A stretch of 64,000 nucleotides of DNA from Neofusicoccum parvum (Eukaryota > Ascomycota > Dothideomycetes > Botryosphaeriales > Botryosphaeriaceae): NCBI GenBank assembly GCA_020912385.1, contig CP087216.1, positions 1 through 64,000 of the forward strand, read 5' to 3'. The notes beneath the pieces were generated by a model. The model was not told where the DNA came from and ran no database searches. It saw nothing but the letters and a program-made list of their open reading frames with translations. Every line of letters begins with the position of its first letter. Position 1 is the first letter of the stretch. Shown in pieces: positions 1 to 64,000 of this stretch. The position numbers and the translations under genes were made by a program.

Positions 1-26
1 CTCCCTTCACCCTTTTTCTATAAAAA

Positions 27-125
27 CCCTAACCCTAACCCTAACCCTAACCCTAACCCTAACCCTAACCCTAACCCTAACCCTAACCCTAACCCTAACC
101 CTAACCCTAACCCTAACCCTAACCC
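27..125. repeat. Telomere repeat array (CCCTAA)n
   Basis: About 16 uninterrupted copies of CCCTAA, the C-rich strand of the TTAGGG telomere used by most filamentous ascomycetes. The orientation (C-rich strand 5' to 3' at the left) fits a left chromosome end. The outermost 26 bases are not telomeric. Confidence 0.97.
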
Positions 126-215
126 AAATTACTAACCCTCACCCTAATCTAAAATTACTAACCCTCACCCTAATCTAAAATTACTAACCCTCACCCTAGT
201 CTAAAATTATCAACT
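126..215. repeat. Telomere-associated degenerate repeat, outer block
   Basis: Three units of about 26 bp built on AAATTACTAACCCTCACCCTA directly follow the telomere. They are decayed telomere-like repeats. A second block of the same unit lies at about 2158-2285, which matters for the history of this chromosome end. Confidence 0.8.
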
Positions 216-897
216 CTTATTCTACTTTTACTACCTCTATTTCTATTATATCTTTTACTTTCTTTCTATTTAATTTCTTCTCTTTTATACTCTTCTTCTT
301 CTTCTTCTTCTACCTTCCTTTATTTAGTTCTAGTTCTTCTAGTTCTTCTAAAATTCTACTTCTATTTCTAGTTCTAACTTTTAATTCTAGTTACTTCTAC
401 TTCTTTCTAGTTCTTCTAGTTCTTCTAGTTCTTCTAATTTTATTTCTACTTCTACTTCTACTTCTACTTCTACTTCTACTTCTACTTCTACTTCTGGTTT
501 TAACTCTAGTTTTAACTCTAGTTTTAATTCTAGTTCTAGCTTTAATTCTAGTTCTAGTTCTAGTTCTAGTTCTAGTTTTTTTTTAAAATCCATCTTTTAC
601 CTCTTCTATATATATTACTTAATATTCGTATTTAATTCCACTCAATTCTATTTATATAGTAATACTTATCCAGCTATTATTATTTCTAAAATAAACTGGT
701 ACTTACTATTTATTTATTTGTTTATTTATTTATTCATTTATTCTTTTTAAATCCATCTTTCTTATTTATTTCTACCTACTCTTTTTCAACTATTACTTCT
801 TTCTCTATTAGTTCTAAAATTTTACTAGCTCTCTCTACCTACTAGCTAGTCCTATCCATCTATTTCCATTAGCTCTATTACTTTCCTACCCCTCTTC
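216..897. repeat. Pyrimidine-rich low-complexity tract, outer copy
   Basis: Strand-biased TTCTAGTTC and TTCTACTTC microsatellite-like repeats up to about 580, then AT-rich sequence beginning AAAATCCATCTTTTACC at about 586. Open frames here are repeats read on the minus strand and are not genes. The same arrangement recurs at 2330-3130, so this is one half of a tandem duplication. Confidence 0.75.
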
Positions 898-1803
898 CTA
901 CTCCTCTATTAAGCTCTCCACCCTTCCTGTCAGCCATAAAAACTCTCGAGCCAAGTTATTGCTCTCAAGCTCGTCCTTCCTCCATGCCTGTCCAAGATAT
1001 CCTAGTAGTCTATCTTTATCTTCATCTCCATCTCCATCTCCATCTCCATCTCCATCCTCTACCGCTGCCGCCACTGCCGCCGCTACCACTCCTCCTACTA
1101 CTTCCTTCTCTCCTAGCCGTAACAACCACCTCTTCCACACCCTTTGATACCCGTGCTTGATCCCGTACAACGTACCAATCATCACCCCGAAGAACTGGCA
1201 CTCGCTGCCCTGAACCTGCCGCCACCCCTGCCTACCATTACTCTCCCACCTGTTGCAGATTGCCTGTGGTACCCCGCAGCGAAAGCAGCCCGAGTACCTC
1301 TCAAACCTGATTCTTCCCTGCATCTCGCGCCTCTCCCCATCTGCCTGCCTACCCCGCTCTGTTGGACAGTGGCTAACACTGTGCTGGTCTTCCCTACCCG
1401 CTGCCTTGCACACTAAACACACCCTCTTCCACCTCTGCAGCTTTCTCTGAAGCAGTTCTGCATCTGTATACACCTATTATGTCTGCCTGGCCTGCCTTAC
1501 CCTTATTCCTACCTGCTGCTGCTGCTGCTGCCTTCGAAACTCCTACCTGTCTAATTCTCTTTATTACGTACTCTGCTCTTCCTTCCAACTTCCCTGCCGA
1601 CTTTCCTGCTGATTTTCCTGCTGTATTCTCTACTGCTCTTCTTGCTACGTCCTCTGCTGCTCTCTTTACTACTGCTCCTACTACTACTGCTGCTTTCTTT
1701 ACTGCTCCCTTTGCTGCTACTGCTCCTACTGCCACTACTGCTTTCTTTACTACTCCCTTTGCTGCGTCCTCTCCTGCTCTCTTTGCTGCTGCTGCTGCTC
1801 CCT

Positions 1804-1835
<32 letters not shown>

Positions 1836-2150
1836 AGTAGTGCTCCCTCTGCTGCTACTGCTACTGGTGCTCCCTCTACTGCTCCCTCTGCTACTCCCTC
1901 TACTACGTCCTCTCCTACTCCCTTTCCTACTGTAGTTGCTGCTGCTCCCTCTGCTACATCCTCTCCTACTCCCTTTGCTATTACTGCTGCTAGTGCTTCC
2001 TCTACTACTAGTCCTGCTGCTATCCTAGCTGCTACTACTACCATCGTTGCCCTAAGCTGCTGCCAGTCCTACTACTATCCTGGCTACTACTACTACTACT
2101 GCTGCCGCTGCTGCCGCCACTGCTGCCACCGCCACTACCACCACTACCAC
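898..2150 (-). pseudogene. Duplicated 3' end of telomere-linked RecQ helicase, outer fragment
   Basis: This is a second copy of the C-terminal part of the helicase gene at 3131-8756. The reading frame from 1473 down to 898 encodes the cysteine-rich tail: CLVC...H...C, then CFRCGVPQAICNRW, then an acidic/aspartate run and the ending LAREFLWLTGRVESL. Upstream of 1473 the Q-rich region carries TAA and TAG where the other copy has CAA and CAG. No helicase motor domain is present. The fragment ends at about 2150 in a block of degenerate telomere repeat. In the overlapping tail this copy is intact where the inner copy has a nonsense codon at 3428-3430. It is a truncated non-functional fragment. Confidence 0.8.
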
Positions 2151-2157
2151 TATATAC

Positions 2158-2285
2158 ATCACCCTCACTCTACTCAAAATTACTAACCCTCACCCTACTC
2201 AAAATTACTAACCCTTACCCTACTTAAAATTGCTAACCCTCATCCTACTTAAAATTACTATCCCTCACCCTACTCTTACTAACTG
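2158..2285. repeat. Internal telomere-associated repeat block
   Basis: Five or so degenerate units of the type AAAATTACTAACCCTCACCCTACT, matching the block just inside the real telomere. It sits between the truncated outer helicase fragment and the inner pyrimidine tract, and so marks the junction of two tandem chromosome-end modules. Confidence 0.75.
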
Positions 2286-2329
2286 TTAAAAACTCCTATA
2301 TTAAATTATTACTCTCTACTTTTAAATCT

Positions 2330-3130
2330 ATTATTCTTCTTCTAGTTCTTTTAGTTCTAGTTTTAGTTCTACCTCTAGTTTTAACTCTAGTTCTAGTTCT
2401 AGTTCTAGTTCTAGTTCTAGTTCTAGTTCTAGTTCTAGTTCTAGTCTTAGTTTCTAATTCTAGTTTTAGTTCTAGTTCTTCTAATTCTAGTTCTACTTCT
2501 TCTAGTTCCTTCTAGTTTTTTTTTTTTTTTTTTTTTTTTTCTTTTTTAATTCTTCTAGTTCTTCTAGTTCCTTTAGTTCTACCTCTAGTTCTAGTCTTAA
2601 TTTCTAATTCTAGTTTTAGTTTTAGTCCTTCTAATTCTTTTTTAATTCTTTTAGTTCTTCTAGTTCTTTTAATTCTAGTTCTACTTCTTCTAGTCCTTCT
2701 AGTTTTTTTTGTTTTTTTTTTTTTTGTTTTTTTTAATTCTTCTAGTTCTTCTAGTTCTTCTAGTTCTTCTAGTTCTTCTAGTTCTTCTAGTTCTTCTAGT
2801 TCTTCTAGTTCTTCTAATTCTACTTCTACTTCTAGTTTTAATTCAAGTTTTAATTCTAGTTCTACCTCTAGTTTCAACTCTAGTTTTAATTCTAGTCCTA
2901 GCTTTAATTCTAGTTCTAGTTCTTTTAAATCCATCTTTCACCTCTTTTATATATCACTTTATATCTGTATTCAATTCCATTTAATTCTACTCATATAGTA
3001 CATCCAGTTATTATTATTCCTAAAAATCTATCTTTCTTGTTTATTCCTACTCTTTTCAACTATTACTCCTCTATTAGTTCCATCTTACTAGCTCTACCTA
3101 CTAGCTAGCCCTATCTATCTATTAGCTTTA
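2330..3130. repeat. Pyrimidine-rich low-complexity tract, inner copy
   Basis: TTCTAGTTC repeats, a poly-T run near 2518-2540 and then AT-rich DNA starting AAATCCATCTTTCACC at about 2927. The order and sequence parallel 216-897. No gene is visible. Confidence 0.75.
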
Positions 3131-6100
3131 TTATCTCCCTACTCCTCTCTCCTCTATTAAGCTCTCCACCCTTCCTATCAGCCATAAAAACTCCCGAGCC
3201 AAGTTATTACTCTCGAGCTCGTCCTTCCTCCATACCTGTCTAAGATATCCTAGCAGTCTATCTTTATCTTCATCTCTATCCTCTACCGCCGCCGCCGCTA
3301 CTCCCGCTCCTACTACTTCCTCTCCTAGCCGTAATAACCACCTCTTCCACACCGTCTTATACCCGTGCTTGATCCCGTATAATATACCAATTATCACCCC
3401 GAAGAACTGGTACTCGCTGCCCTGAACCTACCGCCACCCCTGCCTACCATTACTCTCCCATCTATTGCAGATTGCCTGTGGTACCCCGCAGCGAAAGCAG
3501 CCCGAGTACCTCTCAAACCTGATTCTTCCCTGCATCTCGCGCCTCTCCCCATCCGCCTGCCTACCCCGCTCTGTTGGACAGTGGCTGACGCTGTGCTGGT
3601 CTTCCCTACCTGCTGCCTTACATACTAAACATACCCCCTTCCACCTCTGCAGCTTTCTCTGAAGTAGTTCTGCATCTGCATACACCTGTTGTGTCTGCCT
3701 GGCCTGCCTTGCCCTTATTCCTACCTGCTGCTGCTGCTGCCTTTAAAACTCCTGCCTGTCTGATTCTCTTTGTTGCGCATTCTGCTCTTCCTCCTGCTGT
3801 CTTTCCTGCTGACTTTCCTGCCGACTTTCCCGCTGATTTTCCTGCTGCTTCTCTCTTTGCTGCTGTCGTATCCTCTGCTGCTGCTCTCTTTGCTGCTGAT
3901 TTTCCTGCTGCCGCATCCTCTACTGCTGCTCTCTTTGCTGCTGCTCCCTCCACTGCTGCCCCTGCTGCCGCTGCTGGTACTGGTCTACCCTCTGTTCTTC
4001 CTCTACCTCCCTGTCTACCTCTTCCACCTCATCTACCTCTTCCACCTCATCTACCTCCTCTACCTCCTCCTCCTCATTATTATCATTATTATCATCATCC
4101 GTGATCTCTCGCCTAGACTCCCTGCTCCTTCTACAAAAATCACACTTTTCTTCCCCCTCCTCCTGCCTGCATTCTATCCGCCTAAAACTACCATCTAAAA
4201 ACTCGTCCATCACCGTTCTCCTACACAGTCCCCCATCTAGATACTGCCTTACCAGCCGGTCATCGCTCTTCTCCCCCCCCTGAACCATCACTGCTCTGCT
4301 GGCCAGTCCATCCCTTCCCGCCCTGCCGCTCTCCTGCGCGTAGTCCAGAAAATCCCGCGGCTCATCCGTGTGGATGATGAGCCTGATGCCTGGAATGTCA
4401 ATCCCCATGCCCAGCGCGCTGGTGGCCACCACTACACGCACCACTCCCGCCTTGAAGTCCTCTAGCACCTCCTTCTTCCTAGCTTCTGATATCTTGCTGT
4501 AAAATGCCTCGCACTGGAACAGCCCTGCGTCCACCAAGCTCTTCACCCTGGTCACTGTGTTGCAGTAGATGACCACCTTTCCTTCTACCGTTGCCTGTAG
4601 TTCCTCTTCCACCATCTCTTCTATTTTCCTATTCTGCGCCTCCTTCCCTCCTTGTCTTCCTCGCCATCCTCCCCCTCTCCCTCCTCCCCCTCCTCCCCCC
4701 TCCTCTCCCTCCTCTCCCTCCTCTCCCTCCTCCATTCTCCACCTCCACCTCCAACTCCACCCCCACCACCTGGTAGCTGATGTTTCTGCGGGTAGTAACC
4801 GCCCTGAACACCACCACCTCGGCCGCAGTCCAGCCCATCCTGCGCCACAGCTCAGCCTCTTTGCTGGGTGGTAGCGTTGCTGTGAGCAGAACCATCTGCG
4901 TTTCTGCCGCCATAAGCTTCCCCAGCTGCTGCAGCTGCTTACGGAAGTCCACCTGGTCGTTCAGCACCACGTGGCACTCGTCGATGATGATCCTGTCCAG
5001 CTGCCTCATCGCCCTGAGCCGGTTTAAAAACGTCATGAACTCGTCGCTCAGTGCTGCCTCTGGCGTGACCAGCACGATGGACTCCGCGTCTGGTGGCCGC
5101 CTCGCCTCCTATTCTGCACAGCTAATGCCCAGCTTGCTGCAGCGCTCTTTCATGTCCGCTCGCAGCGCGATGAGTGGTACTACCACTACCGTCGTTCCTC
5201 CTGGCTCCGTCCAAGCTGGCAGCATGAACAAGATGCTTTTCCCAGCTCCGGTTGGCATCACTGCCACCACCGGGCTCACTCCAGCCTAGATGGCGGTCAC
5301 TGCCTCTTCCTAGACGCTGCGGAACTCGGCTTTCTTTCCCATCAACCTTTGCAGCTGCTCCTTCGCGTTGGCCCTCTTCAGCCTCGCCCAGCGGTCTAGC
5401 CGCTCCTCGTCCGCGTCGTCCTCAAACGGGCAGCGCTTTCTCTTCCTAGAAGCCGGTTCCTGGCTTTTAAATGCCGACTAGAAGCCTAAGAAGCGGTGCT
5501 AGTCGGTGCTGGAAGCGCGGAACAGCAGCCTCTTCTCCGCCACCACGCCCGCCTGCTCCATCATCCCACGCGCGTAGATCAAGCCCGCGGTGTGGGATGT
5601 GTGTCCTGCCTAGGCGTCTGCAATGGCTGCTGCTGCCCGGTCTTCTCCCTCCACCTCCATCTGCTGCTGCTGCTCCTGCTCATTCCCATTCTCTCCTCCC
5701 CCCTCCTCATCTACCCTGAACGCGCTGGAGCCGCGCATGAACCGCCTGCTGATGCCGATGGCGACGTCCCTGTACGCTCTGACCGTCAGCTCCTGGCCTA
5801 AGCCGATCCTGCTCTCCTTCTTCATCGCCTCCCTCATGCGCTCCGTCGTCCACCTCTTCTCCCCCGCCTCCGCCGGCCACATGTGGGCCGAGATCTGCTG
5901 GCTCCCACCTCGCACCGCTGCCAGCATGCGCTGGTGGAATGGCAAGACTAGCCACAGATACCACACCACCAGCTCCCCCACCTCCCTGGGCAGATACCTG
6001 TGGATCACCTTGACATCCCCGGACATGGCGTAGCCCTTGTGGTAGCGCGTGACGAACACGACTAGCCCGTCCTCTACGAAGATGTTGCGGTGCCCTCCCT

Positions 6101-8756
6101 TGGCCGTGTTGCTGTGCCTGATGCTGAGAATCTCCGGCCCTCTCGCCGGCTGCCCACCGGTGATGTGCATCAGCAGCAGCAGCTTCTCCCTGAACTCGGC
6201 CACCTGCGCTGCATATGCATCCACCGCCTGCCTGCTGATGCCTGAGCTCGTGTTTTTCCTGGTGAACCTCTTCCTCACAGCAGTGATTCCCATGATCCTG
6301 TTGAACAGCCAAGTGTTCCCGTCTGCTAGCAGCCTGGTGCGCTGGTCCCGCAGAAAGCTCCACCCTCTGCGCTCCTCGGCTGGGTTGTCCCTGATGGAAT
6401 GCCACGGCACTGCTGGCACGTCCATTTCCCCATGCTCTTTCTTGTGGCTGCTGTGGCCGCCAAACAGCAGCTCCTAGAGCAGCAGCTGGCGACTGTCGTT
6501 CAGCAAGCCGTGCACCATGCCCCTGAACTTGGCCATGGTGAACTGGATGCCCTGGTACAGCAGCTGCTCCCGCCCATTCCATCCCACATGGCCCTTGGTG
6601 GTGGTGTTGTAGTGGATCTTCATCCCATAAGTGCGCAGATCCAGTATCCACTGCATGGGACTGTGGCTGCCTCGGATCATGAAGCTGTCCATCATCTTGG
6701 TCACCAGCTCCAAGCAGCTCATCTTCATCTGGCTGCGCTGGCTGCGCTGGCTGCGCTGGCTGCGCTTGCTGCGCCCACTGCTGTCCCTGGCGCTGCCCTG
6801 GCCGCTGTTCCTGCTGCTGCCCTGGCCGCTGCTGGTCCTGCTGCTGGCGCTGTCCTGGCCACTGCTGCTCTGGCCGGCGCTGCTCTGGCTGCTGCTGCTC
6901 CTGCCGCCCTGGCTGCGCCCGCTGCGCCCACTGCTGTCCCTGGCGCTGCCCTGGCCGCTGTTCCTGCTGCTGTCCTGGCCACTGCTGCTCTGGCCGGCGC
7001 TGCCCTGGCCGGCGCTGCCCTGGCCGGCGCTGCTCCTGCTGCCCTGGCTGCTGCTGCTGCTCCTGCCGCCCTGGCTGCGGCTGCTGCTACTGCTGCTGCC
7101 AGCATCGCCTCCACCATAACCGCCAGCGCCGTCCTCCTCCTCCTCCTCCTCCTCCTCCTCCTCCTCCTCCTCCTCCTCCTCCTCCTCCTCCTCAAAGTCC
7201 CATGCGCTGCCCCCACTGCTGAACTCCTCCCCACCATCCTCCTCCCCTTCTGCTGCTGCTGCTGCTGCTGCTGGACCCACCATCTCCAGCGCCTTCTGCA
7301 CCACCATGAAGCGCCCCACCTTGATGATGGCCGACAGAATCGCAGTGTACAGACCCGGCTCCCTCCAGCCGGTGGGCGTGACCCCCTGCACCGCCAGAGC
7401 GCAGACCAGAGCGCTGTCGTACTCGCGCTGCGTGATCCTCTGGTTCAGCAGTTCAATGCAAAAGTCCAAGCACGCCTTCTGGATCCCGGACAGCTTTGGT
7501 GGCAGCTGCTGCTGCTGCTGCTCTTCTGAATCAGCTCCTTCTTCTTCATTATCATCATTATCACTTCTTCCTCCCTCTTCTTCCTCGCTTCCTTCATCTC
7601 TTCCTCCCCCTTCTTCTTGCTTTGCAGCTTGCTCCGCCTCCTCCATCAGCCTAGTGAACGCCCTGGACTGCCTGCGGGTGAACCTGTACTCTGGGCTTCT
7701 CCAGTCATGCTCTTCCTGCTGCTGCCCCTGCTGCTGCTGCCGCTGCTGCTGCGTCCTGACGAAGAACATCAGCACCTGCTTCCACGCCCTCGACCTGTCC
7801 GCGACCGCGTTTTCCTCCATGTACGGCTGCAGCGGGTGGTACCGGTTCTGGTGCTTCTCCGTCCTCATCAGCTCCATGCGGATGAATATGCCGACCTGCT
7901 GGGTTACCGCCTGCTGGCCGATGCGCGCAACGTCGTCCATGGCTTTCCAGATGGCCGCCGCCACCGGCTCCTCCTCCTCCTCTGGCCTGTCCGGGTTGGC
8001 GTTGGGCTCCTCAACCGACGCTAGCAGATCGTCGCGGTCCAGCCGCGCCAGATACGGCAGCCACTGCGTCCTGTCCAGCCACGGGCTGACCTCGTCCTTC
8101 TCCCCGTCCTCGATGGTGGCCCGCGCCCGCTTCTCCAGCTCCTCCCAGTTCCGGTTCGCCTTGTTCCACGCCTGCTGCCACAGCTGCTCTCCGCCCTGCT
8201 GGCCTGGGTCTACCTGCTCTTCCTGCTCTTCCCGCTCTTCCTGCGCTTCTTCTGGCTGGCACACTTCAAAGTACTGCGAGCCGTGGAAGGTGGGGAAGAA
8301 GCGCTGGCAGCGGACCTGTTTCACCGCTTCTTGAAGCCTCTTGTCCAACCCTTCTTCAGTCCTCCTACTCAGCCGGCCTCTGCTTCCCCCTCCAACTGAC
8401 CATCCATGCTCGACGCGCTAGTGCTTCTTCATCGTCATCTTATCCCCCTTGGTGTCCCTGCAGATATACCGGCAGTTGCCGGGGTCCTTCTGGCACAGCA
8501 GTCCATCTTCGAACAGTGGGAGCTCGGCGACGGGCCGCTCCACCCGGGCCGGCACCTCTAGCTCGCTGGGAAACATGATCAAGCCGTGCCATCCTCCGCT
8601 GACCTCGCCGCTGATGAGTTCCGCCTGCTTCCGGCCCATCCGGTGGTGTTTCCCCTGCAAGTGGCCTTCCACCTGGTCCGGCCAGACCGCGTGCCGGCAC
8701 TCCCTGCAGATCACGAGCCGGTATTCCGCCTGGTGATGAAAGTAAGCTGTCGCCAT
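3131..8756 (-). pseudogene. Telomere-linked RecQ helicase, broken
   Basis: The gene reads on the minus strand in one frame from ATG 8756 to about 4630, with no intron needed. The N-terminus has paired zinc-finger-like motifs (ICRECRHAVW..H...HH and a second C/H pair before VEHGW), as in fungal OrsD/DUF3505 regions. A long Q/E-rich centre follows. The motor has Walker A PTGAGKS near 5240, DECH near 4975 and the motif VI-like QESGRAGRDG near 4310. The tail has a Q-rich linker and a cysteine-rich domain. It is broken by in-frame TAG at 8420, 6476, 5612, 5501, 5480, 5312, 5288 and 5111 (first base, minus strand). A frameshift lies in the G-rich tract 4630-4735, and further stops lie at 3922, about 3741 and 3430. 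All eight TAGs in the main frame fit CAG or TGG changed by C-to-T/G-to-A, as RIP produces. Such helicases lie beside telomeres in many fungi. This copy cannot make full-length protein. Confidence 0.88.
7132..7193. repeat. (TCC)n microsatellite inside the helicase gene
   Basis: About 20 uninterrupted TCC triplets, read as a run of glutamates on the minus strand in the disordered central region of the helicase. It is flanked by CTG/CAG-rich repeats encoding Q/S-rich sequence. Confidence 0.9.
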
Positions 8757-9197
8757 TTGGTGCGCTAGTTAGTATTTTGCCTGGCCGATGCTGAAAGTTG
8801 CTGGAGAGAGAATAGTGCTGGTGTAAGAAAGCTCGTAAATGCTACTACTACTACTACTACTACTGCTGCTACGCTGCTGCCGCCGCCGCCGCACGGATCA
8901 CCCTTACCCCATCAAAAAACCTCAACCCTAACCCTACTCTTACCCCAAGTGGCTGGTTTTCTCACGACGCAGCGGTCGGATTTTAAGGTGGCTCATATAA
9001 AAAGTGGTCGCAGAGCCACGCTTGGAAATCTGACCGAGTGTAGACTCGATCCGAGCACCTCGCTCCAAATCCAGTGCGGTAAATCCAGTGCGGTGCGCGT
9101 CCAGCCCACCCGACGATTCTTTCCCACACAATCTAAATCCAGCGCGGTCGCGCTGGATTTGCGTCTTTCGGTTAGGAATAGACTAGGTCCTGCGTTA
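8757..9197. other. Helicase upstream region and subtelomere/TE boundary
   Basis: No gene. It holds a CTA/CTG/CCG triplet run (about 8840-8895), a short telomere-like CAACCCTAACCCTA at about 8929-8942 and a GC-normal stretch that is not RIP-eroded. That stretch contains three copies of AAATCCAGYGCGGT. At about 9198 the composition switches abruptly to an AT-rich decayed LINE. Confidence 0.6.
9067..9160. repeat. AAATCCAGYGCGGT repeats, one forming a perfect palindrome
   Basis: AAATCCAGTGCGGT occurs twice back to back at 9067-9080 and 9081-9094. A third copy with CGCGGT starts at 9135. The third is followed by its own inverse, giving 12-bp perfect arms at 9135-9146 and 9149-9160 around a 2-base centre. 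Function unknown. Confidence 0.85.
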
Positions 9198-10697
9198 TAA
9201 CAACCCCTCTAAGATAGAAATCCTCGTAAACTAGTTCTTTCCTCCTCCTAAAGCCGCTGATCTCTCCGATATTAATAGAACTATCTATCTAGAACTGGTA
9301 GAAATAGTCTAGGATCTTACCTAGGAATAAATCCTTAATGCTATCAAGCGGCTTCCCCCCGATAAGGCGCCAGGCCTAGATAAAATAGTTAATAGATTCC
9401 TAAAATAGTATACGCATACACTAGTAAAGCCCCTTATTAATGTCTTCTAGGGATACCTTATACTATCCTACTACCCTAGACAGTTCAAGTGCTCAACCAC
9501 CGTTGTCCTAAAGAAGCCATAAAGAGAAGACTATACTAAAGCTAAGATATATAGACTAATTACCCTACTTAATACGCTTGGTAAACTACTTGAGAAAATC
9601 GTAGCGGATAGGATCTCCTAGGCAACTAAGATACATAGCCTACTCCCTAACCTATAAATAGGTATAAGAAGAAATAGATCTACTATAATAGTACTTAACC
9701 TCCTAACGGAACAAATCCATACAGTCTAGGCATAGAACTAAGGACTGGTAGTATTAGTACTTAGCCTGGACATAATAGGGGCATACGACTAGGTCTCCTA
9801 CAAGAGGCTCCTCTATAATATTAGAATAGTAAGGCTACTAGTCTAGATAGAGAGATTCACCCGCTCCTTTCTATAGAACCGCACTATATAATTATCCTTT
9901 AGAGACTTTACCAGCCCGCTAATTAAAACCTCAAATAGTATCCTATAGAGATTCTTATTATCTCTAATTCTCTATCTCTTCTTCGCCTCCAACCTTCTCA
10001 CCAAGCTACGCAGGGGCAGCACATTTCCCCTAGGATTCATTAATAACACCAACATCCTTACATTTAGCAGATCTACAGAGCAAAACTATAAAACGCTAGA
10101 GGAAGCGAATAAAATATGCATATAATAGGCGGTAACCCACGGATTAATATTTATACTCGATAAGTACCACCTTACTTACTTCATAAGAAGGCCAAAGAAA
10201 TTCAATATAAATGCAAAAATCCGCATCCTAGGATTTAGAGGAAAGCCGGAACCAACAGTAAAGATCCTAGGAATTCACGTAGATAGCAAACTACGATAGG
10301 GACCCTATATAAAGGAAACTACTATAAAGGCTACTAAATAGTATACCTCTCTATCCAGGCTTATAGCATCCACCTAGGGGGCCTCTTTCGCGAAAGCTCA
10401 ACATATCTACATAGTAGTAGTCAGGCCAGTCCTCACCTACGGCTGTAGGGTATGGCATACCCTAGAGGGAACCCTAGGATGGCGTAAAACAGCAAGTAAA
10501 CCACTAGAAAAGATCTAGAATACGTGCCTCCGCAATATCTCTAGAGCGTATAAATCCACTAATACTAAAGTCCTAGAATATAAAACAGGAATCCCTCCTC
10601 TCCCACTATATCTAGATGAACTTACCCTCACCTAGGCACTCCGCGTAAAGGAGAATCTGGTAGCTAAAGTAATAGAGAGGATATACTAGGACATTAA
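9198..10697 (+). mobile_element. LINE 1 (Tad-like non-LTR element), RIP-eroded, left part
   Basis: Read on the plus strand with many TAG codons, the sequence still gives a reverse transcriptase: AIKRLPPDKAPGLDK near 9340, then TVVLKKP, RLITLLNTLGKLLEK, a decayed polymerase box GFINNTN near 10040 (expected F-V-D-D), then GFRGKPEPTVKILGIHVD. Expected Trp and Gln codons are replaced by TAG and Asp by Asn, consistent with RIP on both strands. The 5' end is missing: the element starts abruptly at about 9198. It continues after the nested gypsy copy 1 at 16940. It was probably autonomous once and is now dead. Confidence 0.85.
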
Positions 10698-11046
10698 TGT
10701 GACGATTCAGACCGTCAACTTCTCTTTCTCTAGGTAAGAAGGGAGTGCCGGCGCCGAGACCTTCGGCAGGTCGATGGAAACGGGCAGAAGGACCTGTAGA
10801 AAACTAAGCCTAATCGGGCTAAGGCACTTTTCTAAGACAAAGATGTCTAAGACACGGGGTTTGCTAAGAGCAAACGCTTAGCAAAAACGCACTAGAGAGG
10901 GAAGCCTAAGACCGGCTATTTAACTGTCTGGATATATAAGTCCTCCTCTTCTCTTCTTTATTCTTTTTTCCTTTCTCTTTCTTTTCTCTAGCTTAGAAAC
11001 TTTAGTCAATTTCGAGAATCTGACTTGTTCTTCTTGAGTCGTGACA
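10698..11046 (+). repeat. 5' LTR of gypsy copy 1
   Basis: Begins TGTGACGATT and ends GTCGTGACA. It contains a TATATAA box (10933-10939), a CT-rich stretch and AGCTTAGAAA (10990-10999), which I take as the transcript start because it is complementary to the primer-binding site. A 66-bp GT...AG-bounded segment (10734-10799) is absent from copy 2. Confidence 0.95.
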
Positions 11047-11048
11047 CT

Positions 11049-11058
11049 TTTCTAAGCT
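11049..11058 (+). other. Probable self-priming primer-binding site
   Basis: TTTCTAAGCT begins two bases after the 5' LTR. It is the exact reverse complement of AGCTTAGAAA at 10990-10999 in the same LTR, about 50 bp downstream of the TATA box. No CCA-complementary TGG, as expected for tRNA priming, is present here. This matches the Tf1/sushi self-priming arrangement. Confidence 0.65.
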
Positions 11059-11094
11059 CTCCCCAATCACTTCGGCTTACTCTTACTCAACCAT

Positions 11095-11303
11095 CAGCTG
11101 GCTTGCCCTGATTTCCGAGAAGACGAAGTCACCCCACCACTCACCTACCTACCCACCAAGTCAGATGACCCGCTCTCTGATCATCAGGTAAGTATCTACA
11201 CTGACCAGCCGGCTTGCCCTGGTCACTTCTCATCACTTCTCACCACTTCTCACCACTTCTCATCAACCCCCCCCTTCGTTCAACTTCCAGCAGGCTTGCC
11301 CTG
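11095..11303 (+). repeat. Leader repeats CAGCNGGCTTGCCCTG x3
   Basis: Three 16-mers at 11095-11110, 11206-11221 and 11288-11303 differ only at the fifth base (T, C, A). Tandem CACTTCTCAYCACTTCTCA units lie between the last two. The same set is kept in copy 2. A GTAAGTAT at 11188 could be a leader splice donor. Confidence 0.7.
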
Positions 11304-11327
11304 GTAACGAGCGTTGGGCCATCCACC

Positions 11328-12734
11328 ATGTCGACTCCTGGATCGAGCGCACGCGGCGCTAGACGTACCAAGGAACTAAAAGGAAAAGAAAAGGAGCAAG
11401 ACGCTCCTGAGGCAATTGAACAGCCACCCCCAGTAACCTCAGATGATGTGCTCTTCCAGTACACACCCCACAACCACCCGGGTGGAGGAGACATTCAAGA
11501 CTTCACAATGAACCCCTTCCAGCATGGAAAGATCTCCCTGTTCAATGTGCTGAAAAATGAGGAAGAAATGGAGATCCTCTTCCAGGATCTAGGAAAAACA
11601 AAGTACCTAATAGGAGATCTTCTCCAGTATATTCAGCAAGAGCAAGGAAAGAAGACAGAGGCCGCTGTTGAGTTCAACGAGCTTCTTAGTAACTTTAAGA
11701 ACCTTGAAGAAAGAAGCACGCAGATCTACCAGGAGAATAAGGAGCTCACTACAGAGCAAGGTATCCTCAAGGCTGAACTAGAGCGCGCTAGACGACAGGA
11801 CAAGAGCCTCAGGGAGCCGAACGTCACTTTCAGCTACCGGCCCACCACAGGACGTCAATCCCCTGGAAACCAGTCCGAGCTGAGCTCCGTTCCTGACAGT
11901 CAGCCAACTATGGAAACCCTAGTCCGCTCCCTAATATCTCAGCATCAGGGAGGACGTTCCGCGAAGCTATCTGATCCTCCACAGTTTACTGGAGAACCCG
12001 AGAAGGAGCCTTCCTTTAGGCACTGGAAGGCCGAGATGTACAACAAGCTGGAAGTTAACGCGGACCACTACAAGACTGAAAGGGCCAAGATATCCTACAT
12101 CTTCTCACGCACCACTGGGACGGCCTCAGACACCATCAGGCCGAACGTTCATGAGGGACCCGCTGCCTTCCAGACGGCCGAAGAAGCCTTTGTTCTTCTT
12201 ACCTCCGTATTTGACGACCCCCACTTCCTCCAGAACAAGCGCCAGGAATTCCGCCGCTTCTACCAGAACACGACGCCTTTCAACTCCTTCTACGCTAAGT
12301 TCATTGCCCTCGCCACGGAATCCGAGCTTCCAAGGGACCAGTGGTTTGAGGAGATGTGGACCCGCCTTTCAGGAGGACTTCGCCATGGACTGGCGCCCGT
12401 TAAGGACTCCCTGAACTTCAGCTTCCAGGATCTAACGGCTCGTGCCCGTACGCTGGACAGGGAACTCCAGAACGATGTTAAGGCGGCAGAGAAGAAGAAG
12501 GAGCGCGCTAATAAGCTCCTAAAGAATACCAAGCCAACGGTGGAGCATACCACCTCTGGGCAGGAACAGAAGAAGTCACTGACGGCTGAGGAGCGGGATT
12601 CTCACCGCAAGGAAGGCCGCTGCTTCCACTGTCATCAGAAGGGACATATGGCTAACGTCTGCCCTGCCAAGGCGGTTACTATCGCCAATGCTGAGCCGGA
12701 CTCTGGATCAGCTGAAGACTCGGGAAAAGAGTAA
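11328..12734 (+). CDS. gag: Gag protein of gypsy copy 1
   Basis: Encodes 468 residues from the ATG in the context CCACCATGTC; the frame is open further upstream but without a better start. The structural protein forms the cytoplasmic virus-like particle. Visible parts are a charged N-terminus, a coiled-coil-like region (about residues 80-160, rich in E/K/Q heptads), the retrotransposon gag core (LSDPPQFTGEPEKEPSFRHW onward to ELPRDQWFEEMW) and one zinc knuckle CFHCHQKGHMANVC (CX2CX4HX4C) near the end. The stop TAA at 12732 is preceded by a slippery heptamer that would lead into pol. The frame is intact, with none of the nonsense codons seen in copy 2. Confidence 0.93.
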   Translation: MSTPGSSARGARRTKELKGKEKEQDAPEAIEQPPPVTSDDVLFQYTPHNHPGGGDIQDFTMNPFQHGKISLFNVLKNEEEMEILFQDLGKTKYLIGDLLQYIQQEQGKKTEAAVEFNELLSNFKNLEERSTQIYQENKELTTEQGILKAELERARRQDKSLREPNVTFSYRPTTGRQSPGNQSELSSVPDSQPTMETLVRSLISQHQGGRSAKLSDPPQFTGEPEKEPSFRHWKAEMYNKLEVNADHYKTERAKISYIFSRTTGTASDTIRPNVHEGPAAFQTAEEAFVLLTSVFDDPHFLQNKRQEFRRFYQNTTPFNSFYAKFIALATESELPRDQWFEEMWTRLSGGLRHGLAPVKDSLNFSFQDLTARARTLDRELQNDVKAAEKKKERANKLLKNTKPTVEHTTSGQEQKKSLTAEERDSHRKEGRCFHCHQKGHMANVCPAKAVTIANAEPDSGSAEDSGKE

Positions 12735-12760
12735 CTCCTGGCAAAGACGCGCCTAGGAGT
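12722..12760 (+). promoter_or_regulatory. -1 ribosomal frameshift signal between gag and pol
   Basis: In the gag frame the sequence reads TCG GGA AAA GAG TAA. The heptamer G GGA AAA (12722-12728) fits X XXY YYZ. Five bases later ACTCCTGG (12734-12741) can pair with CC-T-AGGAGT (12752-12760, one bulged T) around a 10-base loop. Pol lies in exactly the -1 frame. The whole signal is kept in copy 2. Confidence 0.8.
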
Positions 12761-15700
12761 AAGGAACAGGCTTTGTTCACGGAAGTACAGGTGACTTCCC
12801 TTTGGCACCCCAACCCAGAACCCATTATTGCACACTGTACATTATCTGGTCAAGGAAAGAAAATACAGGTTGATGCAATGGTTGATACTGGAGCACTTGT
12901 ATACGCCACCGTGAGCAGGAGCCTCGCGCACCAGATAATAGAAGAGCTTGGAATTATACCTATTCCCCTCTCCAAGCCGATCCCTTACACCGTTGCGGAC
13001 GGGCGAAGCGGAAAGCCCATCACCCATAAGATCTGCCCACACCTCCAGGTCAAGAATCACTGGGAAGCCACCTCTCCCTTGCTCATCATGGACCTTGGGA
13101 ACCACGACATGCTGCTAGGAAAGGGCTGGTTGCAGGCCCATGGCGCGTTGCCAGACGCAAACAGCAACTCAGTCGCGTTCAAGCCGAACTTCTGCACGCA
13201 CCCCGGTAGGCCCGCCGCGGCGGAGCCAAGAAAGCTTAATCCAACGACGCCTCCCAAGGTAGAACCATGGCGACCCCAGGGAATCATTACTAGAAACTCC
13301 TTCCAAGCGGACATGAAGGAATCCCTAAAGGAAATGAGAAAGGAACTAGCTAGGAACGAGGAGGAAGGACCTCCTCCGCCTAGGAAGAAAGTACCAAGGC
13401 GGGATATGCAGCTTGTGACTGCAGAAGGATTCCTGCGTTCACTGAAGCAAGAGGGCACTGAAGTGTACCACCTCCGCCTCTGGGAGCTACTCGAAGAGGA
13501 GGAGCAGGCTAGGATCAACGCCTTTCAACAGCAGCTGCCTGAAGAGCTAAAGGAACTCACCCCTCAGTTACCTGAATGGCTGCAGGACCTGGCAGAGAAC
13601 TTCTCCAAGCAGAGATCAGACGAGCTCCCCCCATCAAGGCCTTGTGACCATAAGATTGAGCTCAACCAGGACCCGGAGCTACGCACGCCGCCTCTATACC
13701 GCATGTCCGCTGACGAGCTCGCGGCTGCAAAGGACTACATTGAGGAGAACCTAGGAAAGGGGTTTATTGAAGCGAGCAGGGCACCGTTCGGTTCACCCAT
13801 CCTCATGGCAAGAAAGGCTAATGGGGGATTCCGTTTCTGTGTGGACTACCGACGCCTCAACGCCGCCACAAAGAAAAACAAATACCCGCTCCCACTGATT
13901 GACGAGACGCTAGCCCGGCTTACTGGGGCGCGTTACTTCTCCAAGATTGATGTCAGACAGGCATTCCATAGGATCCGGATGCATGAAGACTCCAAGGACC
14001 TTACAACCTTCCGGACGCGCTACGGATCATACCGCTACAACGTCCTACCCTTTGGATTGTGCAATGGACCTGCCACCTTCCAGCAGTACATGAACGAGGT
14101 TATGATGGCCGGATTGGACGACTTCTGCTCAGTGTTCATGGACGACATTCTGGTCTACAGTAAGACGAGAAAAGAGCATAGAGAACAGGTACGACTGGTC
14201 CTCAAGAAACTCAGAGAAGCAGGCCTTCAAGCGGACATTAAGAAATGCGAATTTGAGGTTACCGAGACTCGCTTCCTTGGCCTCATCGTTGGGCGAGACG
14301 GAATCCGGATGGACCCCCAGAAGGTTGCAGCCATCCTGGAATGGAAAGCCCCAATCTCTCTCCGAGGAGTACGCTCATTCCTAGGCCTCTGCAACTACTA
14401 CCGCCGGTTTATCAAGAACTACTCGAGGATTGCAAAACCACTCACCGACCTGACCAAGAACAAGGTGGCGTGGGCCTGGACACCGAAGTGTGAGGCCGCC
14501 TTCCAAGCACTAAAGGACGCCGTCCGCTCAGACCCAGTACTTCGACATTTCGACCCGGCGAAGCCCATCTTCCTCGAAGTAGACTCTTCTGACTACGTTA
14601 GTGGGGGAGTTCTCTCACAGAAGGATGAGGAGGGAAAGCTTCATCCAGTTGCCTACTTCTCCAAGAAGCTCTCTGATACGGAATGCAATTATACCATTTA
14701 CGATAAGGAACTCTTTGCTATCGTCCGCGCCTTTCAAGAGTGGAGCCCCGAGTGCCGGAGCGCCCAGGAGCCGATCCAGGTGTTCACTGATCACGAGACC
14801 CTAAGAACGTTCATGACCAATAAGCAACTCTCGCGCCGCCAGATCCGATGGGCGGAGGAACTCGCGGAGTACGACTTTAAGATTGTCCCTATCGCGGGAA
14901 AGAAGAACGAGAGGGCCGATGCTCTCTCCCGTCGGGAACAGGACCTACCGGCTAACGAATCCGACTCTCGCCTTACCTCTATGAACCGTACAGCTCTCCC
15001 CCCAGGAAGCTTTACCCTCGCTCCCCTCGAGCCACTCGAAGACCCAGACCTCCCCACGGAGCTACGGACCGCCAACCGGGCGGATGACGCCTTAACAGCT
15101 ATCCGTCAGGACGTTAGCAAGCACCCTGAATACTCAGTCCGCGACGGCCTACTTATCTTCCAAGAGAACCGCCTCGTAGTGCCCCAGAACGACCGCATTA
15201 GGCTGAGGCTTATCCAGGCTGCTCATCGACCCCCAGCAACGGGACATCCAGGCATCCAGCGCACCTGGGAGCTCTTAAAAGAGAGGTACTACTGGAATGG
15301 TATGAAAAAGGCAGTGAAGCGGTACGTACAGAACTGCCACTCCTGTAAGAGGGCCAAATACAAAACGGAATCCTATAACGGCCTGCTTAAGCCGCTCCCC
15401 ATCGGGGACCAGCCCTGGAAGCACCTATCCTGTGACTTTGTCACCAAGTTGCCAAACTGCAGAGGATTCACCGCCGTCCTAGTAGTGGTGGACCGGTTCT
15501 CAAAAATGCGGCACTTTATTCCCTGTCACGATACCACCACCGCGAGTCAAATGGCGCAGATCTTCAGAGACAATATCTGGAAGTATCATGGCCTACCGGA
15601 CACTATCATCTCAGATCGAGGACCTCAGTTCATTAGCGAATTCTGGCAGGGACTCTGTAAGCTCCTACAGATTGATCACCGCCTCTCAACAGCCTACCAC

Positions 15701-16552
15701 CCGGAGACAGACGGACAGACGGAAAACGCCAACAAGGAAATGGAAATCTACCTCCGTCATTACGTCAGCTACTACCAAGACGATTGGGTAGACTGGCTTG
15801 CCTCCGCAGAATACGCCGCTAATGGAAACATCTCCGCCTCGTCTACAGTGAGCCCCTTCTTCGTGGTCTATGGATACGAACCCCGTCTATCCTTCGACTG
15901 GACACCTACGCCTCCGGCCCCTACCGCCGCGGCCACCTGGAGCAGAGAAAGAGCCAACGAGATGGCAGATAAGATGCAGAAGGTCTGGGAATTCACAAAA
16001 TTCCACCTGCAGCAATCCCAGGAGAAGCAAGTAGAGTTCGCCAACCGTCACAGGAAGGATGTGTCCTACGAGGTGGGAGACAAGGTGTTTATCTCTACCA
16101 AGGACATGGATTTGGACCGACCCTCACGGAAGCTAGGATGGACGCGGATTGGACCATATCCCATTATCGAGAAGGTGGGAACCGCTTATCGTCTCCAGCT
16201 ACCCCCAGGCACCAATCGCGCCAACGTTTTCCATCCAAACAAGCTTACAAGGGACGATGGCAACCCTCTCCCCGGCCAAATACCAGAGCCACAGCCTGCG
16301 GTGCAGGTGGACAACAAGGAGGAGTACGTAGTGGAGTCCATTCTTGACTCACGCTTTACTGGTAAAGGAAAGAAACTCCAGTATAGAGTCCAGTGGGCGG
16401 ACTGGCCACCTGACCTCCAATGGTATCCCGCAGCCAACTTCAACCACGCGGTAGGAAAACTCAAGGAATTCCACGACTCCTACCCGGCGAAACCAGGACC
16501 ACCGAAGGAACTTCAACGGTGGATCCAGGAAAACAACGAGGCTGTCGAGTGA
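12728..16552 (+). CDS. pol: Pol polyprotein of gypsy copy 1 (PR-RT-RH-IN-chromodomain)
   Basis: Probably expressed as a Gag-Pol fusion by -1 frameshifting at 12722; the frame has no ATG near its start and is open from 12716. About 1270 residues. Domains in order: aspartic protease with VDTGALVYATV (about residue 50); reverse transcriptase with FRFCVDYRRLNAA and the catalytic FMDDILVYS (near 14140); RNase H from FLEVDSSDYVSGGVLS to YDKELFAIVRAF; integrase HHCC zinc finger (GHPGIQRTW...NCHSCKRAK); integrase core with D (SCDFVTKLP), D (IISDRGPQF) and E (TDGQTENANKEME); GPY/F module IGPYPIIEKVG; and a C-terminal chromodomain EYVVESILDSR...QWYPAANF that would target histone marks. No stops; all key residues are present, so the element may still be active. 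Confidence 0.94.
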   Translation, partial: RVTPGKDAPRSKEQALFTEVQVTSLWHPNPEPIIAHCTLSGQGKKIQVDAMVDTGALVYATVSRSLAHQIIEELGIIPIPLSKPIPYTVADGRSGKPITHKICPHLQVKNHWEATSPLLIMDLGNHDMLLGKGWLQAHGALPDANSNSVAFKPNFCTHPGRPAAAEPRKLNPTTPPKVEPWRPQGIITRNSFQADMKESLKEMRKELARNEEEGPPPPRKKVPRRDMQLVTAEGFLRSLKQEGTEVYHLRLWELLEEEEQARINAFQQQLPEELKELTPQLPEWLQDLAENFSKQRSDELPPSRPCDHKIELNQDPELRTPPLYRMSADELAAAKDYIEENLGKGFIEASRAPFGSPILMARKANGGFRFCVDYRRLNAATKKNKYPLPLIDETLARLTGARYFSKIDVRQAFHRIRMHEDSKDLTTFRTRYGSYRYNVLPFGLCNGPATFQQYMNEVMMAGLDDFCSVFMDDILVYSKTRKEHREQVRLVLKKLREAGLQADIKKCEFEVTETRFLGLIVGRDGIRMDPQKVAAILEWKAPISLRGVRSFLGLCNYYRRFIKNYSRIAKPLTDLTKNKVAWAWTPKCEAAFQALKDAVRSDPVLRHFDPAKPIFLEVDSSDYVSGGVLSQKDEEGKLHPVAYFSKKLSDTECNYTIYDKELFAIVRAFQEWSPECRSAQEPIQVFTDHETLRTFMTNKQLSRRQIRWAEELAEYDFKIVPIAGKKNERADALSRREQDLPANESDSRLTSMNRTALPPGSFTLAPLEPLEDPDLPTELRTANRADDALTAIRQDVSKHPEYSVRDGLLIFQENRLVVPQNDRIRLRLIQAAHRPPATGHPGIQRTWELLKERYYWNGMKKAVKRYVQNCHSCKRAKYKTESYNGLLKPLPIGDQPWKHLSCDFVTKLPNCRGFTAVLVVVDRFSKMRHFIPCHDTTTASQMAQIFRDNIWKYHGLPDTIISDRGPQFISEFWQGLCKLLQIDHRLSTAYHPETDGQTENANKEMEIYLRHYVSYYQDDWVDWLASAEYAANGNISASSTVSPFFVVYGYEPRLSFDWTPTPPAPTAAATWSRERANEMADKMQKVWEFTKFHLQQSQEKQVEFANRHRKDVSYEVGDKVFISTKDMDLDRPSRKLGWTRIGPYPIIEKVGTAYRLQLPPGTNRANVFHPNKLTRDDGNPLPGQIPEPQPAVQVDNKEEYVVESILDSRFTGKGKKLQYRVQWADWPPDLQWYPAANFNHAVGKLKEFHDSYPAKPGPPKELQRWIQENNEAVE

Positions 16553-16590
16553 GGACATCGCCAGAAGCTCTCGCTTAAGAGGGGAGGTAA

Positions 16591-16939
16591 TGTGACGATT
16601 CAGACCGTCAACTTCTCTTTCTCTAGGTAAGAAGGGAGTGCCGGCGCCGAGACCTTCGGCAGGTCGATGGAAACGGGCAGAAGGACCTGTAGAAAACTAA
16701 GCCTAATCGGGCTAAGGCACTTTTCTAAGACAAAGATGTCTAAGACACGGGGTTTGCTAAGAGCAAACGCTTAGCAAAAACGCACTAGAGAGGGAAGCCT
16801 AAGACCGGCTATTTAACTGTCTGGATATATAAGTCCTCCTCTTCTCTTCTTTATTCTTTTTTCCTTTCTCTTTCTTTTCTCTAGCTTAGAAACTTTAGTC
16901 AATTTCGAGAATCTGACTTGTTCTTCTTGAGTCGTGACA
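16591..16939 (+). repeat. 3' LTR of gypsy copy 1
   Basis: 349 bp, identical to the 5' LTR by eye over its full length. It follows the purine tract AAGAGGGGAGG and is followed by the ATTAA target duplication. Confidence 0.95.
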
Positions 16940-17822
16940 ATTAAGGACATAGCTAAAGCGGTACTAAAGGCTAAGAGCGCAGCTAGCCTAGCTAGAAGAG
17001 TATAACTTCGTAAGAGAATTAACTCCCTTATAGAAAGTAGTAAACTAAACACTAAGAAGCTCCCTAAGAAAGCTAGAATCCATATAGTGTTTAAGGAAAT
17101 ATAGAGGAAGTAATAAACCACGCATATTAATTAAGAAAGAAGAAACAAGCTAGTAGCCCTAAATACAGCCTAGACCCTAAGGCTTAGAGACCTATATAAG
17201 GAACTATCTAAACCACTTAGTACAATCGCCATCCTACTACGTATAGAGAATATTAGACTAGAGGACTTTCTCTTTAGACATAAGGTACCAGGACACCCCA
17301 GCCTAGCCTACCCGTATAGGTGGTAGAGATAGACCCTAAAGTATATCCTTCTCTTCTACTACCACTTCCAGTAGGGAAGGGTATAGATACTATAAGAGGC
17401 GGAAACTACAGACTATCACTCTCTCCTCTCTATAAAGAAGGGGATTAAGGCAGCGATAGTATAGTTTCTACGTATAGGGCTTCTAAACTAGTTCAGCCTA
17501 GCTAGAGAAATACTCTAGGAGGACCACTAGGAGGATCACCGAGAAGACCATTAGGAGGACTACTAGGAGGACTACTAGAAGAACTAGGACGAAGACTAAA
17601 AGAATATACTAGCGATTAAATAAAGAGCTGCTATAGTAGCCACTACTAGTAAATAGGAAAAAGGGAATAAGAAGAGGAAAACATACCTAAGTAGAAAGAA
17701 GGGGTTTTTACCTAGTAAATAAGGTTTTCCCCCTCATGTAAAATAATTACAGATAGCCATCCCCGCATGGACCCGTAAGGGAGCTATATCGGGAAGAAAT
17801 AAATTTATCTATCTATCTATAG
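16940..17822 (+). mobile_element. LINE 1, right part and 3' tail
   Basis: LINE 1 resumes after the ATTAA duplication. Read through stops, the end of the protein is visible: HILLFYYHFQ-like KYILLFYYHFQ, then EAETTDYHSLLSIKKGIKAAIV and FSLAREIL near 17390-17510. This is the C-terminal RNase-H/zinc region pattern of fungal Tad-like LINEs. The element ends in a short ATCTATCTATCTAT tail at about 17807-17822. No functional ORF remains. Confidence 0.8.
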
Positions 17823-18615
17823 GAGAAGTACTCTAATAATTTAATAATAATAGTTTCCTACGCCCTATAGTATTCTTTTTAAGGAAGAACCTCCTAGTAG
17901 AATATAACTACCTAATCTATAATAAAGAACTACTTATAGTGGTTAAATATCTACACTAGTAGAATACTAAACTAAAAGAACTTTATTAGTTTAAGATCCT
18001 TACTAATTATAAGAACCTAGAATACTTTATTATAGTTGTTAGAGTCTAAAGCCTCAGGAGAAGCTTTAGAGGATTATTAGTAGTTATATAATACTAAGCC
18101 CTCTTCGTATTTAAGTTTTCTTCTTTATTCTTCTTCTTCTTCTTCTCTTTAAGTCTTAGCTTAACGTACATAGCGTAATAAACCTTTCAGTGATTATCCT
18201 GAGGTTAAGCCCTGATAATAGTAAGAAGGCTTTCTAAAAGATAGATTTAATAGTAGAGAAAGCTTAGCCGCTTCTTCTTTATTATTAAATATACCCTAGG
18301 AAAAACTAATAGATTAGTAGATATATTAATAAGAAGAGACTAAGACTTACCTATAATAGATATAGATAAGAGACTTAAATAAAGAACGACTTAATTACTT
18401 TAATTAATACCCTATAGATTAGTCCTTAATACTAAATTACTAGAGGATCCTAAAGAATAAGAATAGAGTAATAAAGATTTACTTCTATTTAAAAAAGCTA
18501 TAGTAGTTAAACCTTAATAAGTACAACTAGAATAATAAGTATAAGAACCTCCTTTTCTAGAGGATTAATAGTAAGAGGTACTCTAGTAGGACTAAGTATT
18601 AAGACAACTCTAAGA
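17823..18615 (+). mobile_element. Old gypsy element A, RNase H region, RIP-eroded
   Basis: A decayed pol reads VFFLRKNLLVEYNYLIYNKELLIVVKY near 17870, matching the gypsy RNase H pattern (FSRK...AECNYxIYDKELLAIV). After a nested solo LTR it continues with LSRFFFIIKYTLGKTNRLVDIL near 18270. Most expected Trp and Gln codons are TAG. This is the left surviving piece of an element that resumes at 19793, 20389, 27281 and 29282. Its 5' half is not in the window. Confidence 0.8.
18037..18217 (+). repeat. Solo LTR of the element A family
   Basis: 181 bp from TGTTAGAGTC to GCCCTGATA, with target duplication ATAGT at 18032-18036 and 18218-18222. It interrupts the RNase H coding region of element A. The same LTR type flanks element A on its right (29699-35025) and occurs inverted at 35321. 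Confidence 0.8.
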
Positions 18616-18629
18616 AGTAGTATAATAAA

Positions 18630-19778
18630 ATAAATAAATAAATAGATTTATTTTCATCCCGATTTAGCTCCCTTACGGGTCCATGCGGGGTAGGCTATCT
18701 ATAGTAGTTTATACGAGGGGGAAAATCTTTCCTAGGTAGAAAACCTCTCCTCTCTTTTATATTAGGTACGTTATCTTTTCTTTTCCTGTTTTTCTGCTTA
18801 CTAGTAGTGGCTGCTGTGGCAGTCCTATAATTACCCTAGGTATTAATTCCTAGCTCTCTTATTCCATCCTAGTCTCCTTGGTCCACTGGGTCCTCCTAGT
18901 CCTCTTGGTTTTCCTGGTCTATTTCCTTCGCTAGGCTAAATTGGCCTAGCAGCCCCAGCTTTAGAAACCACTCTATGGCCGTATAGACTCCTTTCTTTAT
19001 TGTTAGCAGAGTGTAGTAGTCTGTAGTTTGAGCTTTATAAAGCATCTAGGCTCTGCCTGCTTGGAAGTGAGGATAGAATAAGAGGATATACTTTAGAGTT
19101 TATCTATACTAGCTGTATGGGTATATAGGGCTTGGATGGTCTAGTACCTTACGTCTAGAGAGGTAGTCCTTCAGTCCAATATGTTCTGTTCTTAGCAGGG
19201 TAAGGAGTGTACTTTGTAGTTTTAGTAGGCCACTGTGTAGTTGCCTAATCTTTAGGTTCCAGGGTGAACTCTAGGCTACTAGCCTCCCCTTCTATCTAGT
19301 TTACTCTATCTACCTCTTTTTCCACTGCTCCCTTATTACTATACGGAGTTAGGTCCTCTGTGGTAGTTTCTATGCATTAGGTGGGTAGCTACTAAGGAGG
19401 GAATTTACTCTCCCCTTAAGTAGCTTCCCTCTAGCTGGGCTAGCTGTTCCCTTTATACTGAATACTACTACCTTGATGTCCCTGCATATTGCCTTAATTA
19501 CTGCCGTTGCTGGTCCTTTCCTGGTCCGGATAGAGTGGGCTAAGGTTAGTTCATCTAGGTGTAGTAGAAGGGGGGGGATCCCAGTCTTATGTTCCAGCGT
19601 TTGCGTAGGGGTAGACTTATAGGCACCTGCTATAGTGCGTAGGTACTGGTTCTAGATCTTCTTAAGGGGTTTAGTTACTATCCTTCTCTACCCTAGGGAA
19701 CCCTCTAGCGTGTGCTATACACTACACCTATAGGTGAGGACTGGTCTCACTATAGCTATATAGATGTGGCGCGCCTTG
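18630..19778 (-). mobile_element. LINE 2, 5'-truncated, minus strand
   Basis: 1149 bp of the LINE 1/LINE 3 family in reverse orientation. Its 3' end (left) has the shared CCCGATTTAGCTCCCTTACG block and an AT-rich AAATAAATA tail. The target duplication AGTAGTATAATAAA is present at 18616-18629 and 19779-19792. The truncated 5' end and 14-bp duplication fit target-primed insertion into element A. It is less AT-rich than LINE 1 but has no usable ORF. Confidence 0.85.
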
Positions 19779-19792
19779 AGTAGTATAATAAA

Positions 19793-20030
19793 GAAAAAAA
19801 ACATTTCTACTAGAGTTTACTATAAAGTTTAAGGTCTTAATTACTAAGTATTTACTAGATAACTAAGAGAGCCTCCTCTTTAGAAGTAGAAAATAGATAC
19901 TAGATTCTAAGCTACTATAAATAAGAATTATTTAGGAGATATATAACTTCTTTCTTATAGTATATTCTAGACGTATCTAAATAGTCTCTCTTATAGTAAG
20001 ATATTTCTTCTAGCTAGGATTTATTAATAA
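19793..20030 (+). mobile_element. Element A, fragment before integrase zinc finger
   Basis: Decayed coding between LINE 2 and a solo LTR. The translation still shows LLLFRSRK, RIIQEIYN-like and a RYFF-LG stretch, fitting the linker and HHCC zinc-finger start of gypsy integrase (IREIHDSPLTGHPGRD pattern). Many TAG codons. Confidence 0.65.
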
Positions 20031-20388
20031 TATAACGATTCAGACCGTCAACATCTCACTAGGTAAGAAAGTAGTATTAGCGCCAAGCCCTTCTACAGGT
20101 CGACGGGATTGAGCAGGTCGACCTGTAGAAGACTAAGCCTAATCAGGCTAAAGCACTTATCTGAGATAAGATGTCTAAGATACGGGGTTTACTAAGAGTA
20201 AATACTTAGCGGGAACGTACGGGAAAGGAAAGCCTAAGACCGGCTATTTAACTTCTAACTAGTACCTAGGCTAAATATATAAGTTCTCCTCTATCCTTCT
20301 CTATTCTCTTTCTTTTCTCTTTCTTTTCTCTAGCTTAGAAACTTTAGTCAATTTTAAGAATCTAACTTGTTCTTCTTAAGTCGTGATA
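20031..20388 (+). repeat. RIP-eroded solo LTR of the copy 1/copy 2 family
   Basis: 358 bp from TATAACGATT (TGTGACG with two G-to-A changes) to GTCGTGATA, with target duplication AATAA at 20026-20030 and 20389-20393. It keeps the 66-bp GT...AG segment that copy 2 lacks. It is much more decayed than the LTRs of copies 1 and 2, so this family has been active for a long time. Confidence 0.88.
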
Positions 20389-20649
20389 AATAATATCTAG
20401 AGGTTCTACTAAAACTATAATATCTATAGAAGAACTAAGATCTAGAGGGATAGAAAATAAGAACTATTTAAGCTATTATTAATACTAAGCTATTAATAGA
20501 AAGAGATCTCTATTAACTTTACTAGATCTTTACTATTAAGTAATAGGTATAAAATACTTATAGTAATTACTAATTAGCTAGGAAAAGGAGTAATTCTTAA
20601 AGCCTATCTAAATACTAAAATAGAAACTATTATAAGACTATTTATTAAA
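20389..20649 (+). mobile_element. Element A, integrase core fragment 1
   Basis: Decayed pol with EISINFTRSLLLSNRYKILIVITN and LGKGVILKAYL near 20500-20600, corresponding to the first Asp block of gypsy integrase (ISIDFITDLPPSNGY). It ends at the TTAAA target duplication of the next nested LTR. Confidence 0.75.
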
Positions 20650-20725
20650 TGTAACGGCGAGCCTCTGCCTCTAAGGATTAAACACCAAGAGGGTGGTAAG
20701 CCGTGTAGGATTTACCTTAAGTAGG

Positions 20726-21020
20726 TGTGACGATTCAGACCGTCAACATCTCATTCTCTAGAAAACTAAGCCTAATTAGGCTAAAGCACTTATCTGAGAC
20801 AAGATGTCTAAGACACGGGGTTTGCTAAGAGCAAACACTTAGCGGGAACGTGTAGGAAAGGGAAGCCTGAGACCGGCTATTCAACTTCTAACTAGCACCT
20901 AGGCTGGATATATAAGTTCCTCCCTTCCTCCTCTATTTTCTTTCTTTTTTCTTTCTTTTCTCTAGCTTAGAAACTTTAGTTAATTTCGAGAATCTGACTT
21001 GTTCTTCTTGAGTCGTGACA
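20726..21020 (+). repeat. 5' LTR of gypsy copy 2
   Basis: 295 bp, TGTGACGATT to GTCGTGACA, with TATATAA and the AGCTTAGAAA start motif conserved. CTTTTCTAAGCT follows directly as the primer-binding region. Confidence 0.92.
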
Positions 21021-21317
21021 CTTTTCTAAGCTCACCCAACCACTTCGGCTTACTCTTACTCAACCATCAGCTGGCTTGCCCTGATTTCTGAGAAGACGAA
21101 GCCACCCTTTCACTTATCCTACTCGCTCACCAATCAGATGACCCGCTCTCTAACCACCGAGTAAGTATTACCACTCTATTAAACACCCATCTGACCAGCC
21201 GGCTCGCCCTGGTCACTTCTCATCACTTCTCATCACTTCTCATCACTTCTCACCAACCCCTCCTTCGTTCAGCTTCCAGCAGGCTTGCCCTGGTAAACGA
21301 ACGTTGGACCTACCACT

Positions 21318-22730
21318 ATGTCGGCTCCCGGATCGAGCTCTCGCGGCGCCAGACGTACCAAGGAGCCTAAGGGAAAGGAAAAGGAAAAGGAGCAAGACGC
21401 TCCTAAGGCAATTGAACAGACACTCCCTGTAACCTCAGATGATGTGCTCTTCCAGTACACACCCCACAACCACCTGGGCGGAGGTAAGATTCAGGATTTC
21501 ACCATGAACCCCTTCCAACACGAGAAGATCTCCTTATTTAGCATCTTGAAGAACGAGGAAGAGATAGAAGTCCTCTTCCAGGATATAGGCAAGGTCAAGT
21601 ATCTTATAGGAGACCTCCTCCAGTACATTCAGCAAGAGCAAGGAAAGAAGACAGAGGCCGCCGTTGAGTTCAACGAGCTTCTTAGGAACTTTAAGAACCT
21701 TGAAGAAGGAAGCGCGTAGATCCGCCAGGAGAATGAGGAGCTTACTGCAGAGCAAGGCATCCTTAAGGCTGAACTAGAGCGCGCCAGACGGCAGAACAAG
21801 GGCCTCAGAGAGCCGAACGTCACTTTCAGCTACCGGCCCACCGCAGGACGTCAATCCCCTGGAAACCAGTCTGAGCTGAGCTCCGTTCCTGACAGTCAGC
21901 CAACTATGGAAACCCTAGTCCGCTCCCTGATATCTCAGCATCAGGGAGGACGTTCCGCGAAGCTATCTGATCCTCCACAGTTTACTAGAGAACCCGAGAA
22001 GGAGCCTTCCTTTAGGCATTAGAAGGCGGAGATGCACAACAAGCTGGAGGTCAACGCAGACTACTATAAGACTAAACGGGCCAAGATCTCTTACATCTTC
22101 TCACGCACCACTGGAACTGCCTCGGACACCATCCGGCCTAACGTTCATGATGGACCTGCCGCATTCCAGACGGCAGAGGAAGCCTTTACACTCCTTACAT
22201 CCGTGTTTAATGACCCTCACTTCATCCAGAACAAGCGTCAGGAGTTCCGCCGCTTCTATCAGAATACCACGCCCTTCAACTCCTTCTACGCCAAGTTCAT
22301 TGCTCTCGCCACGGAATCTGAACTTCCCAGGGACCAGTGGTTCGAGGAGATGTGGACTCGCCTCTCAGGAGGACTTCGTCATGGACTGGCGCCCGTCAAG
22401 GACTCCCTGAACTCCAGCTTCCAGGACCTTACGGCTCGTGCCCGTACGCTGGACAGGGAACTCTAGAACGATATCAAGGCGGCAGAGAAGAAGAAGGAGC
22501 GTGCTAATAAACTCCTAAAGAACACTAAGCCAACGGTGGAGCGTACTACCTCTGGGCAGGAACAGAAGAAGTCACTGACGGCTAAGGAGCGGGATTCTCA
22601 CCGTAAGGAAGGCCGTTGCTTCCACTGCCATTAGAAGGGACATATGGCTAACGCCTGCCCTACCAAGGCGGTTACCATCGCCAATGCTGAGCTGGACTCT
22701 GGATCAGCTGAAGACTCGGGAAAAGAGTAA
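21318..22730 (+). pseudogene. gag of gypsy copy 2, broken
   Basis: Close relative of the copy 1 gag, in the same frame throughout. It starts MSAPGSSSRGARRTKE, keeps the FTMNPFQHEKISLF segment and the coiled-coil region, and ends with the zinc knuckle region. In-frame TAG codons at about 21717, 22020, 22464 and 22633 replace Gln or Trp of copy 1, as RIP produces. The frameshift heptamer GGGAAAA (22718-22724) and its hairpin before the TAA at 22728 are unchanged. Confidence 0.9.
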
Positions 22731-25700
22731 CTCCTGGCAAAGACGCGCCTAGGAGTAAGGAAAAGGTTTTGTTCACTAAAGTGCAGATTACTTCCCTTTG
22801 GCACCCCAACCCAGAACCTATTATTGCACACTGTACACTATCTAGTCAAGGAAAGGAAATACAGGTAGATGCAATGGTGGATACCGGGGCCCTTGTGTAC
22901 GCTACTGTGAGCAAAAACCTCGCGCACCAGATGACAGAAGAGCTTGGGATTGTACCTATCCCCCTCTCCAAGCCAATCCCTTACACCGTTGCGGACGGAC
23001 GAAGCGGAAAGCCTATCACCTACAAGATCTGCCCACACCTCCAAGTCAAGGATCACTAGGAGGCTACGTCTCCCCTCCTCATCATGGACCTGGGAAACCA
23101 TGACATGCTACTAGGAAAGGGCTGGCTGCAGGCTCATGGTGCACTACCAGACGCAAACAGCAACTCAGTCACGTTCAAACCAGGATTCTGCACACACCCT
23201 GGTAAAACCGAGGCAGTGGAGCCAAGAAAGCTTAATCCAACGACGCCTCCCAAGGTAGAACCATGGCGACCCCAGAGAATCATTACTAGAAACTCCTTCC
23301 AAGCGGACATGAAGGAATCCCTAAAGGAAATGAGAAAGGAACTAGCTAGGAACGAGGAGGAAGGACCTCCTCCGCCTAGGAAGAAAGTACCAAGGCGGGA
23401 TATGCAGCTTGTAACTGCGGAAGGATTCCTGCGTTCACTGAAGCAAGAGGGCACTGAAGTGTACCACCTCCGTCTCTGGGAGCTGCTGGAAGAGGAGGAG
23501 CAGACGCGGATCAATGCCTTCCAACAGCAGCTACCCGAAGAGCTAAAGGAACTCACCCCTCAGCTGCCTGAATGGCTGCAGGACCTGGCAGAAAATTTCT
23601 CTAAGTAGAGATCAGATGAGCTCCCCCCATCAAGGCCTTGTAACCATAAGATTGAGCTCAACCAGGACCCGGAGCTACGCACGCCGCCTCTATACCGCAT
23701 GTCCACTGACGAGCTCGCGGCTGCAAAAGACTACATTGAGGAGAACCTAGGAAAGGGGTTTATTGAAGCAAGTAGGGCACCGTTTGGTTCACCTATCCTC
23801 ATGGCAAGGAAGGCCAATAGAGGATTCCGTTTCTGCGTGGACTACCGCCGCCTCAACGCAGCCACGAAGAAGAATAAATACCCACTTCCCTTGATTGACG
23901 AGACGCTAGCCCGGTTGACTGGAGCACGTTACTTCTCTAAGATTGACGTCAGACAAGCATTCCATAGGATCCGGATGCATGAAGACTCCAAGGACCTTAC
24001 AACCTTCCGGACGCGCTACGGGTCATACCGCTACAACGTCCTACCCTTTGGATTGTGCAATGGACCTGCCACCTTCCAGCAGTACATGAACGAGGTTATG
24101 ATGACCGGACTGGACAATTTCTACTCGGTGTTTATGGACGACATCCTAGTCTACAGTAAGACAAGGAAAGAGCATAGGGAACAAGTACGCCTGGTGCTGC
24201 AGAAGCTGAAGGAGGCAGGCCTCTAGGCAGATATCAAGAAGTGTGAGTTTGAAGTCACAGAAACCCGCTTCCTAGGCCTTATAGTTGGAAGAGATAGGAT
24301 TAGGATGGACCCCTAGAAAGTTGCAGCTATCCTAGAGTGGAAGGCTCCAACCTCCCTAAGAGGGGTGAGGTCGTTCTTAGGCCTCTACAACTACTACCGC
24401 CGGTTTATCAAGAACTACTCAAGGATAGCCAAGCCCCTCACCGACCTTATAAAGAATAAGATAGCGTGGGCCTAGACGCAGAAGTGTGAGGACGCCTTTT
24501 AAGCACTGAAAGATGCTGTCCGCTCAGACCCAGTGCTCCGCCACTTCGATCCGGTAAAGCCCATCTTTATAGAAGTCGACTCCTCTGACTACGTTAGTGG
24601 AGGGGTTCTCTCACAGAAGGATGAGGAGGGAAAGCTTCATCCAGTTGCCTACTTCTCTAAGAAGCTCTCTGATACGGAATACAATTATACTATTTATGAT
24701 AAGGAACTCTTTACTATCGTCCGCGCCTTTCAGGAATGGAGCCCCGAGTGCAGGAGTGCCCAGGAGCCCATCTAGGTGTTCACTGATCACGAGACTCTTA
24801 AGACATTTATGACCAACAAGCAGCTCTCCCGTCGCCAGATCTGTTAGGTAGAGGAGCTCGCCGAGTACAACTTTAAGATCATTCCTATTACCGGAAAGAG
24901 GAATAAGAGGGCAGATACTCTCTCTCGCCGCGAGTAGGATTTACCGGTGGATGACTCCGACTCGCGCCTAACCACGATGAACCGTACCGCTCTTCCACCT
25001 AGGAGCTTCACTCTATCTCCCCTTGAGCCGCTTGAGGACCCGGATCTCCCTATGGAGCTGCGGGCAGCTAACCGGATAGACGACGCCTTGACGGCCATCC
25101 GCCAGGATATCAGCAAGTACCCTAAGTACTCAGTGCGCGACGGCTTGCTCGTCTTCCAGGAGAACCGCCTTGTTATACCACAGGACGACCGCCTTAGGCT
25201 GAGGCTCATTCAGGCTGCTCATCGACCCCCAGCAACGGGGCATCCAGGCATCTAGCGCACCTGGGAGCTCTTAAAGGAGAGGTACTACTGGAATGGTATG
25301 AAAAAGGCAGTAAAGCGGTACGTGCAGAACTGCCACTCCTGCAAGAGGGCTAAATACAAAACGGAATCCTACAACGGCCTGCTCAAGCCGCTCCCCATCG
25401 GGGACCAGCCCTGGAAGCACCTATCCTGTGACTTTGTCACCAAGTTGCCAAACTGCAAAGGATTTACCGCCGTCCTGGTAGTGGTAGACCGGTTCTCAAA
25501 AATGCGGCACTTCATCCCCTGCTACGACACCACTACCGCGAGTCAAATGGCGCAGCTCTTCAGAGACAACATCTGGAAGTATCATGGCCTACCGGACACT
25601 ATCATCTCAGATCGAGGACCCCAGTTTATTAGCGAATTCTGGCAAGGCCTCTGCAAGCTCCTAAAGATTGACCACCGCCTTTCAACAGCCTACCATCCAG

Positions 25701-26548
25701 AGACGGACGGGCAAACAGAAAACGCTAACAAAGAAATAGAAATCTACCTCCGTCACTACGTTAGCTATCATCAGGACGACTGGGTAGACTGGCTTGCCTC
25801 CGCAGAATACGCTGCTAATGGAAACGTCTCCGCCTCCTCTACCGTAAGCCCCTTCTTTGTGGTCTACGGATATGAGCCCCGCCTATCCTTTGACTGGACG
25901 CCCACCCCTCCGGCTCCCACCGCCGCGGCTACCTGGAGCAGGGAAAGAGCCAACGAGATGGCAGAAAAGATGCAGAAGATCTAGGAGTTTACAAAATTCC
26001 ACCTGCAGCAATCCCAGGAGAAACAGGTGGAGTTCGCCAACCGCCACAGAAAGGATGTGTCCTACGAGGTGGGAGACAGGATGTTCATTTCTACCAAAGA
26101 CATGAACCTAGATCGGCCCTCGCGGAAGCTGGGATGGACACGGATTGGACCATATCCCATCATTAAAAAGGTAGGAACCGCTTACCGCCTTCAGCTACCG
26201 CCAGGCATCAACCGCGCCAACGTTTTCCATCCAAACAAACTCACGAGAGACGACGGCAACCCCCTACCAGGCCAGATACCGGAGCCGCAGCCCGCGGTGC
26301 AAGTAGACAACAAAGAGGAGTACGTGGTAGAGTCTGTTCTCGACTCCCGCCTTACTGGAAAAGGGAAAAAACTCCAGTATAGAGTCCAGTGGGCAGACTG
26401 GCCACTAGATCTACAGTGGTATCCAGCAGGTAACTTCAACCACGCCGCAGGAAAACTCAAGGAATTCCACGACTCCTACCCGGAGAAGCCCGGTCCACCA
26501 AAGAAACTCACACGGTGGATTCAAGAAAATAATAAAGCTGTCGAGTGA
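22724..26548 (+). pseudogene. pol of gypsy copy 2, broken
   Basis: Same domain order as copy 1: protease DTGALVYATV, RT with FMDDILVYS, RNase H, integrase with HHCC and DDE blocks, GPY/F module and chromodomain. Reading is interrupted by many TAG codons at Trp or Gln positions, for example near 23057, 23606, 24224, 24315, 24473, 24500, 24773, 24845, 24934, 25252 and 25981. The individual domains remain recognisable and no large deletion is visible. Confidence 0.9.
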
Positions 26549-26586
26549 GGTCATCGCCAGAAGCTCTCGCTTAAGAGGGGGGGTAA

Positions 26587-26881
26587 TGTGACGATTCAGA
26601 CCGTCAACATCTCATTCTCTAGAAAACTAAGCCTAATTAGGCTAAAGCACTTATCTGAGACAAGATGTCTAAGACACGGGGTTTGCTAAGAGCAAACACT
26701 TAGCGGGAACGTGTAGGAAAGGGAAGCCTGAGACCGGCTATTCGACTTCTAACTAGCACCTAGGCTGGATATATAAGTTCCTCTCTTCCTCCTCTATTTT
26801 CTTTCTTTTTTCTTTCTTTTCTCTAGCTTAGAAACTTTAGTCAATTTCGAGAATCTGACTTGTTCTTCTTGAGTCGTGACA
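26587..26881 (+). repeat. 3' LTR of gypsy copy 2
   Basis: 295 bp, preceded by the purine tract AAGAGGGGGGG and followed by the GTAGG duplication. It differs from the 5' LTR at roughly three positions. Confidence 0.92.
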
Positions 26882-27280
26882 GTAGGTACAAGGTAGGGGA
26901 GAGAACAAGTATAAACGAATATACGTAACTAAGCACTGCGTGCGAAGGCCGTATTACTAATAGAGTCTAAATTCTATTGCGAAGTTAACCACGAAGGTTA
27001 AAGCTATCTAAGGAGTGTAGTTTATATACTATAGGAAAGTGTCTACAATCTATATGCTTAGTAGGTATACTATACTTAAGCGCTATCCTCTCTAAGCCTT
27101 ATAGGGCATCTAAGTAGCAGCGCTTAGAGGTCCTCTCCGCTCATTTATCTTAGCGGATGAGCGGGTGGGTCCACTAATCGTAGGGATCACGTGACCTCGG
27201 TTCCTTAGGATTCCGACTTCTATCGTTTCCTACAGGGCTAATTTCTAACTTCCTTAACCTGTAGAGGCTGCGCCGTAACA

Positions 27281-27941
27281 TTAAATACTTCTACTAGAAT
27301 TATAGTATCCTAGTAGTAATTATATCTAATAGAAGAATATAATTTATAAGTCTTTTTTAATAACGTATTTATTAACTCTTTAAGATTAAGAGATATATCT
27401 TAATAGTCTACTACTCCTAAATAGATAGATTAATAGAAAGAATAAATACTAAAGTAATAAGAAAACTCGTACTATTTATAGATTACTACTAGTAAGACTA
27501 GATAGATTAGTTATTAATTATTTAGCTAGCTCTTAATAGAAGAATATTAATAATAATCTAGATAAGTCTTTTTTTTTTTCTTTTATAGATTTTACTTCGA
27601 GCTACTAGAACTACTTAAAGATATTTAATTTAATAATCTCTATAGAGACTCTCTAGTAGTAAGAATAGAGGTAATTATATCTAAAATTAAAGAAATTATA
27701 GACTAGATATAGATATTAATAGTAGAGGCTTAATAGAAATAAAAGAGATAAGCTAACTAGTAAAAAAACCCTTTACTAGTATATAAAGTAGATAATAAGG
27801 TTTAGCTATACCTATAGAACCTAAAAACAGATAGACTAAGTAAGAAGCTTAATAATAAAGTAGTAAAATTCACTATTATTAAGGTAGTTAGATTCTATAA
27901 CTATAAATTAGATATTTTTAGAGTAGTTTATAATGTCTTCT
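27281..27941 (+). mobile_element. Element A, integrase core fragment 2 and linker
   Basis: Decayed pol continuing integrase: a position equivalent to VSDRGTQFIS near 27330, then LALNRRIL near 27520, and YKVDNKV-LYL-NLKTDRLSKKLNNKVVKFTIIKV near 27780-27900, the GPF/GPY module pattern. It is cut at NVF by the non-autonomous LTR element with target duplication CTTCT. Confidence 0.8.
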
Positions 27942-28113
27942 TATAATAGTTCAACCCTAGGGTGAGCGCTGAAGAGTTGGATTCCGTCTATACAAAGGTC
28001 AAGCTGGGGAGGAAAGGACACGCGTCCCTAGCGACTCTATATAAGCGAATACTAGCGCTACACGTGATCGCCGCGGATCCTCCAAGGCACCATTATGGGT
28101 ATAAACCATAACA
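27942..28113 (-). repeat. LTR (left) of the short LTR element
   Basis: 172 bp, beginning TATAATAGTTCAACC where the right copy has TGTAATGGTTCAACC: two G-to-A changes. Confidence 0.85.
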
Positions 28114-29104
28114 TCACCCCCCTCCCTCCGGCCTCCGGGTGGAAGGCGGGATGAGGAATGTATCCATCCATCCTTCCATCTATCCTTCCAAAACTAGTCC
28201 CTCCCCCGGTAAAAAATTGGCCACTTTCTTGAGCGCTCTTATAAGCAGCTTCGCTGTCTGCTTCGCTACTTGCTTCGGTTGACTCCCCAGCCATGGGTGC
28301 CAGGACTTTCCTTCTTCGGCTGTCCAATGACCTGCACACCTAGAGAGGTGACCTTGACTGCTAGCTCCGCTACTCGCTCCGCTGCTCGTCCTATTGCTTA
28401 ATCCTTGTCTGTTACTAATGCTCTTGCCTTGCTGCTGGCAGGCAGCTCCCTTGTCTTACTGCTGGCTGGCAGCCCTCTTGTCATGCTGCTGGCAGGCAGC
28501 TCCCTTGTCTCGCTGCTAGCAGGCAGCTCTCTTGTCTCGCTGCTAGTGGCAGCTCTCTTATCATGCTGCTGGCGGCAGCTCCGTTGTCATACTGCCCAAA
28601 TGGCCAGCCCAAAGCCAAGCCCTATTTGTCCAGCTGGGCCTCCTGGCCCTATACCCCTTCGCAATGGGCGTCGTCCTCGACGCCCGGTGGACCCCCCCTC
28701 TCCCCCCCCCTCCCCTCCGAGGTGGGAGGAGAGTAATAGGTTATGAAGAGGGAGTCCCCTTTGTAATCCAGTAAGGAAAAAAATTTCCAGGAAAAACCGT
28801 TCGAGTTGCCGTCGATAAGCATACTACTCTAGGTAGCCCGTTGCGTTGCGCCCGTTGCGTTGCGCCCGTTACGTTGCGCCTGTTACGCCCGTTGCGCCCG
28901 TTGCGCCTATTAATCGGTTGGTCGTCGTTACATCGGTTACCGTTCGTATCGTCGTTCGATCCGTTGTCGTTCCTTATTCTATTCCAGTAATGTCCTACTA
29001 CAAACGGGCGATCGTGGCTAGGTAGGTAGTAACCAGCCTCCTGCTCCCGCTCCGGAAGTTGCGGAAAACCAATCACTGTCCAGTAGTAAGGGAGCTTGAC
29101 CTAA

Positions 29105-29276
29105 TGTAATGGTTCAACCCCAGGGTGAGCGCTGAAGAGTTGGATTCCGTCTACACGAAGGTCAAGCTGGGGAGGAAAGGACACGCGTCCCTAGCGACTC
29201 TATATAAGCGAATACTAGCGCTACACGTGATCGCCGCGGATCCTCCAAGGCACCATCATGGGTACAAACCATAACA
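29105..29276 (-). repeat. LTR (right) of the short LTR element
   Basis: 172 bp, TGTAATGG to CCATAACA, followed by the CTTCT duplication. Confidence 0.85.
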
Positions 29277-29281
29277 CTTCT

Positions 29282-29698
29282 ATATTGACCTCCTTCGGCC
29301 GGCGGGGACAGACCCGTTACCCAGCTAGATACAGGACAATTATCAACCCCCACCAGTTCAAGTAGATGGTCAAGACGAATAGATAGTAGAGGCTATCCTA
29401 GGTGAACGAATAGTAAGAAAACCAGGGTAAAGGAGGCACCAACTGTAGTACTAAGTCAAATAGGAAGGATATATAAGGCCAATATAGAAACCAGCGTTAG
29501 TACTATAGAATACAGTAGCACTAGACGTATACCTATAACAAGGGAATAGAGAAAACCAGACAGAGACTATCTATAATTAAAAGAGTAAGTAGGTAGGTAG
29601 GATAAATAAAATAGACGAATAGGAAAATAAAAGTAATAGTCCCCACCTAGATTTTAACCCGCAACCTCTCGGAGAGGGAAGGAGGAAAGGAGAGATAA
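29282..29698 (+). mobile_element. Element A, chromodomain and 3' end
   Basis: The decayed pol resumes after the short LTR element with TSFGRRGQTRYP, IINPHQFK and a chromodomain-like segment that once read IVEAILGE and similar. A purine-rich tract (GGAGAGGGAAGGAGG, then AAAGGAGAGATAA, up to 29698) precedes the element's 3' LTR. Little else is legible. Confidence 0.7.
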
Positions 29699-32600
29699 TA
29701 TTAGAGTCTAGAGCCTTAGAAGAAACCTTAAAGGATTATTAATAGATTATATAGATAGATAGATAGATAAATTTATTTCTTCCCGATATAGCTCCCTTAC
29801 GGGTCCATATGGGGTTGGCTATCTGTAGTTATTTTATACGAGGGGGAAAATCTTTTCGCCTAGTAAAAATCCCTCCTTTCGATCTAGGTATAATATCTAA
29901 TTCTAGTTCTATTTTTCCTTCTTACCGGTAGCGGCTGCTGTAGTAGTCCTATATTCACCTACTAGCCCTATCTCTTCAGCCCTTATCCTCGTAGTTGTCC
30001 GGGTTCGAGTAGTCCTAGTAGTCCTCCTAGTTCCTCTTCCTAGCTGTCCTCCTGGATTAATTCCCTAACTAGGCTAAACTACTTGAGCAGCTCTAGGTAT
30101 AAGAACTAGTCTATTACTGCTTTAACTCCCTTTTTTATAGAGAGAAGAAAGTAGTAGTCTATAGTTTCCGTCTTTTAGAGCATCTATGCCCTACCCTATT
30201 AGAAGTAGGGGTAGAAGAGGAGGATGTGCTTTGGGGTTTATCTATACTAGCTATATAGGTAAACGGGGCTGGGGTGTCCTAGTATCTTACGCTTAGAGAG
30301 GAAGTCCTCCAGCCTAATATACTTAGTACGTAGTAGAGTGGCGAGTGTACTCTATGGCTTAGATAGTTCGCTATGAATTTATTGAATCTTTAGGTTCTAC
30401 TGTATGCTCTAGGCCACTGGCCTGTACTGCCTTTTCTAGCTAGTATACTTTATCTATCTCTTCTTCTACTTCTTCCTATATGCTATGCGTAACCTTGTTC
30501 GCTCCAGGAGGGTAGGGTAGCTACTAAGAAAGGAGGTTACCCTTACTCTAAGTAGGGTTCTTCGAGCTGGGCCGGCTGGGCCTCTAGTGCCTAGAGTAGC
30601 CTAGGCTATCTATTTAATGCTCTAGTAAGTTTCCTCTACCACTACTGCTACTAGGCTATCCCTAGCCCTAATAGTCTGGGCTAGTGTTAGTTCATCTAGG
30701 TAGAGTAAGAGCGGGGGGATTCCCGTCTTATACTCTAAGATTTATATACTGGTTGACTTGTACGCCCCTAAGATAGTATATAGGCACTGGTTTTAGATCT
30801 TCTATAGTGGCTAGATAGCTATTTTCCTCCATCCTAGGATCCCCTCCGGGACATGCTATACCCCGTAGCCGTAGGTGAGGACTGGCCTCACTACTACTAT
30901 ATAGATATAACGGGCTTTAGTAAATAAGGCTCCCTAGGTGGATACTGCGAGTCTAGAGAGGGATGTACACTATTTAAGTACTCTAGCCTTAGTTTCCCTA
31001 ATATAAGGTCCCTATCTTAGCTTATTATCTATATGGACTCCTAGGATCTTAACTATAGGTTCTGGGTGTCCCGTAAATCCCGGGATGCGGATTCCTACTA
31101 CCATATTAAATCTCTTTGACCTCCTCGTGAAGTGAACGAGATGGTACTTATTAGGTGAGAAGGTCGACCTATAGGTAGCTACCTAGTACTTGTAGGTTCT
31201 ATTAGCCTCCTCTAGCGTCCTATAGTTTTATTCTATGGATCTACTAAATGTAAGGATATTGGTATCGTCTATAAAGCTAAGGGGGAAAGTGTTACCCCTT
31301 TAGAGTTTTATAAGTAGGTTAGAGGCAAAGAACAGATAGAGGATTAGGGATAGTAAGGATCCCTAGGGGATACCTATTATAGTATAGATTAGTTGGCTTG
31401 TAAAGTCCCTAAAGGACAACTAAGTGGTGCGGTCCTATAGGAAGGAGTGAGTGAATCTTTCTATCTAGGCTAGGAGCCTTACTATTCTTATATTATAGAG
31501 GAGTCTCTTGTAGGATATATAGTCGTATACCCCTAAAATGTCCAGGCTAAGGACTAAGGCTACCAGCCTAGGATCTTACGCCTAGATAGTATGGATCTAT
31601 TCTATAAGTAGGTCGAGAGCTACTACTATAGACCTATTTCTCCTAGCTCCTATCTATATATCGGGGAGTAGTTTATAGGCCTTAGTAGCCTAGGAGATCC
31701 GATCTACTATAACCCTCTTAAGCAGCTTCCCTAGCGTATTAAGTAGGGTAATCGGTCTAAATAACTTGGCTTTAGTATAGTCATTCCTCTATAGTTTCCT
31801 AAGGACTACGGTAGTAGAGCTTTTAAACTGCCTAGGGTGGTATATAAGCGCTAGGTATTTCTAGAAGAGCCTAGTAAGTGGTCCACTTAGTGTCTAAGCA
31901 CACTACTTTAGGAACCTATTAATAATCTTATCTAGGCCTGGTACCTTATCTGGGGGAAGCTTCTTAATAGTATAGAGGACCTACTCTTCAGCGAGGTCTT
32001 AGGGGATCTCTACTAGTACTGGGTATATATACCTATCCAGGTCTGAGAGGTCGGTGGCCCTAGGAGGGGGGAAGAACTAGTTAGTAAGGATTTCTACCTT
32101 GGCCTAATTATTATAGCGTAGTTATCCATCTACTCCCCAGAGGGGTAGGAACTAGGGTGGGGCTTGTAGTTCTTATACTTTTATTCTTACCTACTTTGAG
32201 AGCTTCTAGAGTGTAGATAGGTCTAAGGTAATCTTAGCTACTATTCTACGCTATACTTTTATTCTATTCCTTCTAATCTGCCTCTTCTTACTATTAGTAG
32301 TGGTTTAGTATACTACCTAGTCCTCCTTCTTTCCTATAGCTGTTCACTTCCTTCTAGCTACTCTAGCCTAGTTTACTAGGTCCGAACACTCCTTTATCTA
32401 TTATATAGAGGCCTAGGGTGAGGGTCTCGTTACTAGGATGGTCTTCTAGATTATCCTTTAGATAGCCTCCTAGAGCAGTTTAGTAAAGTGATCTAGGTCT
32501 ACTTTAGTATTAAGAGGGGCTACTTTAAGGTGTTTAAGCTTTATTTAGAGTACCTTATTAGTTCTCTTCCAGTCTACTTTCTTCCACTAGGGCCTTGGAG

Positions 32601-35025
32601 GACGTGGTTCTACGGGGGTAAGGGAAAAATCAAGTGTAGTAAGGATAGGTAGGTGGTTAAAGGATGATTTAAGCTCCTAGCTAACTCTATAGCTAAGGAT
32701 TCTCTCCTCTAGCCACCGTAATATAAAGACAAGGTCTAGAGTACTCTTACTACTACTATCTCTTCTAGTAATAGTGCCTCTTAGAAGGGCGAGGTTAAGA
32801 TTAGCTGCGGTAGCTATCTTAATTAGGTTATCCGCTAGGATATAGTGTGTTAGGGAGGCTATACCTCCTTAGATAGAATAGTAGAGGTTAAAGTCCCCTA
32901 GGAGGATGTGCTCTCCTAGTTTTCTAAGAGCTTCCAGTAGAAGAGATAGGGTTTCTAGAGCTGTACTAGTATAAGAGGCTGGCGGGGGATTGTAGTAGTT
33001 ATAGATATAGATTATACATGTCTTAGTGGTAAGGGATAGTATAATGAGGTCTAGTAAGTAGACTGTTACTTACTAGGAGTCAGGGGTAATAGCCTTACTT
33101 ATAAAGAAATAGGTTCTTACCGTCCCCTCCTAAGGGAAAACTATATAGTAGGTAGGGTGTCTTACTATTATCTTGACCCTCGGGTTCCTCTACGGTTCCT
33201 AGATGGCTAGGATATAGTGGATCTTTAGGTCTACCTCCTTGAAGAACGGGAGTATCACCCTATTCTTACTCTTATAGACGTTGTACTGTACGATAGATAG
33301 AGAGCCTATATCTAATATTAACTTTCTTCCATCTCTAAGTCAGGCTGTGGGGGGGTTGGTGGTGTAGGTTACAAGGAGGAGGGGGTTCCTATAGGCTCCT
33401 TTTCTAAGGTATACTAGGAGCTGTTAAGTCTAGTAAACTGTATTTAGTTAGAAGGTAGGGGATAGCTTAGGTTCCTTAGCCTACCTAGCTCTTTCTTAGC
33501 CGGCTCCTCCTCTCTAGGCCTCTTCCTTGGCCCGACCGTTAACTAGTTGGTTTGGGGCTGTGTCTTAGCTATAGGGGATCCTGCCCTATACCTCTCTAGA
33601 GTTACTAGGCGGGCCTGAGTGGCCTTTACCTGGTATACTCTACGTGCTAGGCAGGCGTTGCTCCAGGCTATATGCTTTTATAAGCAGTTTACATACTGTA
33701 TTTTTTTCTTAGGGTACTTCTGGGTGTTATATGCCTCTATATACTAGCTACACTTGGTCTTCCTTCTACAGTGAGTGGAGATGTGACTATAGTCCTGGTA
33801 CTTAAAGTACTAGGTCACTGTAAAGGCTGCACTATAGTATTCTACTATATGGAGAGCATAGTTACTAATAAGTCCTTTAGTAATAATCTGGTTGGCTGCC
33901 TTAGGGTCTATAGTATTAAGGATAATGGCCGAGTAAGTTTTCCCCTCTAGGAGCTTTCTTTTTAGCCAGGCTAGCTTGCTGATATGAAGACTAGGGTGTA
34001 GGGTAAGGTTCTGATCCTGAAGGATTTAGGCGGCCTGGGGATCCTTAATATTAATTCCTTTGAGGGGGACGTTGTGGACTAGCACTGAGTAGAGCTGCTA
34101 GTTAGGATGGACTTCCCTACTCAGTCCTGTAGTCTATTCCTGGTCCTGGAGGAGGGCTGCTCTAGTCTAAGCATTAGGTATAAAGAGCTTAACGTCTCCA
34201 CTAGGAAGCTTCTTAGCAGCTAGTACCTTTTTATATACTAGGCTTTTCCCTACCTAAATCTTCTTAATAATAGCCTTGTTAGAGAGGTTTATAACCTCCT
34301 ATCTATTAGTCTTGTCTGGGAAGTGTAGGGTAAGCTTAGTGGTGGTCGGGGGAGTAGGGGGCTTTAGGGCTACTTGGGCTGTAATGTTAGCCCAGCTAGG
34401 CACTGTGGGCGTAGGAGTAGTCTAGAGTCGGCTGACTATCTTCTGGACTTATTGTACTTCCTTAAGGATATCCTTAAGGCCGGGCTCCTTGGTGGTTACC
34501 TCCTAGTATATAGAGATATGATCCTAGAAGATTGTCTTAGCAATGTTAAGAAAATTTTTCACCTGGCTGGAAAGGACTAAAGGGAGGCTAGTAGGTGCTT
34601 ATAGGGCTTAGAGGAGGGTATCTACTGTCTTTAATACTCTTTCAACGTATTTAACGCTATACTAGATGTCCTACGGTTTATTGGGGGTGCGCTATGGTTG
34701 GGTAGAGGCAATTACTAGAGGGGGCTGTTTACCCCTTTCTACGGCCTCTATATCAACTATAACGCGGCTATAGCTGCTCTAAGTGGTATTTTAAGTCTCG
34801 CTGGGCCTAGGAGAGTTCCTAGGGCCCTCTTCCAGCGCCGTAGCTTGGGATCGATTTTTTAGCATGGTTATATTCTTTAATAGATTATATAATAATAAGT
34901 CTTTATTATATTTAAATTATTATTTTTTTCTTTTTTTTTTCTTCTTTTTCTTCTCTTTAAGTCTTAGCTTAATATATATAGCGTAATAAACCTTTTAGTA
35001 ATCATCTTAAAGTTAAGCTCTAATA
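29699..35025 (+). repeat. 3' LTR of element A, split by LINE 3
   Basis: The pieces 29699-29753 and 34877-35025 together correspond to the 181-bp LTR at 18037-18217, from TATTAGAGTC to CTCTAATA. The LTR is interrupted by LINE 3 with a 15-bp duplication. Confidence 0.75.
29754..34876 (-). mobile_element. LINE 3 (Tad-like), near full length, RIP-eroded
   Basis: 5.1 kb on the minus strand with target duplication TTAATAGATTATATA at 29739-29753 and 34877-34891. It ends (left) in GATAGATAGATAG, the complement of the TCTA tail. ORF1 starts at ATG 34865 and reads MLKNRSQATALEEGPRNSPR, later RTPN, PTVPSWANITAQVALKPP and a CCHC-type gag region, all with TAG interruptions. ORF2 shows endonuclease then reverse transcriptase, for example LGDFNLYYS near 32900. 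Trp and Gln codons are widely TAG. It is dead, but complete enough to reconstruct the family's layout. Confidence 0.85.
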
Positions 35026-35320
35026 AGAGGTTTAGATATTATCTATCTAGAAAGAATTTTACTTATTCTTTTTTAGTTATATAAGCTTATTAGTAAGAGT
35101 ATCTATCTTTATTATTATCTATTATAGTATTTATATTATTTCTTAAGGCTTTTAAGCCTACTACTTTTATATTTACTATTTATTAATTATTATTATTAAT
35201 TCTATTATCTCTAGTAATTCTAGTAGTTCTAGTAATTCTAGTAATTCTAGTAATTCTAGTATATAACTATATTAATAATCTAATATCTAGTAAGTCTAAT
35301 AGGTTTAAAGTCTTAGCTAT
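35026..35320. other. AT-rich decayed sequence
   Basis: No gene. Short TTCTAGTAA repeats near 35215-35262; otherwise RIP-like AT-rich DNA of unknown origin. Confidence 0.5.
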
Positions 35321-35503
35321 TATTAGAGTTTAACTTTAGGGTAATCGCTAAAAGATTTATTATACTATATATATTAAGCTAAGACTTAAGGAGAGAAGAA
35401 GAAAAAATAAAAAATAAAAATAGTTTAAATATAAGAAAGTCTTAGTATTATATAATCTATTAATAATTCTCTAATATTTCTTCTAAGGCTTTAGACTCTA
35501 ATA
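35321..35503 (-). repeat. Inverted copy of the element A LTR
   Basis: 183 bp matching the 181-bp LTR in reverse. The ends GCTATTATTAGAG and CTCTAATAATAGC (including flanks) form an exact inverted repeat. No direct target duplication is visible. Confidence 0.7.
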
Positions 35504-36067
35504 ATAGCCTATCTAATAATTTTTTCCTATATAATCTAAATACTATATAGTTATATAGTACTTAGGTCTTTTAATTAGAGTGTATTTATATCTTTAGATT
35601 AGAGTACATTCGTACCTTTAGGTTAGAATTAATATATAAGGTAGATAACCCGACTTTTCTTATAAGTAGGGTCGAGGCCGTTTTTTCTACGTAAGTAGGC
35701 ACCCTACTCGCCGATCCATGGTGCCAGCCAAGCAGACCAAGTGCTTAGTAAGCCAAGCGGAGGCCCGGCTGCTTGCAAGCGGCCCTTGAGGGCCGCTTGG
35801 CTTACTTGTTGGGAGCCCTGGCTTATCCAGCCAGTGTTCCACGACATCCCAGAACCCGCTCAGCCGTAACGCAGTCAAATACGCGAAGCATTTCATGCCC
35901 ATTGTGCAACATTTCATAATGAATCATAATAGAAGCTCCGAGACCGGATGGACTGCGCAAGGAAGGATTCGGAAGGATCAATTAACTTCTTACAGCCAAC
36001 ACGAGAATCGGTGAGTACTTAAAGGCGAAAGGACCAGCAAAACAACCAAATAACAAACCCCGTCAAC
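35504..36067. other. TE-to-gene transition
   Basis: AT-rich decayed DNA to about 35640, then normal composition. A perfect inverted repeat lies at 35747-35760 (AGTAAGCCAAGCGG) and 35793-35806. The last 70 bp before 36068 form the upstream region of the next gene. No other gene is visible. Confidence 0.6.
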
Positions 36068-37276
36068 ATGCGGTCGCTCTTTTTCACCCTCGCGCAACTT
36101 GCGCCAGTCATCAGTGCCATTTCGTTATGGAACACAACTGGGATATACCAAGTCGGCTACACCCAGCACGTCTTGAACCACACAACGACCCCAGATGACC
36201 CAACCCCGAACCCCGGCATCCTGCTGTTGACAATCTACTATCCCACTATGCAACCCCCCGCCGGCCCCGTCCCCTACCTCGACGCGAAAACCGCGCGCGC
36301 CTACGAGCAAACACTCGGCGTACCCAACGGCACGCTCTCGCTCCTCACGACGAACCTCCAATTCCAGGCCCCTACCCTCCTCGGCACCCACCCCGCCTTC
36401 GGCAACGGCACCTCCCCCTACCCTACCCTCCTCTTCACCCCCGGCGCCGGCGGCACCATCAGCGGCTATCAGGCCTACCTAAGCGAATTCGCCTCGCACG
36501 GCTACACCGTCGTCGGCATCGACCACCCAGGCGAGGCGCCCTACACGGCCCTCCCCTACGGCGCGCCCGGCGTCGACGGCATCCGCGACATTGGCTCTCT
36601 GACATCCGTCGACTTCCACCACATGTACGAGTACCGGCTGGCCGACCTAGCCGCCGTCCTTAACCCCTCCGGCGGCCTCCTCCCGGCGCTCATCGCGCAG
36701 TACGGCGCGCCGTTCAACACGACGCACTACGCCGTGCTCGGCCACAGCATGGGCGGCGCGGCGTCGGCGGGCGCGATGATCTCGGCGCCCGGGCTCTACC
36801 GCGCCGGGTCGAACCTCGACGGCACCTTCCAGCACCTGGTCAAGCCGGACCCCACGAACGCCACGGCGGTACAAGTCCCTGACCCCGACGCGCCGAATCC
36901 GGACCTGCGCACGCCGTTCGTCGAACTCGCGAGCGAGGCGCGGTTCCACGGCGTCGAGGACGCGGATGCGTCGTGGGAGAGATTCAATGCGAACCAGACG
37001 GGCTGGCTGCGCGATGTGCAGGTGAACGGCACGGCGCATCTGGACTACATGGATACGCCGCTGGGTTTCGACCTGCTGGGGGCGAGGGAGGGCGGCGTCG
37101 TGCCGCCGGCGGCGTTGGGGGCGTTAGGGACGATCGCCGGGAAGAGGGTGACGGAGGTGGTAACGGGGTTGTTGCTGAGCTTTTTTGGAGAGTTCGTTGG
37201 TGGCGGCGCCGGTGTAGAGAGTGTGGATGCGTTTATTGCGAGGACGCCTGAGGCGTTTGTTATGGCTGAGAAGTGA
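36068..37276 (+). CDS. Secreted PAF-acetylhydrolase-like serine esterase
   Basis: 402 residues, single exon, ATG in the context CAACATGCGG. An N-terminal signal peptide (MRSLFFTLAQLAPVISA) predicts secretion. The fold is alpha/beta-hydrolase of the platelet-activating-factor acetylhydrolase family: oxyanion segment LLFTPGAGG (about residue 120), HGYTVVGIDHPGEA, nucleophile elbow GHSMGG (Ser near 226), the acid in NLDGT (Asp near 250) and the catalytic His in GTAHLDYMD (near 323). All three triad residues are present. Several NxT/NxS sites fit an extracellular glycoprotein. Such fungal enzymes hydrolyse short acyl esters of lipids or xenobiotics; the substrate cannot be told. It is the first intact gene inside the repeat block. 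Confidence 0.88.
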   Translation: MRSLFFTLAQLAPVISAISLWNTTGIYQVGYTQHVLNHTTTPDDPTPNPGILLLTIYYPTMQPPAGPVPYLDAKTARAYEQTLGVPNGTLSLLTTNLQFQAPTLLGTHPAFGNGTSPYPTLLFTPGAGGTISGYQAYLSEFASHGYTVVGIDHPGEAPYTALPYGAPGVDGIRDIGSLTSVDFHHMYEYRLADLAAVLNPSGGLLPALIAQYGAPFNTTHYAVLGHSMGGAASAGAMISAPGLYRAGSNLDGTFQHLVKPDPTNATAVQVPDPDAPNPDLRTPFVELASEARFHGVEDADASWERFNANQTGWLRDVQVNGTAHLDYMDTPLGFDLLGAREGGVVPPAALGALGTIAGKRVTEVVTGLLLSFFGEFVGGGAGVESVDAFIARTPEAFVMAEK

Positions 37277-37419
37277 ACGGATGAGATGGCTTTGGGGCTT
37301 TATGCTTCTGTGGCGTGGAGGGAGGTTCGAGGTTGGTTTGAGATAGCGGTAATCTCGTATATTCATCATGCTTGCTGCCTTAGAAGTAAGCAGCAAGTAG
37401 AAATCCAAGCGCCTTGAAC

Positions 37420-38744
37420 CTATTCTTCTTTTACTTTGACGAACTTCAGGCTTCCTTCATTGGTCCTTGCCAACCTAAGATAGACTTCATCGCAAAACTG
37501 CGTCTGGTGGAACGCCTTCTCCGATTTATGGAACTCCTCATCCCACGCCTTCCCCTCGGCGCTCGTCTTGATCTTCGGCGTCAACAAGTCCAGCGTCTCC
37601 TGCTTCGCACCATGATAGTTAGCCAGCTTGAGCGGGGACCACTGCTTGCCATCGGGCCCTCTACTGAGCGCCCAGACATCCGCACCCTGCTCGATAAGGA
37701 ACTCCACAACCTCATGCTTCCGCTCGTCCTGCTACTCGGTGCCGTAGAGGTCCGCGAATCGGTGGTACGTGCCCCTCGCCGCGTAGTTCAGGGGCGCCCA
37801 CCCGTCGTCATCCGCCACGTCGAGCAGCCCATCCGTCGCCTGCAGCACGCACTGCAGCAGATACTAATAACGATAGCGCAATGCACGACCGTCCGGCCGG
37901 CCTTATCGCTTGCGTAGAGATCGGCATTCGCGTCGCGCAGGGCCTCGAAGTTAGCGGTACCCTGCCCAACAGCTGCGAAGTGGATGGGGCAGCGGCCGGC
38001 ATGGTCACGGGTGTCCGTCCAGGCGCCGAGACTGAGCAGGAAGTGGATAACCGGGACGGTGGCACGGTAGCACGCGGCGCCGAGGGCGGACCCGTAGAGG
38101 CCGCCGGCAGCGTTGACGTCCATCTTCTTCGTCGTGGCACCCGCGGCCGCGGGGGGGCTGCTACTGCTTTCGGAGAGGTATCGCAACATGTCCAGCATGG
38201 TGCCCTTAATTACGTCGAAGTCGAGGTCGAGCGGCGACGAGCGGCAGCACGCGGCCTGCGCGGGCGAGCCGAGGAAGGCGTTGACGACGTTGATGTCGGC
38301 GCCGGCGTCCACCATGAGGCGGACGCCTGCGAGGCTGCCGTTCCAGCAGGTGAGGTGCAGCTGCGTGCCGCCGGACAGGGCGGAGATATTGATGTCGGCG
38401 CCCCGCTTGAGCAGGAACCGGGCGATGTCCATGTTGTCCCGGAACATGGCTTTGTGCAGCGCCGTACGGCCGGCTTTGTTGGCGGCGTTGATGTCGCTAC
38501 CGGCGTGGACGAGCAGCTTAACGTCAGCGAGCTCAGGGGTAGCGCGGTACATGATGGCGTTGAGCGCCGTGTCGCCGTCGGTGTCTTCCAACGTGAGGTC
38601 GGGCCGGAACTCCAGCACCATCCGCAAGAGCTCTGTGGTGCCAGCGTACAAGAGCGGGAGCAGACCATTCGTCGGCTTGACGCTGGCGTCGGCGCCGACC
38701 TCGAGCAGGAGCCGTGGAGAGCCACCCCGCCGCCAACCCGACAC
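37420..38744 (-). pseudogene. Ankyrin-repeat protein, broken
   Basis: Minus-strand ankyrin repeats: GADASVKPTNGLLPLLYAG, GDTALNAIMYRA, GSDINAANKAGRTALHKAM, GADINISALSGGTQLHLTCWNG, GADINVVNAF, then DHAGRCPIHFAAVGQG and DKAGRTVVHCAI. Around 37870 the frame must shift by one to continue (LLQCVLQATDGLLDVADDDGWAPLNYAARG), and a TAG lies at 37734-37732 before EFLIEQGADVWALSRGPDGK. The N-terminus stops abruptly at about 38720, where an unrelated subtilase remnant begins on the other strand. No start codon is convincing. Fungal ankyrin arrays of this kind often form the C-terminus of NLR-like or effector-type proteins; here only a broken repeat domain is left. Confidence 0.75.
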
Positions 38745-39256
38745 GCTTCAAGATCGGAGCCGCCACCGCGTGGGGCACCTGGCGCTAGACGCGCGCCTCG
38801 CACGTCGACTTCATCTTCCCCGGCAATAAGGTCATCAAGGAGCGCCTCGGTAACGTGCCCGTTGAGAAGTGAAACCTCGTCAGCGGCTCAAGCGTCGCGA
38901 CGGCGTTAGCGGCGGGCTTAGCTGCCCTCGTGCTGTATTGCGTGCAGTTTTCTGCCTATCATTGCATCGCGACGAATCAGCAGGTCAAGGTCGTGACGTT
39001 GGATGATTTCCATGCTATGAAGACGCACGAGCGCATGGCGGGGGCGTTTTATGCGATTTATACGACGAAGGATAGCGATAATAAGTATATCGAGGTTTGG
39101 AATACTTTTGAGACGGCGCCGAGGGAGGGAGAGGGCAAGGAGAAGGACGTTAAACGTGAAATCATTGTGACGGTGGCAGATATACTGAAATCCAGGAGGA
39201 AGTTGGTTTTTCGGTGTTCAAAATCTACTCTAGCTAATGGGCTTGAGCATCTGTAA
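38711..39256 (+). pseudogene. Subtilisin-like protease C-terminal remnant
   Basis: A plus-strand frame reads AVESHPAANPTRFKIGAATAWGTWR, TAG, ASHVDFIFPGNKV, then VPVEK, TGA, NLVSGSSVATALAAGLAALVLYC and a tail to 39256. GSSVATA with its serine near 38885 is the catalytic Ser block of peptidase S8 domains found in fungal multidomain proteins. The Asp and His blocks are missing and two in-frame stops (near 38785 and 38871) interrupt it. It begins where the ankyrin remnant on the other strand ends, so the two remnants were joined by rearrangement or belong to dismembered multidomain genes. Confidence 0.72.
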
Positions 39257-39465
39257 ATATAAGTTGATGGAGAGTCCGGTATTGGCATACAACATATTTA
39301 TTAGAGAGCATCGCCTTGGCATCATGTGATTCCCGGGAGCCCAATCGGTTCTTTCCGCGCCAAGTCTTTGTGACTCACTTGCCCTCCATCCTGCCGTCCC
39401 CGCGCTGTTAACGCTGCGCCGTGACAAAGCCACCTGGGAATCATCCCACCATCTTGAAGAGAAAA

Positions 39466-41901
39466 ATGAGCCATCACTCCGTTTCACCTCCCGACAATGC
39501 ACAGGCGCCGGACCTTTGGAAGGGGCTCGACCGGCCGTTGTATTGCTTTGGAGAAAAGCAAGCATACCCGGATGAATGCCGATACTGCTCAGACCTGCAA
39601 ATCCAAGAAAGGGTTGAAATTTCGAGTGACCTATATTCAGGGTCACTAAAAGATCTCTGCTACCTCGCTTTCCACGCCATTTCTTCTGAATTTTCCCATG
39701 ATACCGATTTCTTCCGCGACCGAATCGATTCTGACGGGGTATGCTCGTTTTGCGACCATCTACGCCTAAAACTTTGGGGTAGAATCTCTAACATCAAAGT
39801 CCAACTGGATCCTCTCCCTGAAATCGAGGCCCGGCAGTCAATTTGTGGATTGTGTTCGCTGGTTGCGAAGACCGCGGCGCGTCTGAAACGTCACCGAGAC
39901 ATTTATCAGATTCGCCTGCAAACAAAACGATATGGCTCGTTCTCCTTGCATTTTCGAAGTCAATACATGACAATCTATGAGATTGAGATGAACAGCAAAA
40001 AGCTGGGTTCTGATCAAGCACGAATCCTTCTGGAAGCTGAGCTGTTCATCCCTGATACTATCAACTGGGAAAGGGTCCGAGCTCCATTATTGGAAGCAGC
40101 CGTTGCACCTGAGCCATTGGACCCCCATCCGACTGGATTCCGACTCATCGATGTTGAGAAATGCTGCGTTGTCAAAGCGCCAAGAACCTGCGAATACGTT
40201 GCGTTGAGCTATGTTTGGGGAGAAGCAAGATTGAATCGCAAGTTTCTACACCTCTCGTTGAGCAACTCCCAGGACCTGGAAGTGGAGTACAGTCTACAGG
40301 GTATAGGAATTCCTGCGACTGTCCAAGATGCCATGGCCGCTTGTCGTGGACTCGGAAAGCGATATTTGTGGGTCGATCGGTTTTGCATCCCCCAAGATGA
40401 ATCCAACAACCCCATCAAGAACGCCCAGATCAACGCTATGGATCGCATCTACAGTCACGCCGTTGTGGCCTTGGTTCCCCTGGAAGGAAATTCTGACTAT
40501 GGATTACCGGGAGTCTCCAAGCTGAAATGCAAGGCTCGGTATAGAACACAATTCTCCGGCCGCGAATTCTGGGAAACAAACACAAATGCAAACGGCTTTT
40601 TTGGAGACAAAGTACAACTGTCCAAGTGGAGTAGTCGCGGATGGACGTTTCAGGAAGGGACTTGTTCTCCAAATCTCCTCTTTTTTACAGACGACGGGCT
40701 TGTGGGTGAATATTCTGGTACGCGAGTATTCTTCGAGAGCGAAACTCCAACAGCGGTCTCAATTCCCAACTACGATTTCAGGCATCAGAATTTCAATGAC
40801 CGGTTCGGTTTCTTTCAATTCGGCGCTCACGAAGTATCAAGGAGAGAGTTCGGAAAAGACTCCGACATTCTCAATGCCTTTACCGGTGTCCTGAATGCAC
40901 TATTTGAAGGGCACCGATTCGGACTCCCAATGAAAGGCTTCGATGATGCTCTACGCTGGAAAGGGGAGCGGCCGTCCGAGCGCAGAGAATCCACGAATGA
41001 AAACAATTTTCCAAGCTGGTCCTGGGCCTCTGTTCGCAGCAACATTCATTGGGTCACCTCGGAATCAGTTCCCCTGGCAACATTTGGATTCCTGGAGGCA
41101 GACCGGTCAGACACACCATGTCTCGATCCATGTTGGCCGAGGAACATGGGCTTCCACCACAGTAGTCAAGACATTTTAGGAGCCGCGATTGCATGGCAGA
41201 CAGGATGCGTTGAAACACCTTTGCCTGAGCTCATACAATCTACCAGCAGTCCACAATTATTCGGAGCCTTTGTACAGGAGTTCAAGCGAAGCTATCCTAC
41301 CTTTATGAGCCTCTGGAAAGCAATGCGCGGTATTGAACCAAACGATTTGCCCTTGCAAAACTTCCGCGACAAGTTCTCAGCTGCTCAAATTGAAGCGGCG
41401 ATGAAGCCAGGACGCTTGCTAGCGTCGTCCCAAGTGACGACATCATCTGCTGTGCTGAAGTCCGTATACGATCCTTCATCTCCAGACCTCCCTTTTGGAG
41501 TAATTCAGATCTTCTTTGGGGAATCTAATGTTGGTTATGCCGATTTGGACACGGAACAGATTGTAAAGCGTCAAGTTCTGGTGGACGAGACTATGCTTGG
41601 CAAAGGGCGTTGGCCGGCTATATCGAATCCGCAAGATATGCGATCGAACATAGACCGATGTGACGTTTACTTTCTCGCCCTTACGATTTGTTCACTCTGG
41701 GGTCACTCCGGAGAATCACCTAGCGCTATCACTGACAGATTCACTTTCGATGATACCTGTTGTCCGTTCCTGAATTTGTATGTTACGGCCTTGGCAATTG
41801 AGACAAATTCGGGAATTTCGCGTCGACTTGGTCTCGCTTATTTTCCGTTGGACAATTGGTTGGAGCTGCCGCGCCAATTTAAGGCTGTTGTGCTGGAGTA
41901 G
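39466..41901 (+). CDS. HET-domain protein (heterokaryon incompatibility)
   Basis: 811 residues from ATG 39466; upstream in-frame sequence lacks an ATG. Single exon. The HET domain spans about residues 245-400: YVALSYVWGEA, IPATVQDAMAACRGLGKRYLWVDRFCIPQD, INAMDRIYSHAVVALVPL and SSRGWTFQEGTCSPNLLFFT. Cys pairs before it (CRYCSDLQ, CSFCDHL, CGLCSLV) could bind zinc. A W-rich C-terminal region (FPSWSWASV) is typical of the family. HET proteins trigger or take part in allorecognition cell death, and some are just paralogs of unknown role. Subtelomeric location is common for them. Its 3' end faces the RiPP-like gene (convergent, about 490 bp apart). Confidence 0.9.
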   Translation: MSHHSVSPPDNAQAPDLWKGLDRPLYCFGEKQAYPDECRYCSDLQIQERVEISSDLYSGSLKDLCYLAFHAISSEFSHDTDFFRDRIDSDGVCSFCDHLRLKLWGRISNIKVQLDPLPEIEARQSICGLCSLVAKTAARLKRHRDIYQIRLQTKRYGSFSLHFRSQYMTIYEIEMNSKKLGSDQARILLEAELFIPDTINWERVRAPLLEAAVAPEPLDPHPTGFRLIDVEKCCVVKAPRTCEYVALSYVWGEARLNRKFLHLSLSNSQDLEVEYSLQGIGIPATVQDAMAACRGLGKRYLWVDRFCIPQDESNNPIKNAQINAMDRIYSHAVVALVPLEGNSDYGLPGVSKLKCKARYRTQFSGREFWETNTNANGFFGDKVQLSKWSSRGWTFQEGTCSPNLLFFTDDGLVGEYSGTRVFFESETPTAVSIPNYDFRHQNFNDRFGFFQFGAHEVSRREFGKDSDILNAFTGVLNALFEGHRFGLPMKGFDDALRWKGERPSERRESTNENNFPSWSWASVRSNIHWVTSESVPLATFGFLEADRSDTPCLDPCWPRNMGFHHSSQDILGAAIAWQTGCVETPLPELIQSTSSPQLFGAFVQEFKRSYPTFMSLWKAMRGIEPNDLPLQNFRDKFSAAQIEAAMKPGRLLASSQVTTSSAVLKSVYDPSSPDLPFGVIQIFFGESNVGYADLDTEQIVKRQVLVDETMLGKGRWPAISNPQDMRSNIDRCDVYFLALTICSLWGHSGESPSAITDRFTFDDTCCPFLNLYVTALAIETNSGISRRLGLAYFPLDNWLELPRQFKAVVLE

Positions 41902-42387
41902 TGGACGGAGACAGTAAGAGATAGACGAGCACGGGAAGTATTGGAGGTGATGCACCGGCAGGTCATCAATTTGACGTGCATTCTGCAAGCCTTGAGTATT
42001 GGCTCAGTTTTATCTTTCTGGATTCGGAACGTGTACTGGGACGTCACGAGACTCTTGTCTTTGGAAAAGACTGAATTGGATAGCGGGCTACAAATAGGCG
42101 ATTAAGCGAGAAAATCTTTTACTAATTTTGTTCTGATTCACGACTAAATTCCTTACGCGCATATATTTCTACATCTCCTTGGTCGAGTCTGTGATTCCTA
42201 CTCAATTGGATGGGTCATGGCCAAAATAAACGAAGAAAAGACCGAGATATTGATAGAAACCCCTTTCCCATCACAAGCAATACTGGTATGAGAACAAATA
42301 GCCAACAGCGAAAGCAATGCCGCTAGTAATAGGCATCTAACCGAAACTGAAGGTACGAAAAACCAAGTTAACGAGTGAATTGTTCTC
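41902..42387. other. Convergent intergenic region
   Basis: 3' flanks of the HET gene and of the RiPP-like gene. I see no gene or repeat in it. Confidence 0.5.
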
Positions 42388-43912
42388 TTATTCGATCGTC
42401 TGCTTATACCCCGATTTGATAAGACGCTCAGCCTCAGGATTCAAAAGAGTAAGCGGCTGTGGACCCGTCAGTTTCGTGGCCAGCCACTTAATAAGGCCCA
42501 AGCAGTGAATGGTGTGCTGCAAGTAAAAATCATTGATGTTGCTCTTCCCAATCTCAATCGCGTCCGCCAGAAAATCAGCACAGTGATACTGATGCTGCCC
42601 CTCGAGTGCGTACCCGTACCCAACCTCGTTCCCTCCCTCGGGCAGCCCGGGCATGTACATTGTCGGCGTGAAGCCCAGCTCTGCCGCGGACTTTGGCGTG
42701 CGCCCGGTGACGTAGAGGTAATTGTTCAGAACGCTGACGCGGTCAGCATCGCTGTCGGCAGCCTGGTACCGCTCCGTGAGGACGGCCGGCACGTGCCAGC
42801 GGTCCACGACGTCAGAGCGGAGATGTAAGGGGAAGAGGAAGAACTCCTTACCGCTCTCGGACGTCTCGCGCAGGGACGAGCGCCGCATGTTGCCGAACGC
42901 CTTCTTGCGCAGTGCGTCCATCTTGGCCTCCGACTTCGCCACAAAGCCGCTGTCGGCGGAGCGCTTGTCAAGTCCCTCAGCGGCAGAGGCAGCGGAGTCC
43001 CTATACCACGGCGGGTCGGCGATTTCGGCGCGCTTTTCGTTGGATTCGATGCTCTCGGCGACCGAGGCAGCAGAATCGCGGTACCACGGAGGGTCGGCAA
43101 TGACGGCGCGCTTCTCCTTGTCATCGATACCTTCTGCCACGGCAGCCGCGGAGTCACGGTACCACGGAGGGTCAGCAATGACAGCGCGTTTCCTCTTGTC
43201 ATCAAGCCCCTCAGACACCGATGCTGCAGAGTCGCGGTACCACGGCGGGTCAGCGATCTCCGCACGCTTCTCAGCGTCTAAACCCTCCGAGACAGAGGCG
43301 GCGGAGTCACGGTACCACGGTGGGTCGGCGATGACCGACCGCTTCTCTGCATCGAGACCTTCAGAAGCCGAAGCAGCAGAGTCACGGTACCACGGCGGGT
43401 CCGCAATCGTCGCACGCTTCTCTGCGTCTGCGAGCCCTTCGGAGACGGACGCGGCCGAGTCGCGGTACCACGGCGGATCAGCGATCTCGGCACGCTTCTC
43501 CGCATCAAGCCCCTCGGAAACCGATGCAGCGGAGTCTCGGTACCATGGCGGATCGGCGATGGTGGAGCGCTTCTCCTTGCTGTCAAGACCCTCCGCAACA
43601 GAGGCGGCCGAATCACGGTACCATGGAGGATCCGCGATCGTGCCGCGCTTCTCCTTGTCCGCCTCGATTCCCTCAGAAACAGAGGCAGCAGAGTCGCGGT
43701 ACCAAGGCGGATCTGCAACGGTAGAGCGCTTGTCTTTGTCGAGACCCTCCGCAACGGAAGCGGCGGAATCGCGGTACCACGGAGGGTCGGCGATAACTTC
43801 GTCACAGGTCAGTATGAGGAACGGGGTCGGCTGTGTGGCGATTGGAAGACATACCAGCAGGCAGTGCCAGAGCATTCACTGCGTACAGCGAAAGAACGAA
43901 TGTTGTCCGCAT
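42388..43912 (-). CDS. Kex2-repeat RiPP precursor fused to an HxxHC (UstYa-like) domain
   Basis: Two exons, 43912-43855 and 43796-42388, joined across a 58-nt intron (GTATGT donor, TACTGAC branch, GAAG acceptor). Product 488 residues. Exon 1 encodes a signal peptide (MRTTFVLSL..., ending near ALALPA); without splicing the repeats have no secretion signal. Eleven repeats of about 25 residues follow, each with the invariant core ADPPWYRDSAA, then an acidic spacer such as SVSEGLDAE and a Lys-Arg pair for Kex2-type cleavage. After the array (to about 42962) comes a 190-residue C-terminal domain with HQYHC (42594-42580) and HTIHC (42516-42502), 21 residues apart, the paired HxxHC signature of UstYa/DUF3328 oxidases. 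Dikaritin pathways (ustiloxin, phomopsin, asperipin) use Kex2-repeat precursors and separate UstYa proteins that cross-link Tyr/Trp-type side chains. Here both appear in one chain. The Trp-Tyr pair is the obvious modification target. The domain assignment is inference from motifs. The frame is intact. Confidence 0.85.
42962..43796 (-). repeat. Eleven-unit tandem coding repeat
   Basis: Imperfect repeats of about 75 bp, one per predicted core peptide. The DNA varies at third positions and in the spacers, while ADPPWYRDSAA is unchanged in all 11 units. This pattern indicates selection on the peptide rather than recent duplication alone. Confidence 0.92.
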
Positions 43913-44791
43913 AATGGATTCAATGGCAAGAACCTTGACGAAAAAATGTGATTGCGAGAAATGAGCTCCTTTATTAAGCGTGTAGAGCTCAAGTAAGGGT
44001 TGCTTGGTCTGCCCATAAGTCCGCTGCCAGTAAGTTTTATATATTCCTGTCTATGGTGGCAGCCGACACTGAAATCACATCATTTCTGGAATTGCATCTG
44101 TTCAAACCTGTTCTTGCGCTATCGACGTCGGCAAGAGAAAGTCTGGTCCCGATAGTATGTCATTTCTGAAATGGGTAGGTGGAGGATTCTTTGCCCCACA
44201 CGCAGTGCATCTTGTATCGGGCACATCCTGAGGTAGGGACGGTGTACACGTTCCGTTCGTATCTGCATGCTTTCACACGCTTATCGGCAGTCTTGATTCA
44301 GGCTCATATGGCACTATGAGCTGTAAATGCTGTGATAGGTATAGCAGCAGAGGATCTTCGTTTACCAACAGTGAGGAAGCTGTTGGACCCAGCAAGGGTG
44401 TGAACGCAATCGGCATAGATGAGCAAATCGCTATCGATTAATTATTGAGGAATAGTTTCCTGGAATGTGACTTCTTTGCAGAGGGTAAGACCTCTTAACG
44501 TGGTTTCTGGGAGGATCCCCATCCTAATACTAGCTCGAGGCTAAAATATTACTGCATATTTCCGCAGGTGGAACGACTCGTCTGAGCGCAACTCAACCCG
44601 TATCATGCAGAATATGTAGGATGAGAAATATTCCCCGCAGATCTACATATATCACTGGTTTCTTTAGGAAACTACTGGCGAATGAAAAAAAAAAAAAAAA
44701 CAAGGAAACTCAAAGTTCATTTCCTCATTCTTTGAAGCTCTAGCTGCCGTATTGAACATGACAAAGAACGTAGGGCCCCCAAAGGTAGGGT
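43913..44791. other. Upstream region of the RiPP-like gene
   Basis: About 880 bp between the RiPP-like gene start and the 3' end of the UstYa gene, both on the minus strand. It presumably holds the promoter. A poly-A run lies at 44684-44700. No gene is seen. Confidence 0.5.
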
Positions 44792-45838
44792 TTACACCTC
44801 CGAAGCATGCTGATCCTCCCACGTCACTATGGAATCAAAGTTTCGGCACTTGTGCTTCGTGCTCATGTCTGGAACCAGCTCTTTGGAATTCTCGGGATCT
44901 CTAGTTAGCAGGACTGGCGTGACATCACTGTTACACATCAAGGTAACACGTAGAATTTCCACGCAGTCCTCTAAGGGCAAAGTCAAACACTCGATCCCTG
45001 AATTTCTCAGACGGGGTGACTTACCAACGTGCTTCTGAACGGCATCCGGAGTGCCGTGAAATGCCTCTGGTAGCTCACCCATGCTTTCCAAGAACTCGTG
45101 GGTGTAGATCCAGCGGCGTAATGTTGACTTGGATTTGGGTGGATATCAGTCAAAGAAAACCGTTCAAGCAACAAACCGTATCAACTTACAAGACAATGTA
45201 GCTGTTGGTGCATCTCCAGCTGGATAGCAAGACCACCTTTTTTTGTATGAATCCACGAGTCATCATGGGTCTTGTTCAAACGTGACAGTTCTTCTACTGG
45301 CATGTCTATGACACGTTCTGGCTTGTGTATAAGCATAAAACTTCGACTTTCGACCTCAAGAAACTTACGTTTCTCAAGTGCATCCCATGCCTTCTCGCGT
45401 TCGTATGTCGGAGGTCCTCGGTAGACGGAGTCTGTGGTATCGCCGATGTCGAGAGTAGTCCACCGGTAATCGACAACGCTGGCATCGATGACGGGTGCTG
45501 TAAAGTGAATCAGTGTTGTAGAAGGTTAGCAGACCGGAAGCAGACTTACAATCAGCAAACAGGTGTTGTGTGCATTGCTCGTCATCAACGTAGCACCTTG
45601 GGCACTGGCTCCTTGCTGAATATCTCGCAGCAACGCCGATTGCAGCGACTGATAGTAGAAAGAGTATGGCGTTGAGGGCAAGCAGTATCACCGTCCCCCG
45701 CGAAACATTTGCCCTTTTGAGCTTCCAAAGTGGCTCGAAACGATCAAGCTCGAGCTTCTCCTCTTCGCTTGCCATGTCTTCTACTTGCTCGCCCTCCTCA
45801 CGGGGAATGGAGGTGTACTGTAGCTGTGAGTTGTTCAT
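44792..45838 (-). CDS. UstYa-family (DUF3328) membrane protein
   Basis: Five exons: 45838-45550, 45497-45369, 45317-45190, 45127-45025 and 44970-44792. All introns are 51-62 nt with GTAAGT donors, and phases match throughout, giving 275 residues. One transmembrane helix (about residues 47-70, VILLALNAILFLLSVAAIGVAA) follows a short acidic cytosolic N-terminus. The lumenal part has SPVIDASVVDYRW, YRGPPTYEREKAWDAL, then MHQQLHCLSTLRRWIY, HVEDCVEILRVTLMCNSDVTP and the end motif HKCRNFDSIVTWEDQH, all in the family order. The family catalyses oxidative cyclisation in RiPP and other peptide pathways. Oddly, both HxxHC motifs deviate (QQLHC and HVEDC), so catalysis or metal binding may differ. It lies next to the repeat precursor, same strand, about 880 bp upstream. 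Confidence 0.88.
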
Positions 45839-46691
45839 AGTGGCCGACAGGTGGAGGATGCAAAGATTTGATCGGATGGTGGTAGCATCAGAACGGGCAC
45901 TTTTCCACCGGAAGATGCGGCATCACTCAAGTCCCCGAGGCGGAGACCACTGTTTCCACTCCGTCAAATCTTGCCTCGGTTACGTGGCGATGCTAATGAT
46001 AGGCTTTTGTGATTCAATGCAGTCAAAGGTGGGCCGTCCTGAGGCCGTTAAAATTACAAAGTTGGAAGGTTGTACGAATAAACTAACGATAAGCAATGCC
46101 CCCACACATGCATCTTAGATCCTCCCGCCAGCCCGCCACTGGCTTTATCCAAGATCGTAATGATAGGCAACGCCACAGACGTGATGAACAGGGCGGCAGA
46201 CCGTACACAGCAACACACTGTGCTGAGTTAGAGTTTGTGTGATGAATCCTACAATCACGCCTCCGCCCTTGCACCGGAAGTGGCGGTGGGTGGAATCCCG
46301 TACTTGACGCACATTGAATCCTCCAACACATCTGGAGTCCAGGGGCAGGCATCGCCTTGCCCAATCTGGAGCGGGGCTATTGACCCCGCCCCCGCATAAA
46401 AGCTACGATGGTCGACTGCCAACCCAGCCCCCACATCGAAGTCACGATAGAGGATTGCCATCCTTGTACACACACCACAGCGAAGGATTATCGCGACTTG
46501 GTGATGCATGTACATGTTGCATTGGAGTAAAATCCCGCAGGAAAACTTGCATCATCGCGTTCGGGATTGCCGAGGGCGAACTCCAGGCATCGGCGTTGGG
46601 ATGACGGCATGGCAGTCGCGAAGTGACCCAAGACTTAAAGCCCACGACTTCATCGTATTGCCATTGCCGGCTCTTTCTTCGCAAGAAAGTC
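45839..46691. other. Divergent promoter region
   Basis: 853 bp between two divergently transcribed HxxHC-type genes. It could serve as a shared promoter. I do not recognise specific sites in it. Confidence 0.45.
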
Positions 46692-47459
46692 ATGGCATCT
46701 CTCTTGAAAGACAGCTTTTCAATCTTCAACAAGGAAGGCTCGGTTCCCAGATCCGAGTACCTTCTCCCGCACGATGCGTCCTCGGAGACGGACGAGATCG
46801 ACCATGAGAGATTCCCCTCGTCCAAGCATCGAAGGGCATCTTCTCGCTCAAGCTTCATCCTCTCTCTGCTCCTAAAACTCCTCGTAATCTTCCTAGCCGT
46901 CTGGGGCATCGTCGACATCGTCATGAGCCTCTGGACCACAACGCACAGCAACAACGCACCTCAGTACCCTTCCTCCAGCAGGAACGGGGACCAGCAGCAG
47001 GATCAAGAAGACCGCCCATCCTGTGCGTGCGGCAACTCCATCGCCGAAGCCAAGACCCTGCACCACTGCACATACGACACCATCGCGGCCGCCTGGCTGC
47101 CTCCGCACTGCCGCGACGACGAGCTAGCCGCAGAGTTCGACACCGTGGGCCCGGAGCCCAACGGGTCGTGGCCGTATTACACCGACTGGGACAAGAACGG
47201 CAGACTGACGATCGAGGAGGTCGCCGCACTGGCGGACGTTGGAGGTCACTTCTTCACGACGCATGAATGGCACATTGCGCACTGCACGTACAGCTGGCTG
47301 AAGCAGGTGCGGGCGCAGGAGAGAGGGACAGTTATTGAGAAGAGGTCGACGACGGAGGGGCATACGAAGCACTGCGGGATGATGGCGTTGAAGCGGGATG
47401 CGTTGGACGAGGTGGTGACGGGGAGCGGGGTCGCGTTGAATGCAGACGTGCTGCATTAA
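46692..47459 (+). CDS. Single-pass membrane protein with two HxxHC motifs
   Basis: 255 residues, single exon, starting at MASLLKDSFSIF; the frame extends further upstream but the extra residues look non-coding. A basic serine-rich N-terminus leads into one transmembrane helix (about residues 56-78, SFILSLLLKLLVIFLAVWGIV). The lumenal part reads CACGNSIAEAKTLHHCTYD, AAAWLPPHCRDDELAAEFD, WPYYTDWDKNG, then HEWHIAHCTYSWLKQ and TEGHTKHCGMMAL. HIAHC and HTKHC repeat the paired HxxHC signature of UstYa-type oxidases, although the surrounding sequence belongs to a different subfamily. With the two neighbours this makes three HxxHC proteins in 5 kb. A role in modifying the repeat peptide is inferred from position only. 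Confidence 0.75.
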   Translation: MASLLKDSFSIFNKEGSVPRSEYLLPHDASSETDEIDHERFPSSKHRRASSRSSFILSLLLKLLVIFLAVWGIVDIVMSLWTTTHSNNAPQYPSSSRNGDQQQDQEDRPSCACGNSIAEAKTLHHCTYDTIAAAWLPPHCRDDELAAEFDTVGPEPNGSWPYYTDWDKNGRLTIEEVAALADVGGHFFTTHEWHIAHCTYSWLKQVRAQERGTVIEKRSTTEGHTKHCGMMALKRDALDEVVTGSGVALNADVLH

Positions 47460-47660
47460 ATAACGAGGATCAACTTAACTCTACATGATGCATATGGTAG
47501 CGCCACTCGCGCATACTTAAAAGTGAATTGGTGCCGGTCAAAAGTGTGGAGGCATTTCTTCCTCTCTCTTTCCATATCGCTGCCTGTCTTCTCTCCACTC
47601 CGCTGGTAAGCCGCTGCGCCAGCCCAAGACTTGTTGTACTGTGGGAAAGCCGTTCCACCG

Positions 47661-48708
47661 CTATTCTTTCAGCGGTCTGTCTGCATTGATCTCGCTTAGT
47701 ATGGCGCCAGCACCAGCCTGGATCATCCTGTCAGCAAGCCTGCGGCCGAGCGCGTCTGCTGCCTCCTCAGTCCGCAATTCTCCATCAACGGCGTCCTCAA
47801 CGCTCCGCAAACCATCGAGACTAACGACAACCGCCTTCATGCGCAGCTTGGAGCCCTCCTGCTCACCCAACCATTCGGTCTCAACACCAATAGGCACGGT
47901 GCAGCCACCCTCAAGAGTGCGCAACAAGCTTCTCTCTGCCAAACATGCCAGCGTCGTCTTCTCATCCACCAGCGGCGCCAGCAGCTCCAGCGTCTTCGCA
48001 TCTCCCTTCCTCACCTCAAGGCCCAAAGCTCCCTGGCCAACTGCATGCAGGATTCCACCGTCCCGCGACCCCAGGTACTGCGTGATGCGATCCCCGAACC
48101 CGACGCGCAGCAGGCCCGCGGCCGACACGACCATGCACGCGTACTCGCCGTCGGCCGCGTCGACCTTGGCCAGCCGCGTCTCGACGTTGCCGCGCAGGTT
48201 GGCGAAGCGCAGGCGGGGGTGCAGCCGGCGCAGCTGCGCGGACCGGCGCACCGAGGAAGTGCCCACGACGGCGCCGGCGGGGAGCGAGTCCAGGCTGGTG
48301 TACGGCAGGCCGGCCTTGACGACCAGCGCGTCGCGCGGATCGTCCCGCGCGAGGATTGCGCCCAGCTGGCAGGAGGGCGGGAGCCGGGTGGGCATGTCTG
48401 AGGTGAGATCAGCAGGGCGGATGGGATGGGGGCGGTGATGGCCACGCACCCTTGAGGCAGTGCACCACGACGTCCAGCTTGCCGGAATCGAGGAGCTCCT
48501 CCAGCTCGGCCGTCCAGAGGCTCTTGGCGCCGAAGCTGTAGAGCGCGGTCGACTTGTCCTTGTCGCCGAGCGTGCGCAGCGCGCTGATTTCGAAGTCTCG
48601 GCCCGGTGCCGTCTGCTGCAGGCGATCGCGCACGCCTTCGGCCTGGACCATGGCGAGAATGGAGCGCCGTGTGCCGATGCGCACCGGCGGTGGGACTGAG
48701 GCCGACAT
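47661..48708 (-). CDS. HEM3: Porphobilinogen deaminase (hydroxymethylbilane synthase)
   Basis: Two exons, 48708-48450 and 48397-47661, with a 52-nt intron (GTGCGT...CTCAG) inside the conserved H-x-L-K-D-M-P-T block; 331 residues, normal for the family. It joins four porphobilinogens to hydroxymethylbilane, the third step of heme synthesis, in the cytosol. Motifs: VRIGTRRSILAMVQAE, LRTLGDKDKS, GTSSVRRSAQL, LRGNVETRLAKVD, ITQYLGSRDGGILHAVGQGALGLEVR, and LEGGCTVPIGVET with the cysteine that carries the dipyrromethane cofactor. Catalytic features look intact. Its subtelomeric site beside a candidate peptide cluster is unusual for a housekeeping gene; it may be a second copy. Its 3' end converges with the HxxHC gene at 46692. 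Confidence 0.93.
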
Positions 48709-50451
48709 GACTGCCACCCGGTTTTCACGGTTCAAGAGGACGGTGGTGTGGAGCGACGGGATGCTCTTGACTTCGGCGGACGGGCGCGCGTCGACAGTTA
48801 TGCACAGCTGGCGGCGGTGTCCGAAAGAGAGCTGCCCCGTCACCGCGAGAAAAGCGCGGGAGAAAAATGGGTCGTTGGGGGCGCCACAGAGCAAAACCGC
48901 GTCCTCGAATCCTTTGCTTCGGTAAATTCGGAAACACACCGAGCAGCGGGCTGGCAGGGTGGGGACCTGAAAGCATGGCCATACAAGAGCATCCCGAACG
49001 CGGCATTATTGGCATGAACGTAGAGCAGTCGCATCGCATGGACGGCGACGTGCGTGCAGGTGCTTGACAGCTGAGTGTTGATCAGGCATTTGATAAACCG
49101 CAAGTTCAACGCCCGACGATCCGCAGACCGACTCATTCGGCATGTTCGAGGCATACCACTTCAACACACAGCTTCTAGATTCGCGTACCTCATAAATTGC
49201 TCAGATAAACCCTGCAGTTCTATCTTTTCATGTCTCTACGTGTTCCTGCGGTTGACTTCTTCACGCTGGCAGATTGTAACAACTACTACTACTAGCCTAC
49301 ATCTTCCCCAAGTTCATTCGCACGACAAATTGATAGAGCTTGTTGACTCCGGGAATCTACATAGTGGTGTGATCTATCTTGGGAGATCTTCAGCCACGCT
49401 TTGTTCATCTCTTTTCAGCGCAGTATCGACCGAGAGTCGCGCGTTACGTGGTGGCCAAGCAACTTGATCGACGTGCATATCGACGCCGAGAGATTGCAAA
49501 TGCTTAGTTTATCAAGACCACCAACTGCAGCTGGTCTGAGAACGCCACCGTCATCACCCACTTCCAGCATACCCGCACAACCACTTCACCCGCCCGCAGA
49601 TCCCTGTAACCGTGCTGACTCAACGCCGCCCGAGCGATACAGTTGTTGCGGGTTCGAGCCAGCAGTGCGTGCGTCTGCCTCGCGTTGACGGTACCTGGTA
49701 CTTCCAGTTTACTTGTGGCTTATCGCTGAGTACTTCTCTCCGGAAGCTCGTTACACTTCCACCATATAAGAAGGCGAGTCTCAATCTTTCCGGCTGGTTT
49801 CACAGCTCTCATAAAGTGCTTCCCTGGTGGGATCCATTCGTTTGCTGTTCTACTCCCTGCCGAGCGAGGCGTCACTGGCAGAGAAACAAACGGCTAACCG
49901 CTCATACTTTTAGGAGAGACCAGTAATGCGGTGCCTTCACGTGCTCTTCAAGACCAATAGTGAAACGTTCAGACTAGCGCTTTTGCAAGTCAAATCATTG
50001 TTGATGTTCCCTTAGGTGCATGCATATCCGCTGCCATCTACCGGCACTTTCACCTCTACTCCCCAGCTGTCACCCCTGGCGACCTCTGATTGGTTCAATG
50101 ACTGGCCGCCCTGGACGATGTCAAAGAAAGTGGTGGATAAAGTAAGCTCGGAACATGACCGGCGACAGGATGTGTTCGGTATCGAGGTACGGTGTTTCCA
50201 CGGGTAAGCAACCAAATATGGTTGTTCTACGGTGATTTTGCCGTGGCTATTTCGAATCCTTCAATCCTTCAATCCTTCTCGCTAGGCCTTGCCATTGTCA
50301 AATTCGCCGCCACGTCAGTGATTTTCTGTCAGCAGATAAGCGATTGGACGTCGTAATAAGCCGGAACTTGACAGAAGTATATATCATGGGAACTTCTTTT
50401 TCAAAAAGTGAAAGCTGTGCATTCCAAAGTTGTTTCTTTTTCGTCTTCGAG
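48709..50451. other. Divergent intergenic region, 1.7 kb
   Basis: It lies between HEM3 (minus) and the acyltransferase (plus). Small open frames at 49075-49926 show no recognisable motifs, no coherent intron structure and no family resemblance. I see nothing else in it. Confidence 0.45.
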
Positions 50452-51678
50452 ATGTCTTCCTGGACCCCACCCAGCGGCAGCGCGCTGGCCTTTGTCGCGG
50501 CGGAACTCACCTCCCTCGCCATCTTTCTCACCGTCGTTCTGTTTGTACCGGCTCGGGCTACCCTCATTCGCGCTGCCAGTGCGTGCGCGTTAACGGCCTT
50601 GTGGTACGCAATCGACGAAGCACTGCTCTCAACGTTCAGTGACGACCCCGGTTCGCGTGCGTTGATTGGGCCTGCCATCTTCCTTCAGCACATGAGCGCA
50701 TGCGAGTTGATCTTTTTCTCGAGAGTGGACTCAGCCGCCTTTTCTGGCCCCGATGTATTGCCCCCGTCTACCGCAGGTGGGATCGTGCAAGCCCTGGCCT
50801 TGCTCTGTAACATGCGCCGTGCTGGAACGAAATGGCAGGTGAAAAATCTCGCGCCCACCCCGGATTCTGAGTTGGGCCGGACTCGTTTCGTACTAAGCCG
50901 GATGACCAAATTGCTCCTTGTTTATCTTCTCTTGGACCTCATTTCCTCTTTGCCGCCTCCTGATCCTAAGATGATGTCATCCGGGAAAGACACGCTTTTC
51001 CATCTCAGCTCGCTGTCAACAGAGGACTTGACCTTTCGAGCCTTCCGGTCTACTGCATTCTGGACCACCCTATTTTGTGCGCTTACGATCCAGTCGGCCG
51101 TCGTTTCAAGCCTCTTCGTTCTCACGGGATTGAGCCTACCAGAGCATGCACCGCCGCCTTTGGGCTCCTTCGCAGATGCATGCACCCTCCGCGGCTTTTG
51201 GGGGTAAGCTACAAGCAACAACTTAGGCCATTATCTTATACTAACGCCGTGTCTCAGATCATTTTGGCACCAGTTTCTTCGAAACGGTCTAACTGGGTAC
51301 TCCGATTACATTGCCGACTCGGTGCTCGGGCTCCAGCGTGGAACCAAGCTATCTCGGTACACACGCCTCTTCTTCATTTTCGCTATATCCGGATGGTACC
51401 ACCGCGTCGCAGATGTTGTGGTTGGTATCCCAACAACCGAGACGGGCTCCATGAAGTTTTTCCTCGTACAGCCGTTTGGGATCATGCTGGAGGACTGTGT
51501 GAGGGCCCTTTTGGTATCAAGAGTCAGCAATGCTCGAGCTCGACAGGCCATTGGTTACCTTTGGGTGTTTTTGTTCTTGGCATGGTCTACTCCCGCCTGG
51601 TTTTACCCCACCGCCAAGTTTGGGCCCAAGCCGGATGGGATGTTGCCGGTCCGCATTCAACACTTTGTAAAATTCTGA
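50452..51678 (+). CDS. MBOAT/wax-synthase-like membrane acyltransferase
   Basis: Two exons, 50452-51203 and 51258-51678, with a 54-nt intron (GTAAGC donor, CTAAC branch, CTCAG acceptor); 390 residues. The start at MSSWTPPSG is preferred over an upstream in-frame ATG because the membrane segments begin right after it. Several hydrophobic helices are seen. The signature ADACTLRGFWG, then SFWHQFLRNG, spans the splice junction and matches the FWgrxWHQ block of fungal long-chain-alcohol O-acyltransferase-like proteins (MBOAT_2), with the active-site His. Relatives acylate alcohols of secondary metabolites such as terpenoids and polyketides. The substrate is unknown, and so is any role in the neighbouring peptide cluster. 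Confidence 0.82.
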
Positions 51679-52016
51679 CTGGGAAATTCAGCCAACGTGT
51701 AGCACTCTGCACGCTACGTGTCCTTTTCATGTTCGGTAGTCAAAGGTTGCTGATAGCCAAGCCAAGCACAATCGAACAGTACTATGCAGCAGTTTCCCTG
51801 AATCTTTTCAAAGCACCAAGCCATATTGTAAACGCGCAACGAAAGTATGATAGCGCTCCCTCCCAAGAAGTTAGACGATAAACAATATCATTTTCCTGTA
51901 CTCTTTAAACGCTCAACATATCCTATTATTACGACAAAATTGGAAGTCGAGCTATAACATGCCAAGGACATTGAAACCCCAAACTGGTAACCGGAAAACT
52001 GCTACGGACTATTTGG
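51679..52016. other. Convergent intergenic region
   Basis: The 3' flanks of the acyltransferase and the amidohydrolase. No gene is seen. Confidence 0.5.
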
Positions 52017-53701
52017 TCAAACGTGGCCCACAATCTTGGATGCATCGATATACCAAGACTTCATCCAGGCCTGCTGCGCCTCGGTAAAGTCAATCTTCTC
52101 GACCTTGCTCTGGATAAGCCCCCTGCTCTTCAACAACTCTCGAGCCACGTCCTTCCACCTGACCGTGTCTTTTCCAATAACCCGCTTTGAGTCTTCATCA
52201 ACCTCCATATCCAGCAACTGCCCATGCCTCTTTCTTACAAGACCATCGACGATCACGGTCGAAATGTCTCTCGGGTTGGAATGCAGCACAATGGCTGCCA
52301 CAGGGTCATGCTGCGCCGCGCACACCATACTTGGACTGTTCCCCTCAAACACCACCAGATCCGCCAGCTTCCCGACTGCCAGACTCCCCAATTTATCCGC
52401 CATGCCCGCTGCCCGTGCGCCCTTGATCGTGCCAAGATTGAACGCCTCCTCGACCGTACTGTGCAGCTTGCTGGGCGCCAGCCCCCTGTCCAGAATCCGC
52501 TGGTTGCGTCGCGCTCGTTCGGCCTGCAGGCCTAGCCTCATCTCCCCAATAATACTACTCCCGCCATTTGCGAGGCAGTCTCCACCAAGACACGCAATAT
52601 CACGTGCCTCCTCGTCGAAGCAAATCGACCACCCCAGTCCCATCTGCAGCTCCGTACCTGGGGTCGACGCTACATGTGCACCATGCTGCTTCGCTACAGC
52701 CAAGTCCTCACTTGTTGCGCCTGTGGCGTGTGACAAGAGTACCGTTTTGAAGGGAGCATACTCCCCACCGTCTTCTCTCTTCTCGCCGAGCAGGCCCCGC
52801 TCAACCAGCAGCGCGGGCAGTGAGAACGGGTGCCCGGTTACACCGCGCGTCATGTGGCCAGTCAGGAATTGCACACTGTGCTTTGTCGCTTCGGCGAACA
52901 ATGGGGAAGCGGCTTCGGCAGGCAGAAACCAGCCGTCGAAGGCTAATCCGAGGGCTACGCGACCGTTGGGGCCGAACGGCGCGCGCGAAGCGAGGGAGGA
53001 GAAGGTCTGGATGACCCAGGGGGCAAGCATGCCGCGGTTGTCGAAGGTGAGAGGGTTCCAGTATGCGACGGCATTGATGGGAGTGTAGCAGAAGATTGAG
53101 CGGATACCGGAGGTCACGGTAGCGGAGATTGCGGTAGCGGCTGCAACCCATTAGCGACCCAAAGGCTAAGTAGAGAATGAAGTTGCACCAGGAGTAAGAC
53201 AAAGGAAGAGAAGAGGCGGACGGAAACTATCATACAGGATTCTGGTGTAGTGTTCATATGAGCATGATCGACGACCATCGTTGTGCCAGCGTCCAGCAAC
53301 TCTAGACAGCCGCCAAGCTGGCCCCAAAACATATCTTCGCGCGTGTAGTTTGCCGACTGGAGATTTCCTGCAATAACTGTAAGCGAATTCACTTGGTTGT
53401 ACAATCTTCCAGGCTTGCCTCTTGGCATGTACTCCACAAATGAGTGGTCAGCATGTCGCCCCTTGAGCTGCGTCTGCCACACATGTTGGTGTCCGTCGAT
53501 GAATCCTGGACTGATAATCTTGTCTGCACAGTCAATCACCTCCTGTGCGTCGCTTTCCGGGATACTAAGATCGATGCGCGCGATCTTGTTCCCGACGATG
53601 AGCAGGTCAGCTTTAGTGGGTTCGACGCGATCATCGGGCCCTGCATGCAAAAGCAGTGTGCCATTCTTTAAGAGGATCGTGGAAGTATCCATAATGAGCA
53701 T
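52017..53701 (-). CDS. Amidohydrolase (cytosine deaminase/chlorohydrolase-like)
   Basis: Two exons, 53701-53236 and 53140-52017, with a 95-nt intron (GTATGA donor, CTAAT branch, TTGCAG acceptor); 529 residues, or 526 if the second ATG at 53692 is used. A metal-dependent hydrolase of the amidohydrolase superfamily. Metal ligands are visible: DGHQHVWQT (His 71 and 73), VVDHAHMN, LLSHATGA and a late Asp in GGDCLANGG. The C-terminal composite-domain return GSLAVGKLADLVVFEG is typical. SATVTSGIRSIFCYTP near the splice junction is typical of the aryl/N-ethylammeline chlorohydrolase and SAH-deaminase-like group. The substrate cannot be told. The gypsy copy 3 LTR starts only 57 bp upstream of the ATG, separating the gene from its former promoter DNA. 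Confidence 0.9.
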
Positions 53702-53758
53702 CTCGTGGGAGCAGAGTTGTCCGAATCGGCTGCCTGGGCAACTCAGGGACAAGCAGTG

Positions 53759-54223
53759 TGTAACGGCGGGCCTCTGCCTCTAAGGATCAAACACCAAAGA
53801 GGGTGGTAAGCCGTGTAGGGTTTACCTTGAGTGGGTACAAGGTAGGGGAGAGAACAAGTGTGAACGAATACACGTGACTGAGCACTGCGTGCGAAGGCCG
53901 TGTTACTAATCAATGGTGTAGATTGATTATCGAAGTTGACCACAAAGGTCAAAGCTATGCTAGGGAGCGTAGTTTATATACATAGGAGAGGTCTATACAA
54001 TCTGATGGTTGCTCTGGGTGCTCCGTATATTGAGGGGCAGATCAGTCAGAGCATCTAGGGCTGCTCTGTTTGCTCCTCATTTTTATGAGGGGAGCAGCGA
54101 GAGCACTGCCTTGGCAGCACGTGACACACGTGACTGCTGTGGGTCTTCCTCGCGGCGCGTGTCTTTGCCCCGCTTGCTGCCTCTCTACTGTTTCCCTCAT
54201 TCTGCAACGACTGCGCCGTAACA
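53759..54223 (-). repeat. 3' LTR of gypsy copy 3 (left)
   Basis: 465 bp, TGTAACGGCG to CGCCGTAACA on the plus strand; matches the right LTR base for base by eye. Confidence 0.95.
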
Positions 54224-54240
54224 CTATCCCCCCCCTTAAA

Positions 54241-54277
54241 GTTCTTCGGCCCGAAGAACTCCGGTTTCCAGTATAAG
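54241..54277 (+). promoter_or_regulatory. Dyad and TATA-like box before the antisense gene
   Basis: GTTCTTCGG C CCGAAGAAC (54241-54259) is a perfect 9-bp dyad around one base, with TTC/GAA modules like a heat-shock element. TATAAG follows at 54272-54277, about 50 bp before the ATG at 54328. The placement suggests a promoter inside the element for plus-strand transcription. Confidence 0.5.
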
Positions 54278-54327
54278 TATCCGGTAGGTGCCGTTTCGCG
54301 TCCCTTACTCCTTGGTCTCTGCTCACG

Positions 54328-54964
54328 ATGCCTAAGGCGCCTTCCACTCAACGCCGCCACGGCCTAGTAGCTCGCTGTGTCTACTTGATGCCTGCTCCTT
54401 GTAGTGCGTGCCGTTCGGCCGGTGCGCATTGTTTTGTTAGCCTCGCGTCGGGGCATTGCAAGCGTTGTTTGGTTAAGAATCGCAAGTGCGATTTGGTGGT
54501 GACTCGTGGCGATTGTGAGTGTCGTGTAGCGGTGTGAGGTGTTCTTCTAACGCATCCTAGGGAGCAAGCTGGATTCTGAGCGGGAGCGCCTTCGTCGCCA
54601 GTTGGAGGAGGCGGAGGATGCCGAGGCTGCTGCTCGTGCGAAGGTACGACGGTTACGCAAGGTTCTTCGTGAGGTAGATGCGCGGGAGAAGCGTATGTTT
54701 GAGCGAGAGCTTTCCTCGATTGAGGAGATGGAGCGGCTGGAGAAGGAGGATCGCGCTGCGCGGCGTGCAGCTGGTGAGGATGTACCGACTCCTGAGCGTT
54801 CTCCGAGCCCTCCGCTTCCTGGTCCCTCCGATCCTCGGGTTCCGTCGCTGGACTCGGTGGCTGGAGTTGCGTTCCCTTCTGGTGCCGAGTTGTGGATGGA
54901 TCCTTCTTTTTGGGACGCCCCCGTTTCCGCGGAAGGTCAGGGTTCTGGCGATGGAACTCTGTAA
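54328..54964 (+). CDS. Antisense accessory gene of gypsy copy 3 (Cys-rich plus coiled coil)
   Basis: Two exons, 54328-54514 and 54561-54964, across a 46-nt intron (GTGAGT donor, CTAAC branch, CCTAG acceptor); 196 residues. It is encoded opposite to gag-pol and overlaps the last 580 bp of pol. The N-terminus has cysteine pairs CSACRSAGAHC and CKRCLVKNRKC, resembling a zinc-binding module. After the junction (GDW, then SKLDSERERLRRQLEEAE) there is a long charged coiled coil to about residue 125, then a proline-rich tail ending PSFWDAP and so on. Predicted proteins of this build are common as hypotheticals in ascomycete genomes. I recognise the type but know no function. The splice restores a continuous frame, a strong sign that it is a real gene. 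Confidence 0.75.
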
Positions 54965-57900
54965 CTAGGTCTGGGTGTATGTCTTCCTTTGGTATCCACT
55001 GGTTATCCTCATTCCCGTATCCTTCCCATTTGACCAGGTACTTAAGCTGATGACCGAACCGCTTACAGTCCAGGATCTTCTCTACTGGGTACTGTTTTTC
55101 TTCGGCGTCCGGGTTTTCTGGTACAATTTCTTCTTGGGTTTCTGGGATGTTGGCGTCCTCTGGTGCTGGCTCGAGCAGTGAGACGTGGAAGGTGGAGTTC
55201 ATCCTTGTGTTTGACAGTTTGAGTCGATAGGTGACTTCTCCAAGTTTTTCTTCAATCTTGAATGGGCCAATTTTTTTGAAGTCCAATTTGTCGTTTGGCC
55301 GTTTGGTCTTGATGTTTTTCCTAAGGAGATAGACCTTATCCCCCCTCTTGAGGTTCGGTGCCGCCTGGTGCCGTCTGTTGTAGTATTTAGACATCATGAT
55401 TCTGACGTACTCGAGGTCAAGGCTGATAGCCTTATGAAGCTCTTTCAGCTGCTCGGCTTTGAGGATACCACTTTGCGCTAGCTTTCTACTTGGGATCGTT
55501 TCTCTGTAGGCTTCTGGTTCAAACCCGTAATTGGCGAAGAACGGTGATTCGTTCGTGGATTCTTGTTTGGAGCTGTTGTAGGCGAATTGGGCCATGGGTA
55601 GTAGTTCTGCCCAGTTCTCCTGTGGATAGTTGATATAACAGCGGAGGTATTGTTCAAGAGTCCGGTTCATTCGTTCGGTTTGACCGTCGGTTTGTGCGTG
55701 TGCTGTGGTAGCGAGCTTGCTTTTCGTTCCTAGTTGGCGCATGACTGTTTGCCAGAATTCAGAGGCCATGAGCTTGTCTCTGTCCGACACCATTTCTTCC
55801 GGCATTCCGTGATCCGCGAAGATGGTTCGTAGGAACGTGTAGGCGAGCTGTTCTGCATTGGATGCCTCGAGGTAGGGTAAGAAGTAGGCGTACTTCGTGA
55901 GTCGGTCGACGAAGACGAGGATTGAGTCGTACGAGACTCCTGTAAGGGGATCCTTTGACCTAGGTAGCTTGGTAACGAAGTCCAACGTGATGGACTGCCA
56001 TGGTCGTTTAGGTGCTTCCAGCGGCTGTAGGAGGCCATAAGGTGCATGTGTCGCGGCCTTGCTTCTGATGCAAAGATCGCACTGCGAGACTACACGCTGT
56101 ACGGTTTTCCTTAGTCCTGGGAAGTAGTAGTTCCTCGTAATTCTTTCCGTTGTCCTGTCGATGCCCTGATGTCCGTGTGCTGGGGCTTCGTGGATGTCTT
56201 TCACTAGTGCTTCTCGTAGCCGTGTTGGTACATAGATGAGTCCTTTAAAGAGAAGCGTTCCTTCTCTATCTCGAGCAATACGCGGATCGTCCTCAAGCGC
56301 TAAAAGTTCCTGCGCGAAGGAGTCCTGGGCGTATGCTTCTCGGATCTGCTGGTGCCATGGGTTCGGCTCGATGCGTAGCATGGGTAGTGTTTGTCTAGCA
56401 AGGAGGAGCGATCCATCGCTATCCTCTGCAAAGATTGCAGGGTGCGGCTCGGTTTTTCCTTCCATATAATCTACTCTTCGGCTGAGCGCGTCAGCTGCGG
56501 CGTTCTCGGATCCCTTTCTATAGGTGATCTTGAAGTCATAGGAGGCCATTTCTTCTGACCAGCGAACCTGCCGTCGGTTCAATTCCTTGGTCGTGGTGAA
56601 GCGTGTGAGATTCTGATGATCACAGCGTACTACCACCTGGTGGCTTGCTCCTTCGAGGTAATGCCTCCATTGCTTAAAAGCTGAGACAATGGCTAGAAGC
56701 TCCTTATCGTGAATGTCGTAGTTGAGCTCTGCCGGGGTGAACTTCCTAGAGTAGAACGCGACTGGGTGCCATCTACCTTCTCCGTCAGGCTGGCTGAGAC
56801 ATGCTCCAAGGGCGAATCCTGACGCATCAGTTTCCACTTCGGTGGGCTTGTCGGGGTCGTATATCCCGAGTACTGGGGCTTCGCAAAACATCCGTTTAAG
56901 CGAGTCAAATGCCCGTTGCTGATCGTCTTCCCATTTAAAGCCATGCTCCTTTCGCGTAAGCCTAGTTAAAGGTTCCGTGACTCCGGAGTAGTTCCAGATG
57001 AACTTCCTGTAGAAGTTCGCGAATCCTAGGAAGGACTGTACTTCCTTGATCGTCTTTAGTACTGGCCATTCTCTAATGGAATCCAGTTTCGAGTCGTCCA
57101 TGCCGACGTGACCTGGGGTGATGATAAAGCCTAAGAATTCCGTTCTCTAGACGTGCCATTCACACTTCTCGGGTGCGATAGAGAGGTTCTTTGTTTGGAG
57201 GGCTTCTAGGACCTTTCGTACATGCTTCTTATGTTCCTCAAGGGTTTCTGAAAAGATGAGGATGTCATCAAGGTAGGCCATGCAGAAGATATCCAGGTAT
57301 TCTTGCAGCGTGTCGTTGACGAGATTCTGGAATGTTGCCGGAGCGTTGGTAAGCCCAAATGGCATTACCGTATACTCGTAGAGTCCTAGCCTCGTTCTGA
57401 AGGCTGTTTTCCATTCTTCCCCTTCTTTGATCCTGACTAGATGGTATCCTTCCCGGAGGTCCAGCTTCGTAAAGTACTTTGCTTTCCTTAACTTGTCCTG
57501 GAGCTCGTCGATGCGAGGGAGAGGGTACCGGTTCTTGATCGTAATATCGTTTAGCTGTCGGTAGTCGACACATAGGCGTAGCTTGCCGTTCTTCTTTGGG
57601 ACAAAGAGGATTGGGTATCCGGCTGATGACGTCGAAGGTCTGATATATCCTCGTTCAAGGTTCTTCTCGATATAGTCCCTGAGTGCTGTCATCTCCTTCT
57701 CTGATAAGGAGTAGATGGGTTTGTAGGCTGGCTTCGTGCCTGGTTTGAGTGGGATTTCGTGGTCCCACGGTTGATGCTTAGGCAAGTCTCCTTTTCCTCT
57801 TTCCTGGCAAACGGTTTTTAGATCCTAGTACTCGCTGGGTACCGTTTCCATTTCGGGTATCGGCGGATATCCATACGGGTTGTTCTATATTTCCAGACTG

Positions 57901-59069
57901 CTGTGTTGTCCTCTTGCGATCCTCGCAGGATCGTCGCCTCCTAGCGGAGCGGGAATGTCCTTATTCTTTAGCCTTTCTCTTTGGGCTCTGGCCAGTGCTC
58001 TCTGTTGCACCGCCGGTGAGGCTTTGAGGTATATAAGGCATACCTGATGCCTTTGGCGTCTTATACGTTTGAATGCCTCTCCTGAGATTATCTGGACGTC
58101 GATCTGAGGTTCTAGGGCTGCTAATTGCTTACGCGAAGCTTTACTCTTAGCCTTACGCCGCTTCCTCGTAGTCCTTCGTGTCGTGTGTTGTACTTCTGGT
58201 TCCTGAGAAGTGTCGGTCTCGGTTGGTCTTACTCCGTTCGAGGTGTTGCATTTTACCGAGGAGGCCTTGTTGCTATCCTGGTTCTGACTTATTCCGTCCT
58301 CGAGGTGGCTGTTGATGTTGCCGTTGCTAGGTCTTATGCCATCCTGGTTGACCGTGTTGGGGGTATCATTTCGCTCAGTAGGGCTTATTCCTACCGATGG
58401 GTTGCATTTTACCGAGGAGGCTTCGCTACCTGCGTCGCAGTCCTGGTCCTGACTTATACCACTATCGGAGTTGCCTACACAGTTACCACATTCAGGCCTT
58501 ACACTGGCTACTTCCCGTGTTGATGCTGCTAGGAGTTTCCTTAGGGTATCTAACAACCCGTTTTCCTTCTCCAGCCCTTGTTTTCGTAAGAGGTTTTCAA
58601 GGTCCTCTTAAAAGATGATGGAGTCTCCTTCTCCAAAGTCGAAGATTGGTTTTTGTGTCCTTACCCAGGGCATACCGAGGATGATATCATGCCCGGGGAC
58701 GCGTTGGACGTCGAGGGAAATCTGTTCCTGGTGATTCCCTATTTGGAGGGTTGCTTCCTCCGTTTCTATTTTTACCCAGCCTTGTCCATAGGCTGCCTAA
58801 GAACCGTCAAACCCGCTGAGAGGGTATGGGTCCTGTTTCTTACGGTAGGGTATATTCATCTTCTGCACAAGCTCGTTGTGGATGAAATTTCCGCACGATC
58901 CTGTGTCAATCAGGATCCTCGTGGGTACTCCGTTAAGTGTCCCTTTCGTCTTGAACTGTTTCCATAGGTTTGGTCCGGTGAGAGTTTCCGTGTTCGAGGT
59001 GCGTGATACCATATTAAGGGACCTAGACTGCGGCCCCTGCTGTTGTCCCTTGGCTGCAGGGCCGTCTAG
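54381..59069 (-). pseudogene. pol of gypsy copy 3, five nonsense codons
   Basis: One frame from the frameshift site (codon CTA at 59069) to the stop at 54381, broken by TAG 58799, TAA 58610, TAG 57887, TAG 57827 and TAG 57149 (first base, minus strand). Each fits Gln or Trp altered by C-to-T/G-to-A. Domains: protease ILIDTGSCGNFIH, an S/T/N-rich linker, RT with [11 protein letters not shown] and [10 protein letters not shown], RNase H EVETDASGFALGA, integrase HHCC and DDE blocks (LDFVTKLP, MVSDRDKLMASEFW, TDGQTERMNRTLEQ), GPF module IGPFKIEEKLGE, chromodomain EKILDCKRFG...WEGYGNEDNQWIP and an AT-hook-like KRGRPKK. A 170-residue low-complexity tail lies opposite the antisense gene. From 57101 on, all is open. 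Confidence 0.9.
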
Positions 59070-59075
59070 TTTTTT
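59032..59075 (-). promoter_or_regulatory. -1 ribosomal frameshift signal of gypsy copy 3
   Basis: On the minus strand gag ends TCA AAA AAC TAG. A AAA AAC (59075-59069) is a canonical slippery heptamer. After a 5-base spacer, GGCCCTGC (59063-59056) can pair with GCAGGGGCC (59040-59032, one extra G). Pol is in the -1 frame (K-K-L-D-G-P). Confidence 0.8.
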
Positions 59076-61036
59076 GACTGGTGCCTTTGGCCTTCCCAGA
59101 GTAGGAAGAGGTTGTTGCGAGTCCATCCGCTTGGTCCCCATCCCTCTATTTCCCATTCCTCGATAACTCGGTGCGTCCCATCTTGCTGTACGCGTACCGG
59201 AAACCAATGGTTTTCATTCTTCTGACGCCTGTGCGTTCTGCACTGATGGTCGATGTATGAGATCCATGCAATCTGTCGATGCTTCTTATGCCGGGGGTTG
59301 AGGCGTTCGTCGTCTTCTGGGAGGATCTGGTGACTCGGCCTTGGGATCTGTCGAAGGGCTTTCCATTTAAGGCCTGGAACGGCTATTTCCATGCTAGGAA
59401 ACATTCTTGCCCTTTCTTCTTCTTGGGCGAGTGTCCTCTGGGTCGCTAGATTGTCTTCAGGAGTGACTTCGTCTGTTTCCGTGTGACGATCCTCATAGAC
59501 ACGCGTCTCCCACAGCTGATCCCCCTGTACCTGCCAGGTGACTAACGCGAGTCCTGGCTGGTTGTCTGGGATCCAAATGCCTTGCTCCGACTCGCCGTGG
59601 TGGAGGGGGATCTTGGCAATGATGCCGTATTCCTCTACTTTCTCAAGGAGCCTGTTAATAGCGCCTGCTAATGGGCTCTCCTCCACCTCTACGAGGTCCT
59701 TTTCGTCGGAGCTATCTTCCTCGGCTTCGGTACTATCGTAGAATTCTCCATCCTCACTGTTGACGATCTCGTCGTCGTGTGGGAATGACTCGACAATGTC
59801 GTCGAGGTCGAGCATTTCCTCGTTCCTGGTAAGCATGGCGATGCCTCTTGGTTTCTTCGGGTACCACCCTGTGGCGTCCTTGTCGCTCTGGTGGGTTGTG
59901 CAGTCGTCGTTAAAGCAGGCGGTCCAGCTTAGCGCGTCGTGGTTTTCTTGTCGAGACACGACGGAAGCTTCCCGTTGAGCACTAGAGGTTTGCTTTCCTC
60001 CTTTCTTATTGCGGTTCTCTGGGCACTTAGGCGAGAAGTGCTTGTCGCTGCCACAGATGATGCAAAGTCGGTCCTTGTACCGCTGCTTCTGCTCGTCCGT
60101 CCAGTTCGGATTAGGCCCCTTAGGCTTCTTGTCGTTGTGTCTGCTGTTGTTGCCCTTCTTGGAGTCCTGTCTACTGGCGGCGTCGAGGGCCATAGCATCG
60201 CCTCCCTCCAGCGTGGTACGTTCGCGGCGTGGCTTGTTCGTGTTTGCTTGGTAGCCGCCCTTCTTCTCGAACCACCTGTTGGTGCGTCTCCTATCCATGT
60301 CGGTGGCTAGGCGGACTAGTTCCGAGAGCGTTTCGGGTTCGTCGTGGTAAGACATAGCCTCTTTGATTTCGTCCTTCAGGCCTCGGTAGTACAGCTGTCG
60401 GAGTGTGTAGTCTGAGTGCTCTCCGGCGACGTAGGCTGCTTCCTGGAATTCGGCCGTGTAGTCGAGTACTGACTTCTTCTGCTGGATCCTGAAGAGGATC
60501 TGGTTGGCACGCTTGGCCTCGTCAATAGCGTTGAACGCTTCCTGGAGCTGCTTGGCGAAGGTCCTGTAGTCGGAGAAGATAGCCTGAGTCTGAGGCGACC
60601 ATTGCCAGTGCGGCTTCTCCTGAGTCTCTCTCTTGTAGGGCCTGAACCACTTCTCTGCTGCTCCTCGGAGGAAGGTGCTAGCGTAGCGAACCTTATCTGC
60701 GTCGTTACCGAATTGTCCTTTGGCGAAGTGTAGATAGTCCTCTAACTGCATGAGGAAGCTTTGCGTCTTGGTACGTTCGCCATGGTAAAGGTCCGGCTTC
60801 GGCACCTTGACCTGGGCGGATGGTTTCTTTGCGGCATCTGGCCCGGTGGCCTGATCCTGTCGGTTCTTCAGGATGCGGTTCTCGACTCGCAGCTCCTGGA
60901 TCATCTGCATAAGTTCTCTCATGGTAGGCTCCGTTTGCTCCTGGTGAGCAGGCTGAGCGGCCTCTTGAGCCGGTGTCTGAGGAATCGCTGGACGATCCTG
61001 TCCTGCGCTGACGTCCTCCATGTTGACCGTACTCAT
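59066..61036 (-). CDS. gag: Gag protein of gypsy copy 3
   Basis: 656 residues, intact, starting MSTVNMEDVSAGQ. The capsid-type retrotransposon gag domain lies at about residues 80-260 (VKVPKPDLYHGERTKTQSFL, ASTFLRGAAEKWFRPY, FAKQLQEAFNAIDEAKRA, EFQEAAYVAGEHSDY, LYYRGLKDEIKEAMSY). A zinc knuckle CIICGSDKHFSPKC follows (CX2CX4HX4C, about residue 325). The long acidic C-terminal extension (about 300 residues, with a W-rich end) is unusual for gag and has no motif I recognise. The stop is at 59068-59066, right after the slippery heptamer. No nonsense codons, in contrast to pol of the same element. Confidence 0.9.
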   Translation of the reverse strand: MSTVNMEDVSAGQDRPAIPQTPAQEAAQPAHQEQTEPTMRELMQMIQELRVENRILKNRQDQATGPDAAKKPSAQVKVPKPDLYHGERTKTQSFLMQLEDYLHFAKGQFGNDADKVRYASTFLRGAAEKWFRPYKRETQEKPHWQWSPQTQAIFSDYRTFAKQLQEAFNAIDEAKRANQILFRIQQKKSVLDYTAEFQEAAYVAGEHSDYTLRQLYYRGLKDEIKEAMSYHDEPETLSELVRLATDMDRRRTNRWFEKKGGYQANTNKPRRERTTLEGGDAMALDAASRQDSKKGNNSRHNDKKPKGPNPNWTDEQKQRYKDRLCIICGSDKHFSPKCPENRNKKGGKQTSSAQREASVVSRQENHDALSWTACFNDDCTTHQSDKDATGWYPKKPRGIAMLTRNEEMLDLDDIVESFPHDDEIVNSEDGEFYDSTEAEEDSSDEKDLVEVEESPLAGAINRLLEKVEEYGIIAKIPLHHGESEQGIWIPDNQPGLALVTWQVQGDQLWETRVYEDRHTETDEVTPEDNLATQRTLAQEEERARMFPSMEIAVPGLKWKALRQIPRPSHQILPEDDERLNPRHKKHRQIAWISYIDHQCRTHRRQKNENHWFPVRVQQDGTHRVIEEWEIEGWGPSGWTRNNLFLLWEGQRHQSKN

Positions 61037-61105
61037 TGCTGTTTCCTAAACTCGTTAGGGGGTGATACCTTACCCGATGTTCTCTTACCCTTCCTTGCAA
61101 GGATG

Positions 61106-61113
61106 GTGGTCAA
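61106..61113 (-). other. Probable self-priming primer-binding site of copy 3
   Basis: On the minus strand TTGACCAC starts two bases after the 5' LTR. Its complement GTGGTCAA lies within the same LTR about 30 bases after a TATATAAA box, where transcription should start. This is the same offset as in copy 1. Confidence 0.55.
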
Positions 61114-61115
61114 AG

Positions 61116-61580
61116 TGTAACGGCGGGCCTCTGCCTCTAAGGATCAAACACCAAAGAGGGTGGTAAGCCGTGTAGGGTTTACCTTGAGTGGGTACAAGGT
61201 AGGGGAGAGAACAAGTGTGAACGAATACACGTGACTGAGCACTGCGTGCGAAGGCCGTGTTACTAATCAATGGTGTAGATTGATTATCGAAGTTGACCAC
61301 AAAGGTCAAAGCTATGCTAGGGAGCGTAGTTTATATACATAGGAGAGGTCTATACAATCTGATGGTTGCTCTGGGTGCTCCGTATATTGAGGGGCAGATC
61401 AGTCAGAGCATCTAGGGCTGCTCTGTTTGCTCCTCATTTTTATGAGGGGAGCAGCGAGAGCACTGCCTTGGCAGCACGTGACACACGTGACTGCTGTGGG
61501 TCTTCCTCGCGGCGCGTGTCTTTGCCCCGCTTGCTGCCTCTCTACTGTTTCCCTCATTCTGCAACGACTGCGCCGTAACA
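61116..61580 (-). repeat. 5' LTR of gypsy copy 3 (right)
   Basis: 465 bp; identical to the left LTR by eye. It contains the TATATAAA box (minus strand) and is followed by the CAGTG duplication at 61581-61585. Confidence 0.95.
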
Positions 61581-61585
61581 CAGTG

Positions 61586-62609
61586 CAAGAGCTGGTTCTG
61601 TCCGCTCGAGGAACTTCCGATGGAAAGTTGCTTAATGGTGGCGCAAGGCGATTCTGGAGATTTGCTGCTTTTAGAGTCTCGTCTGGTTCTTTTCCCATAT
61701 ATATATGTCAAGTTGACTAATGAGCAAAGTAGCTTTCCGGCGCTGCTCGGATGCCCCTCATCACCTACCCCAGGTTCACACTTGATTATTGCCCACTTCC
61801 CTGTGGGCTCTAGCCAATCACCCTTTCTCCTGATACGCTCTGCTATTCCCATTAAAGGAATCGAGCAAGCTTGTATCTGCTGCGCCTGACCATGCTTAGT
61901 CTTACTGCTCGCTCTCGCTGTCTAGCTACATGCGCTGCTCGGCGACTCGCGTTTCGGAGTTCCGAAAAGCTTAACCCCGCTATTTAGTGTCGATGCAACT
62001 AAGGAAATGGCCATCAAGCTGGTCGGCCATTCTGTTTCCAAAGTATTAGTGCAAGTAACTTCATCTGGGTGTGGTCAATGCCCACGATCTGGCGGCCGCT
62101 ATGAAGTTTGTTGATTGGTTCGACTAAAAACACCGCCGAGACCTGTCCTTGAATCTGCTGCTCCGAGAACGAAACAATGCGAACAACATCTGAGCCGTCT
62201 GTAAATTCCAGGGAGGGATCATCTCGCGATGCTGTATGTCCCAAGACAGGCCGTTATACCAGCCACAAGAGAAAAGAAAAGTAATAACCGTCGTCCACTA
62301 CTCTAGGAACCACCCGCTAATCTAGAGGATTCTAATTTAAGCACTATCAAACCGAACTAGGTCGTTTCTTTTAGGTTCTCGACCCGAACATTTTTACACT
62401 TACTTCCCCGGAACCATGACACAGTGTGTGTACAAGTCATGTGCCGACTGATTCGTGGTTTCTACGGACCTCGGTTGACGGCGGGGAAGCTTTCCGAGTT
62501 CGGGCGTAGTCTGACCGAGCCGCCGACGCGGCTGCAGGCTAAAGAAAGCCCCTCACCTTGCTCTCCCGTCGTCATCAACATTCTCGTCATCCAAGCAGCT
62601 GCATCCATC
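61586..62609. other. Intergenic region right of gypsy copy 3
   Basis: Before the insertion this DNA lay directly upstream of the amidohydrolase. A 76-codon minus frame at 62014-62244 and other small frames show no recognisable motif. Nothing else is seen. Confidence 0.45.
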
Positions 62610-63078
62610 ATGTCGTCTGCACAAGAAACATCGTCTCCTCGCCGAATTGGCCAGCTCGTCTATCTCAAGCCGGAATATCTAGAGGAATACAAGAAATGCC
62701 ACGCAGCCGTCTGGCCCGACGTGCTTGAGCAGATCAAGGATTCCAACATTGCGGATTGTACGTGGCCATCGGTCGTTATATCCGTTCTTTGCACACAATC
62801 TAGAGAAATTCCAGACAGCGTTTGATAGAGGGAGACTGCTCACAGCGAGAACAGACTCCATCTTTTTTGTGGACGAGCCGCGTCCGACGCTCTTTGCATC
62901 CTTCAAATGGGTTGGGAAGGACTGGGACGCCGACATGGCACGCATGGCAGCAAACGAGAAGGTAAAAGAATGGTGGGCCATGACAGACAAGATGCAAGAA
63001 AGCCCTCATCCAGGTGCTAAGGGCAGTGCCGCTGGTCCGTGGTGGAAGGTTATGGAGGAGGTCTTCTACGCAGCGTAG
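62610..63078 (+). CDS. L-rhamnose mutarotase-like protein (DUF718)
   Basis: Two exons, 62610-62757 and 62855-63078, with a 97-nt intron (GTACGT donor, AACAG acceptor); 123 residues, slightly longer than the usual 105-110. Members interconvert the alpha and beta anomers of L-rhamnose. Motifs: RIGQLVYLKPEYLEEYKKCHAAVWPDVLEQIKDSN with the conserved His before the Trp, ADY-SIFF across the splice junction, FASFKWVGKDWD, and WWAMTDKMQ near the end. The next gene is a rhamnogalacturonan lyase, so a role in using rhamnose from pectin is plausible. Confidence 0.85.
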
Positions 63079-63470
63079 CCGAGAATTACTGGAAACGGTT
63101 GGCGCAGGGACGTAGCAAGAAATAGATGTTGTGTTTCAAGGGTGCCGCTGCTGCTGCCGCAGCGCTCGCTAAGGGCCGATGGAGGGATTCAGCCAAGCGA
63201 ACCAAGACTCGGCGATAGCAAACAGGCTGTAGAAACATTGGTGGCTGGCGGAGAAATGAGCGGTGTCACTCTCGGGGAATCTCTCACCGAGACATGCAGG
63301 TCCGCGTTCCCCCAGACTTCTCCACAATCTACCCCGGTCTCCCGTATTTGGGATGTTCACTCGCGTTTACCAGAACCGGGGTGCCGGAAATTCAACCATC
63401 ATGCAGTATAAATTGCTTGTGCCCGCCATTCCACAGGGCGCAGGCATCCTCCGGACGTCCGAAACCCCTC
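63079..63470. promoter_or_regulatory. Upstream region of the lyase, with TATA box
   Basis: TATAAA at 63407-63412 lies about 59 bp before the ATG at 63471. No gene is seen in the rest. Confidence 0.5.
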
Positions 63471-64000
63471 ATGGCGACCCCGGGTCTCCTTCGGGCGCTC
63501 AGCTCCCTGCTCCTTGCACTTCTGGTCTTCAGCCGCGATGTTCTCGCCGTCCTCAACGTCAACGAGACATCGACGAACATCTTCATCGAGAATGACCGGC
63601 TCTATCTAGCATTGGACAAGTCAAAGGGCGTCATCGTTGACCTTGCGCTCGACGAGCAGGACCTTCTCGGTCCCGTCAGCGGCAGCACCGGAATCGGCCC
63701 GTATTTGGACTGCTACTGCACGCCTTCGGGCTTCTATACGCCCGGCAGCATAGCTCCGCAGTACCAGATATTCCAGGATGTGGACTCTGCGGGCGTGCCA
63801 TACGCTGGCGTTGTGATGGGTGAAACCTACCCGGCGACTGGGCAGGTGCTGGAATTCTACTACTTCGTGCGGGAAGGAGAGACCGGCATCCACACGTTCA
63901 GTCGTCTGACGTATTTCAACGAGACAACGCCGTTCCTCAGAAATCTCCAGGAGTTCCGAACCCTGTTCCGTCCCAACACGGCGCTTTGGACTCACCTCTC
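63471..64000 (+). CDS. Rhamnogalacturonan lyase (PL4 type), 5' part
   Basis: Open from ATG 63471 to the window edge (176 codons seen), so the gene is cut by the window. The N-terminus has a signal peptide (hydrophobic LLALLVFSRDVLA). The visible part matches the N-terminal beta-sandwich domain of fungal polysaccharide lyase family 4: LYLALDKSKGVIVDLALDEQDLLG, SGSTGIGPYLDCYCTPSGFYTPG, FVREGETGIHTFSRLTYFNETTPFLRNLQEFRTLFRPNTALWTHL. The enzyme cleaves the rhamnose-galacturonate backbone of pectin outside the cell. Catalytic residues lie beyond the window. It neighbours the rhamnose mutarotase-like gene in the same orientation. Confidence 0.9.
   Translation, partial: MATPGLLRALSSLLLALLVFSRDVLAVLNVNETSTNIFIENDRLYLALDKSKGVIVDLALDEQDLLGPVSGSTGIGPYLDCYCTPSGFYTPGSIAPQYQIFQDVDSAGVPYAGVVMGETYPATGQVLEFYYFVREGETGIHTFSRLTYFNETTPFLRNLQEFRTLFRPNTALWTHL

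Follow-up and report, generated by a model that had tools for sequence, protein, structure and literature searches.

A Kex2-type repeat precursor joined to a UstYa-like domain in one open frame of Neofusicoccum: a candidate fungal counterpart of the plant fused burpitide precursors

Introduction

Dikaritin precursors carry a signal peptide, and a tyrosinase is encoded in the ustiloxin and phomopsin clusters and is not known to be needed for asperipin-2a. The sections of the literature drawn on here describe dikaritin precursors and their enzymes as products of separate genes (PMC6514808, PMC7329392), and the known UstYa-dependent products as cyclized through Tyr (PMC7329392). CctR is a characterized DUF3328 hydroxylase; in the portion of the report cited here it is a stand-alone membrane protein that is challenging to purify, holds two coppers per chain, has its HxxHC pair on adjacent helices of one monomer, and carries an N-terminal membrane helix and dimer-forming cysteines that make inter-chain disulphides in its C-terminal part (PMC12435403). 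The same portion notes that a similar four-histidine plane is found in BURP domains and CctR (PMC12435403).

Joining a precursor to its modifying enzyme is not new in itself. Borosins, which are not known to be secreted through a signal peptide, differ from the gene described below in having a methyltransferase as the enzyme and the core at the C-terminus. They are represented by OphA (omphalotin) and are described as fungal RiPP precursors fused to their own modifying enzyme (PMC6514808). For plants, the text cited here names both “fused” and “split” burpitide pathways (PMC11253845), and in the fused kind, such as SkrBURP, repeated cores and a copper peptide cyclase of the BURP-domain family are encoded by one gene, likewise. 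The Kex2-processed repeat proteins (KEPs) have the same repeat layout and dibasic spacing as our gene; by the cited passages, one KEP survey at first analyzed these proteins without their C-terminal part (PMC6339444), and DUF3328 genes near KEPs were counted by Pfam profiles (PMC7329392). Among the titles and abstract openings listed from the open-access literature, with subscription papers mostly outside the scope of the search, no fusion of a precursor with UstYa is described, and the motif strings searched had no match in a relevant open-access paper. With borosins and plant burpitides already known as precursor-enzyme fusions, a version with a UstYa domain would be a new variant within this limited literature scope.

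Results and Discussion

A precursor and a UstYa-like domain in one open frame

The gene lies on the minus strand of a 64,000-nt window (the whole stretch of DNA that was analyzed) at 42388-43912, coordinates that an initial annotation had given correctly with the strand left out. Its features are as follows.

44036..44043, minus strand: possible core promoter TATATAAA, 131 bases upstream of the ATG, a consensus match only
43855..43912, minus strand: exon 1, starting with ATG and encoding MRTTFVLSLYAVNALALPA, a leader that is signal-peptide-like by hydropathy and by similar leaders in relatives
43797..43854, minus strand: 58-nt intron, GTATGT...ACTGAC...AAG (donor, branch-like sequence and acceptor), predicted from splice motifs and frame
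42388..43796, minus strand: exon 2, one open frame with the repeat array, the C-terminal domain and the stop codon
42961..43791, minus strand: the 11 ADPPWYRDSAA repeats and their dibasic sites, up to and including the KR in front of the domain
42391..42960, minus strand: UstYa/DUF3328-like domain of 190 residues, without a membrane helix and with only two cysteines
42580..42594, minus strand: metal-binding-type motif 1, HQYHC, in the same open frame as the repeats
42502..42516, minus strand: metal-binding-type motif 2, HTIHC, in the same open frame as the repeats

Translation of the spliced frame gives a product of 488 residues with a signal-like start, the repeat array and the C-terminal domain. 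We infer the splicing from the gene's own letters, splice motifs and frame agreeing on the previously proposed intron (43854-43797). Exon 1 gains support from the relatives with a complete-looking N-terminus, whose hydrophobic leaders resemble its product and terminate in LPV, IPV or comparable residues; the signal peptide that had been proposed is likewise signal-like by hydropathy and by its likeness to these leaders, as opposed to a call by a dedicated predictor. A putative signal peptide, Kex2-site repeats and a core with the aromatic residues W and Y together give the gene the appearance of a dikaritin-type precursor.

The repeat array and its selection

The frame contains exactly 11 copies of ADPPWYRDSAA, the number given in the initial annotation, with a dibasic site between the two members of each of the 10 successive pairs and a KR leading from the last copy into the C-terminal domain. 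Such repetition is more than chance, because none of five third-order Markov versions of the window had an 11-mer that recurred within a single frame, all six frames being scanned. In the real window, the six 11-mers with the most copies are simple repeats, present in 12-21 overlapping copies.

Are the units simply recent copies of one another? Across the 55 pairs of core units there were 330 synonymous nucleotide differences and not one that was non-synonymous (10, 0 and 320 at codon positions 1, 2 and 3), as against 160 synonymous and 159 non-synonymous differences in the six codons after the cores (81, 18 and 220 at the three positions). The units, therefore, are not merely recent copies, and the counts indicate that the core peptide is held fixed by strong purifying selection. 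Pfam matches to TMEM252, DUF5885, DUF6348 and Vgb_lyase were rejected as repeat-region hits resting on composition, most of them without a single stretch that passed alone.

Relatives and the spread of the fusion

Two protein searches gave 48 distinct relatives (P0001-P0048), all with E below 1e-7 and, where a protein name is given, called “hypothetical” or “uncharacterized.” By a pattern count that required at least one WY repeat and an HQxHC domain, repeat and domain occur in one chain in 28 of the 48. Another 17, of 108-235 residues, have the domain without a repeat, most of them beginning at or inside the domain and looking truncated (in P0037, 39 residues of other sequence precede it), and in three of the 48 the domain is broken off before HQxHC. 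Because the fusion recurs in 28 of the 48 relatives, it is very improbable that the window's gene is really two genes or a chimera of the assembly, and we regard it as practically certain that precursor and UstYa-like domain are truly joined in one gene.

Organism names were attached to 12 relatives from 11 taxa, namely Nemania, Biscogniauxia, three Xylaria taxa, Xylariaceae sp., Xylariomycetidae sp., Cladosporium, Zopfia, Trypethelium and Paraconiothyrium. Lineage look-up placed Xylaria bambusicola in the Sordariomycetes and Zopfia, Paraconiothyrium and Neofusicoccum in the Dothideomycetes; the named relatives thus span at least two fungal classes, and the fusion is no local accident.

Across 166 pattern-picked repeats, counting those of the window, WY is followed by a variable residue (T, S, R, A, K) and this in turn by D in 96%, S in 96% and A in 87%, in a profile whose W and Y are 100% by construction and whose position +4 was restricted to six residues by the search pattern. 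A tree of the window and 41 of the 48 relatives suggests two clades: PPWYRDSA-type cores predominate in one of 12 rows and T[ND]WYxDSA-type cores in one of 25, the support values being 91/90 and 87/90, neither starred (midpoint root, rows without a readable repeat included). In several relatives, among them Nemania P0007, Xylaria P0016 and Zopfia P0011, a single R or no basic pair stands between repeats. Given the single-R spacers, Kex2 may not be the sole processing protease in these fungi.

Of the 28 relatives with both parts, 26 resemble the window in having a dibasic site ahead of the domain; in P0028 and P0031 its place is taken by ER and VR. The initial annotation had supposed that a fusion would fix stoichiometry and co-secretion, an idea that needs qualifying: with KR in the window and dibasic sites in 26 of the 28 relatives, lasting co-secretion as one chain is not implied. 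The KR suggests instead that the single chain is probably transient and cut by Kex2. If the domain acts in cis, therefore, it must do so ahead of that cut, or else its action is in trans after it.

What, then, would a released domain act upon? It could be a real UstYa-type enzyme that, once Kex2 has freed it, works in trans on some other substrate or on extracellular peptides, with the repeats serving as a linear signaling peptide of the Kex2-processed-repeat type. The dibasic sites just described are compatible with this, a chain with a signal-like leader and no membrane helix could yield a freed domain that is secreted, and Kex2 repeat proteins without nearby DUF3328 genes are, in the passage cited, considered to give linear peptides in some groups (PMC7329392). 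Conservation of the fusion across two fungal classes, however, implies a functional tie of the repeats to the domain, and the cores have an oxidizable W-Y pair, and we consider this reading quite unlikely.

The C-terminal domain as a divergent UstYa

Both motifs that had been noted in the window, HQYHC and HTIHC, were found in the reading frame of the repeats as HQYHC(x21)HTIHC, which is the HxxHC(x)nHxxHC pattern of UstYa/DUF3328, and both occur exactly 21 residues apart in 44 of the 48 relatives; the remaining four end or leave frame before the pair is complete. The highest 19-residue hydropathy in the domain is 0.59, in keeping with the lack of a membrane helix, and its two cysteines both lie within the motifs.

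How firmly can this domain be tied to UstYa? The window's domain scored 13.1 bits, below the Pfam cut-off of 25, and the 13 relatives with individual PF11807 scores were also all below 25 bits. Among Pfam matches with E up to 1, UstYa was even so the most frequent, for 11 of 12 domain sequences (best E 0.0011) and then for 37 of 46 sequences (best E 1.6e-4), and the match extended over both motifs (profile positions ~104-173) in distant members such as P0034, P0038, P0040 and P0043. NCBIfam gave no match for the C-terminal domain, and, with E up to 1 allowed, neither the window's domain nor any of the 12 domain sequences matched BURP. The alignments made were A3, comprising the window and 11 of the 21 relatives then known, and A4, comprising the window and 45 of the 48 relatives (P0045, P0047 and P0048 left out).

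In comparison by hhalign, the domain profile matched five UstYa open frames of the same genome at E 2e-4 with both motifs in register, a score reached by none of 200 column shuffles, and the reversed profile gave E 0.2. The 46-row profile matched seven UstYa proteins at E 6e-5 over the first motif only (28 columns), and here the best of 100 shuffles, 35.5, came close to the real score of 37.6; a profile of the 42 fuller rows of A4 scored 35.0, clear of the highest of 200 shuffles (24.9), though its alignment, too, took in just the first motif.

AlphaFold2 run with 46 sequences gave five models with pLDDT of 92.9, 86.4, 73.2, 67.1 and 64.2, the best of which (pTM 0.84) places its two HxxHC motifs on successive helices, one on each (residues 120-137 and 144-160). 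An earlier model from 22 sequences was poor (pLDDT 60.5) and was not used. By this prediction the fused domain would resemble CctR in having its HxxHC pair on two helices, and it differs from CctR in being without a membrane helix or any cysteines beyond the motif pair. Structure prediction, which the initial annotation had looked to for a family placement, thus yielded the arrangement of the motifs without a clear fold match in the PDB: Foldseek gave 20 matches to the domain model with a best E of 1.8, VIA-align over 96 chains a best Z of 2.9, and a PDB sequence search with the domain profile four unrelated matches with a best E of 0.41. This lack of a match is uninformative, because PDB sequence searches with the neighboring UstYa and with a five-sequence UstYa profile returned nothing, that is, no solved UstYa was found; the absent match does not show a new fold.

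An unrelated domain that binds some other metal, or none, and that arrived at the HxxHC pair by convergence would also have to be reconciled with these results. It would account for every individual score obtained falling below the family cut-off and for the lack of a clear match among solved structures, and the motif spacing of 21, versus 30 in a classical UstYa of the same genome, fits it as well. It is harder to square with UstYa being the commonest Pfam match (37 of 46) and covering both motifs in distant members, and with the agreement of motif order, helical placement and UstYa neighbors. We judge convergence improbable, and conclude that the C-terminal domain is of UstYa descent, as a divergent UstYa/DUF3328, which is probable and not proven.

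One consequence concerns earlier surveys of KEPs. They could overlook fusions of this kind because the domain falls below the Pfam cut-off and the C-terminal part was excluded. Tools that seek a repeat precursor and a separate UstYa gene could have the same blind spot and miss the fused family.

Neighboring genes

Two further UstYa-type genes lie within 4 kb of the fused gene.

44792..45838, minus strand: neighboring UstYa (PF11807) gene, whose product has a membrane helix, judged by eye, and HQQLHC and HVEDC as altered forms of the motifs
46692..47459, plus strand: neighboring open frame with HIAHC(x25)HTKHC, a membrane helix by eye and a start codon chosen by eye

The first, which supplies the nearby UstYa gene expected of a dikaritin locus, encodes a product that shares 99% identity with a DUF3328 protein of Neofusicoccum parvum. 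In P0050, the one further relative that the search gave for it, the motifs read HQLYC and RLDHC. The fused precursor has beside it a UstYa subgroup whose metal site is altered. The second gave no significant profile match, and a link to UstYa by profile was not obtained; from its motifs it is possibly a divergent UstY protein. Also nearby are an ankyrin gene, a porphobilinogen deaminase gene and a gene for a HET domain (heterokaryon incompatibility), the last of which stands beside the peptide gene at 39412-41901 on the plus strand. Ty3/gypsy-type retroelement frames flank the locus (12716-16552, 23609-25984 and 54381-61045), which is near the contig start.

With two UstYa-type genes adjoining it, the fused domain is perhaps not the sole enzyme. 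The statement that the precursor carries “its own” UstYa-like domain accordingly keeps the support of the motif pair and the commonest Pfam match, and loses the implication that no other enzyme takes part. The main rival to our interpretation goes further and makes the fused domain an accessory of these neighbors that escorts or partners them without catalysis, as a substrate presenter, chaperone or subunit, with the membrane-bound UstYa proteins acting in trans. The adjoining genes invite such a reading, as does the requirement for both UstYa and UstYb in ustiloxin biosynthesis stated in the cited part of one review (PMC6514808), and the fused domain has neither a membrane helix nor extra cysteines. 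A dead partner, however, would be expected to lose its metal site, and what we see is the reverse: both HxxHC motifs are kept in the fused domain of 44 of the 48 relatives, the other four being cut, and it is the adjacent PF11807 protein (HQQLHC, HVEDC) and its relative (HQLYC/RLDHC) that are altered. This argument misses the second neighbor, at 46692-47459, which has two intact HxxHC motifs. On balance, a non-catalytic role for the fused domain seems unlikely to us, if less so than the two alternatives discussed above.

A proposed mechanism and its implications

The interpretation we prefer is that of a fused RiPP precursor-oxidase, which as a whole explanation we consider moderately likely. 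The signal peptide would take the chain into the secretory pathway, where the C-terminal domain, taken to be short, soluble and related to the UstYa/DUF3328 dicopper enzymes, would bind two copper ions through its two HxxHC motifs and oxidize the W-Y-x-D-S-A core, most likely by a Tyr (or Trp) side-chain cross-link or else by another oxidative change. Kex2 cleavage at the dibasic sites would then give eleven copies of one peptide and the freed domain, exopeptidases would trim the peptide ends, and the neighboring UstYa-type proteins might contribute later steps or team up with the fused domain. We infer copper binding, oxidation, substrate and the order of these steps from sequence. That the domain acts on its own repeats strikes us as likely; that it does so before Kex2 cleavage is rather doubtful, if quite conceivable. 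The single-chain substrate-plus-oxidase of the initial annotation is in this sense half established: one frame does join a Kex2-type precursor to a UstYa-like domain, and oxidase activity is putative.

The gene shares with the dikaritins (ustiloxin, phomopsin and asperipin-2a) a putative signal peptide, Kex2-site repeats, an aromatic core, a probable UstYa-type HxxHC(x)nHxxHC enzyme and an adjoining UstYa gene. It departs from them in that precursor and putative enzyme are one open frame, in that its contig has no tyrosinase match, and in the fused domain itself, which is shorter, seems to be soluble and scores under the PF11807 cut-off. The gene is best read as a fungal counterpart of the plant “fused” burpitide precursors, which it would work like without being a member: the domain families are unrelated and the kingdoms different, only the fungal repeats have Kex2-type flanks, and catalysis by the fungal domain is putative. 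Could this extend to a widespread fungal family of self-modifying RiPPs, every chain having multiple W-Y-x-D-S-A cores and a short, soluble, secreted UstYa-type dicopper cyclase that acts on them in cis within the secretory pathway, before Kex2 release, so as to parallel the fused burpitides of plants by an independent route and with a copper domain not related to theirs? We offer this broader proposal tentatively, as a little short of an even chance.

If the domain does modify its own repeats, one gene would be enough for a cross-linked fungal peptide, making both discovery and laboratory production simpler, and the fused gene may be a self-modifying peptide factory overlooked by standard annotation. 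If the parallel is true, the joining of a copper cyclase to repeated substrates would have arisen independently in two kingdoms. Additionally, a natural DUF3328-like domain that is soluble could aid structural work.

The fused gene in its genome

The genome searched comprises 44 Mb in 18 contigs. A second copy of the domain was sought, and besides the gene itself there was only one match, at E 0.8; the four repeat matches were all at the fused-gene locus. Within the reach of this search, the fused gene occurs once in the genome. The kexin P-domain family had one match in the genome, and the tyrosinase family 26, none of them on this contig (contig 11). No other Kex2 repeat array was found in the unspliced frames of the window, of 30 kb of neighboring contig and of five 3-kb UstYa loci, a serine/alanine-rich low-complexity frame in the repeat scan having been disregarded. 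Two more UstYa matches lie 40 kb along the same contig (C11:84062-86908), with no Kex2 repeat array near them in the unspliced frames of C11:64001-94000. On another contig, several UstYa matches at C1:183762-187886 are near a tyrosinase match at C1:192397, a group that is possibly an ordinary dikaritin-type cluster.
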